Assembly (NCBI RefSeq): GCF_947166265.1
Contig: NZ_CAMVDO010000008.1
Location: forward strand, 62,001-126,000
DNA: 64,000 nt
Direction: 5' to 3'
Source: an uncultured Fibrobacter sp.
GTDB lineage: Bacteria; Fibrobacterota; Fibrobacteria; Fibrobacterales; Fibrobacteraceae
In this document: positions 1 to 64,000 of the stretch, one piece after another
Layout: every line of letters begins with the position of its first letter
How positions within the stretch are numbered: the first letter of the stretch is position 1
Notes under the pieces: generated by a model
What the model saw: only the letters and a program-made list of their open reading frames with translations
Databases searched by the model: none
Told to the model about the DNA's origin: nothing
Translations under genes and position numbers: made by a program

Positions 1-775
1 AAACATCGCCGTTAAAATAAGCATCTCCAGTCAAGCTATCCACATTTCCAACCATATTCTTTCCGACAAAAAGATCCCTTCCACTCACACCGTTGTTTTC
101 AGGATTTAAATTGCCACCAACACAGGCAAGATTACCTAAATGGACATTATTACCAGACAAATCGGCATTACCTGTTACAACAAACGTTTGGTCAATCCCC
201 TGCGGGTTTCCACGCCAGTTTCCATTAATAAGAGCTGACGATATAGTCAAATCGCCAGCACCATCATAGGTTCCTCCAAAATAGGCATAGTCAAAGGGAA
301 CCTTCTTTTTCGATTTTCCATTAGGAAGGGCAACGCGATACAGGCCGTCCACATTAAAAATGGCAACTTCAGTATGTCTTGACTTATTAAGAGATTCACC
401 GACGGACAGGATTTTTAATTTATACGTAGAACCACTCGTATTGACACCCGTAAGCCACACATGGTGATTTTGATTCGGACGCTGTAGCGGACGCAGTTGG
501 GCATCCAAGTTCACCGGCATTTCATTTCCGTCAATATACTGTTTTATCAACGCGCCCACATCATTCGCATGGAAAGTCATCCACGCACGGGCATTTTCAA
601 CACCCGCAATAGAATTCTGATACGCTTGTTTTTTTAACATTCGACTTGTGCTGGAAAACCCTTCATGGGAAAGCCATTTCCAGGTCGCTGTTGCGGCAAT
701 TGTTGCCACCAACATAAACAAAAGTACTGCGATTAGCGATACACCGGCTTTATTCAAATTTAAATTATTACGCAT
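1..775 (-). CDS. PilX-like minor pilin / pilus assembly protein (partial)
   Basis: This frame is open from an ATG at 775 to the left edge, so the C-terminus is missing; 258 codons are visible. The N-terminus has a short basic leader ending in Ala-Gly, then a hydrophobic helix (about residues 11-32). This is the shape of a class III prepilin cleaved after Gly, like PilX or GspK-type minor pilins. The usual Glu at mature position 5 is not seen. The rest looks like a passenger domain rich in Gly, Asn and beta-prone residues, with repeated statements resembling right-handed beta-helix or polymer-forming folds (GNADLSGNNVHLGNLACVGG region). It is the last visible gene of a minor-pilin operon, 15 nt after the PilW-like gene. 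Assignment as pilus-related is firm from context; the exact family is inference. Confidence 0.72.
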   Translation of the reverse strand, partial: MRNNLNLNKAGVSLIAVLLFMLVATIAATATWKWLSHEGFSSTSRMLKKQAYQNSIAGVENARAWMTFHANDVGALIKQYIDGNEMPVNLDAQLRPLQRPNQNHHVWLTGVNTSGSTYKLKILSVGESLNKSRHTEVAIFNVDGLYRVALPNGKSKKKVPFDYAYFGGTYDGAGDLTISSALINGNWRGNPQGIDQTFVVTGNADLSGNNVHLGNLACVGGNLNPENNGVSGRDLFVGKNMVGNVDSLTGDAYFNGDV

Positions 776-790
776 AGGAAACCTCTTACC

Positions 791-2224
791 TTAATCCCTA
801 GGACCGTTACTAGGAATTGGAATGATTAGTTCTGATCTTCCTTTCGTAGAAGATCCTCCATTTGCAGCTCCACGACTAACTTGCAAAAGCAGACGCATCG
901 CTTTCACATTCTTTTTATCCGCCTTATGGGCCTCGGCATCAAAGGGAGGATTGCTAAAGCTATAACTTGAGCTAGCAATCTTCTTTACCTTAAGATCTTC
1001 GATGGAAACCTTTCCCTGGTATACAAGCGGCGAAAAACAGGCAAAGGTAAAAGCTAAGCAAACCCCTTCTATTTTTTGGGAGACCGTAAAGCGCATAGAC
1101 CGAGTGCCACTTCCACCATTTATATCAAGCGGAGGAAAGAAAAAGAAATCGTCAATCAACTTCTTACCTTCAACCTTAGGGAAATCACCTGTACTAATGC
1201 TTCTGAAGCCAACCGACATGTGGTCCACTCCAGGAACAAACGCAAGACTTCTGTTCCGAGCATCATTCGCATATATATCGGTCACGCCAGGAGAGTTGAT
1301 TTTAAACGAAATTTCGTATTCCTGATTTTTTTCCAAAGTGAGATTGCCAAAACTTGTACACACATCGCTCCATACCGGTGTTCCCTCGATTGTTTCGTTT
1401 TTTACAGCAAACACCTGGTTAATTTTTTGATTCGGACCATCATAATAATTTTGAGTTTCTCGGTCATAGTTCGAGAAAAAGTTCGATAACGTAAGAGTCG
1501 TTCCCCCAATTCCAACTTCACCGTTTATATTTACAGACTTAAGGCCAACATACTTAGCATCACCGATTCTAGAAACAAAATTGAAATCTGAATGGTCCGG
1601 ATCCGGGGGGAATATTTGAACAACATCATCGCCCACAGCACTTGGTGTCGCAGGAGCAACCTTAAAGGAGTCCACTCCAGTCGCCATATCCATCGTGTCT
1701 AGATCAGATTCGTTCACCCCAGCGCAAGGTTCATCCATACTAGCAACAAAGCCCGTCTTAACATCAAGTAGCTTACAAGTACGCTTGAGCGTTCTATCTT
1801 TAACAAACCAGTTAATCTCTTCCGTTGCTACATAGTACCCCGATTCATCGTACCGCAAGCGACGGAACTTGATATTGCTAAATTTTTCAGTATCAGTACT
1901 AATCAAAAAAGATGAATAATCATCGTTCAGGGGATCCATGTAGACACTTGAGTGCACTTCCCCAAAGGCATCTCCGTATATAGGACCTCCAGCTGCTTTT
2001 CCTGCCTCTTTTGCACTTTTCGTCCCCATCTGTTCAAGGTCGTTCTTAAAAAGCGCCGCAACGCTTTCCGCTTCTTGTGTAGCCTCGATCATTTTTTCGG
2101 TACGAACACGGAATCTGGTGGAATTACTAAAAGCTTCTCCGGCAACAACAACGACAATGCCTACAATCGCCATGTAGACAAGAAGTTCCATAAGGGTAAA
2201 GCCGTCTTTTTTTATGTAATTCAT
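791..2224 (-). CDS. PilW-like prepilin-type N-terminal cleavage/methylation protein
   Basis: A 477-residue prepilin. The chosen ATG at 2224 gives a six-residue leader, then G-FTLMELLVYMAIVGIVVV, a canonical class III signal with Glu at mature position 5 and a single transmembrane helix. The ATG overlaps the stop of the upstream PilV-like gene as ATGA, which supports this start over an in-frame upstream one at 2275 and suggests translational coupling. The remaining 440 residues form a large, Cys-containing periplasmic or extracellular domain with no family I recognise, far longer than the head of a typical minor pilin. By position (GspH/FimT, PilV, PilW, PilX order) it would be the PilW-like member that helps prime a type IV pilus or a type II-like pseudopilus. 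Confidence 0.82.
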   Translation of the reverse strand: MNYIKKDGFTLMELLVYMAIVGIVVVVAGEAFSNSTRFRVRTEKMIEATQEAESVAALFKNDLEQMGTKSAKEAGKAAGGPIYGDAFGEVHSSVYMDPLNDDYSSFLISTDTEKFSNIKFRRLRYDESGYYVATEEINWFVKDRTLKRTCKLLDVKTGFVASMDEPCAGVNESDLDTMDMATGVDSFKVAPATPSAVGDDVVQIFPPDPDHSDFNFVSRIGDAKYVGLKSVNINGEVGIGGTTLTLSNFFSNYDRETQNYYDGPNQKINQVFAVKNETIEGTPVWSDVCTSFGNLTLEKNQEYEISFKINSPGVTDIYANDARNRSLAFVPGVDHMSVGFRSISTGDFPKVEGKKLIDDFFFFPPLDINGGSGTRSMRFTVSQKIEGVCLAFTFACFSPLVYQGKVSIEDLKVKKIASSSYSFSNPPFDAEAHKADKKNVKAMRLLLQVSRGAANGGSSTKGRSELIIPIPSNGPRD

Positions 2225-2799
2225 TTGACTACCCCCGAAACCGTGATAGACTGGTTTGGTTCCGAATTGGAGCATTTAAAGCACCAAAGAACTTTGACAT
2301 CCAGACGTTTCGCATAGACATGCCTAATTGTATCATTATCCATTTCCAAATACTTAGACGTGGTCTTTGCCATATAAGCCGTATCTGGAGAAACCTTTAC
2401 GACCACATCATAGTCGACAGCCATCGTATTTTCGATTATCCCCGGCTGTCCCCTCCATTTTCTGTTGACCTTGATTGTATCGGGTTTTCCCTTTGAAGTT
2501 GCAAGCGTCCAATAAGTCTCGTCAGTAGCATTGTCATGAACCTGTATCAGTTTGTCATTGTTCTCTGTAGACAGACTGGCAATTCCCAAGGCTCCTAAGG
2601 AATCGATGATATTTTGAGCAACCTCAGTCGCCCCATCACGACCGCGAATACGCAATAAAGCGTCATGGTTGCCGGCTTGTAAATTCATAACAGCCATATA
2701 GAGAAATCCAAGCACAACGGCAGCAACCATCACCTCGACAATGCCGAAGCCCCGTTTGTTTTGGAAACCCAAATTTTTATGTAATTTGCCACACACCAT
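2221..2799 (-). CDS. PilV-like prepilin-type protein
   Basis: A 192-residue minor-pilin-like protein. The leader is long and basic and ends at RG, followed by FGIVEVMVAAVVLGFLYMAV: Glu at mature position 5 and a hydrophobic helix, as required for cleavage by prepilin peptidase. The rest is a small globular domain with two Cys near the C-terminus (CFKC) that may form a disulfide or bind metal. It lies 8 nt after the upstream GspH/FimT-like gene and overlaps the PilW-like gene by 4 nt, so the genes are one transcription unit. Role as a minor pilin is inferred from the N-terminus and gene order; the head domain is not recognisable. Confidence 0.8.
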   Translation of the reverse strand: MVCGKLHKNLGFQNKRGFGIVEVMVAAVVLGFLYMAVMNLQAGNHDALLRIRGRDGATEVAQNIIDSLGALGIASLSTENNDKLIQVHDNATDETYWTLATSKGKPDTIKVNRKWRGQPGIIENTMAVDYDVVVKVSPDTAYMAKTTSKYLEMDNDTIRHVYAKRLDVKVLWCFKCSNSEPNQSITVSGVVK

Positions 2800-2807
2800 A
2801 ACACCAC

Positions 2808-3428
2808 CTACAATTCAGTCCAGTTATTCCAATTGTTGTTCTGTGACCCGTCGTCTTCAACCTTCCACATTGGAATCACTTTTTTTACATTCTTTTTTCT
2901 GATATTCTTATCATTACTAGCGGCACCGTAAATATTCATCGTACCGTACCGAATACAAATGCCACCACTCAAAGGCATCGAGGAAAGTCCTATGTATCGA
3001 TGAGGGTCAAAAGCTTTCATGGATGAGGGACTCAAATCATCGCTTATCCAACTTTTCATTGTTGTCGGGCACCCCTCTCCGCTTGGTACAAATTTTGCGG
3101 GGGAATCGATTCGCAACGAATCAATTTTTCCCTTTGGTTGAGAACAATTTCTCTCTATAGTATCACGATAAACAACTATCTGCTGTAAATCGCTATCAAA
3201 AACTTTCAGACACAGGACTTCGTTGCGCTGAGCAGCCAAAGCCGAAACACGCTCTACAAATGCAGCCGTATTCCTGGCAGCATCCTTGATTCGCGCATTC
3301 GCTACAGCCCGCTGCAAGCCCGCCACCCCTACACTCGAAAGGATCCCCATGATGGACACCACCACCAGGACTTCAACTAGGGTATAACCCGCCTTCATTT
3401 TGCGAGCAGTGCGCATTGCAAACAGCAT
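2808..3428 (-). CDS. GspH/FimT-like prepilin
   Basis: A 206-residue prepilin and the first gene of the minor-pilin operon. The cleavage region is KAG-YTLVEVLVVVSIMGILSSVGVAGL, with Glu5 and a classic GspH/FimT-like helix followed by a polar stretch with ARIKDAARNTAAF, typical of the alpha1-C segment of pseudopilins. The ATG at 3428 is chosen over one at 3449 because AAGGA lies 7 nt upstream of it. The C-terminal part has the Gly-Ser-Gly-rich beta pattern of GspH heads and two Cys. Minor pilins of this type start pilus assembly in the inner membrane; whether this one serves adhesion, motility or secretion cannot be told here. Confidence 0.82.
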   Translation of the reverse strand: MLFAMRTARKMKAGYTLVEVLVVVSIMGILSSVGVAGLQRAVANARIKDAARNTAAFVERVSALAAQRNEVLCLKVFDSDLQQIVVYRDTIERNCSQPKGKIDSLRIDSPAKFVPSGEGCPTTMKSWISDDLSPSSMKAFDPHRYIGLSSMPLSGGICIRYGTMNIYGAASNDKNIRKKNVKKVIPMWKVEDDGSQNNNWNNWTEL

Positions 3429-3795
3429 ATTCGTATCCTTACACAACATCGTACCAAAGATAATTCATTCGTGAAGGAGACATTCCAAAACGCGTGCCAA
3501 ATACACGCCAAAGGAAGCATCCCCGACACTCTGAACTTAAAATAACTTTTTTTTTACAAAACGTTTCAAAAAAAATAAAAAATAGCGAAATAATGCAAAA
3601 AACTCCTTTTTTTTCGATAAATTTCGCCCTTTTGAATTCGAGTTTTCCTCAAAATTATTCCAAATTGGAATATTCCAGCCTCATACAATCCAGCTTTTAC
3701 ATTTTCTGTAAAACAAGGTAATCCCAATTCTTCTATATTTACTTTGTAATTAACAATGAATTCCTTAGCGGATTCATTTTTGGGAGAGTTAAAAG
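3429..3795. promoter_or_regulatory. divergent AT-rich promoter region with TTCCA/TGGAA half-sites
   Basis: This 367-nt gap separates the leftward minor-pilin operon from the rightward FISUMP lipoprotein gene. It is very AT-rich between about 3535 and 3660. At 3659-3677 there are three alternating TTCCA/TGGAA half-sites, including the perfect 12-nt palindrome TGGAATATTCCA at 3666-3677, which looks like a regulator binding site. The ribosome-binding site for the lipoprotein is GGGAGAG at 3781-3787. A 78-codon minus-strand frame here has no coding character and is not annotated. Confidence 0.45.
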
Positions 3796-5859
3796 ATGAC
3801 AAAAAGGCTTACGCTACTCATGGTAGCCAGTTTCCTTTATTTTACCGCCTGTGGTGATTCCACATCCGGTTCCGGCCCAGACAGCCTGACTTATGTCAAT
3901 GAGGACGGCGAAGAAATCTCGATTGACGTGTCCACCGGCAGCTTCAAGGACCCCCGCGACGGAAAATCATACAATACCGTCACCATCGGCGAACAGACCT
4001 GGATGGTCGAGAACCTGGCCTATTCCGGAGGAGGAGACTCTCCTTCCGATGAGAAGTACGATTGGACATCCGCTCAGAGCGCCTGCCCCGAAGGTTGGCA
4101 CCTATCTCAGACAAAGGAATGGCTTGAACTATTCAAAGCTCTCGAAAAGGTTTACGGAGATTCCGCCGGCTGGGCACTCAAATCGACCAGCGGCTGGGAA
4201 AGTGACACGACCGACGGAGAAGTGGTCAGCGGTAACGGCGGCAACATTCTGAATTTCGACATCAAACCGACCGGAATTTGCAGAGGTTCCGACTGCCGCT
4301 ACCAAGGCAAGATGGCCGGGTTCTGGACCATGTCAAAGGTAGACCGCGACGGCTACGCCGACTATATCCGTTTCGAAAGGGACCCGAGCTGGCATTCCAA
4401 CGACATCTACAGAGATGCAAGATTGCACGTCCGCTGCGTGAACGACAAAGGCACTATCTTTGAATCGCTAGGCAAGTGCACCGACGAAAAGGAAAGTTCC
4501 GTCGGTGAGCATAAATCCTCATTTTACATTTGTAAGGATGGCTTCTGGGAAACCGCAAACCTGGAGCAGAAGCTTAATTTTGCCATTGGCGAATGCAACG
4601 CAGAAATCGCAAACCAGCGGTTCATGCTGCAGGACACGAGTTTCCTGTGCGAAGCATCAGAATATTCAACGATCGTGTACCCGACACCGGACGGACCAGG
4701 AGAAATCGGCTATACCACATCCTATCATTGGATATACACCCCCAAGGACACCATCCTTAAGGAATGCGAAATTGCAGGAGATACGCTCTGCCAATATATC
4801 GACTCCACCTTCCACTATAGCCTGGGATACTGGTACGAAGCCAACATCAACGAAGTTAAAAAGTGTGACAGCACGATAAACGGCGAGATGGTCTCCTTGA
4901 ACAAGCAAAAATATGTTTGCCAGGACAATAAGTGGAAGGTCGCCAGCCAAGCCGACGAAGAAGAAGGTCTGTGCGACGCGAGCCGGCAATACGACATGAT
5001 TACCATCGGCAAGGGTGAATTCAATAGCCAGAAATATGTATGCGCCGGAAACCGCTGGTACCCCCTCCAGGCTCCCGAAGATAGCCTCGGACTTTGCACC
5101 AACAACGGAGAAAAGGGAACTTACAGAGGACAGGAATTTATCTGTAATACAAGCGAACATATCTGGTACCACCATTTTACGGATTCCCGCGACAATAGGG
5201 AATACAGGAGCGTCCTTCTGAGAGGCATGCTCGTCATGGCAGAAAACGTGAAATACGGTGGAGACAGCATGTATGTATGGCACGAAGCGATGGCCCTTGA
5301 TGAATCGTGCGACTCGCTCTATTGTGCCGAAGCCGATTTCGACACATCGGGACATCAGGGAATATGCCCCGACGGATGGGAGCTCCTCACCGCTTCTGAA
5401 GCAAGTAACCTGCTCGATTTCTACGCCGTTCCGAGCATATATACGTCATCGTCTACCGATGACGACTACCACTCGGCGCTCTCAAGGAATGGGTGGCCAA
5501 GGCCCCTTGGCAACAACAGGTCCGGATTAAACTTTACCCCCAACAAAATTGACACTGCATACGCCATGGAAACCTATGTCATCAGCTCTTCCTCTCACAG
5601 CATGGAAATCGGCACCAGGTCGACAGGCGAAATCGAATATATCGAGTACAACGCCTCCACATGGATTTCCAAGGAATCAACGGGAAGCTGGTCATGGCCG
5701 AACAAACCGGGAGACAGAAGCACGATCGCCTACCAGTTACATTTTCACCAAACCGTGTACTTTGTCGGCACCTACGATTTTAGCGAGTCTATGTCACCGA
5801 GCTCGGATTATAAGAAGAAATCAAAGGCGCCTGTCCGCTGCAAGAAAAAACTGCTGTAA
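3796..5859 (+). CDS. FISUMP-domain lipoprotein with two FISUMP-like domains
   Basis: A 687-residue lipoprotein. The signal ends in the lipobox FTAC (Cys19), so the mature protein should be lipid-anchored. Residues about 50-215 match the Fibrobacter succinogenes major paralogous (FISUMP) domain as I know it: DPRDGKSYNTVTIGEQTWMV start, ACPEGWHL, SGWE, GFWTMS and a final VRC. A second, more divergent copy occupies about 475-685, beginning DSRDNREYRSV, with CPDGWELLTA and ending APVRC. Between them are about five short Cys-pair units of the form LC-x(n)-Y-x-C-x(n)-W, which resemble a disulfide-stapled spacer. GGGAGAG precedes the ATG. The family is abundant in Fibrobacter and its biochemical role is unknown to me; surface adhesion or carbohydrate contact is only a guess. 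Confidence 0.85.
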   Translation: MTKRLTLLMVASFLYFTACGDSTSGSGPDSLTYVNEDGEEISIDVSTGSFKDPRDGKSYNTVTIGEQTWMVENLAYSGGGDSPSDEKYDWTSAQSACPEGWHLSQTKEWLELFKALEKVYGDSAGWALKSTSGWESDTTDGEVVSGNGGNILNFDIKPTGICRGSDCRYQGKMAGFWTMSKVDRDGYADYIRFERDPSWHSNDIYRDARLHVRCVNDKGTIFESLGKCTDEKESSVGEHKSSFYICKDGFWETANLEQKLNFAIGECNAEIANQRFMLQDTSFLCEASEYSTIVYPTPDGPGEIGYTTSYHWIYTPKDTILKECEIAGDTLCQYIDSTFHYSLGYWYEANINEVKKCDSTINGEMVSLNKQKYVCQDNKWKVASQADEEEGLCDASRQYDMITIGKGEFNSQKYVCAGNRWYPLQAPEDSLGLCTNNGEKGTYRGQEFICNTSEHIWYHHFTDSRDNREYRSVLLRGMLVMAENVKYGGDSMYVWHEAMALDESCDSLYCAEADFDTSGHQGICPDGWELLTASEASNLLDFYAVPSIYTSSSTDDDYHSALSRNGWPRPLGNNRSGLNFTPNKIDTAYAMETYVISSSSHSMEIGTRSTGEIEYIEYNASTWISKESTGSWSWPNKPGDRSTIAYQLHFHQTVYFVGTYDFSESMSPSSDYKKKSKAPVRCKKKLL

Positions 5860-6104
5860 AACGCGGCATACGGCTTTTGACGCCTTCGGCGTCCGTGGCG
5901 GCTCAAAAATGGGTCCGCAAGCGGCCCCGCTTTCTCGCCTTGCACACTTTTGCTATATGGCGCTCCTTCGGAGCGCATATAGCACGGCTCGGTCATGCCA
6001 ATTGGCTTTTGAGCCATTGGCGCGACCCTCGCCTTTTGCTATATTTGTCCCCGCATTAATATGTATGGCGCAGGTTGCGCCACATTAACTAACCGGAGGC
6101 AAAA
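5860..6104. promoter_or_regulatory. cysS upstream region with serial hairpins, promoter and leader
   Basis: No gene here. Four inverted repeats follow one another: GACGCC/GGCGTC around 5878-5892; a 14-15 bp stem with one bulge at 5952-5983 (GCTATATGGCGCTCC arm); one at 5997-6021 (GCCAATTGGCT arm); and GGCGCA/TGCGCC with a 3-nt loop at 6067-6081. The first two may end transcription of the lipoprotein gene, though no clear U-tract follows. TATATTTG at 6040-6047 is a promoter-like element, which would give a leader of about 50 nt carrying the 6067 hairpin just before the GGAGG site at 6095. Attenuation of cysS by this hairpin is a hypothesis. Confidence 0.4.
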
Positions 6105-7559
6105 ATGGCTCTACAGTTCTACAACACCGCATCGCGCAAGAAAGAAGTTTTCACTCTCCCCGAAGGCGTCCCCGCCGTGCGCATGTACTGTTGCGGCCCG
6201 ACGGTGTACCATTTCGCCCATATCGGCAACCTCCGCACCTACATTTTCGAAGACTTTTTGGTGCGTACGCTCAAGTACTACGGCTACAAGGTGAACCACA
6301 TCGTGAACATCACCGACGTGGGCCACCTCACGAGCGACGCCGACTCTGGCGACGACAAGATGGAAAAGGGCGCCGCCCGCGAAGGCAAGTCTGTCTGGGA
6401 CATCGCGAAGTTCTACACCGACGCTTTCATGGCCGACTGGCACCGCCTCAACATCCAGGAACCAACCCGCTGGACGCCTGCCACGCAGCACATCCAGGAA
6501 CAGATCGACCTGGTAAAAACCTTGGAAGAAAAGGGTTACACCTACCGCACATCCGACGGCATCTACTTCGACAGCCTTAAGTTCCCGCGCTATGCCGACT
6601 TCGCACGCCTCGACGTGGAAAACCTGCGCAAGGGTAGCCGCATCGACATGGGCGAAAAGCATAACGCCACCGACTTTGCCCTGTGGAAGTTCAGCCCGAA
6701 GGACAAGAAGCGCGCCATGGAATGGGACAGCCCGTGGGGCGTCGGATTCCCCGGCTGGCACATCGAATGCTCCGCCATGGCCATGAAGTACAACGGCCCG
6801 ACGCTCGACATCCACTGCGGCGGTACGGACCACATCCGCGTGCACCACACCAACGAAATCGCCCAGAGCGAATGCGCCAACGGCGTGCCGTTCGCCCGTT
6901 TCTGGATGCACGGCGAATTCCTGCGCACCGCAAGCGAAGAAAAACTGGAAGACGGCACCACCGAGACTAAGTTCGGCAAGATGAGCAAGTCCAGCGGCGA
7001 ATTCCTGACGGTTTCGCTCCTCATGGACCGCGGCTTCAACCCGCTCGACTACCGCTTCTTCGCCATCGGCAGCCACTACCGCAACTACCTGAACTTCACA
7101 TGGGAAGCTCTGGAAGGTGCGAAGGAAGGCCTCAAGAGCCTGCACAAGAAGACGGACCCGCTGATCGGTAAGGCTACCGCTATCGAAAGCGATGCTGCCA
7201 AGGCGTTCCAGAACGAATTCAAGGAAGCCATCGGTGACGACCTGAACATGCCGCGTGCACTCGGTATCATGAACACGATGCTCAAGAGCGATATCGATGA
7301 CGGCGAGAAGGCCGCCCTGGTGGCCGACTTCGACCAGATTTTCGGTCTGAAGCTCGACGAGCCCCGTGAAGAATACGCCAAGAAGGGCGCAAACGACGGC
7401 GTGGATGTCGCAAAGATCGAAGCGCTGATTGCCGCCCGTAAGGAAGCTCGCGCCAACAAGAACTGGGCCGAAAGTGACCGCATCCGCGACGAACTCGCCG
7501 CCATGAACGTGGTCATCAAGGACAGCAAGGAAGGCACGACCTGGGAAATCAAGGGATAA
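6105..7559 (+). CDS. cysS: cysteine--tRNA ligase
   Basis: Class I aminoacyl-tRNA synthetase of 484 residues that charges tRNA-Cys in the cytoplasm. Visible signatures: the Zn-binding CCGPTVY start (Cys30), HxGH-type HIGN at about 39-42, the GWHIECSAMA Zn ligand region, GGTDHIRVHHTNEIAQ, and the KMSKS loop as KMSKSSGEF. The C-terminal anticodon-binding helical region with ARKEARANKNWAESDRIRDEL is typical of CysS. Length is normal for the family. A strong GGAGG lies 5 nt before the ATG. The gene stands alone between a promoter with a structured leader and a hairpin terminator at 7592-7613. Confidence 0.97.
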   Translation: MALQFYNTASRKKEVFTLPEGVPAVRMYCCGPTVYHFAHIGNLRTYIFEDFLVRTLKYYGYKVNHIVNITDVGHLTSDADSGDDKMEKGAAREGKSVWDIAKFYTDAFMADWHRLNIQEPTRWTPATQHIQEQIDLVKTLEEKGYTYRTSDGIYFDSLKFPRYADFARLDVENLRKGSRIDMGEKHNATDFALWKFSPKDKKRAMEWDSPWGVGFPGWHIECSAMAMKYNGPTLDIHCGGTDHIRVHHTNEIAQSECANGVPFARFWMHGEFLRTASEEKLEDGTTETKFGKMSKSSGEFLTVSLLMDRGFNPLDYRFFAIGSHYRNYLNFTWEALEGAKEGLKSLHKKTDPLIGKATAIESDAAKAFQNEFKEAIGDDLNMPRALGIMNTMLKSDIDDGEKAALVADFDQIFGLKLDEPREEYAKKGANDGVDVAKIEALIAARKEARANKNWAESDRIRDELAAMNVVIKDSKEGTTWEIKG

Positions 7560-7591
7560 GCCCAAACGCAAACCTTGATTCCTTAATTGTC

Positions 7592-7623
7592 ATGGCGGCC
7601 CCCGAGCCGCCATCTCCTTTTTT
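7592..7623 (+). terminator. Rho-independent terminator of cysS, fused to the next promoter
   Basis: ATGGCGGC (7592-7599), loop CCCCGA, GCCGCCAT (7606-7613), then CTCC and a run of T at 7618-7623. The T-run runs directly into TATATT at 7623-7628, the presumed -10 element of the MBL hydrolase gene, whose ATG follows 7 nt later. Confidence 0.75.
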
Positions 7624-7635
7624 ATATTAGGCATC

Positions 7636-8292
7636 ATGAATCTCAAGCCTTTCGTCTTCAACCCCTTCGGCGTAAACGGTTTCGTTTTAAGCAACGACGC
7701 CGGCGACGCCATTTTGATAGACCCGAGCGCCGGAAGTGAGCAAGAGGAACAAGCGCTCGCCCGTTACATTGAACAGAACCATTTGACAGTGCGCAGGCTC
7801 CTGAACACGCACCTGCACTTGGATCATGTGCTAGGGAACGCATTCATCGCTAAGACTTATGGGGTGCAGCCCGAGGCACACGAAGAAGACGCATTCCTTT
7901 TGGATTTGCAAGAAGAACAGAGCCAAATGTACGGACTCCCGATGCGCGAGCCTTCGCCTTCCTTAGGGAACTATCTCGCAGAAGGCGATTCGATAGAATT
8001 CCCTGGCATTAAGCTGCAAGTGATTCACATTGCAGGCCACTCCCCCGGCGGCCTCGCGTTTTACTGCGAAAAACCGGGCGAAGTCAACGGCCAAGCGAAT
8101 GTGCCGCCGCTCCTGTTCCCCGGCGATATCCTATTCGCAGGGAGCCGCGGACGCAGCGACCTCTTCGGTGGCGATGATCATGCACTTGTCACCGGCATCA
8201 AGAACAAGTTGATGACGCTCCCGAAAGAAACCGTCGTATTCCCCGGACACGGCCCGATGACAACCATCGGCGATGAAGCGAGATGGTATTAA
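7636..8292 (+). CDS. MBL-fold metallo-hydrolase (glyoxalase II-like)
   Basis: A 218-residue metallo-beta-lactamase-fold enzyme. The metal-binding motif is HLHLDH (residues 59-64), followed by GHSPGG (third His), the bridging Asp in FPGD and the last His in FPGHGPMT. No transmembrane segment or signal, so cytoplasmic. The set of ligands and length match the small hydroxyacylglutathione-hydrolase-like (GloB/YcbL) subgroup, which cleaves thioesters; the true substrate cannot be set from sequence. There is no Shine-Dalgarno site; TATATT lies 7 nt before the ATG, so the message is probably leaderless. It is followed by an 89-nt gap holding a palindromic repeat. Confidence 0.9.
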   Translation: MNLKPFVFNPFGVNGFVLSNDAGDAILIDPSAGSEQEEQALARYIEQNHLTVRRLLNTHLHLDHVLGNAFIAKTYGVQPEAHEEDAFLLDLQEEQSQMYGLPMREPSPSLGNYLAEGDSIEFPGIKLQVIHIAGHSPGGLAFYCEKPGEVNGQANVPPLLFPGDILFAGSRGRSDLFGGDDHALVTGIKNKLMTLPKETVVFPGHGPMTTIGDEARWY

Positions 8293-8293
8293 A

Positions 8294-8346
8294 TGCCACA
8301 GGTCCCTGAGCCTGCCGAAGGGCGTGGCAATAAGGCGGGGATGACA
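8294..8346 (+). repeat. palindromic GGATGACA-family element (composite)
   Basis: TGCCAC and GTGGCA arms (8294-8299 and 8324-8329) enclose a GTCCCTGAGCCTGCCGAAGG segment, followed by a partial copy ending GGCGGGGATGACA. It lies between the MBL hydrolase and acyltransferase genes. Confidence 0.6.
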
Positions 8347-8381
8347 AATAGAAGCGCGAGAATGGCTACAGCGGAAAAGAA

Positions 8382-9560
8382 ATGAGCGATAAGACAGCAA
8401 GAATCGGGTGGATTGACGAATTCAAGGGATTCGTGTTATTGCTCGTCTGTTTATTCCACATCGAACAAAGTTTCGCAAACGTCAACATGGGAATGTTGCA
8501 TCTAAGCGCACTCCGCATGTCGGCATTTTTCTTTATTTCGGGAATGCTTTTCAGCACACGCCGTTTTCCGAACTTCAAAGATTACCTGATTCACAAGACC
8601 CGCGTCTTACTCGTCCCCTACATTCTACTTTCGTTGCAGTTTTTGGCTTTAGACCCGGTACTCTATCACTTCGATTGGTTTCCTCGAGCGCCGCGCATGA
8701 CCGTGATGAACATCTGTCCCGAAATCACAACTGTATGGGATTATATTTACTGGAATTTGGCGAAAATATTCGTGGCAGGAAAATCATCGATTGGCTCGGG
8801 ACCGCTTTGGTTCGTGTTCACGCTGTATAGCGTGAGTCTGATGTTTTACGGGTTGCAAAAAGTCGCGGGCCGTATAACGGCGCCGCGGATTGCGAACACA
8901 ATCATAGCCATTGCAAGTCTTGCGGGCGGTTGGCTCCTGTACAAGAACCACATTCGTTTGCCACTCGGGATTGAGCGAGACCTGACGGTGTTATTCTTCT
9001 TCGCCTGCGGGTGGCTTTGCAAGGGAGTATTAAAAGATCCCCGCCTTCGCGGGGATGACAGAAAAAAAGCGGGGATGTCAAAAAAGAAAGCGAAACTAAC
9101 TGGAAAAAAAAACGTAATCCTCGCGGTAGCGACCATTGTCGCTTTCGTCACCTACGCATTTATCGAAGTTCCGGATCCGTATTTCAGTATTATGAACAAC
9201 GACCTCGGAAAAAGTTTCATCGGATTTCTTGCAAGTTCTATTTTCGGAATCACGGGACTCATCGCGACATTCATGCTTGCAGATAAATTACCAAGCCTAG
9301 CCCCCATCCGAATCGTCAAGGGAATTCTGCAGAACATTTCCCGAAATGCACTCGTGATTCTCGCCGTTCACTGGTGGATTCTACTGGTGCTACGCATTAT
9401 TTTCAAGAAAGAGATGGACCGCCCCGGCATCGCCTACCTTTCAGCACTTATTGTCACCGCAGGCGTGATAGTCGCCATTCCCATTTTCAGATGCAAACTC
9501 TACAAGTTGCTCGGGAAAGAAAAAGTAAGCGTTCGCGAAAGCCTGCGCATTCGCGGTTAA
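8382..9560 (+). CDS. acyltransferase family 3 membrane protein with in-frame repeat insertion
   Basis: A 392-residue polytopic inner-membrane protein of the acyltransferase-3 (OafA/YrhL/NodX) type, which moves acyl groups, often acetyl, onto sugars of surface polysaccharides. It starts with RIGWIDEFKGFVLLLVCLFHIEQSF; the His after the first helix is the family's conserved active-site residue. About ten hydrophobic helices follow, including AFFFISGMLFS and PLWFVFTLYS. Around residues 218-245 a highly basic hydrophilic loop is encoded by a palindromic genome repeat (KDPRLRGDDRKKAGMSKKKAK), so the element has inserted in frame between helices. GAAAAGAA precedes the ATG. The stop overlaps that of the convergent patatin gene (shared TTAA). 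Acceptor and acyl donor are unknown. Confidence 0.85.
   Translation: MSDKTARIGWIDEFKGFVLLLVCLFHIEQSFANVNMGMLHLSALRMSAFFFISGMLFSTRRFPNFKDYLIHKTRVLLVPYILLSLQFLALDPVLYHFDWFPRAPRMTVMNICPEITTVWDYIYWNLAKIFVAGKSSIGSGPLWFVFTLYSVSLMFYGLQKVAGRITAPRIANTIIAIASLAGGWLLYKNHIRLPLGIERDLTVLFFFACGWLCKGVLKDPRLRGDDRKKAGMSKKKAKLTGKKNVILAVATIVAFVTYAFIEVPDPYFSIMNNDLGKSFIGFLASSIFGITGLIATFMLADKLPSLAPIRIVKGILQNISRNALVILAVHWWILLVLRIIFKKEMDRPGIAYLSALIVTAGVIVAIPIFRCKLYKLLGKEKVSVRESLRIRG
9036..9080 (+). repeat. GGATGACA-family palindrome inside a coding sequence
   Basis: GATCCCCGCCTTCGCGGGGATGACA at 9036-9060 (stem CCCCGC/GCGGGG), then a partial second copy GCGGGGATGTCA ending at 9080. It is translated in frame within the acyltransferase-3 gene as a basic loop containing DPRLRGDD. 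Confidence 0.9.
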
Positions 9561-10402
9561 ATTTCGAGGAAGGCCTTTAAGTCGTCCATGCGCTTTTTAG
9601 CCATTTCAACACCATGCTCGTAAGATTCATTCATCTTTTCCATATTGGTATCAAACTGGTCGCACAAATCAATCAACGGACGGATCAAGAGCAAACGCCC
9701 CTCTTTTTCGAGCTGTTCAATCCGCACAAACATCTTGTCGTAGCGTTTGAGGCGAATCATAAGGGCTCGGAAAAGATCCGGATACTTGCGCTTGTACATC
9801 GGATTTAAAATTGCACGGTACTTGCGGAAATCCGTCACGGCCTCGCCCGGGTAATGCGTCGAAATCGCAACCACCTTGTCGCAGCCTTTTTCAAAAGCGC
9901 GTTCAAAAGGAATCGGCACCGTAATGCAACCGTCGGCGTAATGTTTCCCCTCGAGGGAGGCCATCGGGAAAATCATCGGCAAGGCGCAACTTGCACTAAT
10001 CAAGTCCAGCAGACGTTTCTTGTCGTTCTTTTCGCTCTTGAATTCGGCACGGCCCGTCTCGCAACAGGTAAGGCCAATTTCACATTCGATATTGGAATTG
10101 CGATACGCCTCAAAATCCAGCGGCATTACACCATCGGCGGCAAGGTAATTCAGCGCATGGAATTCCTTCTGAATTCCGATAAACTTACTCGCCCATTTTT
10201 TGCCTTTCTGGAGACGCGTCGGAAGCACGATAAAACGTAAACGTCCCTGCTGACGCGTAATGAAATTCACGGCAGCGTGTGCACCGGCAGATACACCCGC
10301 CACGTAATTGAAATCAATTCCTTCGTCAAGCCAGGTATCAATCACCCCTGCACTGAACATCGTCTGGCGAGAGCCACCTTCAAGTACAAGTCCCGTTTTC
10401 AC
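9557..10402 (-). CDS. patatin-like phospholipase family protein
   Basis: A 281-residue patatin-fold hydrolase with the Ser-Asp dyad. The oxyanion region is LEGGSRQ (residues 8-13), the nucleophile elbow is GVSAG (Ser38) and the Asp sits in DG of YADGCITVPIP. No signal peptide, so cytosolic or peripheral on the inner membrane, like RssA/YjjU-type proteins that hydrolyse lipid acyl esters. The start is GTG at 10402, overlapping the PlsC-like gene's stop as GTGA, so the pair is translationally coupled. An acyltransferase and a lipase in one operon suggests phospholipid acyl remodelling, but that is inference. It ends tail to tail with the acyltransferase-3 gene. Confidence 0.88.
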   Translation of the reverse strand: MKTGLVLEGGSRQTMFSAGVIDTWLDEGIDFNYVAGVSAGAHAAVNFITRQQGRLRFIVLPTRLQKGKKWASKFIGIQKEFHALNYLAADGVMPLDFEAYRNSNIECEIGLTCCETGRAEFKSEKNDKKRLLDLISASCALPMIFPMASLEGKHYADGCITVPIPFERAFEKGCDKVVAISTHYPGEAVTDFRKYRAILNPMYKRKYPDLFRALMIRLKRYDKMFVRIEQLEKEGRLLLIRPLIDLCDQFDTNMEKMNESYEHGVEMAKKRMDDLKAFLEI

Positions 10403-11142
10403 GCATTCCCTCCATTGTCATTCCCGACCTGATCGGGAATTTCCTGTTCAGCTGGAGTTTCAGCCGCGATAGGCAACACCGGCGCATTCTCTACGCCAAG
10501 GGCCTTCTGCTTAAGCGTCCAAATTTTCTGCCTAAAGTATTCGCTACGTTCCGCCAAGTGCTTCGAAGAAGGAATTCCCTTCACGCGTTCAATCTTTTCG
10601 GGTTCAGCAACAACCACCTGCGTGCGGTGACCGAACTTGTAGATTCCATCGAGGCCTACAGCCAAAACCGGCGCACCCGTGCTACGAGCAAGGAACGCAA
10701 AGCCCGTCTTGAATTCGTTCAGCAAGCCGTCATAGCGGCACTTGCCTTCAGGGAAAATAATCACCGAGTTTCCCTTTTCCAGCTCACGCTTTGCAATCAA
10801 GGCCCACTCGGTATCCATATTGAAACGGTCGCAAGGAATTACGCACTTCGCACGAGTCAAGGCCCAACTGAAATGCGGATCTTCAACCTGGTCCTTCGCC
10901 ACCACAATACTATGATTGTAGAAAAACACCGCAAGCATCATAATCGGGTCGAGCATGCTCGTATGGTTTGCAATAATCACCGAAGGCGTCTTAAGATGGG
11001 CGGACTTGACCGTCTCTCCCGTAAACACGACCTTCGGGCGGAACCACACAAACATAAAGACGCGCACCGTGTATATCACCACGACAACGAACGCGCACAT
11101 CACAAGTTCGACAAGCGGATTTTTCTTTTTTACGTCAGGCAT
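10399..11142 (-). CDS. 1-acyl-sn-glycerol-3-phosphate acyltransferase-like protein
   Basis: A 247-residue PlsC-family acyltransferase of the membrane surface. It has an N-terminal hydrophobic helix (about 10-34), the catalytic HTSMLD (His60, Asp65; HX4D), the substrate-binding VIIFPEGKCR (about 129-138) and a later hydrophobic beta segment GAPVLAVGLDG. Family role: acyl transfer from acyl-ACP or acyl-CoA to lysophosphatidate or a related glycerolipid. The C-terminus IPDQVGNDNGG is encoded by a palindromic genome repeat (10416-10440), so the last residues look like a late addition. It follows the FabZ gene after a repeat-bearing 98-nt gap and is coupled to the patatin gene. Confidence 0.9.
   Translation of the reverse strand: MPDVKKKNPLVELVMCAFVVVVIYTVRVFMFVWFRPKVVFTGETVKSAHLKTPSVIIANHTSMLDPIMMLAVFFYNHSIVVAKDQVEDPHFSWALTRAKCVIPCDRFNMDTEWALIAKRELEKGNSVIIFPEGKCRYDGLLNEFKTGFAFLARSTGAPVLAVGLDGIYKFGHRTQVVVAEPEKIERVKGIPSSKHLAERSEYFRQKIWTLKQKALGVENAPVLPIAAETPAEQEIPDQVGNDNGGNA
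10416..10440 (-). repeat. GGATGACA-family palindrome in the plsC-like C-terminus
   Basis: On the minus strand TTCCCGATCAGGTCGGGAATGACA; stem CCCGA/TCGGG. It encodes the last residues of the acyltransferase. It is the only clear copy in this window pointing left. Confidence 0.75.
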
Positions 11143-11168
11143 TACTAATCAACGTCTTTGCGAGAGAA

Positions 11169-11234
11169 GATTCCCGCCTTCGCGGGAATGACATTTGCTG
11201 AGTACGTCATTGCGAGCGAAAGCGAAGCAATCCA
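11169..11234 (+). repeat. two adjacent palindromic repeats of different families
   Basis: GATTCCCGCCTTCGCGGGAATGACA at 11169-11193 belongs to the GGATGACA family. CGTCATTGCGAGCGAAAGCGAAGCAATCCA at 11205-11234 is a second palindrome of a type I know from many other bacterial genomes. They fill the gap between the FabZ and PlsC-like genes. Confidence 0.8.
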
Positions 11235-11240
11235 CAATAC

Positions 11241-11687
11241 TTACTTTCCGAGGCTTTCCTTCGGAATGCTCGTAAAGGTGAGCGCACCCTTCGCGTGAAC
11301 GTTGCCGTTCACTTTCACGATGCAGTCAAAGCCGACCAATACGCCGCCTTCCTTCGTCTTCTTCACGGAAATTTCAAGCTGGTCGCCCGGAATCACAGGC
11401 TTCACGAACTTGAATCCGTCAATCTTCAAAAGCACATAGAGATTCTTTTCCAAATCTTCGGCTGGCTTTTCGATGACGAGCGAGCAGAGCTGGGCGCAGC
11501 TTTCCACAATGAGCACACCCGGCATAATCGGGGTTCCCGGGAAATGTCCCGTAAAATACGGTTCATTCACGCTCACATTCTTGAGGCCCACAGCCGATTC
11601 ATTCGGCACCAGTTCCTTGACCTTTTCGATCATCTGGAACGGCGGACGCTGCGCAATCTTTTCGCTAATTTCGTAAATGTTCATCAT
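11241..11687 (-). CDS. fabZ: 3-hydroxyacyl-[acyl-carrier-protein] dehydratase (FabZ-like)
   Basis: A 148-residue hot-dog-fold dehydratase. The signature is GHFPGTPIMPGVLIVE with catalytic His48 and Glu62, and the N-terminal RPPFQMIEKV lines up with FabZ. It removes water from 3-hydroxyacyl-ACP in the elongation cycle. Two adjacent ATGs exist; the outer one overlaps the FabG stop as ATGA. It is the fourth gene of an ACP, double-ketosynthase, FabG, FabZ set, so it probably serves that set, whether as the general fatty-acid dehydratase or a pathway-specific one. Confidence 0.92.
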   Translation of the reverse strand: MMNIYEISEKIAQRPPFQMIEKVKELVPNESAVGLKNVSVNEPYFTGHFPGTPIMPGVLIVESCAQLCSLVIEKPAEDLEKNLYVLLKIDGFKFVKPVIPGDQLEISVKKTKEGGVLVGFDCIVKVNGNVHAKGALTFTSIPKESLGK

Positions 11688-12415
11688 AGAGAAAGTCCTC
11701 CGTCGAGCACGAACACCTGGCCTGTCACATAGGCGAACTGGTCAGAAGCAAGTGCAGAAACGATGTTCGCCACTTCGTCGGCAGAGCCAAAACGCTTGAG
11801 CGGAATCTTTTCGAGATAGCCCTTGCGGGTTTCTTCGGGAATGGCCTCGATCATTTCAGTTGCGATAAAACCCGGAGCGACAGCATTCACGCGGATACCG
11901 AAGCCGCCGAGTTCCTTCGCGAGCGTCTGCGTCAGAGAATTCACGGCGCCCTTCGTGGCACTGTAAACGGCCTGGCCCGCGAGAGCGAACTTCGAAGACA
12001 CGGAACTCATGTTGATAATCACGCCGGACTTCTGCTTGTACATCTTCACGGCGACCTGCTGGGCGCAATAGAAATAGCCCTTCACGTTCAGGTCGAAGCA
12101 CTTGTCGAGAGTTGCCGGGTTCATCATCATCAGGTATTCGTCGCGGACAATGCCCGCGTTGTTCACGAGCACGTCGATGCGGCCATACGCCTTGAACACT
12201 TCGCGCACCATCACCTTGACTTCGTCGAGCTTAGAAACGTCGGCCTTGTAAATCATGCCGTCGCCACCTTCAGCCTTGATCTGGTCGAGCGTCGCGTTTG
12301 CCGCCTCGTCGGAACTGGAGTAGTTCACCACGACCGTATAACCGTCACGTGCGAGTCGCAGGGCGCAAGCCTTGCCGATTCCCTTAGATGCACCTGTCAC
12401 CAAAGCAACTTTCAT
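11684..12415 (-). CDS. fabG: 3-oxoacyl-[acyl-carrier-protein] reductase
   Basis: A 243-residue short-chain dehydrogenase/reductase of FabG type: NADPH-binding TGASKGIG (7-14), NNAG (85-88), catalytic Ser138, Tyr151 and Lys155 (YSATK), and the FabG-typical end VTGQVFVLDGGLSL. It reduces 3-oxoacyl-ACP to the 3-hydroxy form. The start at 12415 is chosen because GAAGGAG lies just upstream and the longer frame (to 12478) would overlap the ketosynthase gene. It follows that gene by 19 nt and overlaps fabZ by 4 nt. Confidence 0.95.
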   Translation of the reverse strand: MKVALVTGASKGIGKACALRLARDGYTVVVNYSSSDEAANATLDQIKAEGGDGMIYKADVSKLDEVKVMVREVFKAYGRIDVLVNNAGIVRDEYLMMMNPATLDKCFDLNVKGYFYCAQQVAVKMYKQKSGVIINMSSVSSKFALAGQAVYSATKGAVNSLTQTLAKELGGFGIRVNAVAPGFIATEMIEAIPEETRKGYLEKIPLKRFGSADEVANIVSALASDQFAYVTGQVFVLDGGLSL

Positions 12416-12434
12416 CTTCAATTCTCCTTCTAAA

Positions 12435-14831
12435 CTATTTTCCGAAAACAACGGCGCTGTAGGAGCCACCCGCCGCAAACGAAATCACCAAAACTTTCTT
12501 GAGGTTTGCAGCGTCAGCCTTCTTGGATGCCACGGAACCGTCGGCCGCGACAAAGTAGGCATTGTCGCCTGCAAGTTCGCCACTCAACAGGAGAGCAGCT
12601 TCAGCAGCGGCCAAAGCGGCAGACCCCGCACGGCCTTCGCCCGTGCGTTCCTTGACTTCAAATAGCGGCATCGAGGCGAGCTTTTCGCCAAACACGCGCT
12701 TGAGTGCGCCCTTCTCGATATCGTCGATTCGCTTGCAACCGTTCGCAAAGCCGCAAACCGCATCAATTTCGCTAGCGGAAATTCCAGCATCAGCGAGAGC
12801 ATCGGCAATCGCCTTGTCCAGCGCCTCGTCGGAGCCGACCAGCTTGCCGAACTTCACGTTCTTGCGACCATGACCAAAACCGAGCGCGTAGCAGTAGACC
12901 TTTGCACCACGGGCCTTGGCGTAGCCTTCTTCTTCGAGCATAATGGACACAGAGCCGTCACCCACCACGCAACCTTCGTTGCCTGCGAAAGGCGCCACCA
13001 CGTCCGTTGCGGCCACGCCGAGCTTCTGGGCAAATTCGGTAATGATCGGCAGGTTTTCGTCAGTACCGGTTGCCATCATCGCCTGTTCCTGGCCGTCGTG
13101 AATCACGTTCATCGAGTATCCGATGCTGTCGAGGCCAGAAAGCGGCCCCGTCGTAATCGTGACGCCGTAACCCTTAATGCCGGAGCAAATGGAAAGGTAG
13201 CCGCCCGCCGCATTGTAAACCGTATGCGGGAACTTGAAAGCAGATCCCTGGGAATTACCTTCGCGGGCAATCAGTTCTTCAAAATCGTAAGTGGCACCGA
13301 GGCCGCCTTCGCTGGTACCCACGATAATGCCGATATCCTTCGCGTTATCGTCGGTCACCTGGAGGTTTGCGTCCTGCAAAGCGCGCATCCCCGATACCGT
13401 CTGGAGCTGTCCCAGGTTGTCGAGCTTGCGGTAGAACGCCATCTTGATGCCGAGTTCCTTATAGTCGTCGAGCGCAATCGTCGAATGTACCGAAGCCGAT
13501 TCAGGCTTCTTGTCGGCCTTTACCGCTTCGAGGTAGGCAGCCTTGCTGTTACCGAGCGGAGAGACAATTCCAAGACCTGTCACGGCAATCTTCTTTGCCT
13601 TGGCGGACTGGGCGGAAACTTCGCCGGGGACCTTCGAGAAAACAATCGCCGCATTCGTTCCGCCGAACGCCACGTTGTTGCTCAACACGCACTTGAGTTC
13701 CTTATGGCGGGCATGGTTCTGCACGAAGTCGAGACTCCCTACCTTTTCCTTGAGGGCAGCGGACTGTTCGTCGCTGTAAGGGAACGTCGGGAGCACCGTA
13801 TCGGTCGTCAGGGCCTTGATGCTGAACACGGCTTCGATAGCACCGGCGGCACCGAGACAGTGGCCGGTCATCACCTTGGTCGAGCTCACGCTGACATTTG
13901 CATTGTCTTCGCCAAAGAAATTCTTGAACGCCGTAATTTCGGCATTGTCGTTCTTGCCCGTACCCGTACCGTGAGCATTCACGTAACCGATATCGGACTT
14001 GTCGATGCCGGAATTCTTGACGGCGCGGTTAATCGCTTCCATCAGGCAAACGCCATCTTCACGCGGGGCGGTAATGTGGTTCGCGTCGCTCGTAACGCCC
14101 GATCCGAGCACTTCGCAGTACTGTTTTGCGGAGCGCTTCTGGGCATGTTCGTAAGATTCCACAATGACGATACCCGCACCTTCGCCAAGCGTAATGCCGT
14201 TGCAACGGTTGAACGGAGAGCATCCGTTTTCGTCGAGGGCATGAAGCGAAAGGAAGCCGGAATACGGAACTGCAGCAAAGGAGTCGGCACCGCCCGCAAT
14301 CACCACGTCGGCCTTGCCCGCACGAATCAAGTCGCAAGCAACCGCAATCGAAATCGTTCCTGCCGCACAGGCGTTCGCCACGTTCGTCACGATACCGCCA
14401 GCACCACAGGATTCTGCCACCTGCGAAGCAATCGCCGCAATAGGCATCTTTGCAATTTCAGAAGCGTCGCGGCCATGCTGGTGGTACTGCTCAATCGAAA
14501 GGACACCGCCCACGCAGCTACCGATGACCACGCTCACGCGTTGGTCGTCACCAAAATTCGAAAGCCCCGCATCGGCCAAGGCCTCATTCGCGGCCTTGAT
14601 GCAGAGCTTAGAGACGCGGTCCTTTTCTTCGGGAGCGTCCAAGTTGTCGAGGGTATCGCACTTGACTTCGGCAGCCAAGTCCGCATAGCAGTTCACGGTA
14701 TCGACCGAAGTCGTCTTATGGATGCCCGAAACAGATTCCAGGGCACTTTTCCAAGTTTCTTCGACATTGTTACCGACGGCGCAAATAACACCCAAGCCAG
14801 TAACTACACAGCGACGTTCGTCAGGGGTCAT
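12435..14831 (-). CDS. fused double beta-ketoacyl synthase: active KS plus degenerate KS (CLF-like)
   Basis: A 798-residue protein with two thiolase-fold ketosynthase domains in tandem. Domain 1 (about 1-415) is a full FabF-type condensing enzyme: Cys155 in NACAAG, His287 in AHGTGTGKND, Lys319 and His324 in MTGHCLGAAGA. Domain 2 (about 425-798) begins KIAVTGLGIVSPLG and keeps the fold's NAAGGYLSI and AAGGSYSAVVFG ends, but the nucleophile region reads TTGPLSGLDS with no Cys, the HGTGT motif is FANGCKRID and the TGHxxGAAG motif is RTGEGRAGSAA. It is therefore a chain-length-factor-like, non-condensing partner fused to its KS. The ATG at 14831 has GGAG 4-8 nt upstream. It lies between the ACP and FabG genes. 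Fused KS-CLF is known in PUFA synthases; in a discrete-enzyme system it is unusual. Confidence 0.88.
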   Translation of the reverse strand: MTPDERRCVVTGLGVICAVGNNVEETWKSALESVSGIHKTTSVDTVNCYADLAAEVKCDTLDNLDAPEEKDRVSKLCIKAANEALADAGLSNFGDDQRVSVVIGSCVGGVLSIEQYHQHGRDASEIAKMPIAAIASQVAESCGAGGIVTNVANACAAGTISIAVACDLIRAGKADVVIAGGADSFAAVPYSGFLSLHALDENGCSPFNRCNGITLGEGAGIVIVESYEHAQKRSAKQYCEVLGSGVTSDANHITAPREDGVCLMEAINRAVKNSGIDKSDIGYVNAHGTGTGKNDNAEITAFKNFFGEDNANVSVSSTKVMTGHCLGAAGAIEAVFSIKALTTDTVLPTFPYSDEQSAALKEKVGSLDFVQNHARHKELKCVLSNNVAFGGTNAAIVFSKVPGEVSAQSAKAKKIAVTGLGIVSPLGNSKAAYLEAVKADKKPESASVHSTIALDDYKELGIKMAFYRKLDNLGQLQTVSGMRALQDANLQVTDDNAKDIGIIVGTSEGGLGATYDFEELIAREGNSQGSAFKFPHTVYNAAGGYLSICSGIKGYGVTITTGPLSGLDSIGYSMNVIHDGQEQAMMATGTDENLPIITEFAQKLGVAATDVVAPFAGNEGCVVGDGSVSIMLEEEGYAKARGAKVYCYALGFGHGRKNVKFGKLVGSDEALDKAIADALADAGISASEIDAVCGFANGCKRIDDIEKGALKRVFGEKLASMPLFEVKERTGEGRAGSAALAAAEAALLLSGELAGDNAYFVAADGSVASKKADAANLKKVLVISFAAGGSYSAVVFGK

Positions 14832-14854
14832 ACTACTCCAAAAATCTACAAGGA

Positions 14855-14903
14855 GATCCCCGCCTTGCTTCGACAAAGCTCAGCACAGGTCGCGGGGATG
14901 ACA
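14855..14903 (+). repeat. GGATGACA-family element with an extended loop
   Basis: GATCCCCGCC at the left and CGCGGGGATGACA at the right enclose a second inverted segment TGCTTCGACAAAGCTCAGCACAGG. It lies between the ACP and double-KS genes, so it would be transcribed in that operon's mRNA. Confidence 0.75.
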
Positions 14904-14938
14904 AGTTTAATTGTGCCGCAGGGGCAAAGCAACAAAAA

Positions 14939-15184
14939 TTAGGCCTTGTGGGCTTCGATATAGGCGGCGATCGTATCGATGCTCTGGAAGTTTTCCTTGG
15001 CAACACCGGTCATGGACACGCCGAAGTTGGAATCCACGAAAGAGATAATTTCGAGGGAATCCACGGAATCAAGGCCAATTTCTTCACCAAAAAGCGGAGT
15101 ATCGTACTGGAGCACGTCGCCATCGACGCCGAGGTCGGACATAAAGAAGGACTTGAGTTTGCTTTTCATTTCTTCAGAAGACAT
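14939..15184 (-). CDS. acyl carrier protein
   Basis: An 81-residue acidic acyl carrier protein. The phosphopantetheine Ser40 sits in GLDSVDSLEI, at the start of helix II, matching the ACP motif DSL. It would carry growing acyl chains for the double KS, FabG and FabZ encoded next in the operon. GAGGT precedes the ATG. The upstream gap (15185-15294) has TTGACA at 15241-15246 on the minus strand and a weak TATCTT at 15215-15220, with a 20-nt spacer longer than ideal. Whether this is the general ACP or pathway-specific cannot be told without the rest of the genome. Confidence 0.92.
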   Translation of the reverse strand: MSSEEMKSKLKSFFMSDLGVDGDVLQYDTPLFGEEIGLDSVDSLEIISFVDSNFGVSMTGVAKENFQSIDTIAAYIEAHKA

Positions 15185-15294
15185 AATTTACCTCATTAGT
15201 TTTATTTTCGCCGAAAGATAGAAAAAAATAAGAAGTCCAATGTCAAATTCTTTACAAAACCGACATAATAGCGAAAAGTATGGATAAAACGCCA

Positions 15295-16359
15295 CTAGAA
15301 TGCCTGGCGGACGTAGAACGACAGCCCAAGGTGATCAAAATCAACCCACGAGAAATCTGCACGGGCAAAAAGCGTCTGCTTTAAATTGAGGCCCAAAAGC
15401 GCACCCGCACCAACGGACCGGTGCCAATCGTTGCGTACAAGTTCTCCAAAATACCGCCCCGACTTGCCCCCTTCAAAAAAAGTGTGCGCCCCAAATCGCC
15501 ACCAGATGAACTGGCGTAACTCCGCCTGTACAATGACGGCCTGGTTATCCCCAAAATAAAGGCTCTCTACACCGCGAAAGCGGCAAATTCCATCGGGCCC
15601 TGCCAACATATCGAAAGGGACATCCCCATTGGAACGTTGCCACAGGAAACCGACCGCCGTCGTGGTCGTTTTTGAAAGGCTTGTATAACCACGCAAGTCA
15701 AGCGTTTCTACGTCAAAAGTATAATCGCCCAGAAGGTCGCTGTAAAACATCTGCTGCCACTGCGCCAAAAAACCATGCCGCGTCCAGTTGATGTTGTCTC
15801 GGGAATCGTATCCGAACAGGTACCCCACGCCGTTACGCCAACCGGAATGATCGTCGGGCAGGTCCGTAATATCGCCTTCCTCAAAATCGATCTCGGTATA
15901 TTCGGCGTGGACCTCAACGCCATACTTAAGCGTCGACGGCAACCCAATCCGCGATTCGACCTTGGTGCCATACTGGAATTTTTTTCGGTTGAAATTGGTT
16001 AAAACATCGATATCGGGATCGTTCCCGCGACCGTAATAACCGGCCACCCAGTCCTGATACTTGAGAAGCCCCCAGATACTCACCTGGTCATGGAACATAT
16101 AATAGTAGGGTTCCAATTGCAGCTGCAGCTGCCCTCGCGTCGAGCCGTATGCCGTAAGACCAATCTCGGGAACCTTACCGCCATGCTCGTCGGCCCTCAA
16201 AAAGAACAGCGACATCACGCCAACCTGGAATTCGGTCTCTTCAGTATAGCCCAGAATCGGGACTACGGAGTAGCGCTGAAAATCATCTTTCGAAGCACCT
16301 TCACCAAAGGCGAAGGCGCATGCCACACAAAGCAACAAGACAATTCTCCGTAAAACCAT
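15295..16359 (-). CDS. Omp85/BamA-type surface-antigen-like outer membrane protein
   Basis: A 354-residue predicted outer-membrane beta-barrel. Signal peptide of about 19 residues (RRIVLLLCVACAFAFG), then alternating hydrophobic strands. Features of the bacterial surface antigen (D15) barrel are visible: YYGRGNDPD, a strand with GYDSRDNINWTRHGFLAQ (as in DxRDxxxxPxxG), FRGVESLYFGDNQAVIVQAELRQ (like the RGY/RGxE loop), FFEGGKSG and a terminal aromatic YVRQAF. No POTRA domains, so it is the barrel-only subgroup, not BamA itself. The start ATG follows TATTAT by 8 nt with no Shine-Dalgarno site, so it may be leaderless. It lies upstream of the ACP operon but with its own spacing; export of a product of that operon is speculation. 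Confidence 0.75.
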   Translation of the reverse strand: MVLRRIVLLLCVACAFAFGEGASKDDFQRYSVVPILGYTEETEFQVGVMSLFFLRADEHGGKVPEIGLTAYGSTRGQLQLQLEPYYYMFHDQVSIWGLLKYQDWVAGYYGRGNDPDIDVLTNFNRKKFQYGTKVESRIGLPSTLKYGVEVHAEYTEIDFEEGDITDLPDDHSGWRNGVGYLFGYDSRDNINWTRHGFLAQWQQMFYSDLLGDYTFDVETLDLRGYTSLSKTTTTAVGFLWQRSNGDVPFDMLAGPDGICRFRGVESLYFGDNQAVIVQAELRQFIWWRFGAHTFFEGGKSGRYFGELVRNDWHRSVGAGALLGLNLKQTLFARADFSWVDFDHLGLSFYVRQAF

Positions 16360-16397
16360 TACGGAGAATAATAGAAAAATTCAACGCATAAAATCCT

Positions 16398-16423
16398 GGA
16401 TCCTGCGCTTTGCGCAGGATGAC
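16398..16423 (+). repeat. GGATGACA-family palindrome
   Basis: GGATCCTGCGCTTTGCGCAGGATGAC; stem ATCCTGCGC/GCGCAGGAT. Located in the 78-nt gap between the Omp85-like gene and the giant repeat protein gene. Confidence 0.8.
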
Positions 16424-16437
16424 GAGGGATGAGTGTG

Positions 16438-19400
16438 CTATTCCACGTTCACGCGGAGTGTACGGCGGTTAACCCGCACAACGTAACTGCCCGGTCGAGA
16501 GAGTTCGATTCGACGAGTTCCATTCGTCACGACATCCTGTGCCACAAGGACCCCCTGAACATCGTAGACCATCACCTTCGAACCGATTTTCGCTCCCGAG
16601 ATTTCAAGGGCACGGCCACTCGTTGCCACGGTAAAGCCCACAGACCTAGATTCCGGTAAGCCGGTAGCGGCATCCACGAACGTTGCCGTATAAACACCGT
16701 CCTTCAGCTGCCACTTATCGAAGGTATAGGTCACCTGACCCTTCTTGTAGTTTTCAGGAATGACTCCCGCCAAGGCGCGGTCAATCGTCTTTTCGGCAGA
16801 GCCAGAATAAATCACGACGATTTCACCCGTTTCTCCACGAGCATCATCGTAGCGGATTGTCTTCTGGAACAGCGGGTACACATCCTTGTCGCCGTAATCG
16901 GTGGCAAGCATCGCCTTGTAGCGCTCACCCAGGCCATTCTTCTTCTGGTACCATCCCTTGAATTCCCAAGTGGAATCACCCTTGATGTAACCCGACGGAA
17001 GCATTGTCACCTTCCCATAGGTATAGCCGTTGAACTCAGCCGTTAAATCTCCTTCTGCAGGCAGGTGGAAGATTACGTCAAACACTCGGGCAATCCTTGC
17101 GAAAGTCGGTTCGTAGACATCTGTCGAGTCATTCCGCACAAACTTTTCGAATTCGTAGGTATATGTGCTATCCGCATCCTTCACCGGCAACACACGAATG
17201 GAATCGCCACCTTGCTTCGGAAGGGCTTCCTCGATTTTCGATTCAATAATCGAATCCGTATCGGTTATCCGGATCACCACGTAGACCGTATCCGTTTCCT
17301 TGTCACCATACTTCACTATAATCTTTACAGATTTTGCAACACCTTCAAATTCTGGAACATGCCAGCCTTCGGGTTGTTTTTCCTTCCAATGAAGGACGAA
17401 CGTAGAATCTTCGGTTTCAGCCTTCGACGGAACAACCTTTCCGGACTGTTCCAGGAATTCGCCAATCTTTTGATCCAGTTTTTCCTGCGTATTCACATCG
17501 ACAACAAAGAACATTGTCGATATCGTATCCGCAGCACCATCGCCATACTTAATGACATATTCACGGCTTCTTTCGGCAGCGGTAAATCCCGGTTCGTAGT
17601 ACGAAGTCTTTTCGTTCTTGTGCCAGGTACTATTAAACGTGAACGTCTGTTCTTCCGTCGACTTCTTGGTCGGAGTCGGAATAGCCGGAACATGCGACTT
17701 GATAGCGGCATTGATTTTCTGGTTCACCTTGGCATCGTTATCGGTCACATGAATTTCCACATGAATCGTATCGGTAGCCTTTTTACCATACTTCACCACA
17801 ATGGTATCTTTCTTGACAATGCCCACAATGACAGGTTCATAGCGAGTAGAATCCTCTGCACTCTGTTTCCAGCCATCAAGAACGTAGGTGGAATCGTCAT
17901 CTTCAGTAACCTTGGGCGGCAGCGGGATTTTCGGCTTATGCTTTGCAAGCGTATCGGAAATGACCTTGCTTATGTCATCCTCGGAATCCAGCGTTTTCAC
18001 CTTCACCCAAAGGGTATCACTTGGACCACCGCCATAGGCCACCACGATATCCTTGATTTTTGCAACCGGAGTAAATTCAGGCACATAATGCTTGTCGGAA
18101 TCCTTTTTCCAGTTCGAGAAAACGTAGCTGGAATCCTTGTGCGGATTCGTCTTTTCCGGCTGGAGAGGCGGATCGAAGCTTGCCATGGTCGAATCAATCT
18201 TTCTTGCGATTTCTTCTTCGCTATCCGTCACCTTAATCACCACGTCGACCGATTTGCCCTTTGCGTAGGCAACGACAACCGTATCATCCTTGACTTCCGA
18301 CGAGAATATAGGATTGTAACAAGTCTTGCAAGCCGGATCTTTCTCCCATTCCTCGAAAGTATAGACGGAATCCTGATGCGGGTCCGTAGGCACAGGAACA
18401 ATTTTCGGTTCCTTACTTGCCAGGGTCGAATCGATTTTCCTTGTACGTTCATCTTCGTCATCGGTCCTATCAACGATTACCTTGACGGAATCTTCGGGGC
18501 CCACCACAGCGACAATCGTATCTTTCTTGACGGTCATGATAAAGTCCGCACGATAGACCTCATCATTTTCCGGATCCATTACCCAAGTTCTAAACTCATA
18601 GTCATAATTCGCATTGCGAGGATACGGCTCAGGAGTCACACCTTCTACCTCCGCTTGCGCCTGAATCTTTTCTATCACCAGGTTTTCATCGTCGGTCACA
18701 AGGACATCGACCCAGAAATATTTGGTCTTACTTGCGTAAATAACCTTGAGTTCCTTCTCCTTCACTTCGCTCTTAAACAGAGGCACGTAAGCACCGTCCG
18801 TATCCTTTTCCCACTTCTGTGCGAACGTATACGTAGAATCCCAAGTTTCGGTCTTAGTCGGAAGCGGAATTCTCGGATTGTGGTTATTCAAACCATTGAC
18901 AATCGCCTTGTTCAAAAGCGAATCGTTACGCGTAACCGGCACATTGACCTTCAAATGAATCGTATCGTTTGGAGTTTCACCATATCTCACAACAATTTCA
19001 GTCTGCTTGACTAAGGATTCGAACTCAGGTTCATACCAATCCTTGTCTTCATTGTAATGCCACTTGTTACGGTAAGTATTGAAGGCATACGTAGAATCTT
19101 CGCTGTCGCCCCTGCGCGGCAAAACTTCACCAAGCTCATCGCTCAGCGAATCAAGCGAATTTTTCACCTGCTTTCGAAGACATAGCGGAGACTTTTCCAG
19201 ATCTTCTGTTTCGGGGCAATTGACAAGGACGACCTGAACGGTATCCGTTTCGCCATCACCATACTTGGCAGCAACGACAGGATACCCCGTCAACTTACCA
19301 TTGACAGTCTTGACATTCTCATACGATGCCGTGACATCTTCGTCATTAGAATTTTTAATCACATACGAGAGAATCTCATTTTCAGAAGAGCCTCTTCCCG

Positions 19401-22400
19401 TCACAGAGCCTTCAATCACGACCTGAATGTAGTCGCCCTCCGCAAGGACGTCCGGAGTGAAGGTAAATCCCGGATCCGTAAGGACAGCGTCCTTACCGTT
19501 GCCCTGGGCAACGGAATTCGCCGTGATCGTCAGAGTTTTCTTAATCGGATTCACGACAAGGCCACCGTCAATCACGTTGAACTTGACCTGTTCAAAATCC
19601 GTCAAGCCTTTGTCCTCAAACTGAGTCACATCAAGTCCCATCGGATACGTTCCCGCCGACGTCGCCTCCACAACGCTATTTCCGTTGAACACAAAGTCCG
19701 TCAGCGAATAGCCCTCATGGTCTATAGAAACATCGTAACCCGACACACTGTGTTTGACACCATCATAGTCAACAGTCTGTTGGTGACCTCTAATGGTTAC
19801 CGTAACAATCTTTGCATCGGCAACTTCGATATAGCCGTCACTTACATCAAACTCTACATCAAAATTACCATCTACATTTTCAAGTTTCGAAGCAAGATTC
19901 ATAAATTTTTTGCCTACAGTTTCTAGGCTCACCGAGGCCGACATACCTTTTTTCAGCTTTACATTCGACACATCGTAAAGAGGATCGGATGCACTCACAA
20001 CCGTATAGCCTTCAGACACATACACGTGGGAACCCTCTTCGACCTTGACACTCGTTTTCTTACCTTCAACCACAACCGTGACCGGCCGCTTTTCAATTAT
20101 CAGCTTTGCAGTTGTTTTTGCTGTATCCGTATAATTCGGGTTAGTCGCCCTTACATTGATAGTGTAGGTTCCAGCATCCGTCCGAGTGAGGTCGCCCAAA
20201 TTCTTAGTCCAATTTTTTTCATCATCCTTGACATCATCCTTGAACTGATACTCACAATTTGTTGAACCAGTCTTTGCTTCCGGTGTTTCACATTCGTGCG
20301 TATTCGCATGGGATTCTCCATCGTACTCAACGGTTTCATTTTTAAGTGTAACCGTAAACGACTTTGCCGGTGTAATAGTCAACTTGCCCGGAGTGGTCGT
20401 TATCGCGTAATCCATCGTAACGTCATTTTCTTCAGCATCCTTAATAACGGCAGATTCTGCCGGAGTAATCACGCCATCGTACTCACCCACATCGGTGCCA
20501 GCGGCACTATAAACGACATCATCATGCGTATGACCAGCAACCAAGCCCTTGCCCGAAACAGTCATATCAGTCAAGGCAATTTCTTCGCCCGTATAAGTCA
20601 AAGTTTGCGTTTTACCCGTAAACGAAAGTGGTCTCGGATTGATCTTGATGATTCCATAATTCGGTTCAATCTTGAAGGAATCCGTTACAATTACGCCATC
20701 ACTGTTCTTGATGACCAACTGGTCACAAGTTGCTTCGACCTCGCCTTCAGCCACGTGAGTTACAGAAACAGTAGATGCAGCCTCAGCTGTATAATCAACA
20801 CCTTTTGGGAAAGTTACAGTAATTTCCGACGGATCCACAACAAGCGGAGTGCCATCGAAAACCTTAGATTTATTCTTAGTCGTCACCGTGACCGTAATCT
20901 GTTCCCACATGGCATAGAATGCAGTATCGCCATAAGGCGCATTCGGTTTGAAGCTAGTTACCGTCTTGGGACAATTCTCTGTTACATCCGTAGTGCACCA
21001 GCCCTTAAATATATAGCCATCCTTGGTTGGTGTTTTGAACTTAATTTCTGCAGAATCAAGATTATAAGATAAAACCGGCGTTTCAGAGAATTTTCCGCCA
21101 TTCAAAACATAATCAATTGTATAGTCTTGGAGCTTCCAATGCGGATAAAGATCCAGGTTAGCCTTGTCCGAATACACAGCATCAAAGTCATAATCTATAT
21201 CGCCATTCAATGTTTTAGACCAACCATCCTGTACACGACCAATGGCCGTAAAGGTTTCGTTTCGCAAATTTATAGGCGTATCATAATCTTTTGCATCTTT
21301 AACAATCGCTTCTTTAGCAAATTCATCTGGGGTATAAGTGATTATATACGTAGTCCTTGCCCAATTTGCATATAACGTTAGTTTTTCGGCCATATCATTG
21401 ATATGTGAAATCGGAGTATCAAAGGTTTCGTCAAGGAACCAGCCTTCAAAGTCATAGCCTTCTCTAGACGGGCGCAAAAGACTCAAATCTATAGTTGTAT
21501 CAACATTATAGGTTTTCGGATAGTCGGCAGGATTATAAGTAGCGTCCTTCAAATTTTCATAAAGAATAGCATAGATATTTCGAGTCCACTTCGCATAAAC
21601 TTTGCTATTCTTTGTGATTTGCACCTTGTCAAATTCAAATTTCTTCGTACAAGCAAGGTCTTCATACCATCCACCAAAAGTATATCCTTTTTCTACGAGT
21701 TCACCGGGGTCAGTAGCCAATTCATTATCAAGAATATGCTGTGCCTCAGGTGCAACACCATGGCCCTGCACATCAAACGAAACGGTGAAAGTCGGAGCTA
21801 TTGTCCACGACGCAGAAAAAGATGACTCCTTTGTTGCATTACCGATTGTCTGTACCGGATTTCCTTGAGAATCCTTCCAACCGGCAAAGTAATACTTAAT
21901 TCCATTTTCCATATACTCCGTAGGAAGGTCAAAGTCAATCGTAATAGGTTCACCTTCTTCTATCCAGATTTCTTTTTGCTGCGTAGCCGGTTCGCCAGGG
22001 AAAAATCCCGGCTTGGAACTGAACGTTATTTTATAAGCATCTTTCCAATAGGCATAAACCGTGGTTGGCTTATATACTTTGCCAAGATTTCCCGGTTCTC
22101 CATTTTTACTTAAAGACCAATTTTTCCCAAACACATTTGAATCTGATGCGGGAATAGGATCATCGATTCCCTGTGAAGTTATTGGATCTTCTAGATACAA
22201 TTCCTTACTTCTTGTTGTAGCTCCGCCAGAAAACGAGCCTTCATTAGCATCAAAAGTAATCACATAAAGAGTCCTTCCCTTTGAATCCTTTGTCACACCT
22301 TGGTTTGTTATGTTTGTGTGTTTACTCCAAATGTTAGTCTTTGCACCCGTACAACTACCATTGTTCCATGTTCCCTTATTGAGCAAACAGACATACTCTT

Positions 22401-23607
22401 CTTGGTTCACGACCGAATTGCCGACACCGGTATTATCCCCTTCAACAGCGCCCCCTTTTTCAACAGAACCAACGCCACTAGCTGCAGCATCACTATCATA
22501 ATAACCTTCGGTAATGTTAGCTTTACTACTCACCAAACCGATAAGGCCTCCCGTGGCACCACTAGTGCCCGTATTTTGCAGCAGGCTTCCGTCGTATACG
22601 CTCGATTCAAACTTAACCGTTCCAGATTTGACGCGTCCCACAAGACCACCGACAAAAGCTCTATCACCGGCAACCTTAATTGTAGCGACACTCAAGGTAT
22701 TCTTGATTGTTCCGCCAAAAGCTGTACCCACTATACCACCAACAGCCTGCCCCTTTTTATAGGTATCTACAGAACCCGACACATAACAGCCCTCAATCGT
22801 ACCAGAAGGCATCCAGCCTACGATAGCGCCTGTACTCACAAAGCTGTTGTCACTGATTAAATAGTCTTGCACCTGACCATGAGCCTGAATATCTACGTTA
22901 TCCAAAACAACATTTTTTACCGTCCCCGAAATCGTTCCAAACATGCCGACATTTTGTCCATAAATATAAGCCTTACTTTCAAGGTATTCGCTATGAACAG
23001 AAAGATTAGAAATGGTGACCCCGTTACCGTCAAAAATACCCGCGTACCTTATGGCACCCGTACCTGCAGCAATCGGGATAAACGGTTTTCCTCCCATGTC
23101 CAGGTAGGGAGCCGACACAAAGGCATTAAAAGCAACCCCAACCTCTTTACCAGAATTCGATTTCAAAATCGCTAAAGTCACCCTAATGGCATCTTCTTTG
23201 GACACAGAAAAAATGTTTTTCGCAATGGCTTGGGCCCGAGTTATTTTTGCAACACTGTCTTCAATGGCCGAGATTTCCTCCATACCGTCAATATACAGGT
23301 TCGCAATGGTCTTGCTCATTTCAACGGAAACAGTATCTTTGTAAGTGTTTAGCCATGTCCGCAAATCTTTCATTAAGAAAGTTTCCGCCTGTTGCATAGC
23401 CGCATACGTATTCACCGTATCCGAAAACCACGCCAAGTTTTTTTCATTCTCAATGACAAAATAGTGCTTGCCCTTAATTACCGTATCTTTTTCCACTTTT
23501 TGGGTGGAGGTGCCATCCCAGGCAGCCATAGCAGAACCAATCCCCAGCGCACACACGAGCAGGGATACCAAGCGGACGAACGAAAACTTCTGAATAGCCT
23601 TATCCAT
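16438..23607 (-). CDS. giant secreted repeat protein (GLUG, InlB_B, MBG and a novel ~80-aa repeat)
   Basis: A 2389-residue extracellular protein. The ATG at 23607 has AAAGGA upstream; a signal peptide ends at SAMAAW (about residue 30). In order: a helical stretch to about 170; GLUG-like beta-helix units (about 185-360; IFDGNGVTISNL, VGGIVG, VGGLVGR); InlB/Listeria-Bacteroides beta-grasp repeats (about 450-900; GYTFGGWYEDLACT, VYAKW); MBG-like Ig-type modules (about 905-1445; KVFDGTPL, ITPAKSFTVTL, DAGTYTINV); then about nine units of 78-85 residues with the pattern YG-x-TDTI-x-V-x-TD ... IPxP ... DSTYTFxxW ... YxPxF (about 1446-2300). It ends with a C-terminal domain of about 55 residues (VMVYDVQGVLVAQ ... 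SYVVRVNRR) shared with other secreted proteins here, likely a secretion sorting signal. No catalytic domain seen; probably a stalk-like adhesin. Confidence 0.85.
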   Translation of the reverse strand: MDKAIQKFSFVRLVSLLVCALGIGSAMAAWDGTSTQKVEKDTVIKGKHYFVIENEKNLAWFSDTVNTYAAMQQAETFLMKDLRTWLNTYKDTVSVEMSKTIANLYIDGMEEISAIEDSVAKITRAQAIAKNIFSVSKEDAIRVTLAILKSNSGKEVGVAFNAFVSAPYLDMGGKPFIPIAAGTGAIRYAGIFDGNGVTISNLSVHSEYLESKAYIYGQNVGMFGTISGTVKNVVLDNVDIQAHGQVQDYLISDNSFVSTGAIVGWMPSGTIEGCYVSGSVDTYKKGQAVGGIVGTAFGGTIKNTLSVATIKVAGDRAFVGGLVGRVKSGTVKFESSVYDGSLLQNTGTSGATGGLIGLVSSKANITEGYYDSDAAASGVGSVEKGGAVEGDNTGVGNSVVNQEEYVCLLNKGTWNNGSCTGAKTNIWSKHTNITNQGVTKDSKGRTLYVITFDANEGSFSGGATTRSKELYLEDPITSQGIDDPIPASDSNVFGKNWSLSKNGEPGNLGKVYKPTTVYAYWKDAYKITFSSKPGFFPGEPATQQKEIWIEEGEPITIDFDLPTEYMENGIKYYFAGWKDSQGNPVQTIGNATKESSFSASWTIAPTFTVSFDVQGHGVAPEAQHILDNELATDPGELVEKGYTFGGWYEDLACTKKFEFDKVQITKNSKVYAKWTRNIYAILYENLKDATYNPADYPKTYNVDTTIDLSLLRPSREGYDFEGWFLDETFDTPISHINDMAEKLTLYANWARTTYIITYTPDEFAKEAIVKDAKDYDTPINLRNETFTAIGRVQDGWSKTLNGDIDYDFDAVYSDKANLDLYPHWKLQDYTIDYVLNGGKFSETPVLSYNLDSAEIKFKTPTKDGYIFKGWCTTDVTENCPKTVTSFKPNAPYGDTAFYAMWEQITVTVTTKNKSKVFDGTPLVVDPSEITVTFPKGVDYTAEAASTVSVTHVAEGEVEATCDQLVIKNSDGVIVTDSFKIEPNYGIIKINPRPLSFTGKTQTLTYTGEEIALTDMTVSGKGLVAGHTHDDVVYSAAGTDVGEYDGVITPAESAVIKDAEENDVTMDYAITTTPGKLTITPAKSFTVTLKNETVEYDGESHANTHECETPEAKTGSTNCEYQFKDDVKDDEKNWTKNLGDLTRTDAGTYTINVRATNPNYTDTAKTTAKLIIEKRPVTVVVEGKKTSVKVEEGSHVYVSEGYTVVSASDPLYDVSNVKLKKGMSASVSLETVGKKFMNLASKLENVDGNFDVEFDVSDGYIEVADAKIVTVTIRGHQQTVDYDGVKHSVSGYDVSIDHEGYSLTDFVFNGNSVVEATSAGTYPMGLDVTQFEDKGLTDFEQVKFNVIDGGLVVNPIKKTLTITANSVAQGNGKDAVLTDPGFTFTPDVLAEGDYIQVVIEGSVTGRGSSENEILSYVIKNSNDEDVTASYENVKTVNGKLTGYPVVAAKYGDGETDTVQVVLVNCPETEDLEKSPLCLRKQVKNSLDSLSDELGEVLPRRGDSEDSTYAFNTYRNKWHYNEDKDWYEPEFESLVKQTEIVVRYGETPNDTIHLKVNVPVTRNDSLLNKAIVNGLNNHNPRIPLPTKTETWDSTYTFAQKWEKDTDGAYVPLFKSEVKEKELKVIYASKTKYFWVDVLVTDDENLVIEKIQAQAEVEGVTPEPYPRNANYDYEFRTWVMDPENDEVYRADFIMTVKKDTIVAVVGPEDSVKVIVDRTDDEDERTRKIDSTLASKEPKIVPVPTDPHQDSVYTFEEWEKDPACKTCYNPIFSSEVKDDTVVVAYAKGKSVDVVIKVTDSEEEIARKIDSTMASFDPPLQPEKTNPHKDSSYVFSNWKKDSDKHYVPEFTPVAKIKDIVVAYGGGPSDTLWVKVKTLDSEDDISKVISDTLAKHKPKIPLPPKVTEDDDSTYVLDGWKQSAEDSTRYEPVIVGIVKKDTIVVKYGKKATDTIHVEIHVTDNDAKVNQKINAAIKSHVPAIPTPTKKSTEEQTFTFNSTWHKNEKTSYYEPGFTAAERSREYVIKYGDGAADTISTMFFVVDVNTQEKLDQKIGEFLEQSGKVVPSKAETEDSTFVLHWKEKQPEGWHVPEFEGVAKSVKIIVKYGDKETDTVYVVIRITDTDSIIESKIEEALPKQGGDSIRVLPVKDADSTYTYEFEKFVRNDSTDVYEPTFARIARVFDVIFHLPAEGDLTAEFNGYTYGKVTMLPSGYIKGDSTWEFKGWYQKKNGLGERYKAMLATDYGDKDVYPLFQKTIRYDDARGETGEIVVIYSGSAEKTIDRALAGVIPENYKKGQVTYTFDKWQLKDGVYTATFVDAATGLPESRSVGFTVATSGRALEISGAKIGSKVMVYDVQGVLVAQDVVTNGTRRIELSRPGSYVVRVNRRTLRVNVE

Positions 23608-23827
23608 AAGCAATCCTTTGCCGAGAAATCAATTTCTGGACGGCAAAAAACCCAGAAACCGCCTCGGCTTCTTTTTCTCTCTTAAAAATAATTAAAAAAT
23701 TTTTACATGGGTAAGTTTTTTTTATATATTTGGTAAAAAAGGCCTTCACAAAGAAAATTCGTCCATTTCGTTATTTTTTTCTTATTTTACATTATAGAAT
23801 CCGCTTTATGGGAGTCCACGCAAGAAT
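23608..23827. promoter_or_regulatory. divergent promoter region
   Basis: A 220-nt AT-rich gap between the leftward giant protein gene and the rightward barrel gene. For the rightward gene TACATTATAGAATCC at about 23786-23800 looks like a -10 region. No inverted repeat stands out. Confidence 0.35.
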
Positions 23828-24886
23828 ATGACCACTTTTCGAAGAATTTTGACTATCGCAAGCCTACTTTCCGTGCTCGGTTTCGCCCAAGAGACCGCAG
23901 CACCGCAGGCGGCCCCTACCGATTCTACCACCGACAAGGCGGCAGAAACCCCGGCTAGCGTCACTGATTCCGTTGCCACGGTCGATTCCACAGCCGATTC
24001 CACGGCAAGCCTAGCCAAGGACTCGACGGCTGTTCCTGCCGATTCGGCAAAGGCGGTGGCCGCAGTCGATTCTACCAAGGCCGACACCTTGCAGGCAGAT
24101 ACAAGCGACGCCGAACCCGCCTGGGTCAAGCCCCGCAACAAGATCACCTACGCCCAGTACCAGGCCAAGATCAATGCGGGCGCGAAGAAAAAATCGAGAA
24201 CCCTGCACCACGGCCTCACGATTGTCTCGGCAAACTACCATGACGAAAGCTACGGAGACCTGGACCACGGCGCCGACTGGGGAACGGGGCTTGGCATGTA
24301 CTATTTCTACCGCCGCTACTTTGGACACTATGTCGGTTTCCAGGGGCGTCTCGGCGGACTTTACCGCTATTCGCGTTTCGAATTCGACAAGAAATGGACA
24401 AACGGAAGCTTTAAGGACGGAACTGAATACAGCCTAGAACACAACTTCGACCGCAAGTACCACAATTTCGCCGTCGACCTTCCCCTGACCTTAAAGCTCG
24501 GACACCACGTTAAGAAAACGACGGGATTCATTTTCATGAGTGCGACCCTCGACATTACCAAGCCCATTTTCGAGATGGTCGACACCGAGAACTACCTGTA
24601 CCTCAATTCGAATTCCAAGGAATTCAATGCCGAAATGGAGACGATCACAAACGAAGGAAAGAATCCTTTCCCGCTGTACGAAAGTCACCAGACGAACAAG
24701 TTCTTCTATATGGACGACTGGGAAACAAGCGGCTGGCTGGGCTTTGGCGTAGAAAGCAGACTCGTTTCTTTCGAAGTCCAGTTCTTTGGAATCGGAACAT
24801 CCACTAAGGACAACCACAGGTACTACCATCTGGGCCACGATTCCGATATGACATGGCGCATTTTCCTGGACTTCAGCATAAGGTAA
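23828..24886 (+). CDS. outer membrane beta-barrel protein with Ala/Asp/Ser-rich N-terminal tether
   Basis: A 352-residue protein with a short signal (RRILTIASLLSVLGFAQ), then about 70 low-complexity residues rich in Ala, Asp, Ser and Thr (DSTADSTASLAKDSTAVPADS), then a domain starting near residue 100 with alternating strands of aromatic and polar residues (YYFYRRYFGHYVGFQGRLGGLYRYSRFEF) that ends in an aromatic-rich strand, WRIFLDFSIR. This looks like an 8-12-strand outer-membrane barrel. The upstream GGGAG is 13 nt from the ATG, rather far. It is 13 nt before a lipoprotein gene, so the two are probably cotranscribed. The family is not recognised; the tether-plus-barrel layout recurs in the protein at 33819-35333. 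Confidence 0.7.
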   Translation: MTTFRRILTIASLLSVLGFAQETAAPQAAPTDSTTDKAAETPASVTDSVATVDSTADSTASLAKDSTAVPADSAKAVAAVDSTKADTLQADTSDAEPAWVKPRNKITYAQYQAKINAGAKKKSRTLHHGLTIVSANYHDESYGDLDHGADWGTGLGMYYFYRRYFGHYVGFQGRLGGLYRYSRFEFDKKWTNGSFKDGTEYSLEHNFDRKYHNFAVDLPLTLKLGHHVKKTTGFIFMSATLDITKPIFEMVDTENYLYLNSNSKEFNAEMETITNEGKNPFPLYESHQTNKFFYMDDWETSGWLGFGVESRLVSFEVQFFGIGTSTKDNHRYYHLGHDSDMTWRIFLDFSIR

Positions 24887-24899
24887 TCGGGGGCATATC

Positions 24900-25748
24900 A
24901 TGACACAGAAAAACTTTATGTTCAAGACAATCGCTTTTGCATTCCTTTTTGCGACCGCACTCCAGTTTACGGCGTGTGGCGACAACCCGATTGAAGTGGA
25001 AAACGGAAAGGACTTCGACTTTGGCAAGCAAGAAATCAAGCTGGCCCTAGACAGTGTCGCCTCGATGCGTAACAAGGTCGATTTCTACCAGTGCATGCAG
25101 GAAAATACCGCTATTTCAAACGAGAAAACGCGCAAGGCCCGCTGTGAAACCTTTATCAAAAAATACTCCGGAGACACGGACATTTCGATTATCATCAAGA
25201 TGGTGTCTGATACCGTGAACTATAGCGACAAGGGTGACTATACCCGCATACAGCCGGGCAGTTCAAGCAGCGCAAACAGTTCCAGTTCCGAAGCCATCAA
25301 GGATACCACGGCGCACTACCTGACCGTCAACAAGAACCTGAACATTACGCTTACAAGCTACAAGCAATTGGCAGACAGCATCAGCTCGACCGAAAAAGTC
25401 GGCGATCCTGAAATCCGCTTTATCGTCAGAACCTTTATCGAAGGCGACTCCTCGGGTTACGAACCGCTGACCGCCCTTGTACTGGACACCCTGAACGTAA
25501 AGAAATGGAGCGGCAAAAAGGCGGCGACCGTACTCATTCCGCGCGGCATCGACCAGATTGAAATCTGCCCCATCGTTATCGAGCAAAACGAACTTAAAGA
25601 CCAATTCAAAAACGAGACGGTTCTAAAGGACGAGTGCCTCATGGTCAAGAAGATTGGACTTATCAAGGATATGGAAACGACCTCACAGACGACCTCAAAT
25701 GAGAAAGTCGAAATCAAGTGGGATTGGTTCCTCTACGAAGTCGAATAA
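24900..25748 (+). CDS. hypothetical lipoprotein
   Basis: A 282-residue lipoprotein with lipobox FTAC (Cys26, in LQFTACGDN). The mature part has a segment with CMQENTAISNEKTRKARCETF, a pair of Cys likely to form a disulfide, then a short Ser-rich linker (SSSSANSSSSE, about residues 120-132) and a C-terminal domain of about 145 residues that ends in a beta-strand, VEIKWDWFLYEVE. GGGGG precedes the ATG. It is the second gene after the tethered barrel and ends at a strong terminator, so the pair may work together in the outer membrane. No known family recognised. Confidence 0.75.
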   Translation: MTQKNFMFKTIAFAFLFATALQFTACGDNPIEVENGKDFDFGKQEIKLALDSVASMRNKVDFYQCMQENTAISNEKTRKARCETFIKKYSGDTDISIIIKMVSDTVNYSDKGDYTRIQPGSSSSANSSSSEAIKDTTAHYLTVNKNLNITLTSYKQLADSISSTEKVGDPEIRFIVRTFIEGDSSGYEPLTALVLDTLNVKKWSGKKAATVLIPRGIDQIEICPIVIEQNELKDQFKNETVLKDECLMVKKIGLIKDMETTSQTTSNEKVEIKWDWFLYEVE

Positions 25749-25764
25749 ATTTCTCTTAAGACGC

Positions 25765-25800
25765 AAAGGTCCCGGAGCTTTAGCTCCGGGACCTTTCTTT
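25765..25800 (+). terminator. strong bidirectional-looking terminator
   Basis: A 15-bp perfect stem, AAAGGTCCCGGAGCT / AGCTCCGGGACCTTT, with a TT loop (25765-25796), followed by CTTTT. It ends the barrel-lipoprotein operon and, with A-rich sequence on its left, could also serve the convergent helicase gene whose stop is at 25800. Confidence 0.9.
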
Positions 25801-27323
25801 TACTGTTGATTTTTTGCGGCTTCGCGCATACGCTTGCGGGCGCGCGAACCGGGGCGATTCATGCCGATAGTTCGGCGACCTTCCTGATTCTGCGGAATAC
25901 CGCCGTTCGGCTTTTCGCGATTTTGCGGAGCCTGGCTCTGTTGAATCTGCGGCTTTTGATGCTTCTGCTGATTCTGCGGTTTCTGCTTCGAATGCGGGGC
26001 ATTCTGCGGATTGCCCGTGTTATGGCCCTCGCGGTTAGATTCGCCTCGACGGTCGCCGCCACGGTTTTCGTGGCGATTCAGCTCACCACGATTCGGCTTG
26101 TTGCCGTGATGGTTGCCTTTGGGGAATCCACGGCCGCGTGCATTGCGCATTTCGCTTTCGGGAGTTTCCTTTTGCGGGGGCGGGAGCTTTTCGAAAATCG
26201 TCTTGTCGCCTTCGGGAATACTGATGCGAGTCAATTTCTCGATGGCACGAAGGTCCTGTTCTTCGTCGGGAGCGCAGAACGAAATCGCGATACCGTCCTT
26301 CCCTGCGCGGGCCGTACGTCCAATACGGTGCACGAACGTTTCCGGGACATCGGGCAGGTCGTAGTTGAAAACATGCGACACATCGTCCACGTCGATGCCA
26401 CGAGCGGCGATATCAGTCGCCACTAGCACACGAATCTGTTCGCACTTGAAGTTGCCCAGGGCCTCCTGCCTACGGTTCTGGCTCTTGTTGCCGTGAATCG
26501 CGGCGCACTTGATGCCCGCCTTTTCAAGCACTCGCGTGATTTTATCCGCACCGTGCTTGGTTCGGCTAAAGACTAGCACCTTTTTCATTTCGGGGTGCGC
26601 AAGCAAGAGTTCCTTGAGGAGAGCGCCCTTGCGGCGCTTGTCGATGCGGTAAAGCTCCTGGTGAATGCGCTCGATGGGAGTGCTCTGCGGCGCCACTTCC
26701 ACCCTCACTGGGTTCGGTCGCAGAATCGTCGCGGCAAGTTTCGTGATGTCATCGGGCATGGTCGCGCTGAAGAACAGGTTCTGCCTGTTCTGCGGGAGTA
26801 ACGCCACCACCTTGCGAATGTCGTGAATGAACCCCATGTCGAGCATTCGGTCGGCCTCGTCGAGCACGAAAAATTCCAGCGCCTTTAACGACACCGCCTT
26901 CTGGTTTATGAGGTCTAGCAAGCGTCCAGGGGTTGCCACCAGCACATCGACGCCTCGAATCAGATTACGCTTTTGGCTGACATCGCTCACGCCGCCAAAA
27001 ATGCAGGCCGTCGAAATCGCCGTAAACTGGGCGTACTGCTTAAAGCAATCTTCCACCTGAATCGCAAGTTCTCGCGTCGGCAAAAGAATCAGCGCACGGC
27101 AAGTCTTAGGCGCACGGAACTTTCCCGAATCCAGCAACAACTGCAAAATCGGAAGCGCAAACGCGGCGGTCTTTCCCGTTCCCGTCTGGGCAATTCCTAG
27201 AAGATCTTTGCCTTCCAACAGACTCGGAATCGATTTTTCCTGAATCGGAGTAGGTTGTTCATAGCCAACAGCACGCACAGCGCGTTGCAACGGATTCGCT
27301 AAGGGAAGTTCTGAAAAAAGCAT
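25800..27323 (-). CDS. DEAD-box RNA helicase (RhlE-like)
   Basis: A 507-residue ATP-dependent RNA helicase. All motifs are present in order: Q motif (GYEQPTPIQ), I (AQTGTGKT), Ia (PTRELA), Ib (TPGR), II (DEAD), III (SAT), IV (VLVFSRTKHGA), V (ARGIDV) and VI (HRIGRTAR). The core ends near residue 375 and is followed by about 130 residues of Arg/Gly/Asn/Gln/Pro-rich disordered tail (HHGNKPNRGELNRHENRGGDRR, then Gln-Asn-Pro-rich), typical of RhlE subfamily RNA-binding tails. Family roles are ribosome assembly and RNA decay or cold adaptation. A promoter-like TATTTT lies 10 nt before the ATG and there is no Shine-Dalgarno site. Confidence 0.95.
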   Translation of the reverse strand: MLFSELPLANPLQRAVRAVGYEQPTPIQEKSIPSLLEGKDLLGIAQTGTGKTAAFALPILQLLLDSGKFRAPKTCRALILLPTRELAIQVEDCFKQYAQFTAISTACIFGGVSDVSQKRNLIRGVDVLVATPGRLLDLINQKAVSLKALEFFVLDEADRMLDMGFIHDIRKVVALLPQNRQNLFFSATMPDDITKLAATILRPNPVRVEVAPQSTPIERIHQELYRIDKRRKGALLKELLLAHPEMKKVLVFSRTKHGADKITRVLEKAGIKCAAIHGNKSQNRRQEALGNFKCEQIRVLVATDIAARGIDVDDVSHVFNYDLPDVPETFVHRIGRTARAGKDGIAISFCAPDEEQDLRAIEKLTRISIPEGDKTIFEKLPPPQKETPESEMRNARGRGFPKGNHHGNKPNRGELNRHENRGGDRRGESNREGHNTGNPQNAPHSKQKPQNQQKHQKPQIQQSQAPQNREKPNGGIPQNQEGRRTIGMNRPGSRARKRMREAAKNQQ

Positions 27324-27356
27324 ATTAGGTTCAAAAATAGAAAAATCTTCAATCGA

Positions 27357-29030
27357 TTATCTAGTCCCGATAACATACTTGACGCAATCAGGTTTCGGAG
27401 CCTCGATCCTAAAGCGCAGGACTCGCAGCAGAGTCTCGGCACCATTACGGGTGTATGTCAGATACTGGTAAGTCGATTCGGGGATAATCACGCGGCCCCC
27501 TTCCTTAACCAGCTTCATCGCCTTAAAAATCCGGTCGAGGCAATCAGCTTCCTTCAATTGAAGCAGTTCTTCTGTCAGGCAAATGACTACCTGGTCAAAC
27601 CGGAAATAAATCGAATCCAGCTCCGAAGTCTTTGCAACCATCACATTCTCAATCGGATAGGGATTTTCTGTGACAACCAGGGTACTCCCCATGCAGCGCG
27701 TTTCCGCAAGAGTCTTTTCGATATCCTGCGGCATTCCCTCTTTCTTGATAAACCACGGTCTAGATGCACCGTCATTGTACAAAAGCGAAAAATACTTTTG
27801 TTCCAACTCACACAGCAGCCTAAGGTCATCCATCACCACATTTTCGTCATCGTGAACAAGGTAGATTAACCCACCAGCCGTTTCCAGGTCAACGGTCTTA
27901 TTGAATATTCGAGTTTCGTTCATCGGAGCAAGCGCTATTTTATACGTACTTCTCAAGTTTTCCGCAATTTTCCAAAGCGAAAGACTCTCGGACTCGATAT
28001 TGCGGGGAATAACCATCATTTTCATAGCCCCTTTTCGACGCAATCGATACGGTCTTTTCGCCTCTTCCGCAAACTTTTCGGGCTGCAAATACGCATCCAA
28101 AATAGAATCTGTCTCGTGCTGCCCATAAATCAAGTCCATATATTCCGCAGGCTGGCTGCATCCCATCGGGCGACAATTCACTTCAATAAGCACGGGGCCC
28201 TTTTCGTCAACCATGTACTCCCCATGAACCATCCCATACTGGATGCCAATGGCTTTTACGGTTTCAAAGGCGTACTCCACAATTTCGGCTTGTCCCGCAG
28301 ACAGTTCCGAAATACTTTCGATAAACCTGTAAATATATCCACCTTCCGATGTCCTTATCTTGTCATAGACAAGCATCGAGGTCAAGCGAGGCTTTCCGGC
28401 CGAAACCGCCGTATTCACAATGTACTCCGTACCAACGATTCTTTCCTGAACAAGGACCTCATGCATCGCATTTCCGTAAAAATCAGTACTTTGCAAATTC
28501 GTCCTTACGTGTTCAAGAACTTCTTCTCTGCTGTCACACAAGGCAAGCCCCTGACTTCCTGCACCTTGTAGCGGTTTTACGACACCCCTTTCCAGATGAT
28601 TTTCGCTTAGGAACTGTTCCGCTTCTTCAACATTCGATACGACTCGCCCTCGAATGTACCTAACACCACCCCTTTTCAGGGCTTCGTGCATGGCATCTTT
28701 CCTTGTCATGGAATCAAGAATCGAAGTCGGATTTCCCGGAAGTCCCAGAGATTCCGATAGCCTGTTCGCCATAACCACGCCAGATTCCGTTCCCGGTATG
28801 ATGATGACTGGATTATAGGATTTCACCAGTTCAACCGTTTCTTCGTAGGTATCACATTCCCGGATAACTTCAAAAGGATACTTTATCTTTTTGTACGTTT
28901 CTTCACGATCGACAGCCATTATTCCCGTCGCCTTACATTCTAGGACAACGGCCCTGTAGCCTCGACAGACGATATCCTCGATGAAGTTGTATCCTGTCGA
29001 TAACGCTTCTGCAACGATTATATTTCTCAT
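27357..29030 (-). CDS. ATP-grasp ligase-like protein with C-terminal partial methyltransferase-like domain
   Basis: A 557-residue protein. Residues about 1-110 are the pre-ATP-grasp domain (IIVAEALSTGYNF, IIPGTESGVVMANRL); about 115-330 is an ATP-grasp fold with VVKPLQGAGSQGL (ATP Lys and Gly loop), VQERIVGTEYIV and the metal site HGEYMVDEKG / LIEVNCRPMG. Such enzymes join a carboxylate to an amine through an acyl phosphate. After a linker, about 430-557 resembles the second half of a SAM methyltransferase fold (FDQVVICLTEELLQL, VKEGGRVIIPE) without a visible SAM-binding glycine motif. It lies 11 nt after a MATE transporter gene and is certainly cotranscribed, suggesting synthesis and export of a small peptide-like compound. 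Substrate unknown. Confidence 0.82.
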   Translation of the reverse strand: MRNIIVAEALSTGYNFIEDIVCRGYRAVVLECKATGIMAVDREETYKKIKYPFEVIRECDTYEETVELVKSYNPVIIIPGTESGVVMANRLSESLGLPGNPTSILDSMTRKDAMHEALKRGGVRYIRGRVVSNVEEAEQFLSENHLERGVVKPLQGAGSQGLALCDSREEVLEHVRTNLQSTDFYGNAMHEVLVQERIVGTEYIVNTAVSAGKPRLTSMLVYDKIRTSEGGYIYRFIESISELSAGQAEIVEYAFETVKAIGIQYGMVHGEYMVDEKGPVLIEVNCRPMGCSQPAEYMDLIYGQHETDSILDAYLQPEKFAEEAKRPYRLRRKGAMKMMVIPRNIESESLSLWKIAENLRSTYKIALAPMNETRIFNKTVDLETAGGLIYLVHDDENVVMDDLRLLCELEQKYFSLLYNDGASRPWFIKKEGMPQDIEKTLAETRCMGSTLVVTENPYPIENVMVAKTSELDSIYFRFDQVVICLTEELLQLKEADCLDRIFKAMKLVKEGGRVIIPESTYQYLTYTRNGAETLLRVLRFRIEAPKPDCVKYVIGTR

Positions 29031-29041
29031 AATTGTATCCC

Positions 29042-30805
29042 CTACATAGCTAATTTAAACCTTGTCTGATTCACACCCAACAGGTAATCATATTTCACTT
29101 CTGACGCAATTTTCTTGATCATCCAGATGTTTCCGAATTTTTCTTGATCAGCGCTAAAATGATCAAACGGTAGCCCGATACTTCGAGTATAGACCACAAT
29201 CGACTCATTCTCTATCGTAATCCTCATATCCATATTAACGTACTTATCTTTAGAATTGCAAGCCGTATAGACAAAGATTTCTTCGGTAGCCACCGCCAAG
29301 AGGTTTGCCTTTTGAGAGTCTATTCCGTACTCGTCACAGAAATCAAGAACCATTCTAGTCACCACTCCGGCCTTTTCCATATTCCCATGTATTGAGATAT
29401 CCAGAACATCGTTCTTAAACTTTTCACTCGGAACAAACAGGAACGGTGACATCTTATGAGAAAGCCTCCTTTGCGCTACAAAGTTATAGGCGAATATACC
29501 GACAACGATCAGTAACGAGCATAACGGATACGCAAGCCACAGGCCATCTACGCCCCAACATCTAGACAACAGATACACTAGAGGGACAATGCCCACAAAG
29601 CCATCGAAAGCACTTATAATAAAGGCATATTTTTTGCGTCCTAAAGCCATGTGATTGTATTGCGCCACCTGCACAAAGCCCCTGATAACAAACATCACCG
29701 AGAATATCCTCACAGCCTTAATCGTCATGGAATACGCATCAGCAGATTCGATATTGTACATAGAGGTAATAATCGAGGGGAAGAACAAGAACAAAAGCGT
29801 AAAGATCATATTTACAGCAAGTTGCGATTTTAGAGCCCGCTTACAAAGAAACCGAATTCCCACATAATCTTTCTGAGCCCTCATCACGGCAATCAAGGGG
29901 ATAATCGATATTGCAATACCGGCCATAAAAATCGACACCAACGAAATCGTCTGAATGCACCCCGCAAAGGCGGTAATGCCCGCAATACCCGCAAGGCTAC
30001 CCGCCATAAAGTTGCAATACGAGAACTTGACTGCAAAACCCAGCTGGGTCATCGCCGACGACATTCCTCCAGCCACAATCTGCGACAACATTCGAACCGT
30101 TTCTTTTGAAAATAGCGCAAAAGAAATCCTGCATTTTCCAAGCAGCACCCAAGCAATCAGGAATGCAAGCCCCACCGCGTAACCGACAAACGTCGCCCAT
30201 GCGGCCCCCGTTATACCCATATCGAAAAAATGGATAAAGATGTAGTCAAAAATCAGGTTCACCACATTCGCCAAAACATTGATAAACGTAGCGAGTTTAG
30301 GGTTCCCTGTCGCAGGCAAAAAATTGATTAGCACCTGGATAAGAATTACAAGAGAGGCACTTATCGCCAGAACCCTTGTATAGGGAATAAACATCGACAA
30401 CAGAGATTCATCCGTACAAAAGATTCTGGAAATTTCTTCATAAAAAAGGAGTCCTACAAGCGTTATTACTGCCGCAACCGCTAGCGAAGCAAAAAGCGTG
30501 AACGAAAAAATCTCGCCAGCCTTTTTCCTTTCCATTTTACCCAAATAGTTGGCATACAGCACCGAGCCCCCGATACCAAACATCGTATAGACAATGGCAT
30601 ACACCAACATAATCGGCATACCCAAATTGACTACACTCATGGCGGGGCTTCCCAAAAGTTGCGCCACGATGATGGAATCCGCAAATTCGTTTAACGAAAG
30701 GGCTATAGTACTTACGACAGACGGAATCAAGAATCGAAAAAACTGTCTCTTGACAATTTCGTCATTACGTAAAAGCGCACACGGAGGTTCAATAAAACGG
30801 CTCAT
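29042..30805 (-). CDS. MATE-family transporter fused to a C-terminal anti-sigma-factor-like ATPase domain
   Basis: A 587-residue membrane protein. Residues about 20-440 form twelve hydrophobic helices of a MATE/MOP-superfamily exporter (RFLIPSVVSTIALSLNEFADSIIVAQLLG; NFLPATGNPKLATFINVLANVVNLIFDYIFIHFFDMGITGAAWAT). Residues about 455-587 form a soluble domain like RsbW/SpoIIAB-type histidine-kinase ATPases (VTRMVLDFCDEYGIDSQKANLLAVATEEI), but the N-box Asn after the Glu is Tyr (EIFVY) and the DxGxG box is absent, so it may bind without hydrolysing. The ATG at 30805 with GGGA just upstream is preferred to a TTG at 30826. It is the first gene of a two-gene unit with the ATP-grasp protein. Two minus-strand terminators upstream isolate it from nfnB. 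Confidence 0.82.
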   Translation of the reverse strand: MSRFIEPPCALLRNDEIVKRQFFRFLIPSVVSTIALSLNEFADSIIVAQLLGSPAMSVVNLGMPIMLVYAIVYTMFGIGGSVLYANYLGKMERKKAGEIFSFTLFASLAVAAVITLVGLLFYEEISRIFCTDESLLSMFIPYTRVLAISASLVILIQVLINFLPATGNPKLATFINVLANVVNLIFDYIFIHFFDMGITGAAWATFVGYAVGLAFLIAWVLLGKCRISFALFSKETVRMLSQIVAGGMSSAMTQLGFAVKFSYCNFMAGSLAGIAGITAFAGCIQTISLVSIFMAGIAISIIPLIAVMRAQKDYVGIRFLCKRALKSQLAVNMIFTLLFLFFPSIITSMYNIESADAYSMTIKAVRIFSVMFVIRGFVQVAQYNHMALGRKKYAFIISAFDGFVGIVPLVYLLSRCWGVDGLWLAYPLCSLLIVVGIFAYNFVAQRRLSHKMSPFLFVPSEKFKNDVLDISIHGNMEKAGVVTRMVLDFCDEYGIDSQKANLLAVATEEIFVYTACNSKDKYVNMDMRITIENESIVVYTRSIGLPFDHFSADQEKFGNIWMIKKIASEVKYDYLLGVNQTRFKLAM

Positions 30806-30905
30806 AAATTTTCCCAAGTACAACAAAGCGCAGAATTACATCCGCGAAAAAATCCTTCTTATCGTTCATTTTAAATATACCATTTTTGCAGAAGGAAATA
30901 AAGAC

Positions 30906-30941
30906 AAAAAAAAACACCCCGGCTCCCTATAAGGAGTCGGG
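30906..30941 (-). terminator. Rho-independent terminator (minus strand)
   Basis: On the minus strand CCCGACTCC, loop TTATAG, GGAGCCGGG, then GTG and a long U-tract (30906-30914). It is the second of two terminators after nfnB and lies about 100 nt before the MATE start. Confidence 0.75.
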
Positions 30942-30956
30942 ATATTTTGTAAGGGA

Positions 30957-30981
30957 AATCCCCGCCTTCGCGGGGATGACA
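30957..30981 (+). repeat. GGATGACA-family palindrome
   Basis: ATCCCCGCCTTCGCGGGGATGACA, the commonest stem version (CCCCGC/GCGGGG with CTTC-type loop). Located between the MATE-fusion gene and nfnB. Confidence 0.85.
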
Positions 30982-31018
30982 TTCCTCTATTTTATTCTAG
31001 GCTTGAGCGAGCATAAGC

Positions 31019-31047
31019 AAAAAAGATGGCCGAAAGACCATCTTTTT
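31019..31047. terminator. bidirectional terminator after nfnB
   Basis: AAAAGATGG (31021-31029) and CCATCTTTT (31038-31046) with a CCGAAAGA loop. The flanking A-run on the left and T-run on the right make it a terminator in either direction; here it most likely ends the nfnAB transcript. Confidence 0.8.
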
Positions 31048-31052
31048 CAAAT

Positions 31053-31260
31053 TCAAGATTTGAAGAAGAAACGAGCGAGAGCAGGTCCTAATCTCTATCT
31101 TGTAACGGAAACAAGTTTCCGACAAGATAGGACTACGACATCCTTCGACGATCAATGGGCTAAGCCCATTTCCCGCACTAAAGTGCGGAGTCTCAGTAGA
31201 ACCCGGACCGAAGGCGTACAACTCGTACGTCGAGAGTCCGGGTGACGAACTATCGCGAAG
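31053..31260. repeat. cluster of hairpins between nfnB and its terminator
   Basis: No gene. Several nested inverted repeats fill this stretch: GTCCTA/TAGGAC at 31085-31133 enclosing TATCTTGT/ACAAGATA and GGAAAC/GTTTCC; GGGCTAAGCCC near 31158; CGCACTAAAGTGCG near 31174; and CCCGGAC/GTCCGGG at 31202-31242 enclosing GTAC/GTAC, with a GTGACG tail like the GGATGACA family. It lies in the nfnAB 3' untranslated region on the minus strand. It may be a pile of palindromic repeats or a structured RNA; no known RNA family motif was seen. Confidence 0.55.
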
Positions 31261-31261
31261 T

Positions 31262-32761
31262 TTATTTCTTCAAATATTCGTTGATGCCTGCAGCAGCACG
31301 ACGACCTTCACCCATGGCGAGGATCACGGTTGCGGCACCCAGCACGATGTCGCCACCGGCGTAGACCTTTTCCATAAAGGTCTTGTTGGCGGTTGCATCT
31401 TCGAGAAGGATGTGACCCTTCTTGTCGACGGAGAGTTCCGGCGTGGTGTTGCTGATAAGCGGGTTAGAACCGTTACCGATAGCAACGAGCACGGTGTCGC
31501 ATTCGATTTCGAAGCTTGCGCCTTCGACCTTGACCGGACGCGGACGGCCCTTTTCATCGGGTTCGCCGAGTTCGTACTTGTCGACGAGCATGCCGCGCAC
31601 GTGGCCGGCTTCGTCGCCAAGAATCTTGGCCGGGTTCTGCAGAACGCAGAATTCGACACCCTCTTCCTGAGCATGGAGAACTTCTTCCTTACGGGCCGGG
31701 AGTTCGTTCATGCTGCGGCGGTAAATGATGCGGACCTTTTCGGCACCGAGACGGAGAGCCATACGGGCAGCGTCCATAGCGACGTTACCACCACCGAGAA
31801 CGACCACGTTCTTGCCGGGCCACATCGGAGTATCGGCATGTTCCTTGTCGTAGGCGCGCATGAGGTTAGCGCGGGTCAGGTATTCGTTAGCGGCGAACAC
31901 ACCGACCAGGTTTTCACCTTCGATGTTCATAAAGAGCGGGAGGCCTGCACCGGTACCGACGAACACGGCATCGAAGCCATCCTTTTCAATCAAGTCCTTG
32001 AGCTTGCGAGTACGGCCGATGACAAAATTTGTCTCGAACTTCACGCCCATGGCAGCAAGGGATTCAATTTCGTTGTCCACGATCTTCTTCGGAAGACGGA
32101 ATTCAGGAATACCGTAGCGGACCACACCACCGAGCTTGTGGAAAGCTTCGAAGATGGTCACGTCGTGGCCTTCGCGGCGCACGTCAGCAGCGACAACCAG
32201 GCCGGCAGGACCGGAACCAATCACAGCAACCTTCTTGCCAGTAGCAGGCTTCACGGCCGGCACAGAAGCGCCACCGTTGTTGCGTTCATAGTCAGCAGCA
32301 AAGCGTTCCAAGCGACCGATAGCCACAGCCTGGTTCACGTCCTTGTGCATCTTGCCCATGGTGCAGTTCATCTGGCACTGGCGTTCCTGCGGGCAAACGC
32401 GGCCGCAGATTGCCGGGAGCAAGCTCGTTTCCTTAATCTTCGCAATAGCAGCCTTGAAGTCACCTTCGGCAATCTTTGCGATGAAGGCCGGAATGTCGAT
32501 GTGCACCGGGCAGCTTTCGACGCAGGACGGCTTCTTACAGGCGAGGCAGCGGTTGGCTTCCACAATAGCCTGGGCTTCGGTGTAACCCTGAGCCACTTCT
32601 TCCATCACGCGGGCGCGGTAGCTGGGTTCGAGCTGCGGCATCGGCTGGGCCGGAATGGCAGTCTTGTCCTTGGGCTTGAGCGGCTTCGGAAGGGCGTTAA
32701 TCTTTTCAAGTTCCACCTTGGCGGCGGCGTCCAACTGTTCACGAGTCAAATGTTCAGACAT
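31262..32761 (-). CDS. NfnB / GltA-like glutamate-synthase-small-chain family flavoprotein
   Basis: A 499-residue iron-sulfur flavoprotein. The N-terminus carries the two [4Fe-4S] Cys sets typical of glutamate synthase small chain: CLACKKPSCVESCPVHIDIP and CGRVCPQERQCQMNC. Two Rossmann dinucleotide sites follow: GSGPAGLVVA for FAD and GGGNVAMDAAR for NAD(P)H, and the end has YAGGDIVLGAATVILAMGEGR. It is often annotated GltA. However, the adjoining gene, overlapping by one base (TAATG), encodes the matching NfnA subunit, and no large glutamate synthase subunit is nearby, so the pair is more likely the NADH-dependent ferredoxin:NADP oxidoreductase that bifurcates electrons between NAD, NADP and ferredoxin. 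Confidence 0.93.
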   Translation of the reverse strand: MSEHLTREQLDAAAKVELEKINALPKPLKPKDKTAIPAQPMPQLEPSYRARVMEEVAQGYTEAQAIVEANRCLACKKPSCVESCPVHIDIPAFIAKIAEGDFKAAIAKIKETSLLPAICGRVCPQERQCQMNCTMGKMHKDVNQAVAIGRLERFAADYERNNGGASVPAVKPATGKKVAVIGSGPAGLVVAADVRREGHDVTIFEAFHKLGGVVRYGIPEFRLPKKIVDNEIESLAAMGVKFETNFVIGRTRKLKDLIEKDGFDAVFVGTGAGLPLFMNIEGENLVGVFAANEYLTRANLMRAYDKEHADTPMWPGKNVVVLGGGNVAMDAARMALRLGAEKVRIIYRRSMNELPARKEEVLHAQEEGVEFCVLQNPAKILGDEAGHVRGMLVDKYELGEPDEKGRPRPVKVEGASFEIECDTVLVAIGNGSNPLISNTTPELSVDKKGHILLEDATANKTFMEKVYAGGDIVLGAATVILAMGEGRRAAAGINEYLKK

Positions 32762-33648
32762 TACTTGCTCTCCTTGGCCTTTGCGTCAGCCATCTTGTCA
32801 ATGTTGCACTTGTGGCCATCGTTTGCACCGAAGCGGTGCAGAGATTCCTGTTCCTGGGGCTTGAAGGCGCCCATACGCTGGAGCATGTTGTTCCAGTCGA
32901 CTTCGTGGCCGTCGAATTCCGGACCATCGACGCAGACGAACTTCGTCTTGCCGCCGATAGTCACGCGGCAGCCACCGCACATGCCGGTCCCGTCCACCAT
33001 GATGCTGTTGAGGCTCACCACGGTCTTCACGCCGTAGGGCTTGGTGGTGAGGGCGCAGAACTTCATCATGATCGGAGGACCGATAGCGATCACCATGTCG
33101 GGCTTGCCCTTGGTGTCTTCGCAGAGTTCCTTCAGCGGTTCGGTCACGAGACCCTTGCGGCCATAGGAACCGTCGTCGGTCATGAAGATGATGTTGTCGG
33201 CGAGAGCTGTCATTTCGTCCTTCATGAGGAACAGGCTTTCGTTACGGGCACCCATAATGATGGTGACCTTGTTGCCTGCAGCCTTGAGGGCCTGAACAAT
33301 CGGGTGCATCGGGGCGATACCCACGCCACCGCACACGCAAACCACGTGGCCAAAATTCTCGATGTGGGTCGGAGAGCCGAGCGGGCCCACGAGCACGGGA
33401 ATATCGTCACCGACTTCGAACTTGGAAAGTTCGGTGGTGGTCTTGCCAACCGTCTGGAAAATCAGGGTGATAGAGCCTTCAGTCGTGTCGGCATCGGCGA
33501 TGGTGAGAGGCACGCGTTCGCCGTTGTCCTTGTTCGTCTGGAGGATGATAAACTGGCCGGCCTTACGCTCTTGAGCGATCAGCGGGGCCTCGACGCGGAA
33601 CATGTAGACCGCGGAAGACATTTGTTTTTTAAAGAGAATTTTTGCCAT
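32761..33648 (-). CDS. NfnA / ferredoxin-NADP reductase alpha subunit (sulfide dehydrogenase-like)
   Basis: A 295-residue flavoprotein of the dihydroorotate dehydrogenase electron-transfer subunit type. It has the FAD-binding GQFIILQTN and VPLTIAD region, the NAD-binding GGVGIAPMHPI, and a C-terminal [2Fe-2S] site with Asp and three Cys in DGTGMCGGCRV ... FVCVDGPEFDG. It extends beyond the usual end with a Lys-rich tail. The ATG at 33648 (MAKILFKK) is chosen because the longer frame upstream runs through a palindromic repeat; TATTTT is 10 nt before it. It overlaps the NfnB gene by one base. Together they form a soluble electron-bifurcating transhydrogenase. Confidence 0.92.
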   Translation of the reverse strand: MAKILFKKQMSSAVYMFRVEAPLIAQERKAGQFIILQTNKDNGERVPLTIADADTTEGSITLIFQTVGKTTTELSKFEVGDDIPVLVGPLGSPTHIENFGHVVCVCGGVGIAPMHPIVQALKAAGNKVTIIMGARNESLFLMKDEMTALADNIIFMTDDGSYGRKGLVTEPLKELCEDTKGKPDMVIAIGPPIMMKFCALTTKPYGVKTVVSLNSIMVDGTGMCGGCRVTIGGKTKFVCVDGPEFDGHEVDWNNMLQRMGAFKPQEQESLHRFGANDGHKCNIDKMADAKAKESK

Positions 33649-33744
33649 AGTGAGCTGAAAAATAGAAAAAAGGCCAGCCATACGGCAGGGCCCCTTCTGT
33701 AAAATAATGCTCCAATTAGGCAACTGGAGCGACTTAAAAAGGAA

Positions 33745-33811
33745 GATCCCCGCCTTCGCGGGGATGACAGAGTGTGAGGCGGGGATGACAGTGTGTGAAG
33801 CGGGGATGGCC
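33745..33811 (+). repeat. GGATGACA-family palindrome with two tandem partial copies
   Basis: A full copy at 33745-33769, then two tandem partial units of about 21 nt (GTGTGAGGCGGGGATGACA and GTGTGAAGCGGGGATGG). It ends 8 nt before the stop codon of the porin-like gene. Confidence 0.85.
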
Positions 33812-33818
33812 GCACGGG

Positions 33819-35333
33819 TTAGAAGTAGATGAAGCCACCGAAGGTGACAAAGACGCCTTCGCCATTGAAGATCGACTTGGTGTCGGTGAAGAACTTGTCG
33901 CCAAAGGCGAATTCACAGGCCGCCCAGTCCTTATACTGGTAACGGAGTCCCATAGAAGCTTCGACCTTACTCGAATAGCTCTCCTTGATCTTGATTTCGT
34001 CATACGGAGTCTTGTTATCAATATAGCGGAAGACTTCCCAAATATAGTCCGCTTCACCAAAGATCATCAGTTCATCCGTCAGAAGAACTTCACCCAAGAT
34101 ATTCGGGATCACATCCACGCCCACCGTAGTAAACGAGGTTTCTTTCAGTTTTCCACTTGTCGTGTCGCGCATATCAGCCTTGTCGTAAATGGTAACAGGA
34201 ACGGCTGTGTTCACACCCATGTAGACATTGGCATAGCTTGCACGAAGCACCGGCGTACCATAGTTAAACACAGGAACAATCGTATTTGCCGAAGCCAGGG
34301 AATCACCAATCAGCGTTCCACCAACTTCCCTTTCTTCTTCGTGACGATTAAAGGCTACACCTGCCGACCAGAAGTGCGTACGTGCAGACGGACCGTCCGT
34401 CACAATCAAAGATGCGTCCAAATCGCGGTAACGTTCTTCGGTCTTAGGACCTTTAACAGGTTTCACATTCTTTTCGTGATCGTATGTGGTCCAATCGCCT
34501 GACAAAGTCACGACATAGCCGCCCAGGGTTTTAGATAAAGTAAGGCCCCAGTCGTCGCCAGCTTCGGTTTCCTTGACATCGGCACTCTTGGTTTCCGTTT
34601 TCATTTGTCCTAAGCCCACACGAGCCTCGATGGCAAAGCTGGGTGTCGCATAACCGAGAGTTGCGCGGCCAAGCTCTCCCGAGATATCCATGGCACCAAA
34701 GAAGCCACCCAACGAGAAGGCACCCTTTTCACCAGACGGTTCGAGGTAGAAGAACTTATTGAACGCAAGCTTCGTTAGGCGCTTCTCCAGCAAGGTATTC
34801 ACGTTGTCACCTGCGGCTTCGTTTTCTACACGGTTGTAGGCGTTGCCATGCAAGACCGTGAACGGAGTTTTCGGCGGGCCCATACGGACAGGGGCTTCGG
34901 AAGTGGCAGGAGCATTTCCTTCGGCAGTCGCTACAACCTCAGAGGCAGGAACAACAGGAGCGGCGGGCTGTGTTTGTACAGGAGCCGGAGCAGCCTCTTG
35001 GGCCGGCTTCGTTTCACTAGCAACGGTTTCAGGAGCAGGAGCTGCAGCGACAGAATTTTCTACGGGAGCCTTTTCCGGCTGGGCCGCTTCGGGAGCAGCA
35101 GCGGTTTCTGCAGCGGGTGCAGCCGAAGGCTGTTCGGCGGCGGGTGCGGCAGCAGGGGCAGCAGATTGTTCTGCCGGAGCTGCTGTTTCGGGAGCTGGCT
35201 GGGCAGCGGGCGCGGTAGGTGTTTCAGCCTGTGCAGCAGGGGCTGCAGCGGGTGCGGCAGCAGGAGCTGCCTGTTGAGCAAAGGCAAAGGCGGCAGACGC
35301 AATCGTCAAAGCCAAAGTCTTCTTTAAATTCAT
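33819..35333 (-). CDS. outer membrane beta-barrel (porin-like) protein with long Pro/Ala/Glu tether
   Basis: A 504-residue protein. A signal peptide (LKKTLALTIASAAFAFAQ) is followed by about 150 residues of Ala/Pro/Glu/Gln-rich low complexity, then from about residue 175 a barrel-like domain: AYNRVENEAAGDNVNTLLEKRL, GEKGAFSLGGFFGAMDISGELG, then repeated amphipathic strands and a terminal VFVTFGGFIYF with aromatic last residue. The Pro/Ala region could span the periplasm or peptidoglycan. AAGGAGTG lies 4 nt before the ATG. It stands alone upstream of nfnA with a repeat between them. Family not recognised; a porin or surface structural protein is likely. Confidence 0.78.
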   Translation of the reverse strand: MNLKKTLALTIASAAFAFAQQAAPAAAPAAAPAAQAETPTAPAAQPAPETAAPAEQSAAPAAAPAAEQPSAAPAAETAAAPEAAQPEKAPVENSVAAAPAPETVASETKPAQEAAPAPVQTQPAAPVVPASEVVATAEGNAPATSEAPVRMGPPKTPFTVLHGNAYNRVENEAAGDNVNTLLEKRLTKLAFNKFFYLEPSGEKGAFSLGGFFGAMDISGELGRATLGYATPSFAIEARVGLGQMKTETKSADVKETEAGDDWGLTLSKTLGGYVVTLSGDWTTYDHEKNVKPVKGPKTEERYRDLDASLIVTDGPSARTHFWSAGVAFNRHEEEREVGGTLIGDSLASANTIVPVFNYGTPVLRASYANVYMGVNTAVPVTIYDKADMRDTTSGKLKETSFTTVGVDVIPNILGEVLLTDELMIFGEADYIWEVFRYIDNKTPYDEIKIKESYSSKVEASMGLRYQYKDWAACEFAFGDKFFTDTKSIFNGEGVFVTFGGFIYF

Positions 35334-35582
35334 TTTCCACTCCTTATGTTACTTTTTCTTTGCAATTTACCTCAAAAGCAACAAAAAAGCAAGTATTTTT
35401 TTTCGAAAGTTGCATTTTTTACAAAATATTGCTTTTTCTCCGAATAAACGCATTGGATTCCATCAACAGAATGTTTATGCTTGAAAAGCTTCTCTGGTTC
35501 CCCTCCCTCGTTTCACTCGGTCGAGGATGACAGCTCCAAGATGACACCCTGATACCTCAAAAACATTTCTATTTTAGTCAGC
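35334..35582. other. intergenic region with a repeat and gluQ promoter
   Basis: A 249-nt divergent gap. An AT-rich part (35341-35440) probably holds the promoter of the leftward porin-like gene. TTTCTATTTTAG at 35566-35577 lies 7 nt before the GluQ ATG and probably drives a leaderless message. A palindromic element lies between them at 35496-35532. Confidence 0.4.
35496..35544 (+). repeat. GGATGACA-family element, degenerate stem
   Basis: GGTTCCCCTCCCTCGTTTCACTCGGTCGAGGATGACA at 35496-35532, then a second tail AAGATGACA to 35544. A matching CCTCCCT..CGAGGATGACTA version is found at 62431-62478. Confidence 0.6.
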
Positions 35583-36506
35583 ATGTCCGGAACAATCCGC
35601 TTTGCACCGAGTCCCACGGGATACCTGCACGAAGGTCACCTGCTTTCGGCTTTGTTCGTTTGGGCAGCCGCAAAAAAATGGAACCTAAGGGTTCACCTGC
35701 GCATCGAAGACCACGACCAGGGTCGCGCCCGCAAGGAATACATCGACAGCATCCGCGAAGACCTCGCCTGGCTCGGTTTTACCTACGATAGCGAAAGCAT
35801 CCAGAGCAACCGCAGCGAAATCTACCAAAGAGTCCTGCAGCACCTTGCCGAAAGGGGGCTCGTGTACCCCTGCTACTGCAGTCGAAAGCAGCTCCTGGCC
35901 GAAAATCCGCGAAGCGAAACCGGCGAAGTAATTTACCAGGGAAAGTGTTTTAGACGAGAGAACGCTCGCAAGCTCGCTACAGACGAAAGACGAGAGATTG
36001 TTCCGCACAGTTTGCGCATCATTATTCCAGATAAAGTAATCAGCTGGCACGACGAGCGCCTCGGAACCTTTTACGAAAATCCGAAAAAACAATGTGGCGA
36101 TTTTCCAATCCGTGACCGCGACGGTTACTGGACCTATCAATTCGCCGTCTGCGTCGACGACCTCGCCCAAGGTATCACGCACATTATTCGGGGCGAGGAC
36201 ATCCTGAATTCCACGGCCCGCCAAATAGCCCTCACCGAAATGATCGCCGATGCCTGCCAGGGCGATGCCACCCTCCACTTTCCGCCCTATCAGCGCCCCA
36301 AGTACCTACACCACCCCCTCATTGTAGATAGCACCGGAAAAAAGCTTTCCAAGCGCGAACACGCCCATAGCCTAAGGCAAGACAAAGAAGCCGGAACCAC
36401 CCCCGAACAGCTTTTCGGGCGTCTCCTTTTCAAGGTGGGAATCGCCCAAAGCGATACCCCCACCCCCCTCGACGCCGCTCTTGGACAAATTATCCGTATT
36501 TTATAG
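35583..36506 (+). CDS. gluQ: glutamyl-Q tRNA(Asp) synthetase
   Basis: A 307-residue truncated relative of glutamyl-tRNA synthetase lacking the anticodon-binding domain, as in GluQ-RS. It has RFAPSPTGYLHEGH (HIGH motif as HEGH, residues 16-19), RIEDHDQGR, a Zn-binding pattern with CYCSRKQ and a later Tyr and Cys (VIYQGKC), ITHIIRGEDILNST, and KKLSKREHA (KMSKS). GluQ adds glutamate to queuosine in tRNA-Asp. TATTTT lies 7 nt before the ATG with no Shine-Dalgarno site. It is followed after 44 nt by the giant helicase-like gene. Confidence 0.93.
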   Translation: MSGTIRFAPSPTGYLHEGHLLSALFVWAAAKKWNLRVHLRIEDHDQGRARKEYIDSIREDLAWLGFTYDSESIQSNRSEIYQRVLQHLAERGLVYPCYCSRKQLLAENPRSETGEVIYQGKCFRRENARKLATDERREIVPHSLRIIIPDKVISWHDERLGTFYENPKKQCGDFPIRDRDGYWTYQFAVCVDDLAQGITHIIRGEDILNSTARQIALTEMIADACQGDATLHFPPYQRPKYLHHPLIVDSTGKKLSKREHAHSLRQDKEAGTTPEQLFGRLLFKVGIAQSDTPTPLDAALGQIIRIL

Positions 36507-36550
36507 CGGAGCCCCAGAACAAAAGCCCGAAAAATACGTATATTCGGGAT

Positions 36551-39500
36551 ATGTCGTCCCCATCTGCAATTGTTGCCCAAATAAGGCAAGAAGCAGCCCT
36601 TTTTGACTCCAAGGACCGCTTACTTCATTTTACTGCAAAAAGCGACTTCCAATCCCCTCCCCTTATGGAAGCCGGTGACTTGTTCTTTGAAAAATGGATG
36701 CAGGCACAAGGCCCGCTTCCACTAGAATCCTTTTTCCAGGTATCGGCAAACTTCACGGCACAGCAAAAGATTACCGCGGTCGACACCATGACAACAGTTC
36801 TCCGCCAAAAAATGGACGACTTTGGCGAAACGGACTTGTACCTGATTCTTGGATTCCTGAAATGGGACGGCAACGCGCTCGCCCCGAGCCTCCTTGTTCC
36901 CCTGGACACAGATGCGTCCCAAAAGACACTTACCATTTCCAAGCGACTCCCGATCGAAAACGTGGTTCTTCGCGAAAGGCTCAAGGACACCGTAACGCTC
37001 CCCACCGTCGAAGACGCCATTATAAACGGCAAGTTCAGCCTGCTGCTCTATTTTTCACTTTTTGAAAAAGCCATCGTCGCCGAACGCAATTGGAAGTTCA
37101 CCCGGCACGGAGTTTGCCTTGGGTTCTTCAACACAAGCCATCTGCTCCTTAAAAAGCGGATGGCACTTGGATTTTCCGACAAGGTCGTAAACGCGAACCC
37201 GACGCTTTCTTCCCTTTTCAGCGAAGACGGTTTCCAGACTCAGGAATCCCTGTTCGAAGAGCAGGAATTCAACAAGATTTTTTCGCCTGCAGACCACCAT
37301 TTCCTGTACACAACCGATTCCCATACCGACAAGGTTACGATCGACGCCCTGAACGAAGACGCCTGCGCATACGCAATTCAGGCCCTTCCCGGAACCGACA
37401 AGATGAAGGTTACCGCCAATATCGTTGCCGACTCGGTAGCCAAGGGGCAGAAGGTTTTGGTCACCTACAGGCGAGCCGTTTCGGCGCGCACCTTCCAGGA
37501 ATCATGGAAACCTTCGTTCCGCACGTTCCCAAAATCCGACCGGGGCGCCCTGGAGCAAGGGATACGCTCCATCCGCAAGGAATTCCTGGACTATTACGAA
37601 ACTATCAACAAGCCGCTTGCCCCGACAGGCATCCAGCTTTCGCAGCTGCTCCGTGAATTCATCGAGGCAAAACCGCCCAAACGCAAATACAGCGATTCCA
37701 TTTACCAGGGAATCCCTGCACTCAGCTACAAGGATTTCCTGGAGCTGAAGGCAGACCTGCACCAACTGAACGAACTCTATTTTGAAAAGGGCGGCATCGA
37801 AGCACGCAAGGCTTTCCAGGGTGTAAAGCTCCCCGAACTCCAGCCGGAACAAGGAGAGGCCCTTTCGCAGGAACTGAACCGGGCAGCCCAGCACGCGAAC
37901 GAACTGGACGGACTTATCACCACGATGAAGTCCGCAGGGCTTTTCCCGGCAGGAATCTTCCTTTCGAGCCTCGCCGACATTCTGGAACTGATTCGCGACC
38001 ATTTCAGCAAGGACACTCCTGTATTCGAATCCTGGCAGCTGAGAAGCCACAACTGGAACGACTACCGCGACACGCTCCTTGCACTCCCCGAAGCGGGCGA
38101 CAAGTGGGTCAACTACCGCAGGCAGGCTTCTGACATTTACACCGATAACGCCGTCGACGAAAACATCCAGTCGGCACGCGACGATTTTGCCGAATGCCAG
38201 AAGATTGCCCTTAAGGGGCTTTCGGACCGTTACCGTTCATCCCGTCGCAAGTTGCTTTCCGTTCTGCGCAAGCCCAAGAGCGTAGAATCCGATGCAAAGC
38301 TTCTGGACCTTATAGACACCCTACTCGAATTGCAGGACAACAAGAGAACCTACAAAGAAAGTGCCGTCCTCGGAAACCACCTGCTCGGTAAGGACTGGCA
38401 CTACGAAGGTTCCAACTGGGAAGAACTCCGGTCCAAGATTCAGTTCATTTACGATTTCCGCGACAAGCACAAGAGCGACCCGAAGCTCGAACTCCTGTTG
38501 CAGATTCTCGAGCAATGGCACCTGTTCAAGGAAATGCTCCCCGAGTTCGACAAGCTGTACCGTTCGGTACTCGAACTGCAGCAGTCGATCAGGCAGATTA
38601 ACAAGGCCATGGCGCTCGAAAATCCGCTTGAAAGCCTGAGCATCGAAAAATGGCTCGACAAGATCAAGTCCTGGAGCGAAAACTGGAACCACCTGGATAT
38701 CCACGTGCAGCTGACCGCGCTTTTCAAGAAAATGGAAAGCTACCCCTGCAAGAATCTTCTCCAGTACATCGAGAATCCGGACAACGTCGACCGTGAACTG
38801 GCACAAGCGGTCGCCCACTGTTGGGCAAGGAACCAAATTCAGATTGTCACCCGAAACTGTCCGGGGCTGTTTACGCAAACACCCAAGGCGCGTTCCCAGA
38901 AAAGCAAGGAATACCGCGACCTTCTGGACCGTTTCAGCAGCGCGAACTTCAGCGAACTGCATAGCGCCGTACAGGATACTCCCGATGCGCTAACGACACT
39001 TCATCTGAACGAATCGCTCCGGATTCCCGAAGCGACCAACTACGACATCGCCATTATTCTCGATGCCGATAGCATTTCGATTGCAGAAGCATTACCGACA
39101 CTGCTTGCCGCAAAGAAGGTCATCCTTATCGGCAACCCGCAGAATCCAGGACTCGAATACCAGCCCCTGGATGCCTACCAGGAAAGGCCTCAGCTTTCGC
39201 CGTTTTTCCAGGAAAGCATCCTTACGGCAGCACTTCGCCAGGGCATTCCGACACGCGAACTTTGGTTCTCGACGCAATACCCGGACGCAAGCCTTATCGC
39301 ATTTGCAAACGACAACATCTACAATCACGGTATCAAGCAGTTCCCCTCGCCAAATAACGAAACATTCCGTGGAATCCACCTGAAAGTTACCGACGACAAG
39401 GTACTCGCTATTGCGCAGGCCGCACTGCAACATGCGGAACGTCACCCCGAAAAGACTCTCGGTATCGTGGCCTTCCACCAGTCCACCTGCCGTGAAATCG

Positions 39501-40648
39501 ACGACGCCATTCATGCGCAACTGATCGCAGGCTCGGCCGCCTATCATTTCTTTAACAGGCCGAATCCGGACATCCGCTACTTTGTTAAAACCCCCGACCG
39601 TGCGGTAGATAACTTTAGGGACGTGATTTTCGTCTGCTGCGAAGCCGAAGGGGCAACCGGCATGGCCGGCGACCACAAGGTATCGCTCTGCACGACCTTG
39701 GCCAAAAAGGAACTCCGCGTATTCATTTCCGAGGCGGACCTTTCCAAGAACAACGGTCAGAAACATTCGCTTTTCTGGAACTGGATGCATTACCTGCAGA
39801 GCAAGGACTATTCCATTTCCGAAAATACCGCACCGGCACCGTCTCCACTGCGTGAGCAGGTCGTCGCAAAGCTTTCTGCCGAAAACATCGTGTTGCAGGA
39901 ATCCTTTGCGAAAGGCGGCATTCCCGTAGGTCCCGTCGTCGTAGACGCCAATAACCCCAAGCGGTTCCTTGCGCTTATCGAAGACGACTGCACTACTGAA
40001 CGTTTCCGTGACTCCGTCGAAGACCGCGACTATATCCGTCCGCTTATCTTAAGACAGCTCGGCTGGAAAGTGCTGAACCTGTGGCTTCCCACCTGGTTCA
40101 TGGCGCAGAAAGACGAAATCGGACATTTGGTTGCAACGATTGCCATCGAGCAGAGCGTGGCACCGCCGCCTTCTGCCGCGGCCCCCGAAGACGAGGAATC
40201 CGAGGCAAGCCTTTCCAATGCGCCGACCACGGTTCCCTACCAGGTGATGCATCCGAAAATCGAAGGCACCGCCCACGACAAGCCGATTGCGGAACTGCCG
40301 ACGGCAGCCCTTATCACGCAGCTCAAGTTCTATGTGGACAACGAAGCTCCTATTCACCAGGATATGCTGCTCCAGCGCGTCCTGGAACTTCACCATGTAG
40401 ACCGGATGGGGCCGATGCTCCAAAAGGCGCTTACCGAAGCGATCAACCAGGGACTTCAAAAGAAGCGCTTTATCAAGACCGGGCCCTTCTTCTATTCGCT
40501 CAAGCCCAAGGAAGCCGTTCCGCGCAACCGCGCCGACCGCCCCGACTTCGAAAGAAAGCTCGCCTACGTGGCGCCCGAAGAAAGAGCGCTCATGCCAGCG
40601 ACCATGGACGAACACGCCCTGAAAGAAGCGATGGGACTACTCGAGTAG
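36551..40648 (+). CDS. degenerate SF1 helicase/nuclease-like protein (DUF4011/MTES_1575/DUF3320 architecture)
   Basis: A 1365-residue protein with the layout of large bacterial DUF4011-DUF3320 helicases. Where these proteins have GPPGTGKS, this one has ALPGTDKMK (about residues 278-286); the family DEAS-type Walker B is LDADS (about 835); and the usual GDPKQLPP is IGNPQNP (about 860). ATP hydrolysis therefore looks lost. Residues about 1128-1200 match the Vsr-like MTES_1575 nuclease fold (VVVDANNPKRFLALIEDD ... LRQLGWKVLNLWLPTWF); the acidic residues partly remain. Residues about 1225-1320 match DUF3320. The middle (about 340-800) is a long helical region. TATATT is 6 nt before the ATG, inside a CCCGAA/TTCGGG inverted repeat. 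Such proteins often occur in mobile or defence settings, but nothing here shows that. Function is unknown. Confidence 0.72.
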   Translation: MSSPSAIVAQIRQEAALFDSKDRLLHFTAKSDFQSPPLMEAGDLFFEKWMQAQGPLPLESFFQVSANFTAQQKITAVDTMTTVLRQKMDDFGETDLYLILGFLKWDGNALAPSLLVPLDTDASQKTLTISKRLPIENVVLRERLKDTVTLPTVEDAIINGKFSLLLYFSLFEKAIVAERNWKFTRHGVCLGFFNTSHLLLKKRMALGFSDKVVNANPTLSSLFSEDGFQTQESLFEEQEFNKIFSPADHHFLYTTDSHTDKVTIDALNEDACAYAIQALPGTDKMKVTANIVADSVAKGQKVLVTYRRAVSARTFQESWKPSFRTFPKSDRGALEQGIRSIRKEFLDYYETINKPLAPTGIQLSQLLREFIEAKPPKRKYSDSIYQGIPALSYKDFLELKADLHQLNELYFEKGGIEARKAFQGVKLPELQPEQGEALSQELNRAAQHANELDGLITTMKSAGLFPAGIFLSSLADILELIRDHFSKDTPVFESWQLRSHNWNDYRDTLLALPEAGDKWVNYRRQASDIYTDNAVDENIQSARDDFAECQKIALKGLSDRYRSSRRKLLSVLRKPKSVESDAKLLDLIDTLLELQDNKRTYKESAVLGNHLLGKDWHYEGSNWEELRSKIQFIYDFRDKHKSDPKLELLLQILEQWHLFKEMLPEFDKLYRSVLELQQSIRQINKAMALENPLESLSIEKWLDKIKSWSENWNHLDIHVQLTALFKKMESYPCKNLLQYIENPDNVDRELAQAVAHCWARNQIQIVTRNCPGLFTQTPKARSQKSKEYRDLLDRFSSANFSELHSAVQDTPDALTTLHLNESLRIPEATNYDIAIILDADSISIAEALPTLLAAKKVILIGNPQNPGLEYQPLDAYQERPQLSPFFQESILTAALRQGIPTRELWFSTQYPDASLIAFANDNIYNHGIKQFPSPNNETFRGIHLKVTDDKVLAIAQAALQHAERHPEKTLGIVAFHQSTCREIDDAIHAQLIAGSAAYHFFNRPNPDIRYFVKTPDRAVDNFRDVIFVCCEAEGATGMAGDHKVSLCTTLAKKELRVFISEADLSKNNGQKHSLFWNWMHYLQSKDYSISENTAPAPSPLREQVVAKLSAENIVLQESFAKGGIPVGPVVVDANNPKRFLALIEDDCTTERFRDSVEDRDYIRPLILRQLGWKVLNLWLPTWFMAQKDEIGHLVATIAIEQSVAPPPSAAAPEDEESEASLSNAPTTVPYQVMHPKIEGTAHDKPIAELPTAALITQLKFYVDNEAPIHQDMLLQRVLELHHVDRMGPMLQKALTEAINQGLQKKRFIKTGPFFYSLKPKEAVPRNRADRPDFERKLAYVAPEERALMPATMDEHALKEAMGLLE

Positions 40649-40786
40649 AGTTACTAGTTCTAAGTTACTAGACTTAGTTGGTAGAACTTAGAGCTTAGGG
40701 ATATTTCTCTAATAACAGAAATGCCCGACCAAGTCGGGCATGACATTGATTACGCGAAATTCATTTCGCGTGATTGTAGCAGACAG
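40649..40786. other. intergenic repeats between convergent genes
   Basis: No gene. AGTTACTAG occurs twice near 40649-40672. The GGATGACA-type element ATGCCCGACCAAGTCGGGCATGACA lies at 40721-40745. ACGCGAAAT/ATTTCGCGT at 40752-40771 is a further perfect stem and may terminate the leftward SPOR gene. Confidence 0.55.
40721..40745 (+). repeat. GGATGACA-family palindrome, GCCCGAC stem
   Basis: ATGCCCGAC / GTCGGGCAT arms around CAA, with a TGACA tail. The stem differs wholly from the CCCCGC version while the tail is kept. Confidence 0.8.
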
Positions 40787-41203
40787 CTACTTCACCTTCA
40801 CGACGAATGCGGTGATGTTATAAGCGGAAAGCTCGCGGGCCTTGTCCTCTGCCGCCTTCTTGCTTCCCCAGCCACCACCACGCAGCTTGTAGAACGGAGC
40901 ATCGAACACCACCTGAATGGCATACCCCGTACTTGCAGAAATCTGCGCACGGCGACGCTGGGCAGCATCAAAATCGGCAACAGATTCAAACTGGAGCATA
41001 TAATAGCCGTCAGACTTCGCCGCCTTTGCCGAAGCCTTTCCCTGAACAGCGGATTCGCTTGTAGAGGAATCGCGGAGAGACGCACTCAGTACAGGCTTAT
41101 ATTCCTTGCCACGGAAAAGGGAATCCAGATCCGTAGGTTCCGACGCATTCGACGTTACGACAGCGGCGGCACACAAACTCATAACAGCTAAAAACTTTCG
41201 CAT
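40787..41203 (-). CDS. SPOR-domain secreted protein
   Basis: A 138-residue protein with a signal peptide (FLAVMSLCAAAVVTSNAS), a short variable region of about 40 residues and a C-terminal SPOR-like domain from about residue 66: YYMLQFESVADFDAAQRRRAQIS, then VVFDAPFYKLRGGGWGSKKAAEDKARELS, ending in FVVKVK. SPOR domains bind denuded peptidoglycan glycans, often at division sites. It could be periplasmic and help cell-wall work. TATATTTG is 6 nt before the ATG and overlaps the U-tract of the upstream terminator, so the message is probably leaderless. Confidence 0.85.
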   Translation of the reverse strand: MRKFLAVMSLCAAAVVTSNASEPTDLDSLFRGKEYKPVLSASLRDSSTSESAVQGKASAKAAKSDGYYMLQFESVADFDAAQRRRAQISASTGYAIQVVFDAPFYKLRGGGWGSKKAAEDKARELSAYNITAFVVKVK

Positions 41204-41214
41204 ACTGCAAATAT

Positions 41215-41241
41215 AAAAAAATCCCGGTCAAAGACCGGGAT
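41215..41241 (-). terminator. terminator of the fibro-slime gene, overlapping the next promoter
   Basis: On the minus strand ATCCCGGTC, TTT, GACCGGGAT (41221-41241), then a U-tract at 41215-41220 that forms part of the TATATT element of the SPOR gene. Confidence 0.88.
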
Positions 41242-41262
41242 TGAAACTTTAAAGCATCGAGA

Positions 41263-44200
41263 CTACTTGATCTTGGAGCGTCTTACACCCCAGATAGAAG
41301 TGCTTTCCTGCTTGTTGTCCTTACCGTGGTCGCCCAGCTTAACGAAGGAGTTGAACTTCACGATATAGGCACCGGTACCCACCTGGCGGCCCTTGTCGGA
41401 ACGCATGTTCCAGGCGATGAAGAAGTTGCGGTCCTTACCCGGATCGTTACACTTTCCACCGTCGAAGTACTGGATCTTCTTGCCGTTCTGATCGACTTCG
41501 GTATTGAACTTGTCGTCGCAATAGATCTTGCCACTCTTGCTTGCCACGAAGGAGCCGAGGTTGGTGAAGTATTCGACTTCGTAAGAGAAGTACACGTCGC
41601 TCACATCCTCGATTTCGTTTTCAAGAATCAAGCCGAACATATCGGGCATCACGAAGTGACCCGGAACATTCACGGAGTCTCTCAGGATTTCGTCCTTCGA
41701 AACAGAGGTGAGGAAGCTTCTCACATAAACAGCCGGACCCGGTTCGGCATCGCTTGTATGACCGAAGTTCTTTTCAATAACGTTCTTTTCACCTTCACCA
41801 ACAATCAGAACCCACGGAGACGGCAGACGACCGCTCTTGTCATCCAGACCCGTCGGAGAGTTCCAGTTGAACTTGGCGTCTTCTTCAACGTTACGCAGGG
41901 TATCGCTACCCGACACATTGTATTCGGCCTTGTCCGTCCAGTAAACGGTTTCGGTGTTACCCGTCACGCGGAGATAGTCACCCTTGTGGGGGCCGATGTT
42001 TTCACGGCTATAGGTATAACGGACACGTCCCTGATCGTCAAGTTCGCTCAAGGCCGGTTCCAAAAGTGCTGTCACCTTCGTGGTTCCGCCGTCCACAACA
42101 GAGGCGTAACGGGAAGCCTCGTCCTGGATATCGGTTGCAGAATTCAGGAAGTAGTCCATGGAGCTCTTCTTGTTATCCTTAGACACCAGATCCACCGGTT
42201 CAGACATCACCACTACAAGGCTATCGCGGTCAAGCAAATCGCCACCCTTGTCGCGCAAGGTCTTCACTTCGACACGCAGCGGAACCGGAGCCACACGGTC
42301 AATCAAGTCGGTCTGGAAACCCTGAATGACTTCGTAGGCAGCCTTCTTCTGCGAATCGTTACAGATAGATTCGTCGGCATCGCAGAACTTGGCGTAAGAA
42401 ATAATTCTACCGCGTCCACCGGTCTTTGCCACTTCGGAAAGCTTGAGACCGCCAATTTTCAGGACGTTGGTGCAGAGGTCGCCCGAGCAGCTCGTCATGC
42501 TAGCGTCAATCGGCTGAAGCGTATTACAGAAGATTTTCTCTTCGGAATCCTTCTTCTTGGTAAGGCCTTCTTCGGCAAGGCTGAAGTCCACCTTCAGGTC
42601 ATCGGTAGAGGTCACCGTGGAGTCCCAAATGATGCAAACCTTGATAGGCAGGGAGTCCTTCGGAATGGCACGGTGATAGTAGATAGCCACGGAGTCAGCG
42701 ATACCGTCAAGGTATTCCTGATCTTCTCTATAGTATTTTTCATGAATCTTGTAGCCCGGCAGAGTCTTTCCACGAACGTCGAACACGTCAGCAAGGCGCG
42801 GAGTCGGCACCGGCGGAGTTCTGAAGAAGATCGGGGAGTATTCGGCAGTCACCGTACCGAGGGCGTTTGCCACCACAATCTTTGCCGGATGGTCCGGACG
42901 CCTATATTCCTTATTTTCAGACGTCAAGGAAATAACTGCGTAACCATTTTCAAAGGTCGTTTCGGGCTGAGAGAACACGATTCCTTCGGAGGTACCGTCG
43001 GCACCGCTATACATGTGAATGGTCAGCTTGCAATCCGGGCACGGGATAATTCCACCATCGCCATCCGGTTTGAAAATGGCAAGGTACAGGTCAACCACGG
43101 AACCGACCCAACGTTCGCCGTTGTTACCGTCGGCTTCGGTATCACCGCTCTTAGCAACCGGAAGCACACCGGAATCAGGAATAGCTTCGATAAACTGGAT
43201 GACCGGCAAGAAGAACTTGATCTTCATCGTGTTCGTCCTTCCGACAACACTGATGCCCACTTCCTTTTGTCCGTTGTCAGCCTTTTCGAAATCCGTTTCC
43301 AGAACCGTCACAAAGACAGTATCGACACCGGTAGGACCAATCGTGCGATTTGCATTAGCTGCAGTCAGGAGCTCAGCGCAAGAACCGTCGTCAGCCACCT
43401 TGAGGCAAACCTGCATCAGGGGGTCGGCGTTCAGAGTATACGGAACGTTGCTGGCATCCATCGGAAGAATGTCGAGCGGATCAGAAGACGATTTCGGTTC
43501 GTGAACGCTAGAAATGTAGACTGGAACCCAATCACCCGCCATGGCGGAAGTAGTAACAGAGTAGCGACCACCGGTCATTTCGACACCGTTCGTATCCTGA
43601 GCGATACCGTCGCGGTAGATAACGTCCACTTCGCCCTGCGGACGGAAGGTAGCCACCTGCTTGGACTTGTTGCCAATCTTCATAAACAAGGTGTAACGGC
43701 CCGTTCCGAGTTCGCAAACGTCTTCGGCCTTACCTACAGAGGGCTTTGTCCAATTCGTGAGATCAATAATGCAGTTGTACTGACCCGGCGTCGTAATATG
43801 CTTGGAGCGAGCCGACGTAGAGTCCGAAATCTTGCGGCCTTCAACCAGCCAGTAGGAAATATCGAGCCCTGCACATTCGGGTTTATTGGTAAAGTCGCTA
43901 CCGCAGCAGGTCAAGCCTTCATCGCTACCAACAGCAACCGCGGCACAAGAACCATCACCCGTTTCGGAATAGCAGACATCATAGCTCTTGCTATCGGTAA
44001 CAGTCTTATCACGGGTCAACGTAATATCCTGTTTCTGGCGAATGTACATATTCGTCTTGATAATCACGTTACTCATAGAGGTACGACGGTCGCAGAAGAA
44101 GATATCCAGGTCATATTCATTACCAGGAACAAGGAATCCATCTCCATAAGCAGTAGCTGAATTCAAGTTCTTAAGAACCACGTGTCCCGGAGTTGCAAGG

Positions 44201-45840
44201 TGCGGACCACCGGCATCCACGACAAGCTTGTTGTTGATGAACACCCAAATGTCGTCGTCACCGCGGAAGGTAAATTCCTGGTCTTCGTAATAGGTGAACT
44301 TAGCATGAGATTCAAAGCAGAAATGCTGGTTACGAGGCAGATTTTTATTGCCGTTCATAGCCTTCCAATCCTGACGAGTTCCCCAATCCCAAACAGACGG
44401 TTGCTCACCATCATTAAACAAGCCATTACAATCGCGTCCACCAGGCCAACCAGGAGTTGTGCAGTATTGGTCAAAGTTCTTGACAGTATCCTTTACAGGG
44501 ACTGGAGCTTCAGCCATTCTCTTCCTACGAGCCTTCCAAGTCGGACCCTGGGGAACACCGTTGATTACAACCACATTGGCATCACCGAATTTGCCATCGG
44601 AAACAACCATATCGCCACTAGCATCGAGCGTATATGTATCTCCATCATGTTCAAGCGGGTAGAAACCACCAATAAAGTTACCAATCTTGTTGGAATCTGA
44701 ATCATACCCCCAACGGGTATCCTTACCATAGTGACGGAAAGGCATATCGAAGCACTGAACTTCGTTTACATTCGGAACGTAGTTGAAAAGCGTACTGAAT
44801 TCGCTTTCGGAATGGAAACATTTTTGCGCATTGGCAGAACCAGAATATTCCGGTTTCTTGGTTGCCGGATTAAGATCCTTCTTCACAATGTCTTTGTGAA
44901 CACCGACGCAAGGCTCACTTTTATCGGCATTGTAATCTGTAAACAACTTATTCAATTCTCTGTCGGTATCGTAAATCAAGGCCGCCAGCTTGTAGGAACA
45001 ACGTTCCGTATCACCCGCTTCCGGAATACCGGGGTCAACAGTCGCCCAGCCACCCTGGGTGAGGTCATTCCAGTCATCTTCGTCCGGAACGAAATACAAG
45101 GTATTCGTATTAAAGGCGTTGAAATACGTTGCCAAATTGATAGGGGTCGCCTGGGAGGCAGCTTCGTTCATGCCATTGAGGCCCAACTGTTCCGTGGGTT
45201 CGTTCTTGCGGTACAGGACGATGCTCGACGGGACCTTATCGCCATCGAAAGCCATATAGTACCAGCCGCACATATCCACCGCCGGCGCCATGGCCGTATC
45301 CTTGGTACCGTCAATATTGATCATCACGTTGTCGGACTGCCAGCCTTCGTCCTGGGGAACAAGGAAATAGAAAAATTTTGCATTGGAAGGTTCAGAACCA
45401 GCAAAGGTCTTGCCATCGTGCAGGGGATCCTGCATCACATAGACCTTGTTACCGGCACCGGGGCACTTAATGTCACGTTGATTCTTCGGAAGGTTAGGAT
45501 CATAAGGAGAACTACCATTCCATTCCGACATAAGAATATACTGCAACGGAGCTGTTTTTGAAGTCGATAAGCCAAAAGCGGTTTCCTGAGCTTCACCACC
45601 CGCATTAGCCAAATCATATTCATAATAGCCCGAAGTCGCATTATAATTAGATGAATCCACTGGAGCATCAATATTATTCATCGTCACAAAGAAAGATGAC
45701 GGCCAGTCAGCAGGCTTCTTAAAATAAAGCGTACCAGCACAGCCAGCCCATACACTCTGCACACCTGCAACGAGCATACCTGCACCCAAAGCCCACTTCC
45801 ACAGGGAGTTCACTGATGTATTCTTCATGTTTATTTCCAT
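41263..45840 (-). CDS. fibro-slime domain-containing secreted protein
   Basis: A 1525-residue extracellular protein. GGAAGG lies 10 nt before the chosen ATG at 45840; an in-frame ATG at 45828 is possible too. A signal peptide ends at VWAGC. Residues about 455-605 contain a fibro-slime domain of PA14-like fold: CFESHAKFTYYEDQEFTFRGDDDIWVFIN and LVVDAGG, the calcium-loop pattern of PA14, as in proteins of Fibrobacter and Dictyostelium-type slime proteins. The rest has many Cys, several Ig-like segments (about 850-1050), and repeated Asp-rich loops. It ends with AWNMRSDKGRQVGTGAYIVKFNSF, resembling an FlgD-type or sorting-domain end. Role: probably surface adhesion to plant polymers; this is inference from the family. 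A sigma70-like promoter lies upstream. Confidence 0.87.
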   Translation of the reverse strand: MEINMKNTSVNSLWKWALGAGMLVAGVQSVWAGCAGTLYFKKPADWPSSFFVTMNNIDAPVDSSNYNATSGYYEYDLANAGGEAQETAFGLSTSKTAPLQYILMSEWNGSSPYDPNLPKNQRDIKCPGAGNKVYVMQDPLHDGKTFAGSEPSNAKFFYFLVPQDEGWQSDNVMINIDGTKDTAMAPAVDMCGWYYMAFDGDKVPSSIVLYRKNEPTEQLGLNGMNEAASQATPINLATYFNAFNTNTLYFVPDEDDWNDLTQGGWATVDPGIPEAGDTERCSYKLAALIYDTDRELNKLFTDYNADKSEPCVGVHKDIVKKDLNPATKKPEYSGSANAQKCFHSESEFSTLFNYVPNVNEVQCFDMPFRHYGKDTRWGYDSDSNKIGNFIGGFYPLEHDGDTYTLDASGDMVVSDGKFGDANVVVINGVPQGPTWKARRKRMAEAPVPVKDTVKNFDQYCTTPGWPGGRDCNGLFNDGEQPSVWDWGTRQDWKAMNGNKNLPRNQHFCFESHAKFTYYEDQEFTFRGDDDIWVFINNKLVVDAGGPHLATPGHVVLKNLNSATAYGDGFLVPGNEYDLDIFFCDRRTSMSNVIIKTNMYIRQKQDITLTRDKTVTDSKSYDVCYSETGDGSCAAVAVGSDEGLTCCGSDFTNKPECAGLDISYWLVEGRKISDSTSARSKHITTPGQYNCIIDLTNWTKPSVGKAEDVCELGTGRYTLFMKIGNKSKQVATFRPQGEVDVIYRDGIAQDTNGVEMTGGRYSVTTSAMAGDWVPVYISSVHEPKSSSDPLDILPMDASNVPYTLNADPLMQVCLKVADDGSCAELLTAANANRTIGPTGVDTVFVTVLETDFEKADNGQKEVGISVVGRTNTMKIKFFLPVIQFIEAIPDSGVLPVAKSGDTEADGNNGERWVGSVVDLYLAIFKPDGDGGIIPCPDCKLTIHMYSGADGTSEGIVFSQPETTFENGYAVISLTSENKEYRRPDHPAKIVVANALGTVTAEYSPIFFRTPPVPTPRLADVFDVRGKTLPGYKIHEKYYREDQEYLDGIADSVAIYYHRAIPKDSLPIKVCIIWDSTVTSTDDLKVDFSLAEEGLTKKKDSEEKIFCNTLQPIDASMTSCSGDLCTNVLKIGGLKLSEVAKTGGRGRIISYAKFCDADESICNDSQKKAAYEVIQGFQTDLIDRVAPVPLRVEVKTLRDKGGDLLDRDSLVVVMSEPVDLVSKDNKKSSMDYFLNSATDIQDEASRYASVVDGGTTKVTALLEPALSELDDQGRVRYTYSRENIGPHKGDYLRVTGNTETVYWTDKAEYNVSGSDTLRNVEEDAKFNWNSPTGLDDKSGRLPSPWVLIVGEGEKNVIEKNFGHTSDAEPGPAVYVRSFLTSVSKDEILRDSVNVPGHFVMPDMFGLILENEIEDVSDVYFSYEVEYFTNLGSFVASKSGKIYCDDKFNTEVDQNGKKIQYFDGGKCNDPGKDRNFFIAWNMRSDKGRQVGTGAYIVKFNSFVKLGDHGKDNKQESTSIWGVRRSKIK

Positions 45841-46272
45841 CGATGGTTTTCCTTCCAACTAGGCATACCAAAAAGACCGGCCTTTTTGAAATGCCACATA
45901 CCGCCCTCAAATTTATTCTTTTCTACGTAAAAATGCCAACTCTTTTTGTAATTTTTGATTAAAAAAGCGGTTTTTTCTGTAAACAAACGGTGGATTAACT
46001 TTTGACAGTGAAAAAAATCACAGAAAAAACGCCCCTTTTGTAAAGAGTAGTTTTCAAACCAGACCGTAGAGCGTCCATAAGAGATGCCGCCCCTTCGATT
46101 TCGGCCCTTCGACGCGCTTCGCTTGCACTTCGGCAGGCTCAGTGTATCACTCAGGGACCTTTATAAGGTTAGCGAGCCTGCGAAGCGTGAGCTTGTCGAA
46201 CCACGCTCAGGATGACACGTTCGTGTCACGTCCTACTATTTTACTACATTTCAAGGCAACACGGAGTGTCTT
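45841..46272. other. divergent intergenic region with promoter and composite repeats
   Basis: For the leftward fibro-slime gene there is a good sigma70-like promoter on the minus strand: TTGGCA at 45934-45939, an 18-nt spacer, TAAATT at 45910-45915, giving a leader of about 65 nt. The centre is AT-rich (45960-46060). 46103-46229 holds composite repeats. For the rightward cyclase gene CTATTTTACTAC lies at about 46233-46244 and GGAG at 46263. A 61-codon frame at 46142 runs through repeats and is not a gene. Confidence 0.55.
46103..46229 (+). repeat. composite palindromic repeats ending in GGATGACA
   Basis: CCCTTCGACGCGCTTCGC..CTTCGGCAGGCTCAGTG..CTCAGGGACC, then AGCGAGCCTGCGAAGCGTGAGCTTG, CCACGCTCAGGATGACA, and the small stem GACACGTTCGTGTC. 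Several known-type intergenic repeats have been stacked. Confidence 0.6.
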
Positions 46273-47151
46273 ATGCAGGATATGGACCGAACAATTGCCA
46301 GCGGAAACACCATCAAACTACCGATAGCCCAGCTACGACCGCACCTGATTGTGCTTTACCCGCAAAACCAGTTCAAGCAGATACCGCTTACAAAGGGAAC
46401 GGTTATCTTGGGCCGTGGGCAGGACGCGGACATCCGCATGGACGACGAACTGGTAAGCCGCAGGCATTGCGCTCTCACTTTCGACGGAATCGACGTGACG
46501 GTCAAGGACCTGGGCAGCACCAACGGCACCTTCGTGGACGGCTCCCCTGTCGCCGAAAGCAAGCTCGAAGACCACAACCGCCTGCAAATCGGCAAGATGG
46601 TCCTGAAAGTGGATTTCAAGGACGCCTCCGAAGAAGCTTTCGACCGCGAGCTCTACGAAGCGGCCACCATGGACCCGCTCACCCGTATCAGCAACCGTCG
46701 CACCTTTATGGACAGGAGCCTCGGCGAACTTGCGCTCGGGCGCCGTAACAACTACTACGTCCATACCATCATGGTCGACGCAGACCACTTTAAGCGCGTG
46801 AACGACACCTGGGGCCACCAGTGCGGTGACATGGTTCTCAAGGAAATCGCAAGAATCCTCAAGGAAGAAAAGCGCGAATCCGACCTACTCGCCCGTTACG
46901 GAGGCGAGGAATTCGTGCTACTTTTAAGCGGAATCGGCCCAGAAGACGCCAAAAAGAGCGCCGAACGCCTGCGCAGCGCCGTGGAACGTCACCGTTTTTC
47001 GTGGAAGGACACGATCATCCCCGTGACAATTTCACTGGGGCTTGCGAGCCGCCAAGGCGAAAACATCGGGAAAATCGAGGAAATGATCGCCGAATGTGAC
47101 CGTCTGCTGTACATCGCCAAGGAAAGCGGCAGAAATCAGGTGGCCTTTTAA
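46273..47151 (+). CDS. FHA-domain diguanylate cyclase (GGEEF)
   Basis: A 292-residue cytoplasmic protein. The FHA domain spans about 45-115 (ILGRGQDADIRMDD, SRRHCAL, DLGSTNGTFVDG), with the conserved Arg, Ser-Arg-Arg-His and Asn-Gly that read phosphothreonine. The GGDEF domain spans about 135-292: DPLTRISNRR, VDADHFKRVNDTWGH, active-site GGEEF and, exactly five residues before it, the inhibitory I-site RESD. It would make c-di-GMP from two GTP with product inhibition and be controlled by a Ser/Thr-kinase substrate. GGAG precedes the ATG. It lies 32 nt before the MATE transporter, which has its own promoter element. Confidence 0.95.
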   Translation: MQDMDRTIASGNTIKLPIAQLRPHLIVLYPQNQFKQIPLTKGTVILGRGQDADIRMDDELVSRRHCALTFDGIDVTVKDLGSTNGTFVDGSPVAESKLEDHNRLQIGKMVLKVDFKDASEEAFDRELYEAATMDPLTRISNRRTFMDRSLGELALGRRNNYYVHTIMVDADHFKRVNDTWGHQCGDMVLKEIARILKEEKRESDLLARYGGEEFVLLLSGIGPEDAKKSAERLRSAVERHRFSWKDTIIPVTISLGLASRQGENIGKIEEMIAECDRLLYIAKESGRNQVAF

Positions 47152-47183
47152 ATTGTAAAAAAATTTCTAAATTTGGCGTCGAA

Positions 47184-48569
47184 ATGTCTAGTTTGAATTC
47201 CGATCGCCTTAACTCCTTTGGTTCTGCAAGCATCCCGAAACTGGTGTTGCAGTTCTCGGTCCCGGCCATCATCAGCATGCTGGTGAACGCCCTCTACAAC
47301 GTGGTGGACCGTTTTTTTGTAGGCCAAGGCGTCGGTAGTCTCGGCATTGCCGGCATTACGCTGTGCTTTCCGATTTGCCTATTTATAATGGCGATGTCCA
47401 TGATGGTGGGCGTGGGCGGCAATACGCTTTTCGCAATTCGCCTCGGTCAAAAGAAGTACATCCAGGCAAGCATTATCCTGAACAACTCTTTCTCGTTGCT
47501 TATCCTAATGGCGCTTGGGACATTCACGCTCGGCGAAATTTTCATGGTGCCGCTCCTGAAATTGTTCGGTGCAAGCGAGCAGACTTTGCCGGTTGCCAGC
47601 AGCTACATGCGCATTTTGCTGTGTGGCGCCGTGTTCCAGACAATCGCCCCCGGCATGAACCACTTTATCCGTTCGATGGGACACCCCAAAACGGCCATGT
47701 TCCGTGAAATCGCGGGCGCCGTCACGAACATTATCCTCGACTACCTCTTTATCATGAAATTCCACTGGGGTATCGAAGGCGCCGCCTGGGCGACCATCGC
47801 CTCGCAGCTTGTCGCCTCGGCACTCATCACGCAGTTTTTCGTCAAGAAAACAGCGCCTATCCACATTCGCTGGCGCCACATGAAACTCCGTGCAGCCTAT
47901 GTGCGCAAGATTCTTATTCTTGGGTTGCCGCCTTCCGTGATGCAGATTTGCAACAGCCTCATGAACGCCATCCTGGCCTGGAGCCTTACCACCTACGGAA
48001 ACATCAGCGTACAGACTTCCGGAGTCCTTTCGGGCGGCGACATGGCGATTTCTGCATTTGGCATTATCAATAGTATCGTCTGCATCATCCTCCTTCCGCT
48101 CCTAGGATTCGTCCACGGGACGCAACCGATTATCGGCTACAATTATGGCGCCCGCCTCAACAAACGCGTCAAGGAAACCCTCAAGTTCATCTTTATTTAT
48201 GCGGGCGGGTTCATGCTCGTCACCTGGGGAATCCTCATGTGGCAAGCCGAAGCCCTCGTGGCACCCTTTGCACCGAACGACCCGGAACTTATCAAGCTTG
48301 CCGCCTGGGGAATGCGCATATTCTCTGCCGCATTCTTCATGATTCCTTTTGGCATGGGAGCGGGGAACTTTTTCCAGGGGACCGGAAAGGCGTTCAGAGC
48401 CATGTTCCTGAACGCCTGCCGTCAAGTGATTCTGCTGATTCCGTTCTTGCTGATTCTGCCACACTTCTTTGAACTGAAGGGAGTGTTCATGGCGCAGCCG
48501 ATTGCAGACACTGGGGCTGCGATTATCGGCCTTGCCATGCTCGCGCATGAAATGAAGAAACTCAAGTAG
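47184..48569 (+). CDS. MATE-family efflux transporter
   Basis: A 461-residue twelve-helix inner-membrane exporter of the MATE (DinF/NorM-like) family. Two six-helix halves begin PKLVLQFSVPAIISMLVNALYNVVDRFFVGQG and RAAYVRKILILGLPPSVMQICNSLMNAIL. The MATE-typical GFVHGTQPIIGYNYGARL and INSIVCIILLPLLGF are clear. It would export cationic or other small compounds by sodium or proton antiport. TAAATTTG lies just upstream and the ATG follows about 10 nt later with no Shine-Dalgarno site. Unlike the MATE protein at 29042-30805 it has no C-terminal extension. Confidence 0.92.
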   Translation: MSSLNSDRLNSFGSASIPKLVLQFSVPAIISMLVNALYNVVDRFFVGQGVGSLGIAGITLCFPICLFIMAMSMMVGVGGNTLFAIRLGQKKYIQASIILNNSFSLLILMALGTFTLGEIFMVPLLKLFGASEQTLPVASSYMRILLCGAVFQTIAPGMNHFIRSMGHPKTAMFREIAGAVTNIILDYLFIMKFHWGIEGAAWATIASQLVASALITQFFVKKTAPIHIRWRHMKLRAAYVRKILILGLPPSVMQICNSLMNAILAWSLTTYGNISVQTSGVLSGGDMAISAFGIINSIVCIILLPLLGFVHGTQPIIGYNYGARLNKRVKETLKFIFIYAGGFMLVTWGILMWQAEALVAPFAPNDPELIKLAAWGMRIFSAAFFMIPFGMGAGNFFQGTGKAFRAMFLNACRQVILLIPFLLILPHFFELKGVFMAQPIADTGAAIIGLAMLAHEMKKLK

Positions 48570-48570
48570 A

Positions 48571-48656
48571 GATCCCCGCCTGCGCGGGGATGACAATGGG
48601 AATTGAAGAGATCCCGAACCAAGTCCGGGATGACAAATTGGGCGTCTGGAATGACG
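48571..48656 (+). repeat. two GGATGACA-family palindromes with different stems plus a third tail
   Basis: GATCCCCGCCTGCGCGGGGATGACA at 48571-48595; GATCCCGAACCAAGTCCGGGATGACA at 48610-48635; then GGCGTCTGGAATGACG to 48656. They lie between two convergent genes and fill the whole gap. Confidence 0.88.
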
Positions 48657-51299
48657 TTAGCGGATGTTCACGCGGCGCATTGCTACCCCGACACGGACCA
48701 CATAGGAACCCGCGCTTAACGCAGGAACTTCCGTTTCTCCAGAATAGGCAACACCGCGGTAAAGAACGCGACCCTGTAAATCCATCACGGCGTAGTTTTT
48801 TTGCACCTTCGCGACCGACTCGGCCAGAACAATCGTAAATTGGAAAGGCCCAGTCATCTTCAGACGGAATCCAGGGAATTCATCAAGGGGCTGTGAACTC
48901 GACGAAGATTGCGCCGAGCTGGAGCTCACTTTTACGCTAGAGCTCGAAGAGGAAAGCTCCGAACTACTCGATTTTGCACGAGAGCTTGAAGATTTAGGAG
49001 AAACTTTCTGGCTACTGCTCGACTTCGCGGAGCTACTCGAATCTTCAATAATCTCGGCTCCCTTTGAGCTGCTGGACTTTGCAGAACTGCTAGACAACAC
49101 ACTCGACGAAGACCGTGCCGAGCTTGAAGAGGATGCCTCCGAGCTGCTCGATTTTGCACGGGAACTCGACGACTTGGCAGAACTGGAACTCAATTCTTCG
49201 TTTACATCTAAAACGTTCACCGTTACTGACGAAAGAACATCGATTCCGCCATCATTGACATTCACCGTAAATATAAACGAAGGATTCGTTTCATAATCCA
49301 GCTTCATTGGGTCCTTCACAACAATAACATCACCATCGATTTTAAACGGCACGTCTTCAACAATAGAAAAAGTAAGTTTACGGAACTGAGCATTTTTTAC
49401 ATCGGGGTCAGATGCCTGAACGGTTCCCACGACAGTTCCCACTGGAGAATTTTCAGCGACCTCAAAGGTTGCATCAAAAATTACCGGAGGTTCATTTACA
49501 TCAAGAATCTTTATGGTGCGAACAATGGAATCCGACAATCCATCTTCGTCAGTGACGGTTATTTTCACCGAGTAACTGGAATTCAGTTTTTCATAGTCTA
49601 GGTTAAAGCCATCTTTAACTGTAATTACAATTCCCACATTTTCACCCAAACTCAAAGATGCTGCAAAAAGTTTATCAGCCCCTTTTCCATTCGCATCCGC
49701 CAAAGTAACCAGAAGTGCATTTACATTCTTGTCGCTACTCACGGCAAATTTATGGGCAATAGTTCCTGTAGGAGAGTTTTCCGCAACACTAATCGTTCCC
49801 TCACAATTTTCGTCACTTGCAAGACAAGATATCACAGGTCCCGCCGGAAGAGGGGCATCATCAACTACCAAAGTAAAAGAGCCTTCTCTATTTCCATTCG
49901 AAAGTACAGCACCCTCTAAATCATATACCCGTAGCGTCAATGTTTCCGAGCCTTCATTCAAAGCATCGATCATCGCATTTAGATAAATTTTGCTTGTCGG
50001 CTTCAAAGCTCCAGCCTTAATTTTCACCGATTCATACGCTGCATCACAAATCGGGAAACTCGGATAAGAAGAGCCTCTATTAAAATCCTGAATGGACGCA
50101 ACCCCAGCAGGCGTAGACGCGGAATCCTTGACATCATAGCAATACTTAAACGTGACATCCGTCATAGCCTCCTTATTAAGCTTTAGCGGAATTTCAACAT
50201 TCGAATTATTTTCTGCAATATCGACACTAGACATGTAAAGAATAGGATCCAACGAAATCGTTGGTGGATCAAACGGAGCATAGCGGACACTTTCTCCATT
50301 AAATTCACTACCAACCATCACCTCACTTGCAATAAGCTGACCCGCCAAGACAAGATTTGAGCCTAGCGTCATTGTTCCATGTGTCATGAAAGTTCCCTGA
50401 AAATAGGATTTTACATTCATACTCGGCCACGTCATATCTTGCTTAGAATAGAACAAAAGATTGCCGGCATAATCTTCATTTGAAACGGGAGTTTCTGTCG
50501 TAATATTTGTCCATTTGGACTTCGAATAAACGGCCTTTTCGTCTACATAAACCACCTGAACAACAGCATCACTACTTACATCAATACTTTTGGCAAAAAT
50601 TCGGACAAGCGTCCAGGGCGACTGCATCCGAACATTTAATTTCGCTCCACCACCCAGCACGATGTTTTCTACGGAGAAGTCAACGACGGCCTCTTCTGGA
50701 GGAACATCTATTGTGTACGTGGTAGCACTTACATCGATATTTTCTAGAACGATGGTATTCGAAGTTAAGGCAGTGGGATAATCGGGAACTTTTAGATTCG
50801 TCAGAACCGCAGGCACCTTGTCGTAACTGCAAGCACCCTTTGTTGCCGCAGTTCCTGTATACAGACTACCGCCAGAGGCCGAAATATCGCTGGAAGCATA
50901 TTCGTTCACACTTCCCCCGACACAGTAGGTCCCGTAAAACTCATTCCCATTCGGCCCCGCTAAAAAGTTGCCGGTCGTGCGCACAGGTCCTGTAAAATAA
51001 TCCACGCCGTTACTTAAAACAACATTTCCGCCAACATAGATCGGTCCCGCTAATTTATTTCCGTCGTTCAGAAATGCCAAATCCCCGGAAGCCGTACCAA
51101 CCGCCCCTAAGGAATCCGAAATGACCGAGCGTCTAAGCGTTATCCCTTCCGTTCCCCAAATCTTGAAGGATATCAGCTTATCCCAATAGATTTGCTGACT
51201 GTCGGCAGGAACACCCTCAAATTCGAACGGAGCCACGGATGCCGCCGAAGCAAGCCCCGCCATTGCAAGAATCAGTCCATAAAAGTATTTCACAAACAT
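48657..51299 (-). CDS. secreted Calx-beta/cadherin-domain protein with Ser-rich linker
   Basis: An 880-residue surface protein. The ATG at 51299 has GGGGA 7 nt upstream; a signal peptide ends at ASAAS. Residues about 20-350 resemble a polymer-forming, beta-helix-like region (GPIYVGGNVVLSNGVDYFTGPV, GGGAKLNVRM). About 355-490 is a Calx-beta domain (SSVDIAENNSNVEIPLKLN), and about 495-710 holds two cadherin-like domains with VAENSPTG, VAENSPVG, LDVNEPP and DYETN calcium-binding motifs. A 100-residue Ser-rich linker ((SSSSx)n) leads to a C-terminal domain of about 60 residues (YAVMDLQGRVLYRG ... GSYVVRVG) like a type IX sorting domain. It follows the barrel protein gene at 51317 by 17 nt, so it is probably cotranscribed. 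Confidence 0.82.
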   Translation of the reverse strand: MFVKYFYGLILAMAGLASAASVAPFEFEGVPADSQQIYWDKLISFKIWGTEGITLRRSVISDSLGAVGTASGDLAFLNDGNKLAGPIYVGGNVVLSNGVDYFTGPVRTTGNFLAGPNGNEFYGTYCVGGSVNEYASSDISASGGSLYTGTAATKGACSYDKVPAVLTNLKVPDYPTALTSNTIVLENIDVSATTYTIDVPPEEAVVDFSVENIVLGGGAKLNVRMQSPWTLVRIFAKSIDVSSDAVVQVVYVDEKAVYSKSKWTNITTETPVSNEDYAGNLLFYSKQDMTWPSMNVKSYFQGTFMTHGTMTLGSNLVLAGQLIASEVMVGSEFNGESVRYAPFDPPTISLDPILYMSSVDIAENNSNVEIPLKLNKEAMTDVTFKYCYDVKDSASTPAGVASIQDFNRGSSYPSFPICDAAYESVKIKAGALKPTSKIYLNAMIDALNEGSETLTLRVYDLEGAVLSNGNREGSFTLVVDDAPLPAGPVISCLASDENCEGTISVAENSPTGTIAHKFAVSSDKNVNALLVTLADANGKGADKLFAASLSLGENVGIVITVKDGFNLDYEKLNSSYSVKITVTDEDGLSDSIVRTIKILDVNEPPVIFDATFEVAENSPVGTVVGTVQASDPDVKNAQFRKLTFSIVEDVPFKIDGDVIVVKDPMKLDYETNPSFIFTVNVNDGGIDVLSSVTVNVLDVNEELSSSSAKSSSSRAKSSSSEASSSSSARSSSSVLSSSSAKSSSSKGAEIIEDSSSSAKSSSSQKVSPKSSSSRAKSSSSELSSSSSSVKVSSSSAQSSSSSQPLDEFPGFRLKMTGPFQFTIVLAESVAKVQKNYAVMDLQGRVLYRGVAYSGETEVPALSAGSYVVRVGVAMRRVNIR

Positions 51300-51316
51300 C
51301 GCAGAGTCCCCTTTCC

Positions 51317-52549
51317 CTAAATAAACCAATACGCTATGTTAAAGCGACCTTGCCATGTCTTTGGAGAATCAGGCGTATCGCACAAGGGGGTAAGCCCCAA
51401 TACAAAACGCAAATTGAAATCCAGGAATGACGATCCAATCCGACGCATTACACCTATGCCAGCAACGACATCAAATTCAAATGCCTTCAAGCCGCCGTCC
51501 GCCTCGTAGTCTTCGGTTCCAAATTCGTCCGTAATCGTCGACTTGTGTTTCGAATACAAATTAAAAGATACCATCGGGCCCGCTTCTACATAAACCAGGG
51601 ACGGCATCATTAGACGAAGTGCCACGGGAATATCGACATTGAACTGCTGCACGGAATATTCAATTTCCATATCCGTACTTTTGGACATCTTATTTTCATC
51701 GCTCAGTTTCACGGTCACGTCAGACTTTCCGGAACCCGATACAAAGGACGCTCCCACATCGGCACGAACCCCGAAATACGGATTGAAAAGGAACAGACCA
51801 CCGACACCGAGGTCAAAACCAACGCCCCAATAGCTACCGCTAAGATCATCGCCTCCGGTCGCCTTCACAGAGTAATTTTTATTGAATTGTATATTCGCAA
51901 GTCCAAACTGGGAATCGTAAAAATCACTGTAAAACGCCCCGATAATGGCCCCACCCCAAATCCATTTAGCTTTTTCTTCGGGTTCTACGGGAACCTCAGC
52001 TTTCGACTCAGCTTCGGGTTCCACCTGAGGCGCAGCCGGAAACATCGCTTCCTTGGAAAGTTCATTTTCCAGTTGCTTTTCGGACACCATCAAAAACAGT
52101 GCTTGCGCCTTGCCCCTGATTTCGACTTCCAGCTGTTCCACATCGGGACTCTTGGCGGCAAAACTACCGATGAGTTTATTTCCTGCCGTTTCGTAAAGTT
52201 CTACCGTAATCGTAAGGTTCGAACCGAAACGTCCGATACGCCCCTGCGCCACGTAGTCCGCCGAAATATTCTTGCCCGTTTCGACAAGGCAGCTCCCTTC
52301 GCAATCCTCTATCGCCTTGCCGGGCGGAAGCATCATCTGGATGTTTTCGCGAGTCATGATGACAAAGCCCTTGGAGGCAGGCAGCGCCTTTACCGCCTCG
52401 GAACGAAGAACATCCGTAAGGTACTGTTTTTCCTCTAACGAAAGGGCATCTTTGGCAGATATGGTTTCGAGGACCGCAACATGGGTCGCAAACAATAAAG
52501 CCGGGAAACAAAAAACGAGGATTAAGACTATCAGCGAGAGCTTTTTCAT
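51317..52549 (-). CDS. outer membrane protein with CsgG/FlgO-like N-terminal part and C-terminal beta-barrel
   Basis: A 410-residue protein. Signal peptide (SLIVLILVFCFPALLFA), then about residues 22-165 show a fold like TolB N-terminal/FlgO/CsgG-type periplasmic domains: VAVLETISAKDALSLEEKQYLTDVLRSEAVK, FVIMTRENIQMMLPPG, CEGSCLVETGKNISADYVAQGRI, TITVELYETAGNKLIGSF. A charged Glu/Pro-rich linker (about 170-195) leads to an OmpA/PorT-like barrel (about 200-410; WGVGFDLGVGGLFLFNPYFGVRADVGASFV) that ends in Tyr-Trp-Phe-Ile. It is 17 nt upstream of the cadherin-type protein gene; the two might act together in surface display, which is inference. Confidence 0.8.
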   Translation of the reverse strand: MKKLSLIVLILVFCFPALLFATHVAVLETISAKDALSLEEKQYLTDVLRSEAVKALPASKGFVIMTRENIQMMLPPGKAIEDCEGSCLVETGKNISADYVAQGRIGRFGSNLTITVELYETAGNKLIGSFAAKSPDVEQLEVEIRGKAQALFLMVSEKQLENELSKEAMFPAAPQVEPEAESKAEVPVEPEEKAKWIWGGAIIGAFYSDFYDSQFGLANIQFNKNYSVKATGGDDLSGSYWGVGFDLGVGGLFLFNPYFGVRADVGASFVSGSGKSDVTVKLSDENKMSKSTDMEIEYSVQQFNVDIPVALRLMMPSLVYVEAGPMVSFNLYSKHKSTITDEFGTEDYEADGGLKAFEFDVVAGIGVMRRIGSSFLDFNLRFVLGLTPLCDTPDSPKTWQGRFNIAYWFI

Positions 52550-52568
52550 CTAAGGGGACCTTTCGTAC

Positions 52569-52598
52569 AAAAAAATTCCCTGCGCGAAGCAGGGAGAA
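52569..52598 (-). terminator. Rho-independent terminator (minus strand)
   Basis: On the minus strand CCCTGC, TTCGC, GCAGGG (52578-52594), then a U-tract at 52569-52575. It ends the small lipoprotein gene. Confidence 0.85.
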
Positions 52599-52605
52599 AT
52601 CAACG

Positions 52606-53091
52606 CTAGTAAAGTTTCTTCATGTCGGTGAGTTCGCCTGCCTTTTCGTGGAAGAGGACCAGCGAGCCGCCCTGCACCTTCTTGAAAATCTTGGTGAGTT
52701 TTTCGATGGCATCACGCTCTTCAAAGCCGATTTCGTTGTAGGCGGTTTCGCCAATCACGATACCCACGTTTATCAGGTCGGGGGACTTGCGGCGCAGGTA
52801 ATTGAGCAAATCTTCGTCATTGTTGAGGATGTCGGTCGCCGTCGGCTTTTCAAGTTCCGCCGGGTCACGGGTGCTTACCAGGAGCGGATACAGATCGTCG
52901 GCAATAATCTGCTTGGAATTCAGGTAGAACGTGTTTCCGACAAACAGGCTGATAGAGTCATTGAGCACCTGACGCACTTCGACGAGGACATCGCTCTGGG
53001 AAGACGCTTCCTGGATTTCGAGTTTAGACGGACCGCAGGCCATAAGGGCGAGCGAGACGACGGACAGAATAGCAAGGGCCAGCTTTTTCAT
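52606..53091 (-). CDS. small hypothetical lipoprotein
   Basis: A 161-residue lipoprotein with the lipobox LMAC (Cys19) after a short hydrophobic leader. The rest is mostly helical and acidic with strong heptad-like patterns and no Cys: VLVEVRQVLNDSISLFVGNTFYLN, then LLVSTRDPAELEKPTATDIL, and ELTDMKKLY at the end. AGAGGTG lies before the ATG. It stands alone with its own terminator, and 51 nt separate it from the NAT-like gene upstream. I do not recognise a family. Confidence 0.72.
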   Translation of the reverse strand: MKKLALAILSVVSLALMACGPSKLEIQEASSQSDVLVEVRQVLNDSISLFVGNTFYLNSKQIIADDLYPLLVSTRDPAELEKPTATDILNNDEDLLNYLRRKSPDLINVGIVIGETAYNEIGFEERDAIEKLTKIFKKVQGGSLVLFHEKAGELTDMKKLY

Positions 53092-53142
53092 ATTTTCACC
53101 TCTTTTATAGGTTGTAGAAAACCTTTTTCCTTAATATAATAT

Positions 53143-53940
53143 TTATTTGTTCAAAATGCGAAGGGCGCGTTCAATTAATTCGGGTTTTAGGTCGAAAATC
53201 CGGCTTAGGGTCTCGACCCTGACGGAATCCTCTATTTTTTCCATACGGGAGCCGTTCGCATCGCGGGTCACCAAATTTCCCTTTTGATAGTAGTACTGCA
53301 CGCCCCGTTCACGATCGAGGCGGTTGAGCACCGGGTACGTCATCATTTCGCGGTAGAAGCTTTCGTTCCAATGCTGCTTGAATTCTTCGACGGATACGCC
53401 TTCGACAGGGTATTCAAAGCGGAGTTTCATCGGGGATCCCGCACCGCCCGTCCATAAGGCCATACTTTCTGCGTTCGGGCGGTCCAGTCTTACCGTATTC
53501 GGGACCAGCGGAAAGAAGGCTGTGCCCGCCCCCTGCGGGGGCGGGAGCGGGATCGGCAGCGGATCAAAAATCAGATAGCCGGGATCGAAGAGGTATTCTG
53601 TAGACTGTGGGGCTAATGCTAGCGATGACAGCGACAACGCATCCGGATCGGGGAGTATAAGGGCGCAGTGGATATTCCTTTCTTTACGCTTATGGCCCAT
53701 CACCAGGCGCGGGGAAAGCCCCATATCCTTGAACACCTGATAAAGATGCCAAGTCATGCTAAAGCACGTGCCACCGCCCATCCAGGCATCGACATCGTTC
53801 TGAAAACTGTCGTCAAGCTTTTGCGCAGCCGAGGAACTCCCCGTCGATTCGAGACGGATAATCTTCGTCAGGTTCTCGTAGGTGACTTTAGACAACCTAT
53901 CGCAGATGTCCTGGATTTTTTTCCATATATCAGGAGTCAT
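53143..53940 (-). CDS. arylamine N-acetyltransferase/transglutaminase-like cysteine enzyme
   Basis: A 265-residue cytoplasmic protein. A Cys-His-Asp triad is visible: Cys59 in GGGTCFSMTWHLYQVF, His91 in RNIHCALIL and Asp119 in YLFDPGYLIFDPLP. Spacing and the flanking GGxCF and DPG patterns fit arylamine N-acetyltransferases and relatives, which transfer acyl groups from CoA through the Cys; they are related in fold to transglutaminases. The C-terminal third is not recognisable. A TAAATT element 6 nt before the ATG and no Shine-Dalgarno site suggest a leaderless message. Substrate unknown. Confidence 0.72.
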   Translation of the reverse strand: MTPDIWKKIQDICDRLSKVTYENLTKIIRLESTGSSSAAQKLDDSFQNDVDAWMGGGTCFSMTWHLYQVFKDMGLSPRLVMGHKRKERNIHCALILPDPDALSLSSLALAPQSTEYLFDPGYLIFDPLPIPLPPPQGAGTAFFPLVPNTVRLDRPNAESMALWTGGAGSPMKLRFEYPVEGVSVEEFKQHWNESFYREMMTYPVLNRLDRERGVQYYYQKGNLVTRDANGSRMEKIEDSVRVETLSRIFDLKPELIERALRILNK

Positions 53941-53964
53941 GACTACAATTTAGAAATAAGATGG

Positions 53965-53990
53965 AGATCCCCGCCTTCGCGGGGATGACA
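53965..53990 (+). repeat. GGATGACA-family palindrome
   Basis: GATCCCCGCCTTCGCGGGGATGACA. It lies between azlD and the NAT-like gene, 3 nt from the azlD stop. Confidence 0.85.
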
Positions 53991-53993
53991 ATC

Positions 53994-54311
53994 CTACAAC
54001 AACATCATCAGGCCGTCGATACCTAGGACCGTCAGGCAGGCAACCACGGCAACCCCCACCAATCCAAGACCGAATACCGACGCAACGACAGCTGTCAACA
54101 GGGCACACGCTCCCGAAAACTTACTGTCGGTCGCATAGAAAATCGCAGGGACCGTCATCGCGGCAAGGACGGTGTAAGGGACGTATGCCAAAAAAGAGCG
54201 CCAAAAACGGCTCTTGATCTTACCCTTGAGCAAGACGAACGGGACGGCACGCAGCAGATACGTCATACCCGCCATTACCAGGAGAAACAAGAAATAATCT
54301 CTCAGGTGCAT
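53994..54311 (-). CDS. azlD: AzlD-family branched-chain amino acid export protein
   Basis: A 105-residue membrane protein with about four hydrophobic helices: YFLFLLVMAGMTYLLRAVPFV, FLAYVPYTVLAAMTVPAIFY and two more at the end. The MTYLLRAVPF start is the AzlD family signature. Together with AzlC it forms an exporter for branched-chain amino acids in the inner membrane. It overlaps azlC by 10 nt, so the two are coupled. Confidence 0.92.
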   Translation of the reverse strand: MHLRDYFLFLLVMAGMTYLLRAVPFVLLKGKIKSRFWRSFLAYVPYTVLAAMTVPAIFYATDSKFSGACALLTAVVASVFGLGLVGVAVVACLTVLGIDGLMMLL

Positions 54312-55015
54312 GCATCCTCCTGAGTCTGATCATCCTTAACCGGAAAGAGCGCTGCGGCCACAAGCGATGCCACCAACGCACAAATGATGATCGCAAAGCC
54401 GACCGTTACACCACTCAACGCAGGAACATACTTGAACGCAAGGCTACATGCAATGGCAATCAGAACCGCCACCAACGTGGGCACATGCACTTTCATCTGC
54501 GGAACAACAATCGCCACAAACATGCCATAAAGGGCGACTCCCAGCGCATTCGTAATAACCGTAGGCAAAATCTCGCCGCAGATGGCCCCAAGCATAGTCC
54601 CCGAAGACCAGCCGATATAAGGAAGAACCATAAGCCCTGCAAAATAACGTGCCGTTACAGGTTCGCTCTGGCTTACGGCTAGCGCATAAATTTCATCGGT
54701 GATTCCCGTTGCCAAAAGCATGCGCTTAAACGTTCCAAACGAAGGGGCAACCTTTTGCGACAAAGAAATTGCCATCAGGCTATAACGCAGGTTGATAAAG
54801 AACGTGGCGAGCGCCATTTCGATAAAGGTGCCCGCAGCCTCGGACATAATCTGAAGACCCGCAAACTGCCCTGCCGAAGTCAAGTTCGTCATCGAAATGA
54901 ACGTCACCAACGGCCACGAAAGCAGCTTGGAACCCGCAACTCCGAACGAAAACGAAACTGCAAAGTAGCCAAGACCGATCGGAAGGCCGTCTTTTACACC
55001 ATTTGAAAACTTCAT
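54302..55015 (-). CDS. azlC: AzlC-family branched-chain amino acid permease
   Basis: A 237-residue inner-membrane protein with seven or so helices. The start GVKDGLPIGLGYFAVSFSFGV is the AzlC motif; LLSWPLVTFISMTNLTSAGQFAGLQIM and FINLRYSLMAISLSQKV are conserved features. It is the large subunit of the AzlCD exporter of leucine, isoleucine, valine or analogues. TATATTTG lies 7 nt before the ATG, with no Shine-Dalgarno site. Three TTTGCAT direct repeats lie immediately upstream and may be the operator of a regulator. Confidence 0.93.
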   Translation of the reverse strand: MKFSNGVKDGLPIGLGYFAVSFSFGVAGSKLLSWPLVTFISMTNLTSAGQFAGLQIMSEAAGTFIEMALATFFINLRYSLMAISLSQKVAPSFGTFKRMLLATGITDEIYALAVSQSEPVTARYFAGLMVLPYIGWSSGTMLGAICGEILPTVITNALGVALYGMFVAIVVPQMKVHVPTLVAVLIAIACSLAFKYVPALSGVTVGFAIIICALVASLVAAALFPVKDDQTQEDACT

Positions 55016-55022
55016 GCGCCCA

Positions 55023-55074
55023 AATATAGAAATTTCTCAGACAAATTTTATGCAAATATGCAAATTTATGCAAA
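55023..55074 (-). promoter_or_regulatory. azlCD promoter with three TTTGCAT direct repeats
   Basis: TATATTTG element (55021-55028 on the minus strand) 7 nt before the ATG. ATGCAAA occurs at 55050-55056, 55058-55064 and 55068-55074 (TTTGCAT on the coding strand) with 8- and 10-nt periods. The nearest copy would cover the -35 region. Confidence 0.45.
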
Positions 55075-55107
55075 ACTGAATTCGATATTACACGCATTAC
55101 TTAAAAT

Positions 55108-55174
55108 GCCCTAGACATCCCTAGGGCAAGACTGTACCTTGTAATTTCTGCTAACGCTCTCGCGTAGAAGCGTT
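55108..55174 (-). terminator. terminator region after the 10-repeat protein gene
   Basis: Two stems on the minus strand: AACGCT/AGCGTT (55153-55174), 2 nt after the stop codon, and GCCCTAG / CTAGGGC (55108-55127) followed by ATTTTAAG. The second is a plausible but weak Rho-independent terminator. Confidence 0.55.
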
Positions 55175-55175
55175 A

Positions 55176-58100
55176 CTACCGGATTGAAATTCGACGTGTT
55201 ACATTCACAGAATGCGAACGAACGCGCACGATGTAATTTCCCTGGCGGAGACTTTCCAGAAGAACCGTCCCCTTGACCTGTTTGAAACTTGCCACCGGAC
55301 GGCCCTGCATATCGAACACATCAACCTGCACATTGTCTACACCTTCAATCTGCAACATACGACCAGAAACCGTAAGCGTCACCGGATTCATACGGGCGTC
55401 GACAGCCGTTGTCCATTCTTCGCTACTGGAAGAGGATTCCTCACTGCTAGAGGACATCTCTTCGCTGCTAGAAGATGTTTCATCCTTCGACGAGGAACTT
55501 GCCACGCTGCTAGAAGACTTTGCAGAACTGGAGCTGGATTTCGCAGAACTCGAAGAAGACTTTTCGCTACTAGAAGAAACCTTATGGGAGCTGCTACTGG
55601 ATTTTTCAGAACTGCTAGAAGCTTCGGAGCTAGACGATTTCTCGCTACTGGAGGATGCCTCGGAGCTACTAGAGATTTCAGAACTCGACGATTCAACACT
55701 ACTGGAGGATTCTTCTTCACTTGAGCTAGAGTTTTCTTCGCTCGAAGAGGATTCTTCGCTGCTAGAAGACGTTTCTTCACTCGACGAGGAACTGACCTCG
55801 CTGCTGGAGGATTCAACCACCGTAATCCGGCCACTAGCAGTAATATCTTCATCAATACCATCCACATCGATGGTAAAGACATATTCCTGCGCCGGAGCGT
55901 TCACATTCACCTTTCCAAAAATCTTGAAAAGTTTCGCTTCGTTATCCAGCACACCCGTAAGACCGGAAGGAAGATCGTTCGCCTCGACTTTCTTCACATA
56001 ATCAAACCTATAGACAATCGGCTCAATCGAATCGCCCGCAACCACGGTTTGCACGGAATCGCCTTCCACAAGTTCAAAGACGGTCGGCATAGGCTTGTGC
56101 TTCACTACGATTTTCGCCGTTGCAACGGAATCGTTATCCTTGCCGAAAACCTTCACCGTAACCGTGTATTCGCCATCGCTGAGGGTTTCGCTCACGGCAC
56201 CGGCAAACGTCATCGTCTCTGCCTTTTTATCCTTCAGCATATTAATCGACCCGACCGGGAGTCCCGAAACTGCCACGGAATCCATATTCGCATACTTGAA
56301 CACGATAGGCTTGATGGAATCCCCTGCAGTCACCACCTGGGAGTCATTACGAACCACCACCACGGACGTTTCCGCAGACTTATGCATCACCGTAATCTTA
56401 CCGAACAGCTTGATTTCCTCAAACTTGATGTCCGAATCAATACCGTTTGCCTTCGCCGAGTACTCGTACACATAATCGCCCACGGTATCGGGAACAGCGA
56501 AACGGATCGTAATGGTCTTTGCGTCTTTGTCTTCTTCGGAAAAACCTAGGGGAAAACCATTATGCGCTATAACAAAGGCTCCCATATTCTCGTAATGGTA
56601 TACAATCGGCTCGATCGAATCTCCAGCCATTACCACCTGTTCGTTATTGCCGCTCACCAATTCAAACACGAGCGGTCTCGCCTTGCGCTTCACCTTGATG
56701 ACCGAAGTCACAACGAAACTCGTATCGGGGCCTTCCACCGTCACGGAAAGCTCATAATCCTTCACCTCAGATCCCTCAGGAATGCAGCCCGACAACGTAT
56801 AAGTCTTCGCCTCAGCATCGCGAGACGAATTCACGCCCTTCACAAGAGTCGCACTGGTGCTGGTTATGTTTTCGTAACGGTATACAATCGGATCGATGCA
56901 GTCGCCCACCGTCACCAATTGTACCGCATTGTTGCTTGTAAGTTCAAAAACCGTCGGCAGGCGCTTATGATTCACCACAATCTTCGCCGTCACAGCGGAA
57001 TCGTTATCCTTGCCGAAGACCTTCACCGTAACCGTGTATTCGCCGTCACGGAGGGTTTCGTCTACAGCACCGGCAAGAGTAAGCGTCTGGGCATCTTTAT
57101 CCTTCAGCAAATCAATTGCCCCTACCGGGAGCCCCAAGACCGCCACGGAATCCATGTTCGCATACTTGAACACAATCGGCTTGATGGAATCACCCGCCGT
57201 CACCACCTGGGAGTCATTACTTACCACTTCCACGGATGTTTCCACGGGCAAATGATTCACGACAATCTTCGCCGTTGCAGCAGAATCGTTATCTGCACCG
57301 AAGACCTCCACCGTAACCGTATATTCACCGTCGGCAAGGGATTCATCTACGGCACCGGCAAGCGTAAACGTCTGGGCACCTATATCTCGAATCCATCGTA
57401 TCGTCCCCTTCGGAACGCCCATAACCGCAATGGAATCAATGTTTGCATACTTGAACAAGATTGGCTTGATGGAATCCCCTGCAGTCACCACCTGGGAGTC
57501 ATTACGAACCACCACCACGGAAGTTTCCACAATCTTATGCTTTACAGTAATCTTCGCCGTTGCAACGGAGTCGTTGTCCACACCGAAGACCTTCACCGCA
57601 ACCGTGTATTCGCCATCACGGAGGGTTTCATCTACGGCACCGGCAAGAGTAAGCGTCTGTGCTTCCTTATCCGTCAGCAACTTAATCGACCCGACCGGGA
57701 GTCCCGAAACTGCCACGGAATCCATGTATGCATACTTGAACACGATCGGCTTGATGGAATCGCCCGCCTTCACAGTCTGCGAGGCATTGTCAAGCAGTTT
57801 CACGGATGTTTCCACATGTTTATGCTTTACGGTAATGGTTCCTGTCACCACCGCACTGGTATCGGGTCCCGTTACTGTAATACTATAAGTGTATGTGCTG
57901 TCCTTCAGAGATTCATCAACCGTACCAATAATCTTAAGGATATTTGAGTCATCGTCTTCAGAAAATTCTAAGCCTAGCGGCAAGCTCGAGCGCTCCATGC
58001 TCATTCCCCCGACGCGCCTGAAATAGTACACAATCGGTTCAATGGAATTTCCTGCTGTCACCGTCTGTTCATCAGCCCCTTCAACAAGTTCAAAAATCAT

Positions 58101-59660
58101 CGGTAAAGGCTTATGCTTTACTTTAATCGTCGCCGTCGCAGAGGAATCGTTGTCTGTACCAAAAACCTTTACCGTAACAGAGTAGTCGCCATCGTCAACG
58201 TTTTCGTCTACGGCACCAGCGAGCGTGAACGTCTGCGAATTTTCATCTTTCAGCAACTTAATCGACCCGACCGGAACCTCACCCGAAACCGCTACGGAAT
58301 CTATGTTCGCATACTTAAACACCACCGGCTTGATAGAATCGCCCGCCTTCACGGTCTGCGTGGCGTTACTTTCTACCACCACAGAAGTTTCCATGGGCTT
58401 ATGTTTCACGATAATAGATCCCGTCACCACCGAATCGGATTCTTCACCTGTCACGGTAATGCTGTAAGTGTACGTTCCATCTTTCAGCCCTTCATCGAGG
58501 GTTCCGCTAATTGTATAAGTCATCGCCTTCGAATCCAACGAATGCTCCAATCCTCGAGCCAACTTCGATATGTGAGTACGCGTTATATTATCGAAACGGT
58601 AGACAATCGGCTCAATCGATTCACCCGCTGTCGCCGTCTGCGGGACATTGCCGCTCGTGAGTTCAAAAACAATGGATTTCGAATCGGTATTCGAAGAAGC
58701 GGCGATCTTTATTTCATGCGTACTTACAAAGGTATAGTAGGAATTATCCGGATCTTGAATGGTAAGCCCGATGACGCCATCTTGAATGCGAGACGGCAAA
58801 ACTCCATCTTCCATCCATTCCTTGTAGTCGTCATTGCCTGCTCCGCCAACGCCATAACCGTCATCGGCGATAATTTTCTTTCCACCCATCGCAGCGCTTG
58901 CAGCGGCCCAGGTCACTTCATTGTTGTTGTCGTTACGGATTCGGATCGAGTCTCCCTGGGTGCGACCTCCCGAAGTAAACAGGTAGTCAATCTTGCTCTT
59001 ATCAAAATGGCTGTACCAAGTCTTGAGATTTTCATTCAACCACGGAGAAATATCCACCGCGATCTTTGCATTCGGCAGGGCGGACTTAATGGTCTTCACA
59101 ATATCGTTGAAATAAGATCCGGCTAGAGACTCATCTGGAATGCCGCCGTTTTCTTGCTTAAAGCGTTCATCTCGTTCATCGCCCGAAACGGAATACTGGA
59201 AAAAATCGGGTTCAATCAGCCAAATGGTCGTCCCTACAGTTCCATCTTTTTCAAAATCTTTCGCCACCCCCTGTGCATACGAGTTATATCGTGCAATGAT
59301 TTCGTCCCAGTGATCGCGAATCATCTGCGCACCATGCGTACAATGATTCGGACTGCCCACATCGCAATCAGACAGATTGATTCCATTTACTTTCTGGTCC
59401 TTGTCGAATTCCGCAATCACGTATGCATAGAACACCGGTGTAAGGTCATGCTCCTTACAGGCCTTGACCATGGCGCCTTCCCAATACTCGTTGTATTTTT
59501 CATTGTCGCCAACCCAGATGGCCAAATGTGAAAGTTTCTTATTGGAAACGTCAAGTCCCGATTTCCACTGCTGCCCGAAATTGAAATGACTTTCGTCAAA
59601 GGCGGCAAAAGCCACCGACGTCAAGAAAAGAGCAAGAGCAATACTCAGAATTTTTCTCAT
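55176..59660 (-). CDS. secreted multi-repeat protein with unrecognised TIM-barrel-like N-terminal domain
   Basis: A 1494-residue secreted protein; the ATG at 59660 has GGAGGTG 3 nt upstream; the signal peptide ends near FAAFDES. Residues about 20-325 look like a (beta/alpha)8-type glycosidase domain: KLSHLAIWVGDNEKYNEYW, TPVFYAYVIAEFDKD, TTIWLIEPDFFQY, AKIAVDISPWLN, KIIADDGYG. The Glu/Asp-bearing strands could be catalytic, but I cannot name a GH family. About 330-1280 is ten tandem units of 92-100 residues in two subtypes (one with EPIVYRF and TYTYSITVTG, one with ETSVVV, KPIVFKYANMDSVAV and EYTVTVKVFGKDNDS). A 130-residue Ser/Glu-rich linker follows, then the C-terminal domain (VQVDVFDMQGRPVASF ... 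NYIVRVR) shared with the GH5 protein. It is next to that cellulase, so a role in plant polysaccharide degradation is likely. Confidence 0.82.
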   Translation of the reverse strand: MRKILSIALALFLTSVAFAAFDESHFNFGQQWKSGLDVSNKKLSHLAIWVGDNEKYNEYWEGAMVKACKEHDLTPVFYAYVIAEFDKDQKVNGINLSDCDVGSPNHCTHGAQMIRDHWDEIIARYNSYAQGVAKDFEKDGTVGTTIWLIEPDFFQYSVSGDERDERFKQENGGIPDESLAGSYFNDIVKTIKSALPNAKIAVDISPWLNENLKTWYSHFDKSKIDYLFTSGGRTQGDSIRIRNDNNNEVTWAAASAAMGGKKIIADDGYGVGGAGNDDYKEWMEDGVLPSRIQDGVIGLTIQDPDNSYYTFVSTHEIKIAASSNTDSKSIVFELTSGNVPQTATAGESIEPIVYRFDNITRTHISKLARGLEHSLDSKAMTYTISGTLDEGLKDGTYTYSITVTGEESDSVVTGSIIVKHKPMETSVVVESNATQTVKAGDSIKPVVFKYANIDSVAVSGEVPVGSIKLLKDENSQTFTLAGAVDENVDDGDYSVTVKVFGTDNDSSATATIKVKHKPLPMIFELVEGADEQTVTAGNSIEPIVYYFRRVGGMSMERSSLPLGLEFSEDDDSNILKIIGTVDESLKDSTYTYSITVTGPDTSAVVTGTITVKHKHVETSVKLLDNASQTVKAGDSIKPIVFKYAYMDSVAVSGLPVGSIKLLTDKEAQTLTLAGAVDETLRDGEYTVAVKVFGVDNDSVATAKITVKHKIVETSVVVVRNDSQVVTAGDSIKPILFKYANIDSIAVMGVPKGTIRWIRDIGAQTFTLAGAVDESLADGEYTVTVEVFGADNDSAATAKIVVNHLPVETSVEVVSNDSQVVTAGDSIKPIVFKYANMDSVAVLGLPVGAIDLLKDKDAQTLTLAGAVDETLRDGEYTVTVKVFGKDNDSAVTAKIVVNHKRLPTVFELTSNNAVQLVTVGDCIDPIVYRYENITSTSATLVKGVNSSRDAEAKTYTLSGCIPEGSEVKDYELSVTVEGPDTSFVVTSVIKVKRKARPLVFELVSGNNEQVVMAGDSIEPIVYHYENMGAFVIAHNGFPLGFSEEDKDAKTITIRFAVPDTVGDYVYEYSAKANGIDSDIKFEEIKLFGKITVMHKSAETSVVVVRNDSQVVTAGDSIKPIVFKYANMDSVAVSGLPVGSINMLKDKKAETMTFAGAVSETLSDGEYTVTVKVFGKDNDSVATAKIVVKHKPMPTVFELVEGDSVQTVVAGDSIEPIVYRFDYVKKVEANDLPSGLTGVLDNEAKLFKIFGKVNVNAPAQEYVFTIDVDGIDEDITASGRITVVESSSSEVSSSSSEETSSSSEESSSSEENSSSSEEESSSSVESSSSEISSSSEASSSSEKSSSSEASSSSEKSSSSSHKVSSSSEKSSSSSAKSSSSSAKSSSSVASSSSKDETSSSSEEMSSSSEESSSSSEEWTTAVDARMNPVTLTVSGRMLQIEGVDNVQVDVFDMQGRPVASFKQVKGTVLLESLRQGNYIVRVRSHSVNVTRRISIR

Positions 59661-59736
59661 ATTCACCTCCAAGGACTCCATATCCAGGATACCAAACCAT
59701 AAATTAAAATTTTTTGGCGCTACCCGTTCCTAAAAA

Positions 59737-59767
59737 CAAAAAAAGCCAGGCAATTTACGCCTGACTT
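59737..59767 (-). terminator. Rho-independent terminator of the GH5 gene
   Basis: On the minus strand AGTCAGGC, loop GTAAATT, GCCTGGCT (59745-59767; one G-T pair), then a long U-tract (59737-59745). It lies 21 nt after the GH5 stop codon and separates the two polysaccharide-related genes. Confidence 0.88.
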
Positions 59768-59788
59768 TTCTTTCATCAATATTTCGAC

Positions 59789-62284
59789 TTACTTAATCGA
59801 CACGCGACGGGTAAGGTTCATGGAACCCGAACGCACACGTACGATGTAGTTTCCTTGACGGAGCTTTTCCAGGCTTACGGAACCGGCAACCTGCCTAAAG
59901 CTTGCCACCGGGCTGCCCTGCATATCGAATACTTCGACCTGAACCACATCAGCACCCGTAATTTGCAGCATACGGCCTGCAATGGAAACCTTGAGCGGAT
60001 TTACCGCATAAGCCTGCACAAAGGTCGTATGTTCTTCGGAACTGCTGGAGTTAACCTCAGCCTCGCTGCTGGAGGAATTTTCGGTTGTCGAGGAACTGCT
60101 TCCCGCAGCCGTCACGTTAAGCTTGATTTCGTACTTTTGACCGTTGATGGTCAAGGTTTCGGTCAGCACAGAGCCAACCTCGAAGTGGGTCGGAATAGTA
60201 GTAGACGGAACCACAATTTCACTGCCAGTCTGATTGAAAGACAAGAAATAGCAATTATAGGATTCACGATTAAACGTCTGCACGTTCTTGAAGGTCACCG
60301 ATTCAAAGCTACCGCCCGGAACAACGGTCTGTTCCAAAGAACCGCTCACAACTACGGAGCCGTCCTGGCTGTTCGAAGACTTTGCAGAACTGGAGGATTC
60401 AACCGAGCTGCTGCTCTTTGCGGAACTGCTAGATGCTACAGAAGAGCTGGAAGAGGCAATGGAGCTGCTCGACGCAATGCTGGAGGAAGACTTTTCGGAA
60501 CTAGAAGATGCGACCGAGCTACTGCTCCTTGCAGAACTGCTTGAAGAAGCAGGCTTCACGGGTTCAATCGAAAGTCCGTTGCAACGAACATCGTCGATAT
60601 AGAGGTAATCGTACTTCGGCTGAGTCAAGCCCTTTTCATCGCCCTTGACTTCCCAAGTAAACTTGTTGATATTCTTCTTGTAGTCGGAAAGGTTCACATG
60701 AGTCTTCTTATCGCCCCAATCGGATTGGGCAAGGTCATCGAATTCCAAAGTCACCTTTTTCCATTCACTAGAGTACGACTTTTCAATCAGATGATAGTTG
60801 TAGTTTTCAATCGTGGAAAGTTCCACCTTGAAATTATGCGTTGCACCCTTGTACCTATAAGATATCGTCTTGCAAGCACTCAAATCGTAATCACTTTCAT
60901 CGGCGTTCAGCTTAACGCCAAGTGCTACGTACGGAGCGTATTTATTTTCTCCCTTATCAAGAACAATACCTGTCATAGCGGCCATATAGGAAGATCCATT
61001 ATCGGCATCAATGACAACGTCATAGCCCTTTTCACCATCAACCACAAAAGTCTTGTTTGAAATCGTCGATTTACCATCATCGTTAGCATCGTTGTAGGCA
61101 TACCAAACGCCACCAGTATAGGCAAGAGAATCGCCGTCTTCGAAATCATCAATAAAGTCGGTGGTACCATCGGCATTGGAGCTGCTAGATTCCTCGGTAC
61201 TGGAACTAGAGGCGGGAACATTGGAGCATGCCGTATAGGTAGAGGCGCCGGCCAGGTAGCCTTTCACTAAACGTCCCGAATCGGTATAGCCAAAGGTACT
61301 CGATGTGCTTGCACTTGTAAATGCAGCCGTTGTTTCTCCAATCTTCGATGCAGACCAGTTCGCCCAGGAAAGCTTATACTTATCCATCCAAGCCTGCCAC
61401 GTGTTATTCGCATCTTCAGGAACGTAGCCACCACCATCAGCTGTGCCAGTACCCCATTCGGAAACAAATACGGAATATCCATTGTTCATCGCAGCAAGAG
61501 CATTTCGCCCTTCCGTATCTGTGGAATGCGATGCCGCATAGTAATGGAAGGTATAGGCAACATTGTCGTCATTAATCGCTGTTTCCGGCGTAACAACATT
61601 CGGATACTGGTCAAAGTAAGGCGTACCTACAAGCACCAGATTATCGGAATACTGACGAATAGCGGCGATCACCGTTTCTGCATAGGTCTTGATTGTCGGC
61701 CAATAACTGCGAGCCGCATCTTCACCCCAGCCACCCTTAGGTTCGTTATAGATTTCGAAAATTACGTTATTCTTGTCACCATAGGTCTGGGCGGCCCAAC
61801 TAAAGAATTCTTTAGCCTGGCTCGTCTGGTTTTCAGCCTGATGGGAATGCCAGTCAATAATCACGTAGATGTCATTTGCGATTGCCGCTTCCACCACGGT
61901 TTTCAACATCTTTTTCTGATTTTCGGCACCACCGCTAAGGTAACCTCTGCTTCGGTCCCAATCCTCGCTAATGCCCATCGGGAAACGAATGATTTCGATT
62001 TTCATTTCGCTCACCATCGTATTGATGGCAGATTCCGTAAAGAAATCCGTAGAAGCTGCTTCACCCGAGCTCCAGTAGAGACTCATTCCCTTCACCTGGA
62101 CTTCGTTGCCAGAAGTGCTGTAAGTAGGACAGGAACCATAAATGCGTCCCTTGCCGTCTGCATTCTTACCAGCCTGCAGCTGACCGTACTGGCTCACCGG
62201 ACCCACGCGGCCAAAAGAAAGTGAAACAAGACCTGCGGCGAGAACGCCCAGGCCAGCGACTTTGATGCTATTCGAAATTTTCAT
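59789..62284 (-). CDS. GH5 endoglucanase-type cellulase with CBM11-like module
   Basis: An 831-residue secreted enzyme. The signal peptide is about 25 residues (ending SLSFG). GH5 catalytic domain about 35-345: GMSLYWSSG, IIRFPMGISEDWDR, VIIDWHSHQ, acid/base Glu181 in IYNEP, HYYAAS, nucleophile Glu276 in VSEWGTG and SWANWSAS. It hydrolyses beta-1,4-glucans. A Ser-rich linker and a CBM11-like module (about 385-575; IDDFEDGDSLAYTGGVWYAYNDAND, IDDVRCNG end) follow, then a long Ser-rich linker, a single unit (about 650-740) related to the ten repeats of the neighbouring protein (EQTVVPGGSFESVTFKNV), and the shared C-terminal domain (VQVEVFDMQGSPVASF ... NYIVRVRSGS). The ATG at 62284 follows AGAGGA closely. 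It ends at its own terminator. Confidence 0.93.
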   Translation of the reverse strand: MKISNSIKVAGLGVLAAGLVSLSFGRVGPVSQYGQLQAGKNADGKGRIYGSCPTYSTSGNEVQVKGMSLYWSSGEAASTDFFTESAINTMVSEMKIEIIRFPMGISEDWDRSRGYLSGGAENQKKMLKTVVEAAIANDIYVIIDWHSHQAENQTSQAKEFFSWAAQTYGDKNNVIFEIYNEPKGGWGEDAARSYWPTIKTYAETVIAAIRQYSDNLVLVGTPYFDQYPNVVTPETAINDDNVAYTFHYYAASHSTDTEGRNALAAMNNGYSVFVSEWGTGTADGGGYVPEDANNTWQAWMDKYKLSWANWSASKIGETTAAFTSASTSSTFGYTDSGRLVKGYLAGASTYTACSNVPASSSSTEESSSSNADGTTDFIDDFEDGDSLAYTGGVWYAYNDANDDGKSTISNKTFVVDGEKGYDVVIDADNGSSYMAAMTGIVLDKGENKYAPYVALGVKLNADESDYDLSACKTISYRYKGATHNFKVELSTIENYNYHLIEKSYSSEWKKVTLEFDDLAQSDWGDKKTHVNLSDYKKNINKFTWEVKGDEKGLTQPKYDYLYIDDVRCNGLSIEPVKPASSSSSARSSSSVASSSSEKSSSSIASSSSIASSSSSVASSSSAKSSSSVESSSSAKSSNSQDGSVVVSGSLEQTVVPGGSFESVTFKNVQTFNRESYNCYFLSFNQTGSEIVVPSTTIPTHFEVGSVLTETLTINGQKYEIKLNVTAAGSSSSTTENSSSSEAEVNSSSSEEHTTFVQAYAVNPLKVSIAGRMLQITGADVVQVEVFDMQGSPVASFRQVAGSVSLEKLRQGNYIVRVRSGSMNLTRRVSIK

Positions 62285-62430
62285 ACATCCTCTTTTTACA
62301 CCAATCTCCAAAAGGCAAATTTAGTTAAAAGGGTGCAATTTTCCACGTGTTAAAACGCACACAAAAAAACATAAGTGTATACGAGTGTACACGGGGAAGT
62401 AAACAAAAAATTAAAAATGATAAATCATCC

Positions 62431-62479
62431 TGGATTCCCTCCCCTATCGCGCTACGCACTCCAGGGTCGAGGATGACTA
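62431..62479 (+). repeat. GGATGACA-family element, degenerate
   Basis: TGGATTCCCTCCCCTATCGCGCTACGCACTCCAGGGTCGAGGATGACTA. The arms CCCTCC..GGGTCGAGG pair imperfectly. Confidence 0.6.
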
Positions 62480-62485
62480 TCCCTC

Positions 62486-62515
62486 AAAAAAAAGAAGCCC
62501 GGACTAAAGCCGGGC
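62486..62515 (-). terminator. Rho-independent terminator (minus strand)
   Basis: On the minus strand GCCCGG, CTTTAGT, CCGGGC (62497-62515), then CTTC and a U-tract (62486-62493). It ends the small secreted protein gene. Confidence 0.88.
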
Positions 62516-62543
62516 AACAAAAGACGCGAATGAACGAAACGAA

Positions 62544-62981
62544 CTAGTTTTCGTTGTTGTGCATTTCCATCTGTTCGCGGTCCATCGTGTGCTGCAAGTA
62601 TTCCTTGAAGTCACGGTCGATGTTCACACCGTCGAGGTCGATGTCGTCGTTTTCCAACACGAACACGGCACTCGGGTTATCGAGCCAGCCGACCACGTCC
62701 ACCTGGTCGAGTTTCATGGACTTGTCACCAGCGGCCTGTGCAACGTATTCCACCTTGGACTTCTGAACCCAGCCCTGTCCGCAAGGACCCTTCACGAGCA
62801 CTTCGGTGTCGCCGTCCTTCAGGATAGTCAGTTCATCATTGAAGCCTGCGGTACAGACGACGGAACCACCATCTTTTTCCTTGGTCAGGTCCACGTCACC
62901 CAGTTTGGATTTCACTTTTTTGCCGGCACCGAAGGAGACGCCAACCAACAGAGCGAGAGCAATAAAGAGCACCTTTTTCAT
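62544..62981 (-). CDS. small secreted hypothetical protein
   Basis: A 145-residue protein. The ATG at 62981 has GAGGAAAG just upstream. The signal peptide (KKVLFIALALLVGVSFG) is followed by a Lys-rich start and a compact domain with two Cys (VVCTAGFNDELTIL and GPCGQGWVQKSKVEY). The latter resembles an SH3-like small beta-barrel, where VKGPCGQGWV recalls the SH3b GWV motif, but this is uncertain. The C-terminus is acidic and helical. It is divergent from mltG and ends at its own terminator. Periplasmic location is likely; function unknown. Confidence 0.7.
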   Translation of the reverse strand: MKKVLFIALALLVGVSFGAGKKVKSKLGDVDLTKEKDGGSVVCTAGFNDELTILKDGDTEVLVKGPCGQGWVQKSKVEYVAQAAGDKSMKLDQVDVVGWLDNPSAVFVLENDDIDLDGVNIDRDFKEYLQHTMDREQMEMHNNEN

Positions 62982-63077
62982 ATCTTTCCTCAGAAACAGG
63001 TTAAAACTTAACAATGCAAGTAGGAATATACCTTTTATTTTTGACTTTCGTCAGATTTTCTTTTAAATTTTTGCGAT

Positions 63078-64000
63078 ATGAAGAAGATTTTACTTATTTT
63101 GGCCGTCATTTTGGCACTTTTGGGCACCTTTTTGGCCTTCAACCTCAAATCCAGGATGGAATCTCGGGCTGAAAACAGCCAAACCGTGCTTCTGGAAATC
63201 CCCAAAGGCAGTTCCCCCGCCAAAGTTTTCCAGATTCTAAGACAGAACGGAATCTGGACCGACGACCTCGCCTTCCGGTTGACGATGAAACGACTCAACC
63301 CGAACCTCAAGGCCGGCTGGTTCGAAATTCCCGCAGGACTTACCCTCCCGCAGGTACTCTCGATTATCGAGTCGGGCAAGGTTGCCGTTCGCCGAGTCAC
63401 CATTCCCGAAGGCCGAGCCTCGTGGGAAATGCCCGCCTATATAAAGAAGGCCTACCCGGAACTGAGCGAGGACCGCTGGAACAAGCTCGTCCAAGACCCG
63501 AAGTTCGCCCGTTCGCTTGGAATCGAAGCCAATTCGCTGGAAGGCTACCTGCTCCCCGACACCTACCCCTTCCCGATTGACGCCGACGAAGAAACCATAT
63601 TGAAGCAGATGGTGGCCGCGAATCTGAAGGTCCGCGACGAAATGCAGAAGAAGTCCGGCTCCATGTGGAATACGCTCGGCAGCTGGCACAAGGTGCTGAC
63701 CCTTGCAAGTGTTGTCGAAGAAGAGACGGGAATCCCCGAAGAACGTCCGCTGATCGCAGGAGTGTTCCACAACAGACTCCGCATCGGAATGCCGCTCGGG
63801 GCAGACCCCACGGTGCGGTTCATCTTTAGGAACCTAACCGGGCCCATCTACAAGAGCCAGCTCAACAGCGACAGCCCCTACAACACCCGCAAGTTCAAGG
63901 GGCTGATGCCGGGGCCGATTTCGAATCCTGGCCGCAAGGCAATCGAGGCGGCGCTATTCCCCGCGAAGACCGAGGCGCTTTACTTTGTTGCAAAAGACGA
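63078..64000 (+). CDS. mltG: endolytic murein transglycosylase MltG (partial)
   Basis: The frame is open from the ATG at 63078 to the right edge, so the C-terminus is missing; 307 codons are visible. An N-terminal transmembrane helix (KKILLILAVILALLGTFLAF) is followed by a LysM-like region (IPKGSSPAKVFQILRQNGIW) and the YceG/MltG catalytic domain: EGYLLPDTYPF, LASVVEEETG with the catalytic Glu, VFHNRL, GADPTVRF and GLMPGPISNPG. MltG cuts nascent peptidoglycan strands in the periplasm and so sets glycan length. TAAATT is 8 nt before the ATG with no Shine-Dalgarno site. Confidence 0.95.
   Translation, partial: MKKILLILAVILALLGTFLAFNLKSRMESRAENSQTVLLEIPKGSSPAKVFQILRQNGIWTDDLAFRLTMKRLNPNLKAGWFEIPAGLTLPQVLSIIESGKVAVRRVTIPEGRASWEMPAYIKKAYPELSEDRWNKLVQDPKFARSLGIEANSLEGYLLPDTYPFPIDADEETILKQMVAANLKVRDEMQKKSGSMWNTLGSWHKVLTLASVVEEETGIPEERPLIAGVFHNRLRIGMPLGADPTVRFIFRNLTGPIYKSQLNSDSPYNTRKFKGLMPGPISNPGRKAIEAALFPAKTEALYFVAKD

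Follow-up and report, generated by a model that had tools for sequence, protein, structure and literature searches.

A fused ketosynthase-chain length factor gene set of Fibrobacter and other gut bacteria that probably builds a special acyl chain for membrane lipids

The window, a 64,000-nucleotide stretch of DNA from an uncultured Fibrobacter sp., carries a ketosynthase (KS) fused to a chain length factor (CLF) among genes for acyl-chain synthesis and transfer, which raises the question of what this gene set makes and for what destination. Ketosynthases paired with a chain length factor occur in pathways that make polyketides, polyenes and polyunsaturated fatty acids (PUFA). Judging from sequence, the likely product of the set is a special chain, similar to a fatty acid and destined for membrane lipids. 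We give a probability of about one in two to the reading of the set as a type II synthase that works independently of FabH, supplies membrane lipid, probably has a flavoprotein as its enoyl reductase (ER) and was gained by Fibrobacter through horizontal transfer. We found no published description of the operon in the open literature, which was mostly judged by titles and the beginnings of abstracts.

Gene content and the fused ketosynthase

The features of the locus are as follows, with Pfam or NCBIfam scores in brackets.

9557-10402, minus strand: patatin-like phospholipase with DUF6363, 281 aa (Pfam Patatin 58.6 bits, DUF6363 42.8 bits)
10399-11142, minus strand: PlsC-like acyltransferase, 247 aa (Pfam Acyltransferase 74.1 bits)
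11241-11687, minus strand: 3-hydroxyacyl dehydratase (DH), FabZ type, 148 aa (NF000582 FabZ equivalog 135.1 bits, cut-off 113)
11684-12415, minus strand: ketoreductase (KR), FabG-like SDR, 243 aa (NF009466 FabG subfamily 225.4, cut-off 222)
12435-14831, minus strand: fused ketosynthase-chain length factor (KS-CLF), 798 aa from ATG (two Pfam ketoacyl-synthase stretches)
14939-15184, minus strand: acyl carrier protein (ACP), 81 aa, GLDS site (Pfam PP-binding 29.8 bits, cut-off 20.8)
15295-16359, minus strand: Omp85-superfamily outer-membrane barrel protein, 354 aa, accessory (Pfam Omp85 26.4 bits, barely above the cut-off of 24)

All six genes that the first-pass annotation had listed, from ACP to patatin, are thus present, each with a Pfam match. 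Several scores fall below stricter cut-offs: the PlsC-like protein against TIGR00530 (65.3 bits, cut-off 102.95), the DH against TIGR01750 (132.1 bits, cut-off 155.15), the KR against TIGR01830 (271 bits, cut-off 297.75) and the ACP, whose GLDS serine is Ser40 by count, against every NCBIfam ACP model listed. The DH has a Pfam FabA-like match and weak FabA model scores; the KR has a Pfam adh_short match and is 62-100% identical across related loci. The patatin and PlsC-like genes overlap by 4 bases, as do the DH and KR genes, and the Omp85 gene lies 110 bases upstream of the ACP gene. Among 36 Fibrobacter loci, the ACP gene is upstream of the KS-CLF gene in all, the PlsC-like and patatin genes each occur in 32 and the Omp85 gene in 15 (and in 0 of 44 other loci). 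A promoter and terminator scan of the locus yielded site numbers close to those in shuffled sequences, so the limits of the operon are based on spacing and conservation.

In the fused protein, residues 1-402 form the KS and residues 411-798 the CLF. The KS half is intact, with Cys155, His287, Lys319 and His324 at precisely the positions first proposed, and the loss of the Cys and both His from the second KS fold holds in 45/45 aligned homologues. At the Cys position the CLF half has Pro here; among the 45 homologues this position holds Pro, Ala, Thr, Val, Met or Phe and in no case Cys. Asn or Asp replaces the first His and Glu the second (45/45), while the Lys is retained in 42/45. As in type II KS-CLF pairs, a KS with Cys and two His thus accompanies a KS fold devoid of the Cys, with the difference that here the two are not separate subunits. 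The KS half is 38-41% identical to B. subtilis FabF and passes the FabF subfamily model NF005589 (466.4, cut-off 387), and it scores 479.5 against TIGR03150, just below the cut-off of 493.75 (14 bits short); it differs from FabF in its separate clade and its fused dead partner. The two halves share about 22-26% identity and belong to different clades, so an origin by recent duplication of a single KS gene in tandem was rejected.

An AlphaFold2 model of the KS-CLF (pLDDT 87.6, pTM 0.92) matches, as a predicted structure, the fold of the PfaC KS-CLF (PDB 6riw) across both halves. That protein, in which an active KS is likewise linked to a dead KS fold within a single chain, is the best whole-length structural match (TMq 0.79) at 17% identity. 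The match suits a discrete type II counterpart of PUFA synthases, with ER acting in some cycles only and a partly unsaturated chain made in an oxygen-free manner, as does the finding of only two FabA-family genes in the Fibrobacter genome, one of them the operon DH. We consider this quite improbable: the DH is of FabZ type, tandem ACPs are absent and the PfaA model TIGR02813 gives 70.3 bits, under its cut-off of 1010.1. Unlike in PUFA synthases, the Fibrobacter KS-CLF stands alone, with discrete ACP, KR and DH and no PfaA-type megasynthase.

Two other cluster types were compared and rejected for the window. Anammox and Desulfotalea ladderane-type clusters, according to passages of PMC2649909, carry FabF paralogues devoid of catalytic residues beside normal ones, an arrangement similar to that of the KS-CLF. 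Unlike ladderane and PUHC clusters, the window gene set contains no radical SAM or phytoene-dehydrogenase-like gene, and a CrtI-like gene was found in 2/80 loci and in 0/36 Fibrobacter loci. An aryl polyene cluster was discarded because the operon has no aryl starter, tailoring or export genes. A separate cluster, on contig C16 of the same genome, looks like an aryl polyene cluster by eye.

Distribution, phylogeny and housekeeping fatty acid synthesis

One collection scan retained 80 loci encoding relatives of the fused protein, a recurrence well above what chance would give. The protein is whole in 78 of them, the other two (L118 and L119) being truncated at contig ends; across 88 loci that were read, it is encoded by a single frame of 784-804 aa. 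The first-pass annotation had called a fused KS-CLF outside PUFA megasynthases unusual; it is instead standard in this gut lineage, and another fused form occurs in deep Fibrobacterota. Split KS/CLF relatives, also in deep Fibrobacterota, adjoin B12-radical-SAM and CrtI-like genes, as judged by eye. The core order ACP-(KS-CLF)-KR-DH is common to Fibrobacter, gut Treponema, Clostridia and Mollicutes. A PlsC-like or PlsX gene is found in 64 of the 80 loci, which makes the suggested transfer of the product to lipid plausible. The 26 loci of Clostridia and Mollicutes include FabD in 15, AccD in 14 and PlsX in 12.

In a KS/CLF tree constructed without Iga or other actinomycete rows, the KS half is monophyletic (support 100/100) and lies outside the FabF clade (13 rows, 99/94). 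Fibrobacter rows are nested among spirochaetes, for the KS and CLF halves alike, which indicates horizontal transfer; the gene set appears, from these sequences, to have passed between very different gut bacteria. The good scores of the KR, DH and KS halves with FAS II models would fit a second, ordinary FAS II copy in which a KS is fused to a decayed KS and no special product is made. We find this very hard to reconcile with the long invariant stretches kept in the CLF half, the spread of the gene set across phyla as a unit and the place of the KS half outside the FabF clade. Of the first-pass reading, a type II acyl-chain set of its own, built around a KS-CLF, is supported.

Nor is the locus the primary FAS II locus of the Fibrobacter genome, the case that the first-pass annotation had named as refuting its reading; this was ruled out by the KS tree and by separate FAS genes. 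Six PF00109 matches were found in that genome, two of them in the KS-CLF protein, and fabF-like genes lie elsewhere (contigs C58 and C15), as do acpP and fabG-like genes (contig C9) and a FabA/FabZ-family gene (contig C3). In 13 of 17 genomes, including the Fibrobacter genome, a FabH search gave no match above the cut-off. A search of 16 host genomes found no ketosynthase other than the KS-CLF in 6 (lone-KS genomes below); G178 was classed as unclear because it has a second match, a fragment of 110 aa that lies on a different contig. The proposed specialised role may therefore hold for Fibrobacter and not fit all carriers, several of which have no other ketosynthase locus that we found. Lone-KS genomes also have 3-8 DegV/FakB-family matches each, so these hosts may import fatty acids and use the operon for something else.

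The partner flavoprotein and possible enoyl reduction

A Pfam and NCBIfam profile search found no known ER gene in the window gene set. Searches of the lone-KS genomes yielded only partial, weak matches to PF03060 (FabK, best 35.6 bits) and no matches to PF12242 (FabV), and both were discarded as the ER there; FabV is present in Fibrobacter and Treponema carriers. What we take to be the FabI motif was seen in 0/23 open frames read, from 30 loci of 35 PF13561 matches (Fibrobacter genome included), making FabI unlikely in the lone-KS genomes.

Using two search thresholds of our own choice (E <= 1e-30 and 1e-40), a flavodoxin-like flavoprotein was detected in 58/58 Fibrobacterota genomes with the fusion and in 2/109 without it (raw genome counts that ignore kinship), the latter two being 81% and 74% complete. 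It was also present in 21/21 genomes from a search of carriers. Its gene is mostly unlinked to the fusion in Fibrobacterota (contig C21 in the Fibrobacter genome) and adjoins the operon in most carriers outside Fibrobacter. In PUFA synthases, too, an FMN enoyl reductase, PfaD, accompanies the KS-CLF, a pairing that we counted in favour of the partly unsaturated chain discussed above.

All 27 aligned flavoproteins have the motif CX2CX2CX7C, which agrees, with a spacing of 7, with the compact motif CX2CX2CX5-7C of iron-sulfur flavoproteins (Isf) given in passages of PMC3164229. The closest PDB sequence is 7d38 (E 1.8e-11, over a match of only ~77 residues), the flavone reductase FLR of Flavonifractor plautii, an ene-reductase according to parts of PMC7862272. 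FLR (PDB 7d38-7d3b) shares the cysteine-rich region with the partner flavoprotein; the last Cys spacing is wider, and FLR substrates are flavones, not acyl-ACP. A structural search placed azoreductases and quinone reductases at the top, and the best 50 matches listed did not include FLR, so enoyl reduction by the flavoprotein is a lead and not a result.

The first-pass annotation had proposed a minimal type II polyene or specialised acyl-chain factory. The type II acyl set stands; the polyene is one option among several, because a conserved flavoprotein related to an ene-reductase was present alongside the fusion in all carrier genomes that were checked. As a highly reducing type II polyketide synthase (PKS), the set would make an all-trans polyene without enoyl reduction, to be linked to lipid by the PlsC-like enzyme, and the flavoprotein would serve tailoring or redox supply. 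The absence of a known ER gene fits this, and KS-CLF, KR, DH and a dedicated ACP correspond to the make-up of such a PKS as given in part of PMC7949117. The ishigamide PKS Iga11/Iga12 (PDB 6kxd, 6kxf) has the same discrete parts, and its KS fold matches the KS half with Z 51.9 (376 aligned, rmsd 1.9), equal to FabF; it differs in having KS and CLF as separate chains and a polyene product. Conserved polyene tailoring genes were not seen in the loci read, and the PlsX and acetyl-CoA carboxylase genes inside the operons of lone-KS Clostridia suit a bulk membrane chain. We know of no flavoprotein partner of the ishigamide PKS. The products of KS-CLF pairs of known function are mostly polyketides or polyenes, which favours a route without enoyl reduction and counts against our model. 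Overall, we consider the polyene rather unlikely.

A proposed model and its significance

Our preferred reading, the FabH-independent synthase feeding membrane lipid, is built on observed gene content and order, residues, predicted fold, phylogeny and co-occurrence; how the chain is primed, its enoyl reduction, its nature and its transfer to lipid are inferred. The dedicated ACP would be loaded with malonyl groups via acetyl-CoA carboxylase and FabD, and the KS half would carry out condensation. The CLF half would act as a catalytically dead partner that completes the dimer and determines how long the chain becomes; it may also aid priming through decarboxylation of malonyl-ACP. The KR would reduce and the FabZ-type DH dehydrate, and the Fe-S flavoprotein would probably be the ER in some or all cycles. 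The chain would then be transferred to lipid by the PlsC-like enzyme in Fibrobacter and by PlsX in Clostridia, with the patatin probably editing or releasing it. In this model, a lineage of gut spirochaetes or of Firmicutes was the donor from which Fibrobacter acquired the core operon by horizontal transfer, and Fibrobacter runs it beside its own FAS.

More broadly, and only tentatively, since we think it somewhat likelier to be wrong than right, this would be a hitherto undescribed lipid-chain synthase of gut anaerobes, horizontally mobile and of type II, with a self-priming fused KS-CLF, KR, DH and an FLR-type Fe-S ER, that works without FabH, FabI, FabK or FabV. It would be the sole such system in some Clostridia and wall-less Mollicutes and a second, dedicated one in Fibrobacter and Treponema.

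The co-occurrence of fusion and flavoprotein in Fibrobacterota is new here, and the near-perfect pairing makes the question of the missing reductase directly testable. FabH and the known enoyl reductases are standard antibiotic targets. If the model is true, gut bacteria would have a lipid-chain pathway that bypasses both, and an unrecognised lipid class would be added to rumen and gut membranes.

Gene layout and residues of the fused KS-CLF

The first-pass annotation had placed six genes in this part of the window, and all six were recovered where it put them, on the minus strand. These genes and their neighbours are:

8382-9560, Acyltransferase-3 family membrane protein, end-to-end with the patatin gene
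9557-10402, minus strand, patatin
10399-11142, minus strand, PlsC-like
11241-11687, minus strand, DH
11684-12415, minus strand, KR
12435-14831, minus strand, KS-CLF fusion (ATG at 14831; 798 aa)
14939-15184, minus strand, ACP
15295-16359, minus strand, Omp85-superfamily barrel protein
16438-23613, giant repeat-rich predicted protein (2391 aa), directly upstream of the barrel protein gene

Spacing within the operon is tight, with 4-base overlaps at KR/DH and PlsC/patatin, 19 bases between KS-CLF and KR, and gaps of about 100 bases before KS-CLF, PlsC and ACP.

To compare residues, we aligned 45 homologues picked from 89 read, including the window protein, from Fibrobacter, Treponema, Clostridia and Mollicutes. 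The active-site set predicted for the KS half (Cys155, His287, Lys319, His324) is present in the window protein; Cys155 and His287 are found in 45/45, and Lys319 and His324 each in 44/45, the remaining one being an unread letter. The CLF half was likewise said to lack the Cys and both His, which holds in all 45 homologues: none has Cys at the Cys position, where Pro (20), Ala (19) or another residue (6) stands instead; Asn (39) or Asp (6) replaces the first His, Glu always replaces the second, and Lys is retained in 42. Conservation is lower in the CLF half than in the KS half (mean share of the commonest residue 0.67 vs 0.78), but the CLF half does contain long invariant stretches such as KMAFYRKLD.

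An AlphaFold2 model of the whole protein (pLDDT 87.6, pTM 0.92) was searched with Foldseek; among the 50 matches shown, the top one was the KS-CLF of PfaC (6riw, TMq 0.79, 17% identity), the only one aligned across both halves, and the others were single KS chains of FabF or FabB type. In a second structural comparison, the KS half (residues 1-402) was closest to KASII 1e5m (Z 52.5), with the ishigamide KS 6kxd at Z 51.9; this list informs little on the CLF half because it is filled by KS-half matches.

Distribution, accessory genes and probable transfer

A scan of a genome collection with the CLF half as query gave 143 related loci, of which we retained the best 80: 36 from Fibrobacter, 18 from spirochaetes and 26 from Clostridia, Mollicutes and others. 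Most records are metagenome-assembled, but two named strains, Fibrobacter intestinalis ATCC 43854 and Eubacterium sp. MSJ-21, are not marked as such. Fusion is the rule among the 80 kept loci, with a whole frame of 784-804 aa in 78. ACP is present in 77, KR in 78 and DH in 78, in identical order where present, and several of the missing genes fall at contig ends.

A PlsC-like or PlsX gene occurs in 64 of these 80 loci. PlsC-like and patatin genes are each found in 32/36 Fibrobacter loci, and in 12/18 and 10/18 spirochaete loci respectively; the other 26 carry PlsX (12), PlsC-like (8), FabD (15) and AccD (14). Several gene names in the following orders were assigned by eye, with FabD, PlsX, biotin carrier, ACP2 and TetR checked:

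Common clostridial order: ACP, KS-CLF, KR, DH, FabD, AccD, AccA, flavoprotein, PlsX
Mollicute order: ACP, KS-CLF, KR, DH, flavoprotein, ACP2, AccB, AccC, AccD, AccA, FabD, BirA

Upstream of Fibrobacter loci lie a FabD-like gene on the opposite strand (12/36; 36-44% identity, one cut) and a carboxyltransferase-like gene (18/36). In one Treponema operon copy, the PlsC-like acyltransferase carries a fused LRAT domain (L100:11870-12904, Pfam 102.7 bits), and a phytoene-desaturase-family gene follows it.

Among 167 Fibrobacterota genomes, 58 carry the fusion (57 whole, G120 as two contig pieces), and all belong to one of two genera, the window's being one of them. A tree built from 77 KS and CLF rows nests Fibrobacter inside the spirochaetes for both the KS half (98/87 and 100/99) and the CLF half (98/93 and 100/98), which we read as probable horizontal transfer into Fibrobacter. 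Clostridia and Mollicutes branch outside these rows, and one Treponema row (L125) is separate from other spirochaetes in the CLF part. The Acyltransferase-3 gene and its neighbours, cysS and a beta-lactamase-fold gene, adjoin the operon in some Fibrobacter genomes but not in others, so the operon occupies different sites.

Ketosynthase context in carrier genomes

The window operon is not the housekeeping FAS system. The first-pass annotation had likened it to a specialised acyl-chain factory, and both the search for other fabF, acpP, fabG and fabZ genes and the KS phylogeny set it apart from a primary FAS II locus. Elsewhere in the window's genome (3.77 Mb, 96.8% complete) there are four further KS matches (contigs C58, C15 and two on C16), further ACP matches on C9 and C16, a FabG-like gene adjoining the C9 ACP with a putative RNase III nearby (by eye), and one further FabA-family gene on C3 adjoining a putative lpxC (by eye). 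In the 77-row tree, the fused KS is monophyletic (19 rows, 100/100) and falls outside the 13-row FabF clade (99/94); it joins split and radical-SAM-linked KS of deep Fibrobacterota with moderate support (32 rows, 80/85). The two C16 rows have very long branches and an unsure placement. By eye, their contig holds an aryl-polyene-like cluster (L060:2973-20000) of two ACPs, KS, DH, KR, KS, acyltransferase and a large membrane protein.

Among the deep relatives, five loci (L042, L044, L045, L048, L049) have split KS and CLF genes, about 29-31% identical to the fusion, with varying KR, DH, ACP, radical-SAM-like and phytoene-dehydrogenase-like neighbours; they are similar to the anammox/Desulfotalea clusters described in PMC2649909. 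Two other Fibrobacterota loci (L187:3646-7422, L188:634-4395) encode proteins of 1253-1258 aa in which an N-terminal part similar, by eye, to B12-binding radical SAM proteins is followed by a KS-CLF pair. Each adjoins another KS-CLF fusion, 770-774 aa long; by eye, these are fusions of radical SAM with KS-CLF in ladderane-like surroundings.

FabH had zero matches in the window's genome, though FabV is present; likewise, five other Fibrobacter or Treponema carriers (G175, G176, G177, G181, G182) gave no PF08545 (FabH) match despite other KS genes and FabV. A PF00109 search of 16 host genomes matched only the two halves of the fusion in six, which are metagenome-assembled with completeness not given; a further genome (G178) was set apart as unclear:

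G168, G169: Anaeroplasma
G171, G174, G179: Clostridiales
G180: Acholeplasmatales

In these six, FabH was not matched save once in G174, FabV was absent, and FabK-family matches were partial and weak. Of 35 SDR matches, which include those of the window's genome, 23 were checked for the FabI motif and none had it. Each genome has 3 to 8 DegV/FakB-family matches, so fatty-acid scavenging is possible.

Partner flavoprotein and proposed chain assembly

A flavodoxin-like protein of about 245-250 aa is encoded in 36 of the 44 non-Fibrobacter loci among the best 80, usually 3' of DH or of FabD-AccD-AccA, and was present in 21/21 carrier genomes searched. Raw genome counts, ignoring shared ancestry, gave for the 167 Fibrobacterota 58 with both genes, 0 with the fusion only, 2 with the flavoprotein only (G075, 81% complete; G137, 74% complete) and 107 with neither, and for the 80 genomes of the window's genus 52, 0, 2 and 26. 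The Fisher value for the pairing likewise takes no account of ancestry and is not read here as a probability. In 10/58 (G066, G073, G074, G090, G097, G101, G104, G107, G108, G115) the distance between the two genes is no more than 10 kb; in the others they are far apart (about 1.47 Mb in single-contig G144) or on separate contigs, and the pairing is therefore not explained by linkage. The copy in the window's genome is:

C21:20604-21311, partner flavoprotein

All 27 aligned flavoproteins carry CX2CX2CX7C, the compact motif of iron-sulfur flavoproteins (PMC3164229), and Pfam matches are FMN_red and Flavodoxin_2. The nearest solved protein by sequence is 7d38 (profile E 1.8e-11, about 77 residues), a flavone reductase, one of a class of ene-reductases (PMC7862272). 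It is absent from the structural matches shown, the best of which (Z 14-16) belong to NAD(P)H:quinone oxidoreductases and azoreductases. Enoyl reduction is thus the best lead for the flavoprotein and not a finding.

In the mechanism we propose, the single-chain KS-CLF pair would condense without FabH, KR and DH would process the chain, the flavoprotein may act as enoyl reductase in some or all cycles, and PlsC-like or PlsX would move the chain to glycerolipid. We infer FabH-free priming from the absence of FabH together with the known start of KS-CLF systems. Acetate priming is common in such systems, according to PMC7949117. The product could be a saturated, partly unsaturated or polyene chain. 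Fusion would lock KS:CLF at 1:1 and let the pair pass between genomes as a single gene.

All enzymes of the operon are from known families, and we found no description of the operon in those parts of the literature that the search covered. The novelty lies in a fused KS-CLF that forms a putative mobile lipid-chain system of gut bacteria, is the only KS found in some hosts and has a flavoprotein as its constant partner.

Follow-up and report, generated by a model that had tools for sequence, protein, structure and literature searches.

A putative ligase–exporter gene pair in an uncultured Fibrobacter whose MATE protein carries a predicted tail of the anti-sigma-kinase fold

The gene pair and its setting

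The window analysed here is a stretch of 64,000 nucleotides from an uncultured Fibrobacter sp. with a genome of 3.77 Mb (G000), in which it lies on contig C8. On the minus strand of the window, between gltD (31262-32761) and the gene for a DEAD-box helicase (25800-27323), sits a pair of genes for a MATE-family exporter and an ATP-grasp ligase, with the following features.

27357-30805, minus strand: two-gene unit, MATE gene first and ligase gene second
29042-30805, minus strand: MATE-family exporter of 587 aa with a C-terminal RsbW-like tail (PF01554, E 1.8e-25)
29465-30805, minus strand: 12-TM MATE core of the exporter, residues 1-447 (matches solved MATEs, for example 3vvn, E 6e-21)
29042-29464, minus strand: predicted pseudokinase tail of RsbW/SpoIIAB fold, residues 448-587 (AlphaFold2 with Foldseek; hhalign)
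29252-29284, minus strand: degenerate N-box EEIFVYTACNS, residues 508-518, Asn replaced by Tyr (alignments)
29162-29188, minus strand: degenerate G1 box TRSIGLPFD, residues 540-548, DxG replaced by RSxG (alignments)
29038-29042, minus strand: Shine-Dalgarno-like GGGGA of the ligase gene, overlapping the MATE stop codon (from the sequence)
27357-29030, minus strand: ATP-grasp ligase of 557 aa, of the L-amino-acid-ligase or DdaF kind, with an extra C-terminal domain
28170-28190, minus strand: metal/ATP site LIEVNCR of the ligase, residues 281-287 (E283, N285, C286 and R287 invariant in 13 relatives)
27357-27818, minus strand: incomplete methyltransferase-like domain of the ligase, residues 405-557 as modelled (AlphaFold2; weak methyltransferase matches)

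A sequence-only reading of the window had reported two open reading frames at these coordinates, separated by a gap of 11 nt; the sequence confirms the gap and both frames, which are intact. For the MATE gene, the ATG at 30805, with GGGA upstream, is a better choice of start than the TTG at 30826 that was listed mechanically. Its stop codon, TAG (29042-29044), is followed by the GGGGA and then by the ligase ATG at 29030, and the order of transcription is therefore from MATE to ligase. GC3 is 0.50 in each of the two genes; the flanking genes that were tested lie mostly at 0.63-0.76, and the immediate neighbours at 0.64-0.76. The gltD flank has a different content in nearly every relative. These features of the sequence suggest that the segment was acquired by transfer and occupies a variable insertion site.

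Domains of the ligase and of the exporter

In Pfam searches the ligase matched PF01071 (E 1.4e-13) and PF13535 (E 1.7e-10), which places it in the ATP-grasp fold. Its nearest NCBIfam model is PRK07206 / NF005543 (E 1e-71; 241.5 bits against a cut-off of 302), and it also matches DdaF dapdiamide A synthase (NF041595; E 7e-35, 120.6 bits against a cut-off of 840), so that it stays below the curated NCBIfam cut-offs for both of these specific ligases. A profile built from 13 relatives matched the solved L-amino-acid ligase 30vh (E 7e-53) and BL00235 (E 4e-16), and BacD was matched as well. Unprotected amino acids are the substrates from which L-amino-acid ligases form dipeptides (review PMC6920838). 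The metal site, described as intact in the sequence-only reading, is indeed so and is conserved in the relatives. The enzyme part spans residues 1-415, and because K111, K152, E271, E283, N285 and R287 are invariant across the 13 ligase sequences aligned, the ligase is very probably catalytically active.

The added domain of the ligase (residues 430-557) had been read as half of a methyltransferase-like fold, and structure prediction is in keeping with this: the model (pLDDT 82) has an incomplete class I methyltransferase-like fold and is likest the second half of these enzymes, as a weak match (TM ~0.45, E ~3e-4). The methyltransferase-like domain of anamorsin (4m7r) is among its structure matches. 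On the strength of this model, the domain may descend from a methyltransferase. As the glycine-rich SAM-binding motif I is absent from its sequence, methyltransferase activity is not credible; with the first half of the fold also missing, we reject an active methyltransferase. The domain is kept in most of the ligase family, is shortened in G164 and is absent in G640, and the plasmid search returned no match to it.

The exporter has 12 hydrophobic segments, all within residues 30-439, matches PF01554 as two stretches (two MatE repeats) and scores 134 bits against the NCBIfam model TIGR00797, narrowly under the cut-off of 147.4. Its tail (residues 448-587) has no Pfam match, and HATPase_c_2 (PF13581) gave none at E values up to 10. 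In the AlphaFold2 model of the tail (pLDDT 80), strands and helices follow one another as in SpoIIAB; the top PDB matches of this model in Foldseek are UsfX, SpoIIAB and RsbW (E ~2e-6, TM 0.64-0.78), and hhalign comparison with bona fide RsbW-like proteins of these same genomes gave a match of 97% (E 1.2e-10). The extra domain of RsbW type that had been proposed for the exporter is thus recovered by both approaches, and the unrelated fold that had been named beforehand as evidence against it was not what emerged.

The loss of the N-box Asn and of the DxG motif, also claimed from the sequence, is evident in the alignments, and the GxG ATP lid is lacking too, the lid stretch being deleted (hhalign and alignments). 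The EEM and RSxG replacements recur in 10/10 members of the MATE clade that were aligned. R541, S542 and G544 of the G1 box are invariant in the clade, and together with E508, E509 and D526 they are invariant across two phyla. Identical motif losses in all ten members argue for a conserved pseudokinase and against a decaying copy; on alignments and models taken together, the tail is best described as a predicted pseudokinase that has retained the RsbW/SpoIIAB fold and lost the ATP site. In related MATEs outside the clade (L162, L166 and L049), the N-box and DxG are intact, and the PF13581 cut-off is reached in a related MATE of G009 and in several MATEs linked to nonribosomal peptide synthetase (NRPS) genes. 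The sequence-only reading had supposed that the exporter might sense either a nucleotide or a partner protein. With every ATP-site motif checked replaced, the tail is unlikely to sense a nucleotide; a partner is favoured because, as described below, such MATEs repeatedly have STAS and SpoIIE genes as neighbours.

Recurrence of the pair and its gene neighbours

A full ligase was found in 11 genomes, two of Fibrobacteraceae and nine recovered among Clostridia, and all 11 also carry a MATE of one clade, which has support of 100/100. The two genes adjoin in 9 of the 11 (G000, G164, G168, G170, G171, G172, G251, G640 and G689), so that the adjacency in related genomes on which the earlier proposal had been made to depend holds across two phyla and for either order of the genes. 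The MATE precedes the ligase in the window and in G640, most genomes have the ligase first, and G164, a genome of the same family as that of the window, shows both orders in a ligase-MATE-ligase arrangement. In G169 and G279 the ligase stands at the end of a his operon and the MATE on a separate contig. The pairing is therefore not unique to the window locus, and its recurrence across genomes and two phyla rules out a one-off join in the window genome. The ligases of rumen Clostridia, found in a pattern scan with the ligase alignment, are 46-49% identical to that of the window over the full ligase. The MATE and ligase trees broadly agree: G164 groups with G640, and the other Clostridia group with the window. 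Among 188 genomes of the order of G172, 6 have the ligase (E below 1e-250) and 6 have a member of the MATE clade (E below 1e-240), and the two sets are the same; identical sets would arise in a random draw with a probability of 2e-11, a value calculated over related and hence non-independent genomes. A further 344 and 391 Clostridial genomes were searched, and the results show the unit to be rare. No close ligase was found in the other examined genomes of the window's genus, a close-relative scan with the MATE alone gave no match in genome contigs, and plasmid searches returned distant ligases and plain MATEs only. In L124 and L125, a more distantly related ligase and an EamA exporter are joined in a fusion, an independent link between ligase and export.

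In G170, G171 and G172, the pair is flanked on one side by a divergent block encoding an RsbW-like protein (PF13581, E 6e-24), an acyltransferase (PF01757) and a SpoIIE phosphatase (PF07228, E 1e-45), and on the other side by a STAS gene; this partner-switch flank is a single event in three close relatives from rumen Clostridia. Other Fibrobacter genomes contain tight operons of STAS, switch-tailed MATE and SpoIIE genes, often with NRPS genes. In G014, a STAS gene, a switch-tailed MATE and a SpoIIE phosphatase follow in series with spacings of 9 and 3 nt, behind decarboxylase-like, aminotransferase-like and NRPS genes, and in G007 the MATE and STAS genes overlap by 1 nt, beside a Cache-HAMP-SpoIIE-HATPase protein. 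The STAS proteins retain the SSAG serine motif. When the MATEs of Fibrobacterota loci were sorted by protein length, a STAS or SpoIIE gene lay within 1.5 kb of 11/15 tailed MATEs compared with 0/32 plain ones (Fisher p 8e-8); these counts are not independent, as the 15 tailed MATEs reduce to about eight gene groups, of which five are positive, and the true weight of 11/15 is therefore smaller. Tailed MATEs of a neighbouring subfamily in Clostridia adjoin NRPS genes (G176, G179, G196, G200, G219, G220, G270 and G273), with NRPS domains confirmed by Pfam in the 4 genomes tested (G179, G220, G270 and G273) and an AMP-binding Pfam fragment at the contig edge in G176.

Neither a STAS nor a SpoIIE gene adjoins the pair in the window, G164, G168, G251, G689 or G640. 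Elsewhere in the window genome, contig C2 encodes one SpoIIE-HATPase protein along with a STAS gene, and C3 a second SpoIIE protein, and on C4 a SpoIIE remnant of 97 codons occupies the ispE site, where G014, G001 and G006 have a STAS-MATE-SpoIIE operon. Potential partners are therefore available to the window copy in trans only, and the absence of STAS and SpoIIE genes beside the pair is the main weakness of a gating model for this copy.

Two other readings of the unit were considered. The tail might be an evolutionary remnant, or an element for dimerization or stability, with no regulatory partner, and the unit simply a ligase with an exporter. The loss of the ATP motifs throughout the clade would agree with this, as would the many copies, forming the majority, without adjoining partner-switch genes and the divergence of the tail, at 23-31% identity to its Clostridial and G164 relatives the least conserved part of the protein. 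However, the fold has been kept and six residues of the tail are invariant in two phyla, related tails have N-box and DxG intact, and STAS/SpoIIE neighbours recur; we consider a remnant unlikely. The MATE might also carry a substrate unrelated to the ligase product, acting in drug efflux or flipping a lipid-linked intermediate as MOP flippases do, so that the pair was joined by shared transfer alone. The low GC3 and the variable insertion site fit such a history, and some relatives of the MATE match MurJ weakly, but the strict co-occurrence of the two genes even where they are unlinked, the existence of two gene orders and the NRPS genes that adjoin related tailed MATEs make this explanation very improbable.

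Proposed function and comparison with known systems

We propose that the unit probably serves to link amino acids into a small molecule, which is then exported through the MATE. That an amide-linked product is made and exported, as had been suggested from the sequence, fits the ligase family, the coupled occurrence of the two genes and the NRPS neighbours of related tailed MATEs. In the manner of L-amino-acid ligases, the ATP-grasp enzyme would activate a carboxylate as an acyl phosphate and couple it to an amine, giving a small, dipeptide-like metabolite with an amide link; the methyltransferase-like tail would serve as a non-catalytic holder of a substrate or partner, and the paired MATE would be the dedicated exporter of the product. 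The tail of the MATE, a putative pseudokinase because the RsbW/SpoIIAB fold is kept and the ATP site lost, would most likely bind a STAS anti-sigma-antagonist protein. This protein would be phosphorylated by a true RsbW-type kinase and dephosphorylated by a membrane SpoIIE phosphatase, and its phosphorylation state would decide whether it docks on the tail and hence whether export is on or off. Domain predictions and gene neighbourhoods thus suggest that the pump is controlled by a type of protein switch whose other known roles lie chiefly in the regulation of genes. The analysis itself shows the predicted folds, the motif losses, the co-occurrence and adjacency of the two genes, and the repeated presence of STAS/SpoIIE genes next to such MATEs. 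From these comparisons we infer the class of product, the direction of transport, STAS docking and gating; synthesis and export are well supported by such inference, and gating of the pump by its tail is plausible but unproven. For the model as a whole, in which a maker of an amide-linked metabolite has a dedicated exporter and a pseudokinase tail docks a STAS protein to gate export, we consider the chances evenly balanced.

The same domain evidence would also accommodate a flow of information in the reverse direction. The MATE would then act as a sensor of flux or substrate, and its tail would sequester the STAS protein, so that transport or build-up of the product would alter transcription or some other output of the partner switch. 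Classical RsbW-fold proteins act on transcription, and the SpoIIE and RsbW genes near some loci carry membrane or sensor domains of their own, as this reading would have it; however, a non-systematic inspection of the tight STAS-MATE-SpoIIE operons revealed no recognisable sigma-factor target. For this reason we prefer a switch that controls the pump, and a pump that reports to the switch appears rather improbable.

More broadly, and only tentatively, since we rate it at somewhat less than an even chance, MATE exporters of peptide-type metabolites in gut bacteria may form a class of partner switching with a transport output, in which the RsbW-fold tail would be the receiver and SpoIIE and STAS would switch secretion, not transcription; the ligase-linked clade would be an ATP-independent pseudokinase version. 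If the tail does dock partner-switch proteins, a signalling logic familiar chiefly from the control of sigma factors would extend to small-molecule secretion by gut and rumen bacteria. The families, motifs and neighbours described here make the idea of STAS docking directly testable, and MATE genes of about 570-600 codons offer a handle on overlooked metabolite clusters.

A unit of ligase and exporter is of a known kind, and an exporter with a tail of the anti-sigma-kinase fold is undescribed as far as the searched literature shows. That literature, which left most subscription journals outside its scope, contained no account of a switch-tailed MATE, of its conserved pseudokinase form or of its recurrence with STAS/SpoIIE and with NRPS or ligase genes, and no relevant paper linking a MATE to SpoIIE, STAS or partner switching. 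In bacilysin clusters, BacD and the MFS exporter BacE make up a unit of L-amino-acid ligase and exporter. The window pair resembles such units in combining an ATP-grasp enzyme of a dipeptide-forming kind, homologous to solved L-amino-acid ligases, with a presumed dedicated exporter, whereas the exporter here belongs to the MATE family and bears a putative signalling tail, the ligase has the extra methyltransferase-like domain and no other biosynthetic genes are adjacent. DdaF can be aligned over the whole ATP-grasp part of the window ligase, but the ligase scores far under the equivalog cut-off and has another gene context. The MATE tail shares its fold with the anti-sigma kinases SpoIIAB, RsbW and UsfX; in contrast to these, it is fused to a 12-TM transporter and lacks the motifs of the ATP site. 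Structural precedent for a STAS protein on a transporter exists in MlaB-MlaF, in which the STAS protein is bound to the ATPase of an ABC transporter (PMC7367683); that system, however, is an ABC lipid transporter in which STAS binds the ABC ATPase and not an RsbW-like domain, and the portions of the source used here describe no SpoIIE phosphatase for it. A further parallel is provided by NRPS clusters of gut Clostridia that end in a reductase domain, which related switch-tailed MATEs directly adjoin; there the NRPS forms the amide, whereas in the window this role would fall to a stand-alone ATP-grasp ligase.

Surroundings of the unit in the window

The region downstream of gltD, the neighbour of the MATE-ligase unit, is a gene-turnover hot spot: among the Fibrobacter relatives examined, hardly any two have the same content at this flank (window 31262). 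The window also contains a long open reading frame, which apparently encodes a large repetitive surface protein:

16438-23613, minus strand, 2391-aa ORF with many repeats and a low GC3 of 0.47

Ligase relatives in other settings

Relatives of the window ligase were found at the end of histidine operons and within fusion proteins:

L082:8001-9701, Clostridia, window-type ligase directly 3' of hisE
L114:3440-5140, Clostridia, window-type ligase directly 3' of hisE
L124:5988-8267, EamA-type transporter and ATP-grasp ligase fused in one protein
L125:6386-8599, the same fusion

The position after hisE may point to a substrate derived from histidine. The fusion genes are neighboured by a PLP-dependent cysteine synthase-like gene and a YggS-type PLP protein-like gene. 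At L077 and L081, one MATE gene is accompanied by two ligase genes, which possibly perform two couplings in succession to yield a tripeptide-like product.

Switch-tailed exporters with STAS, SpoIIE and NRPS genes

At the ispE site, related genomes carry a full STAS-MATE-SpoIIE operon, and the window genome has a SpoIIE remnant there:

L134:6811-7104 (G000:C4), 97-codon SpoIIE phosphatase remnant adjoining ispE

The operon appears to have been lost from the window genome at this site.

In gut Clostridia (L159-L166), switch-tailed MATE genes directly adjoin NRPS genes, several of which end in a reductase domain and some of which are followed by an AMP-binding-like gene. Operon-like arrays in Fibrobacter relatives (L050, L051, L052, L053-L056, L058 and L059) combine STAS, switch-tailed MATE, 7TM-SpoIIE and NRPS or other adenylating genes, and may represent an uncharacterised metabolite system of the genus.
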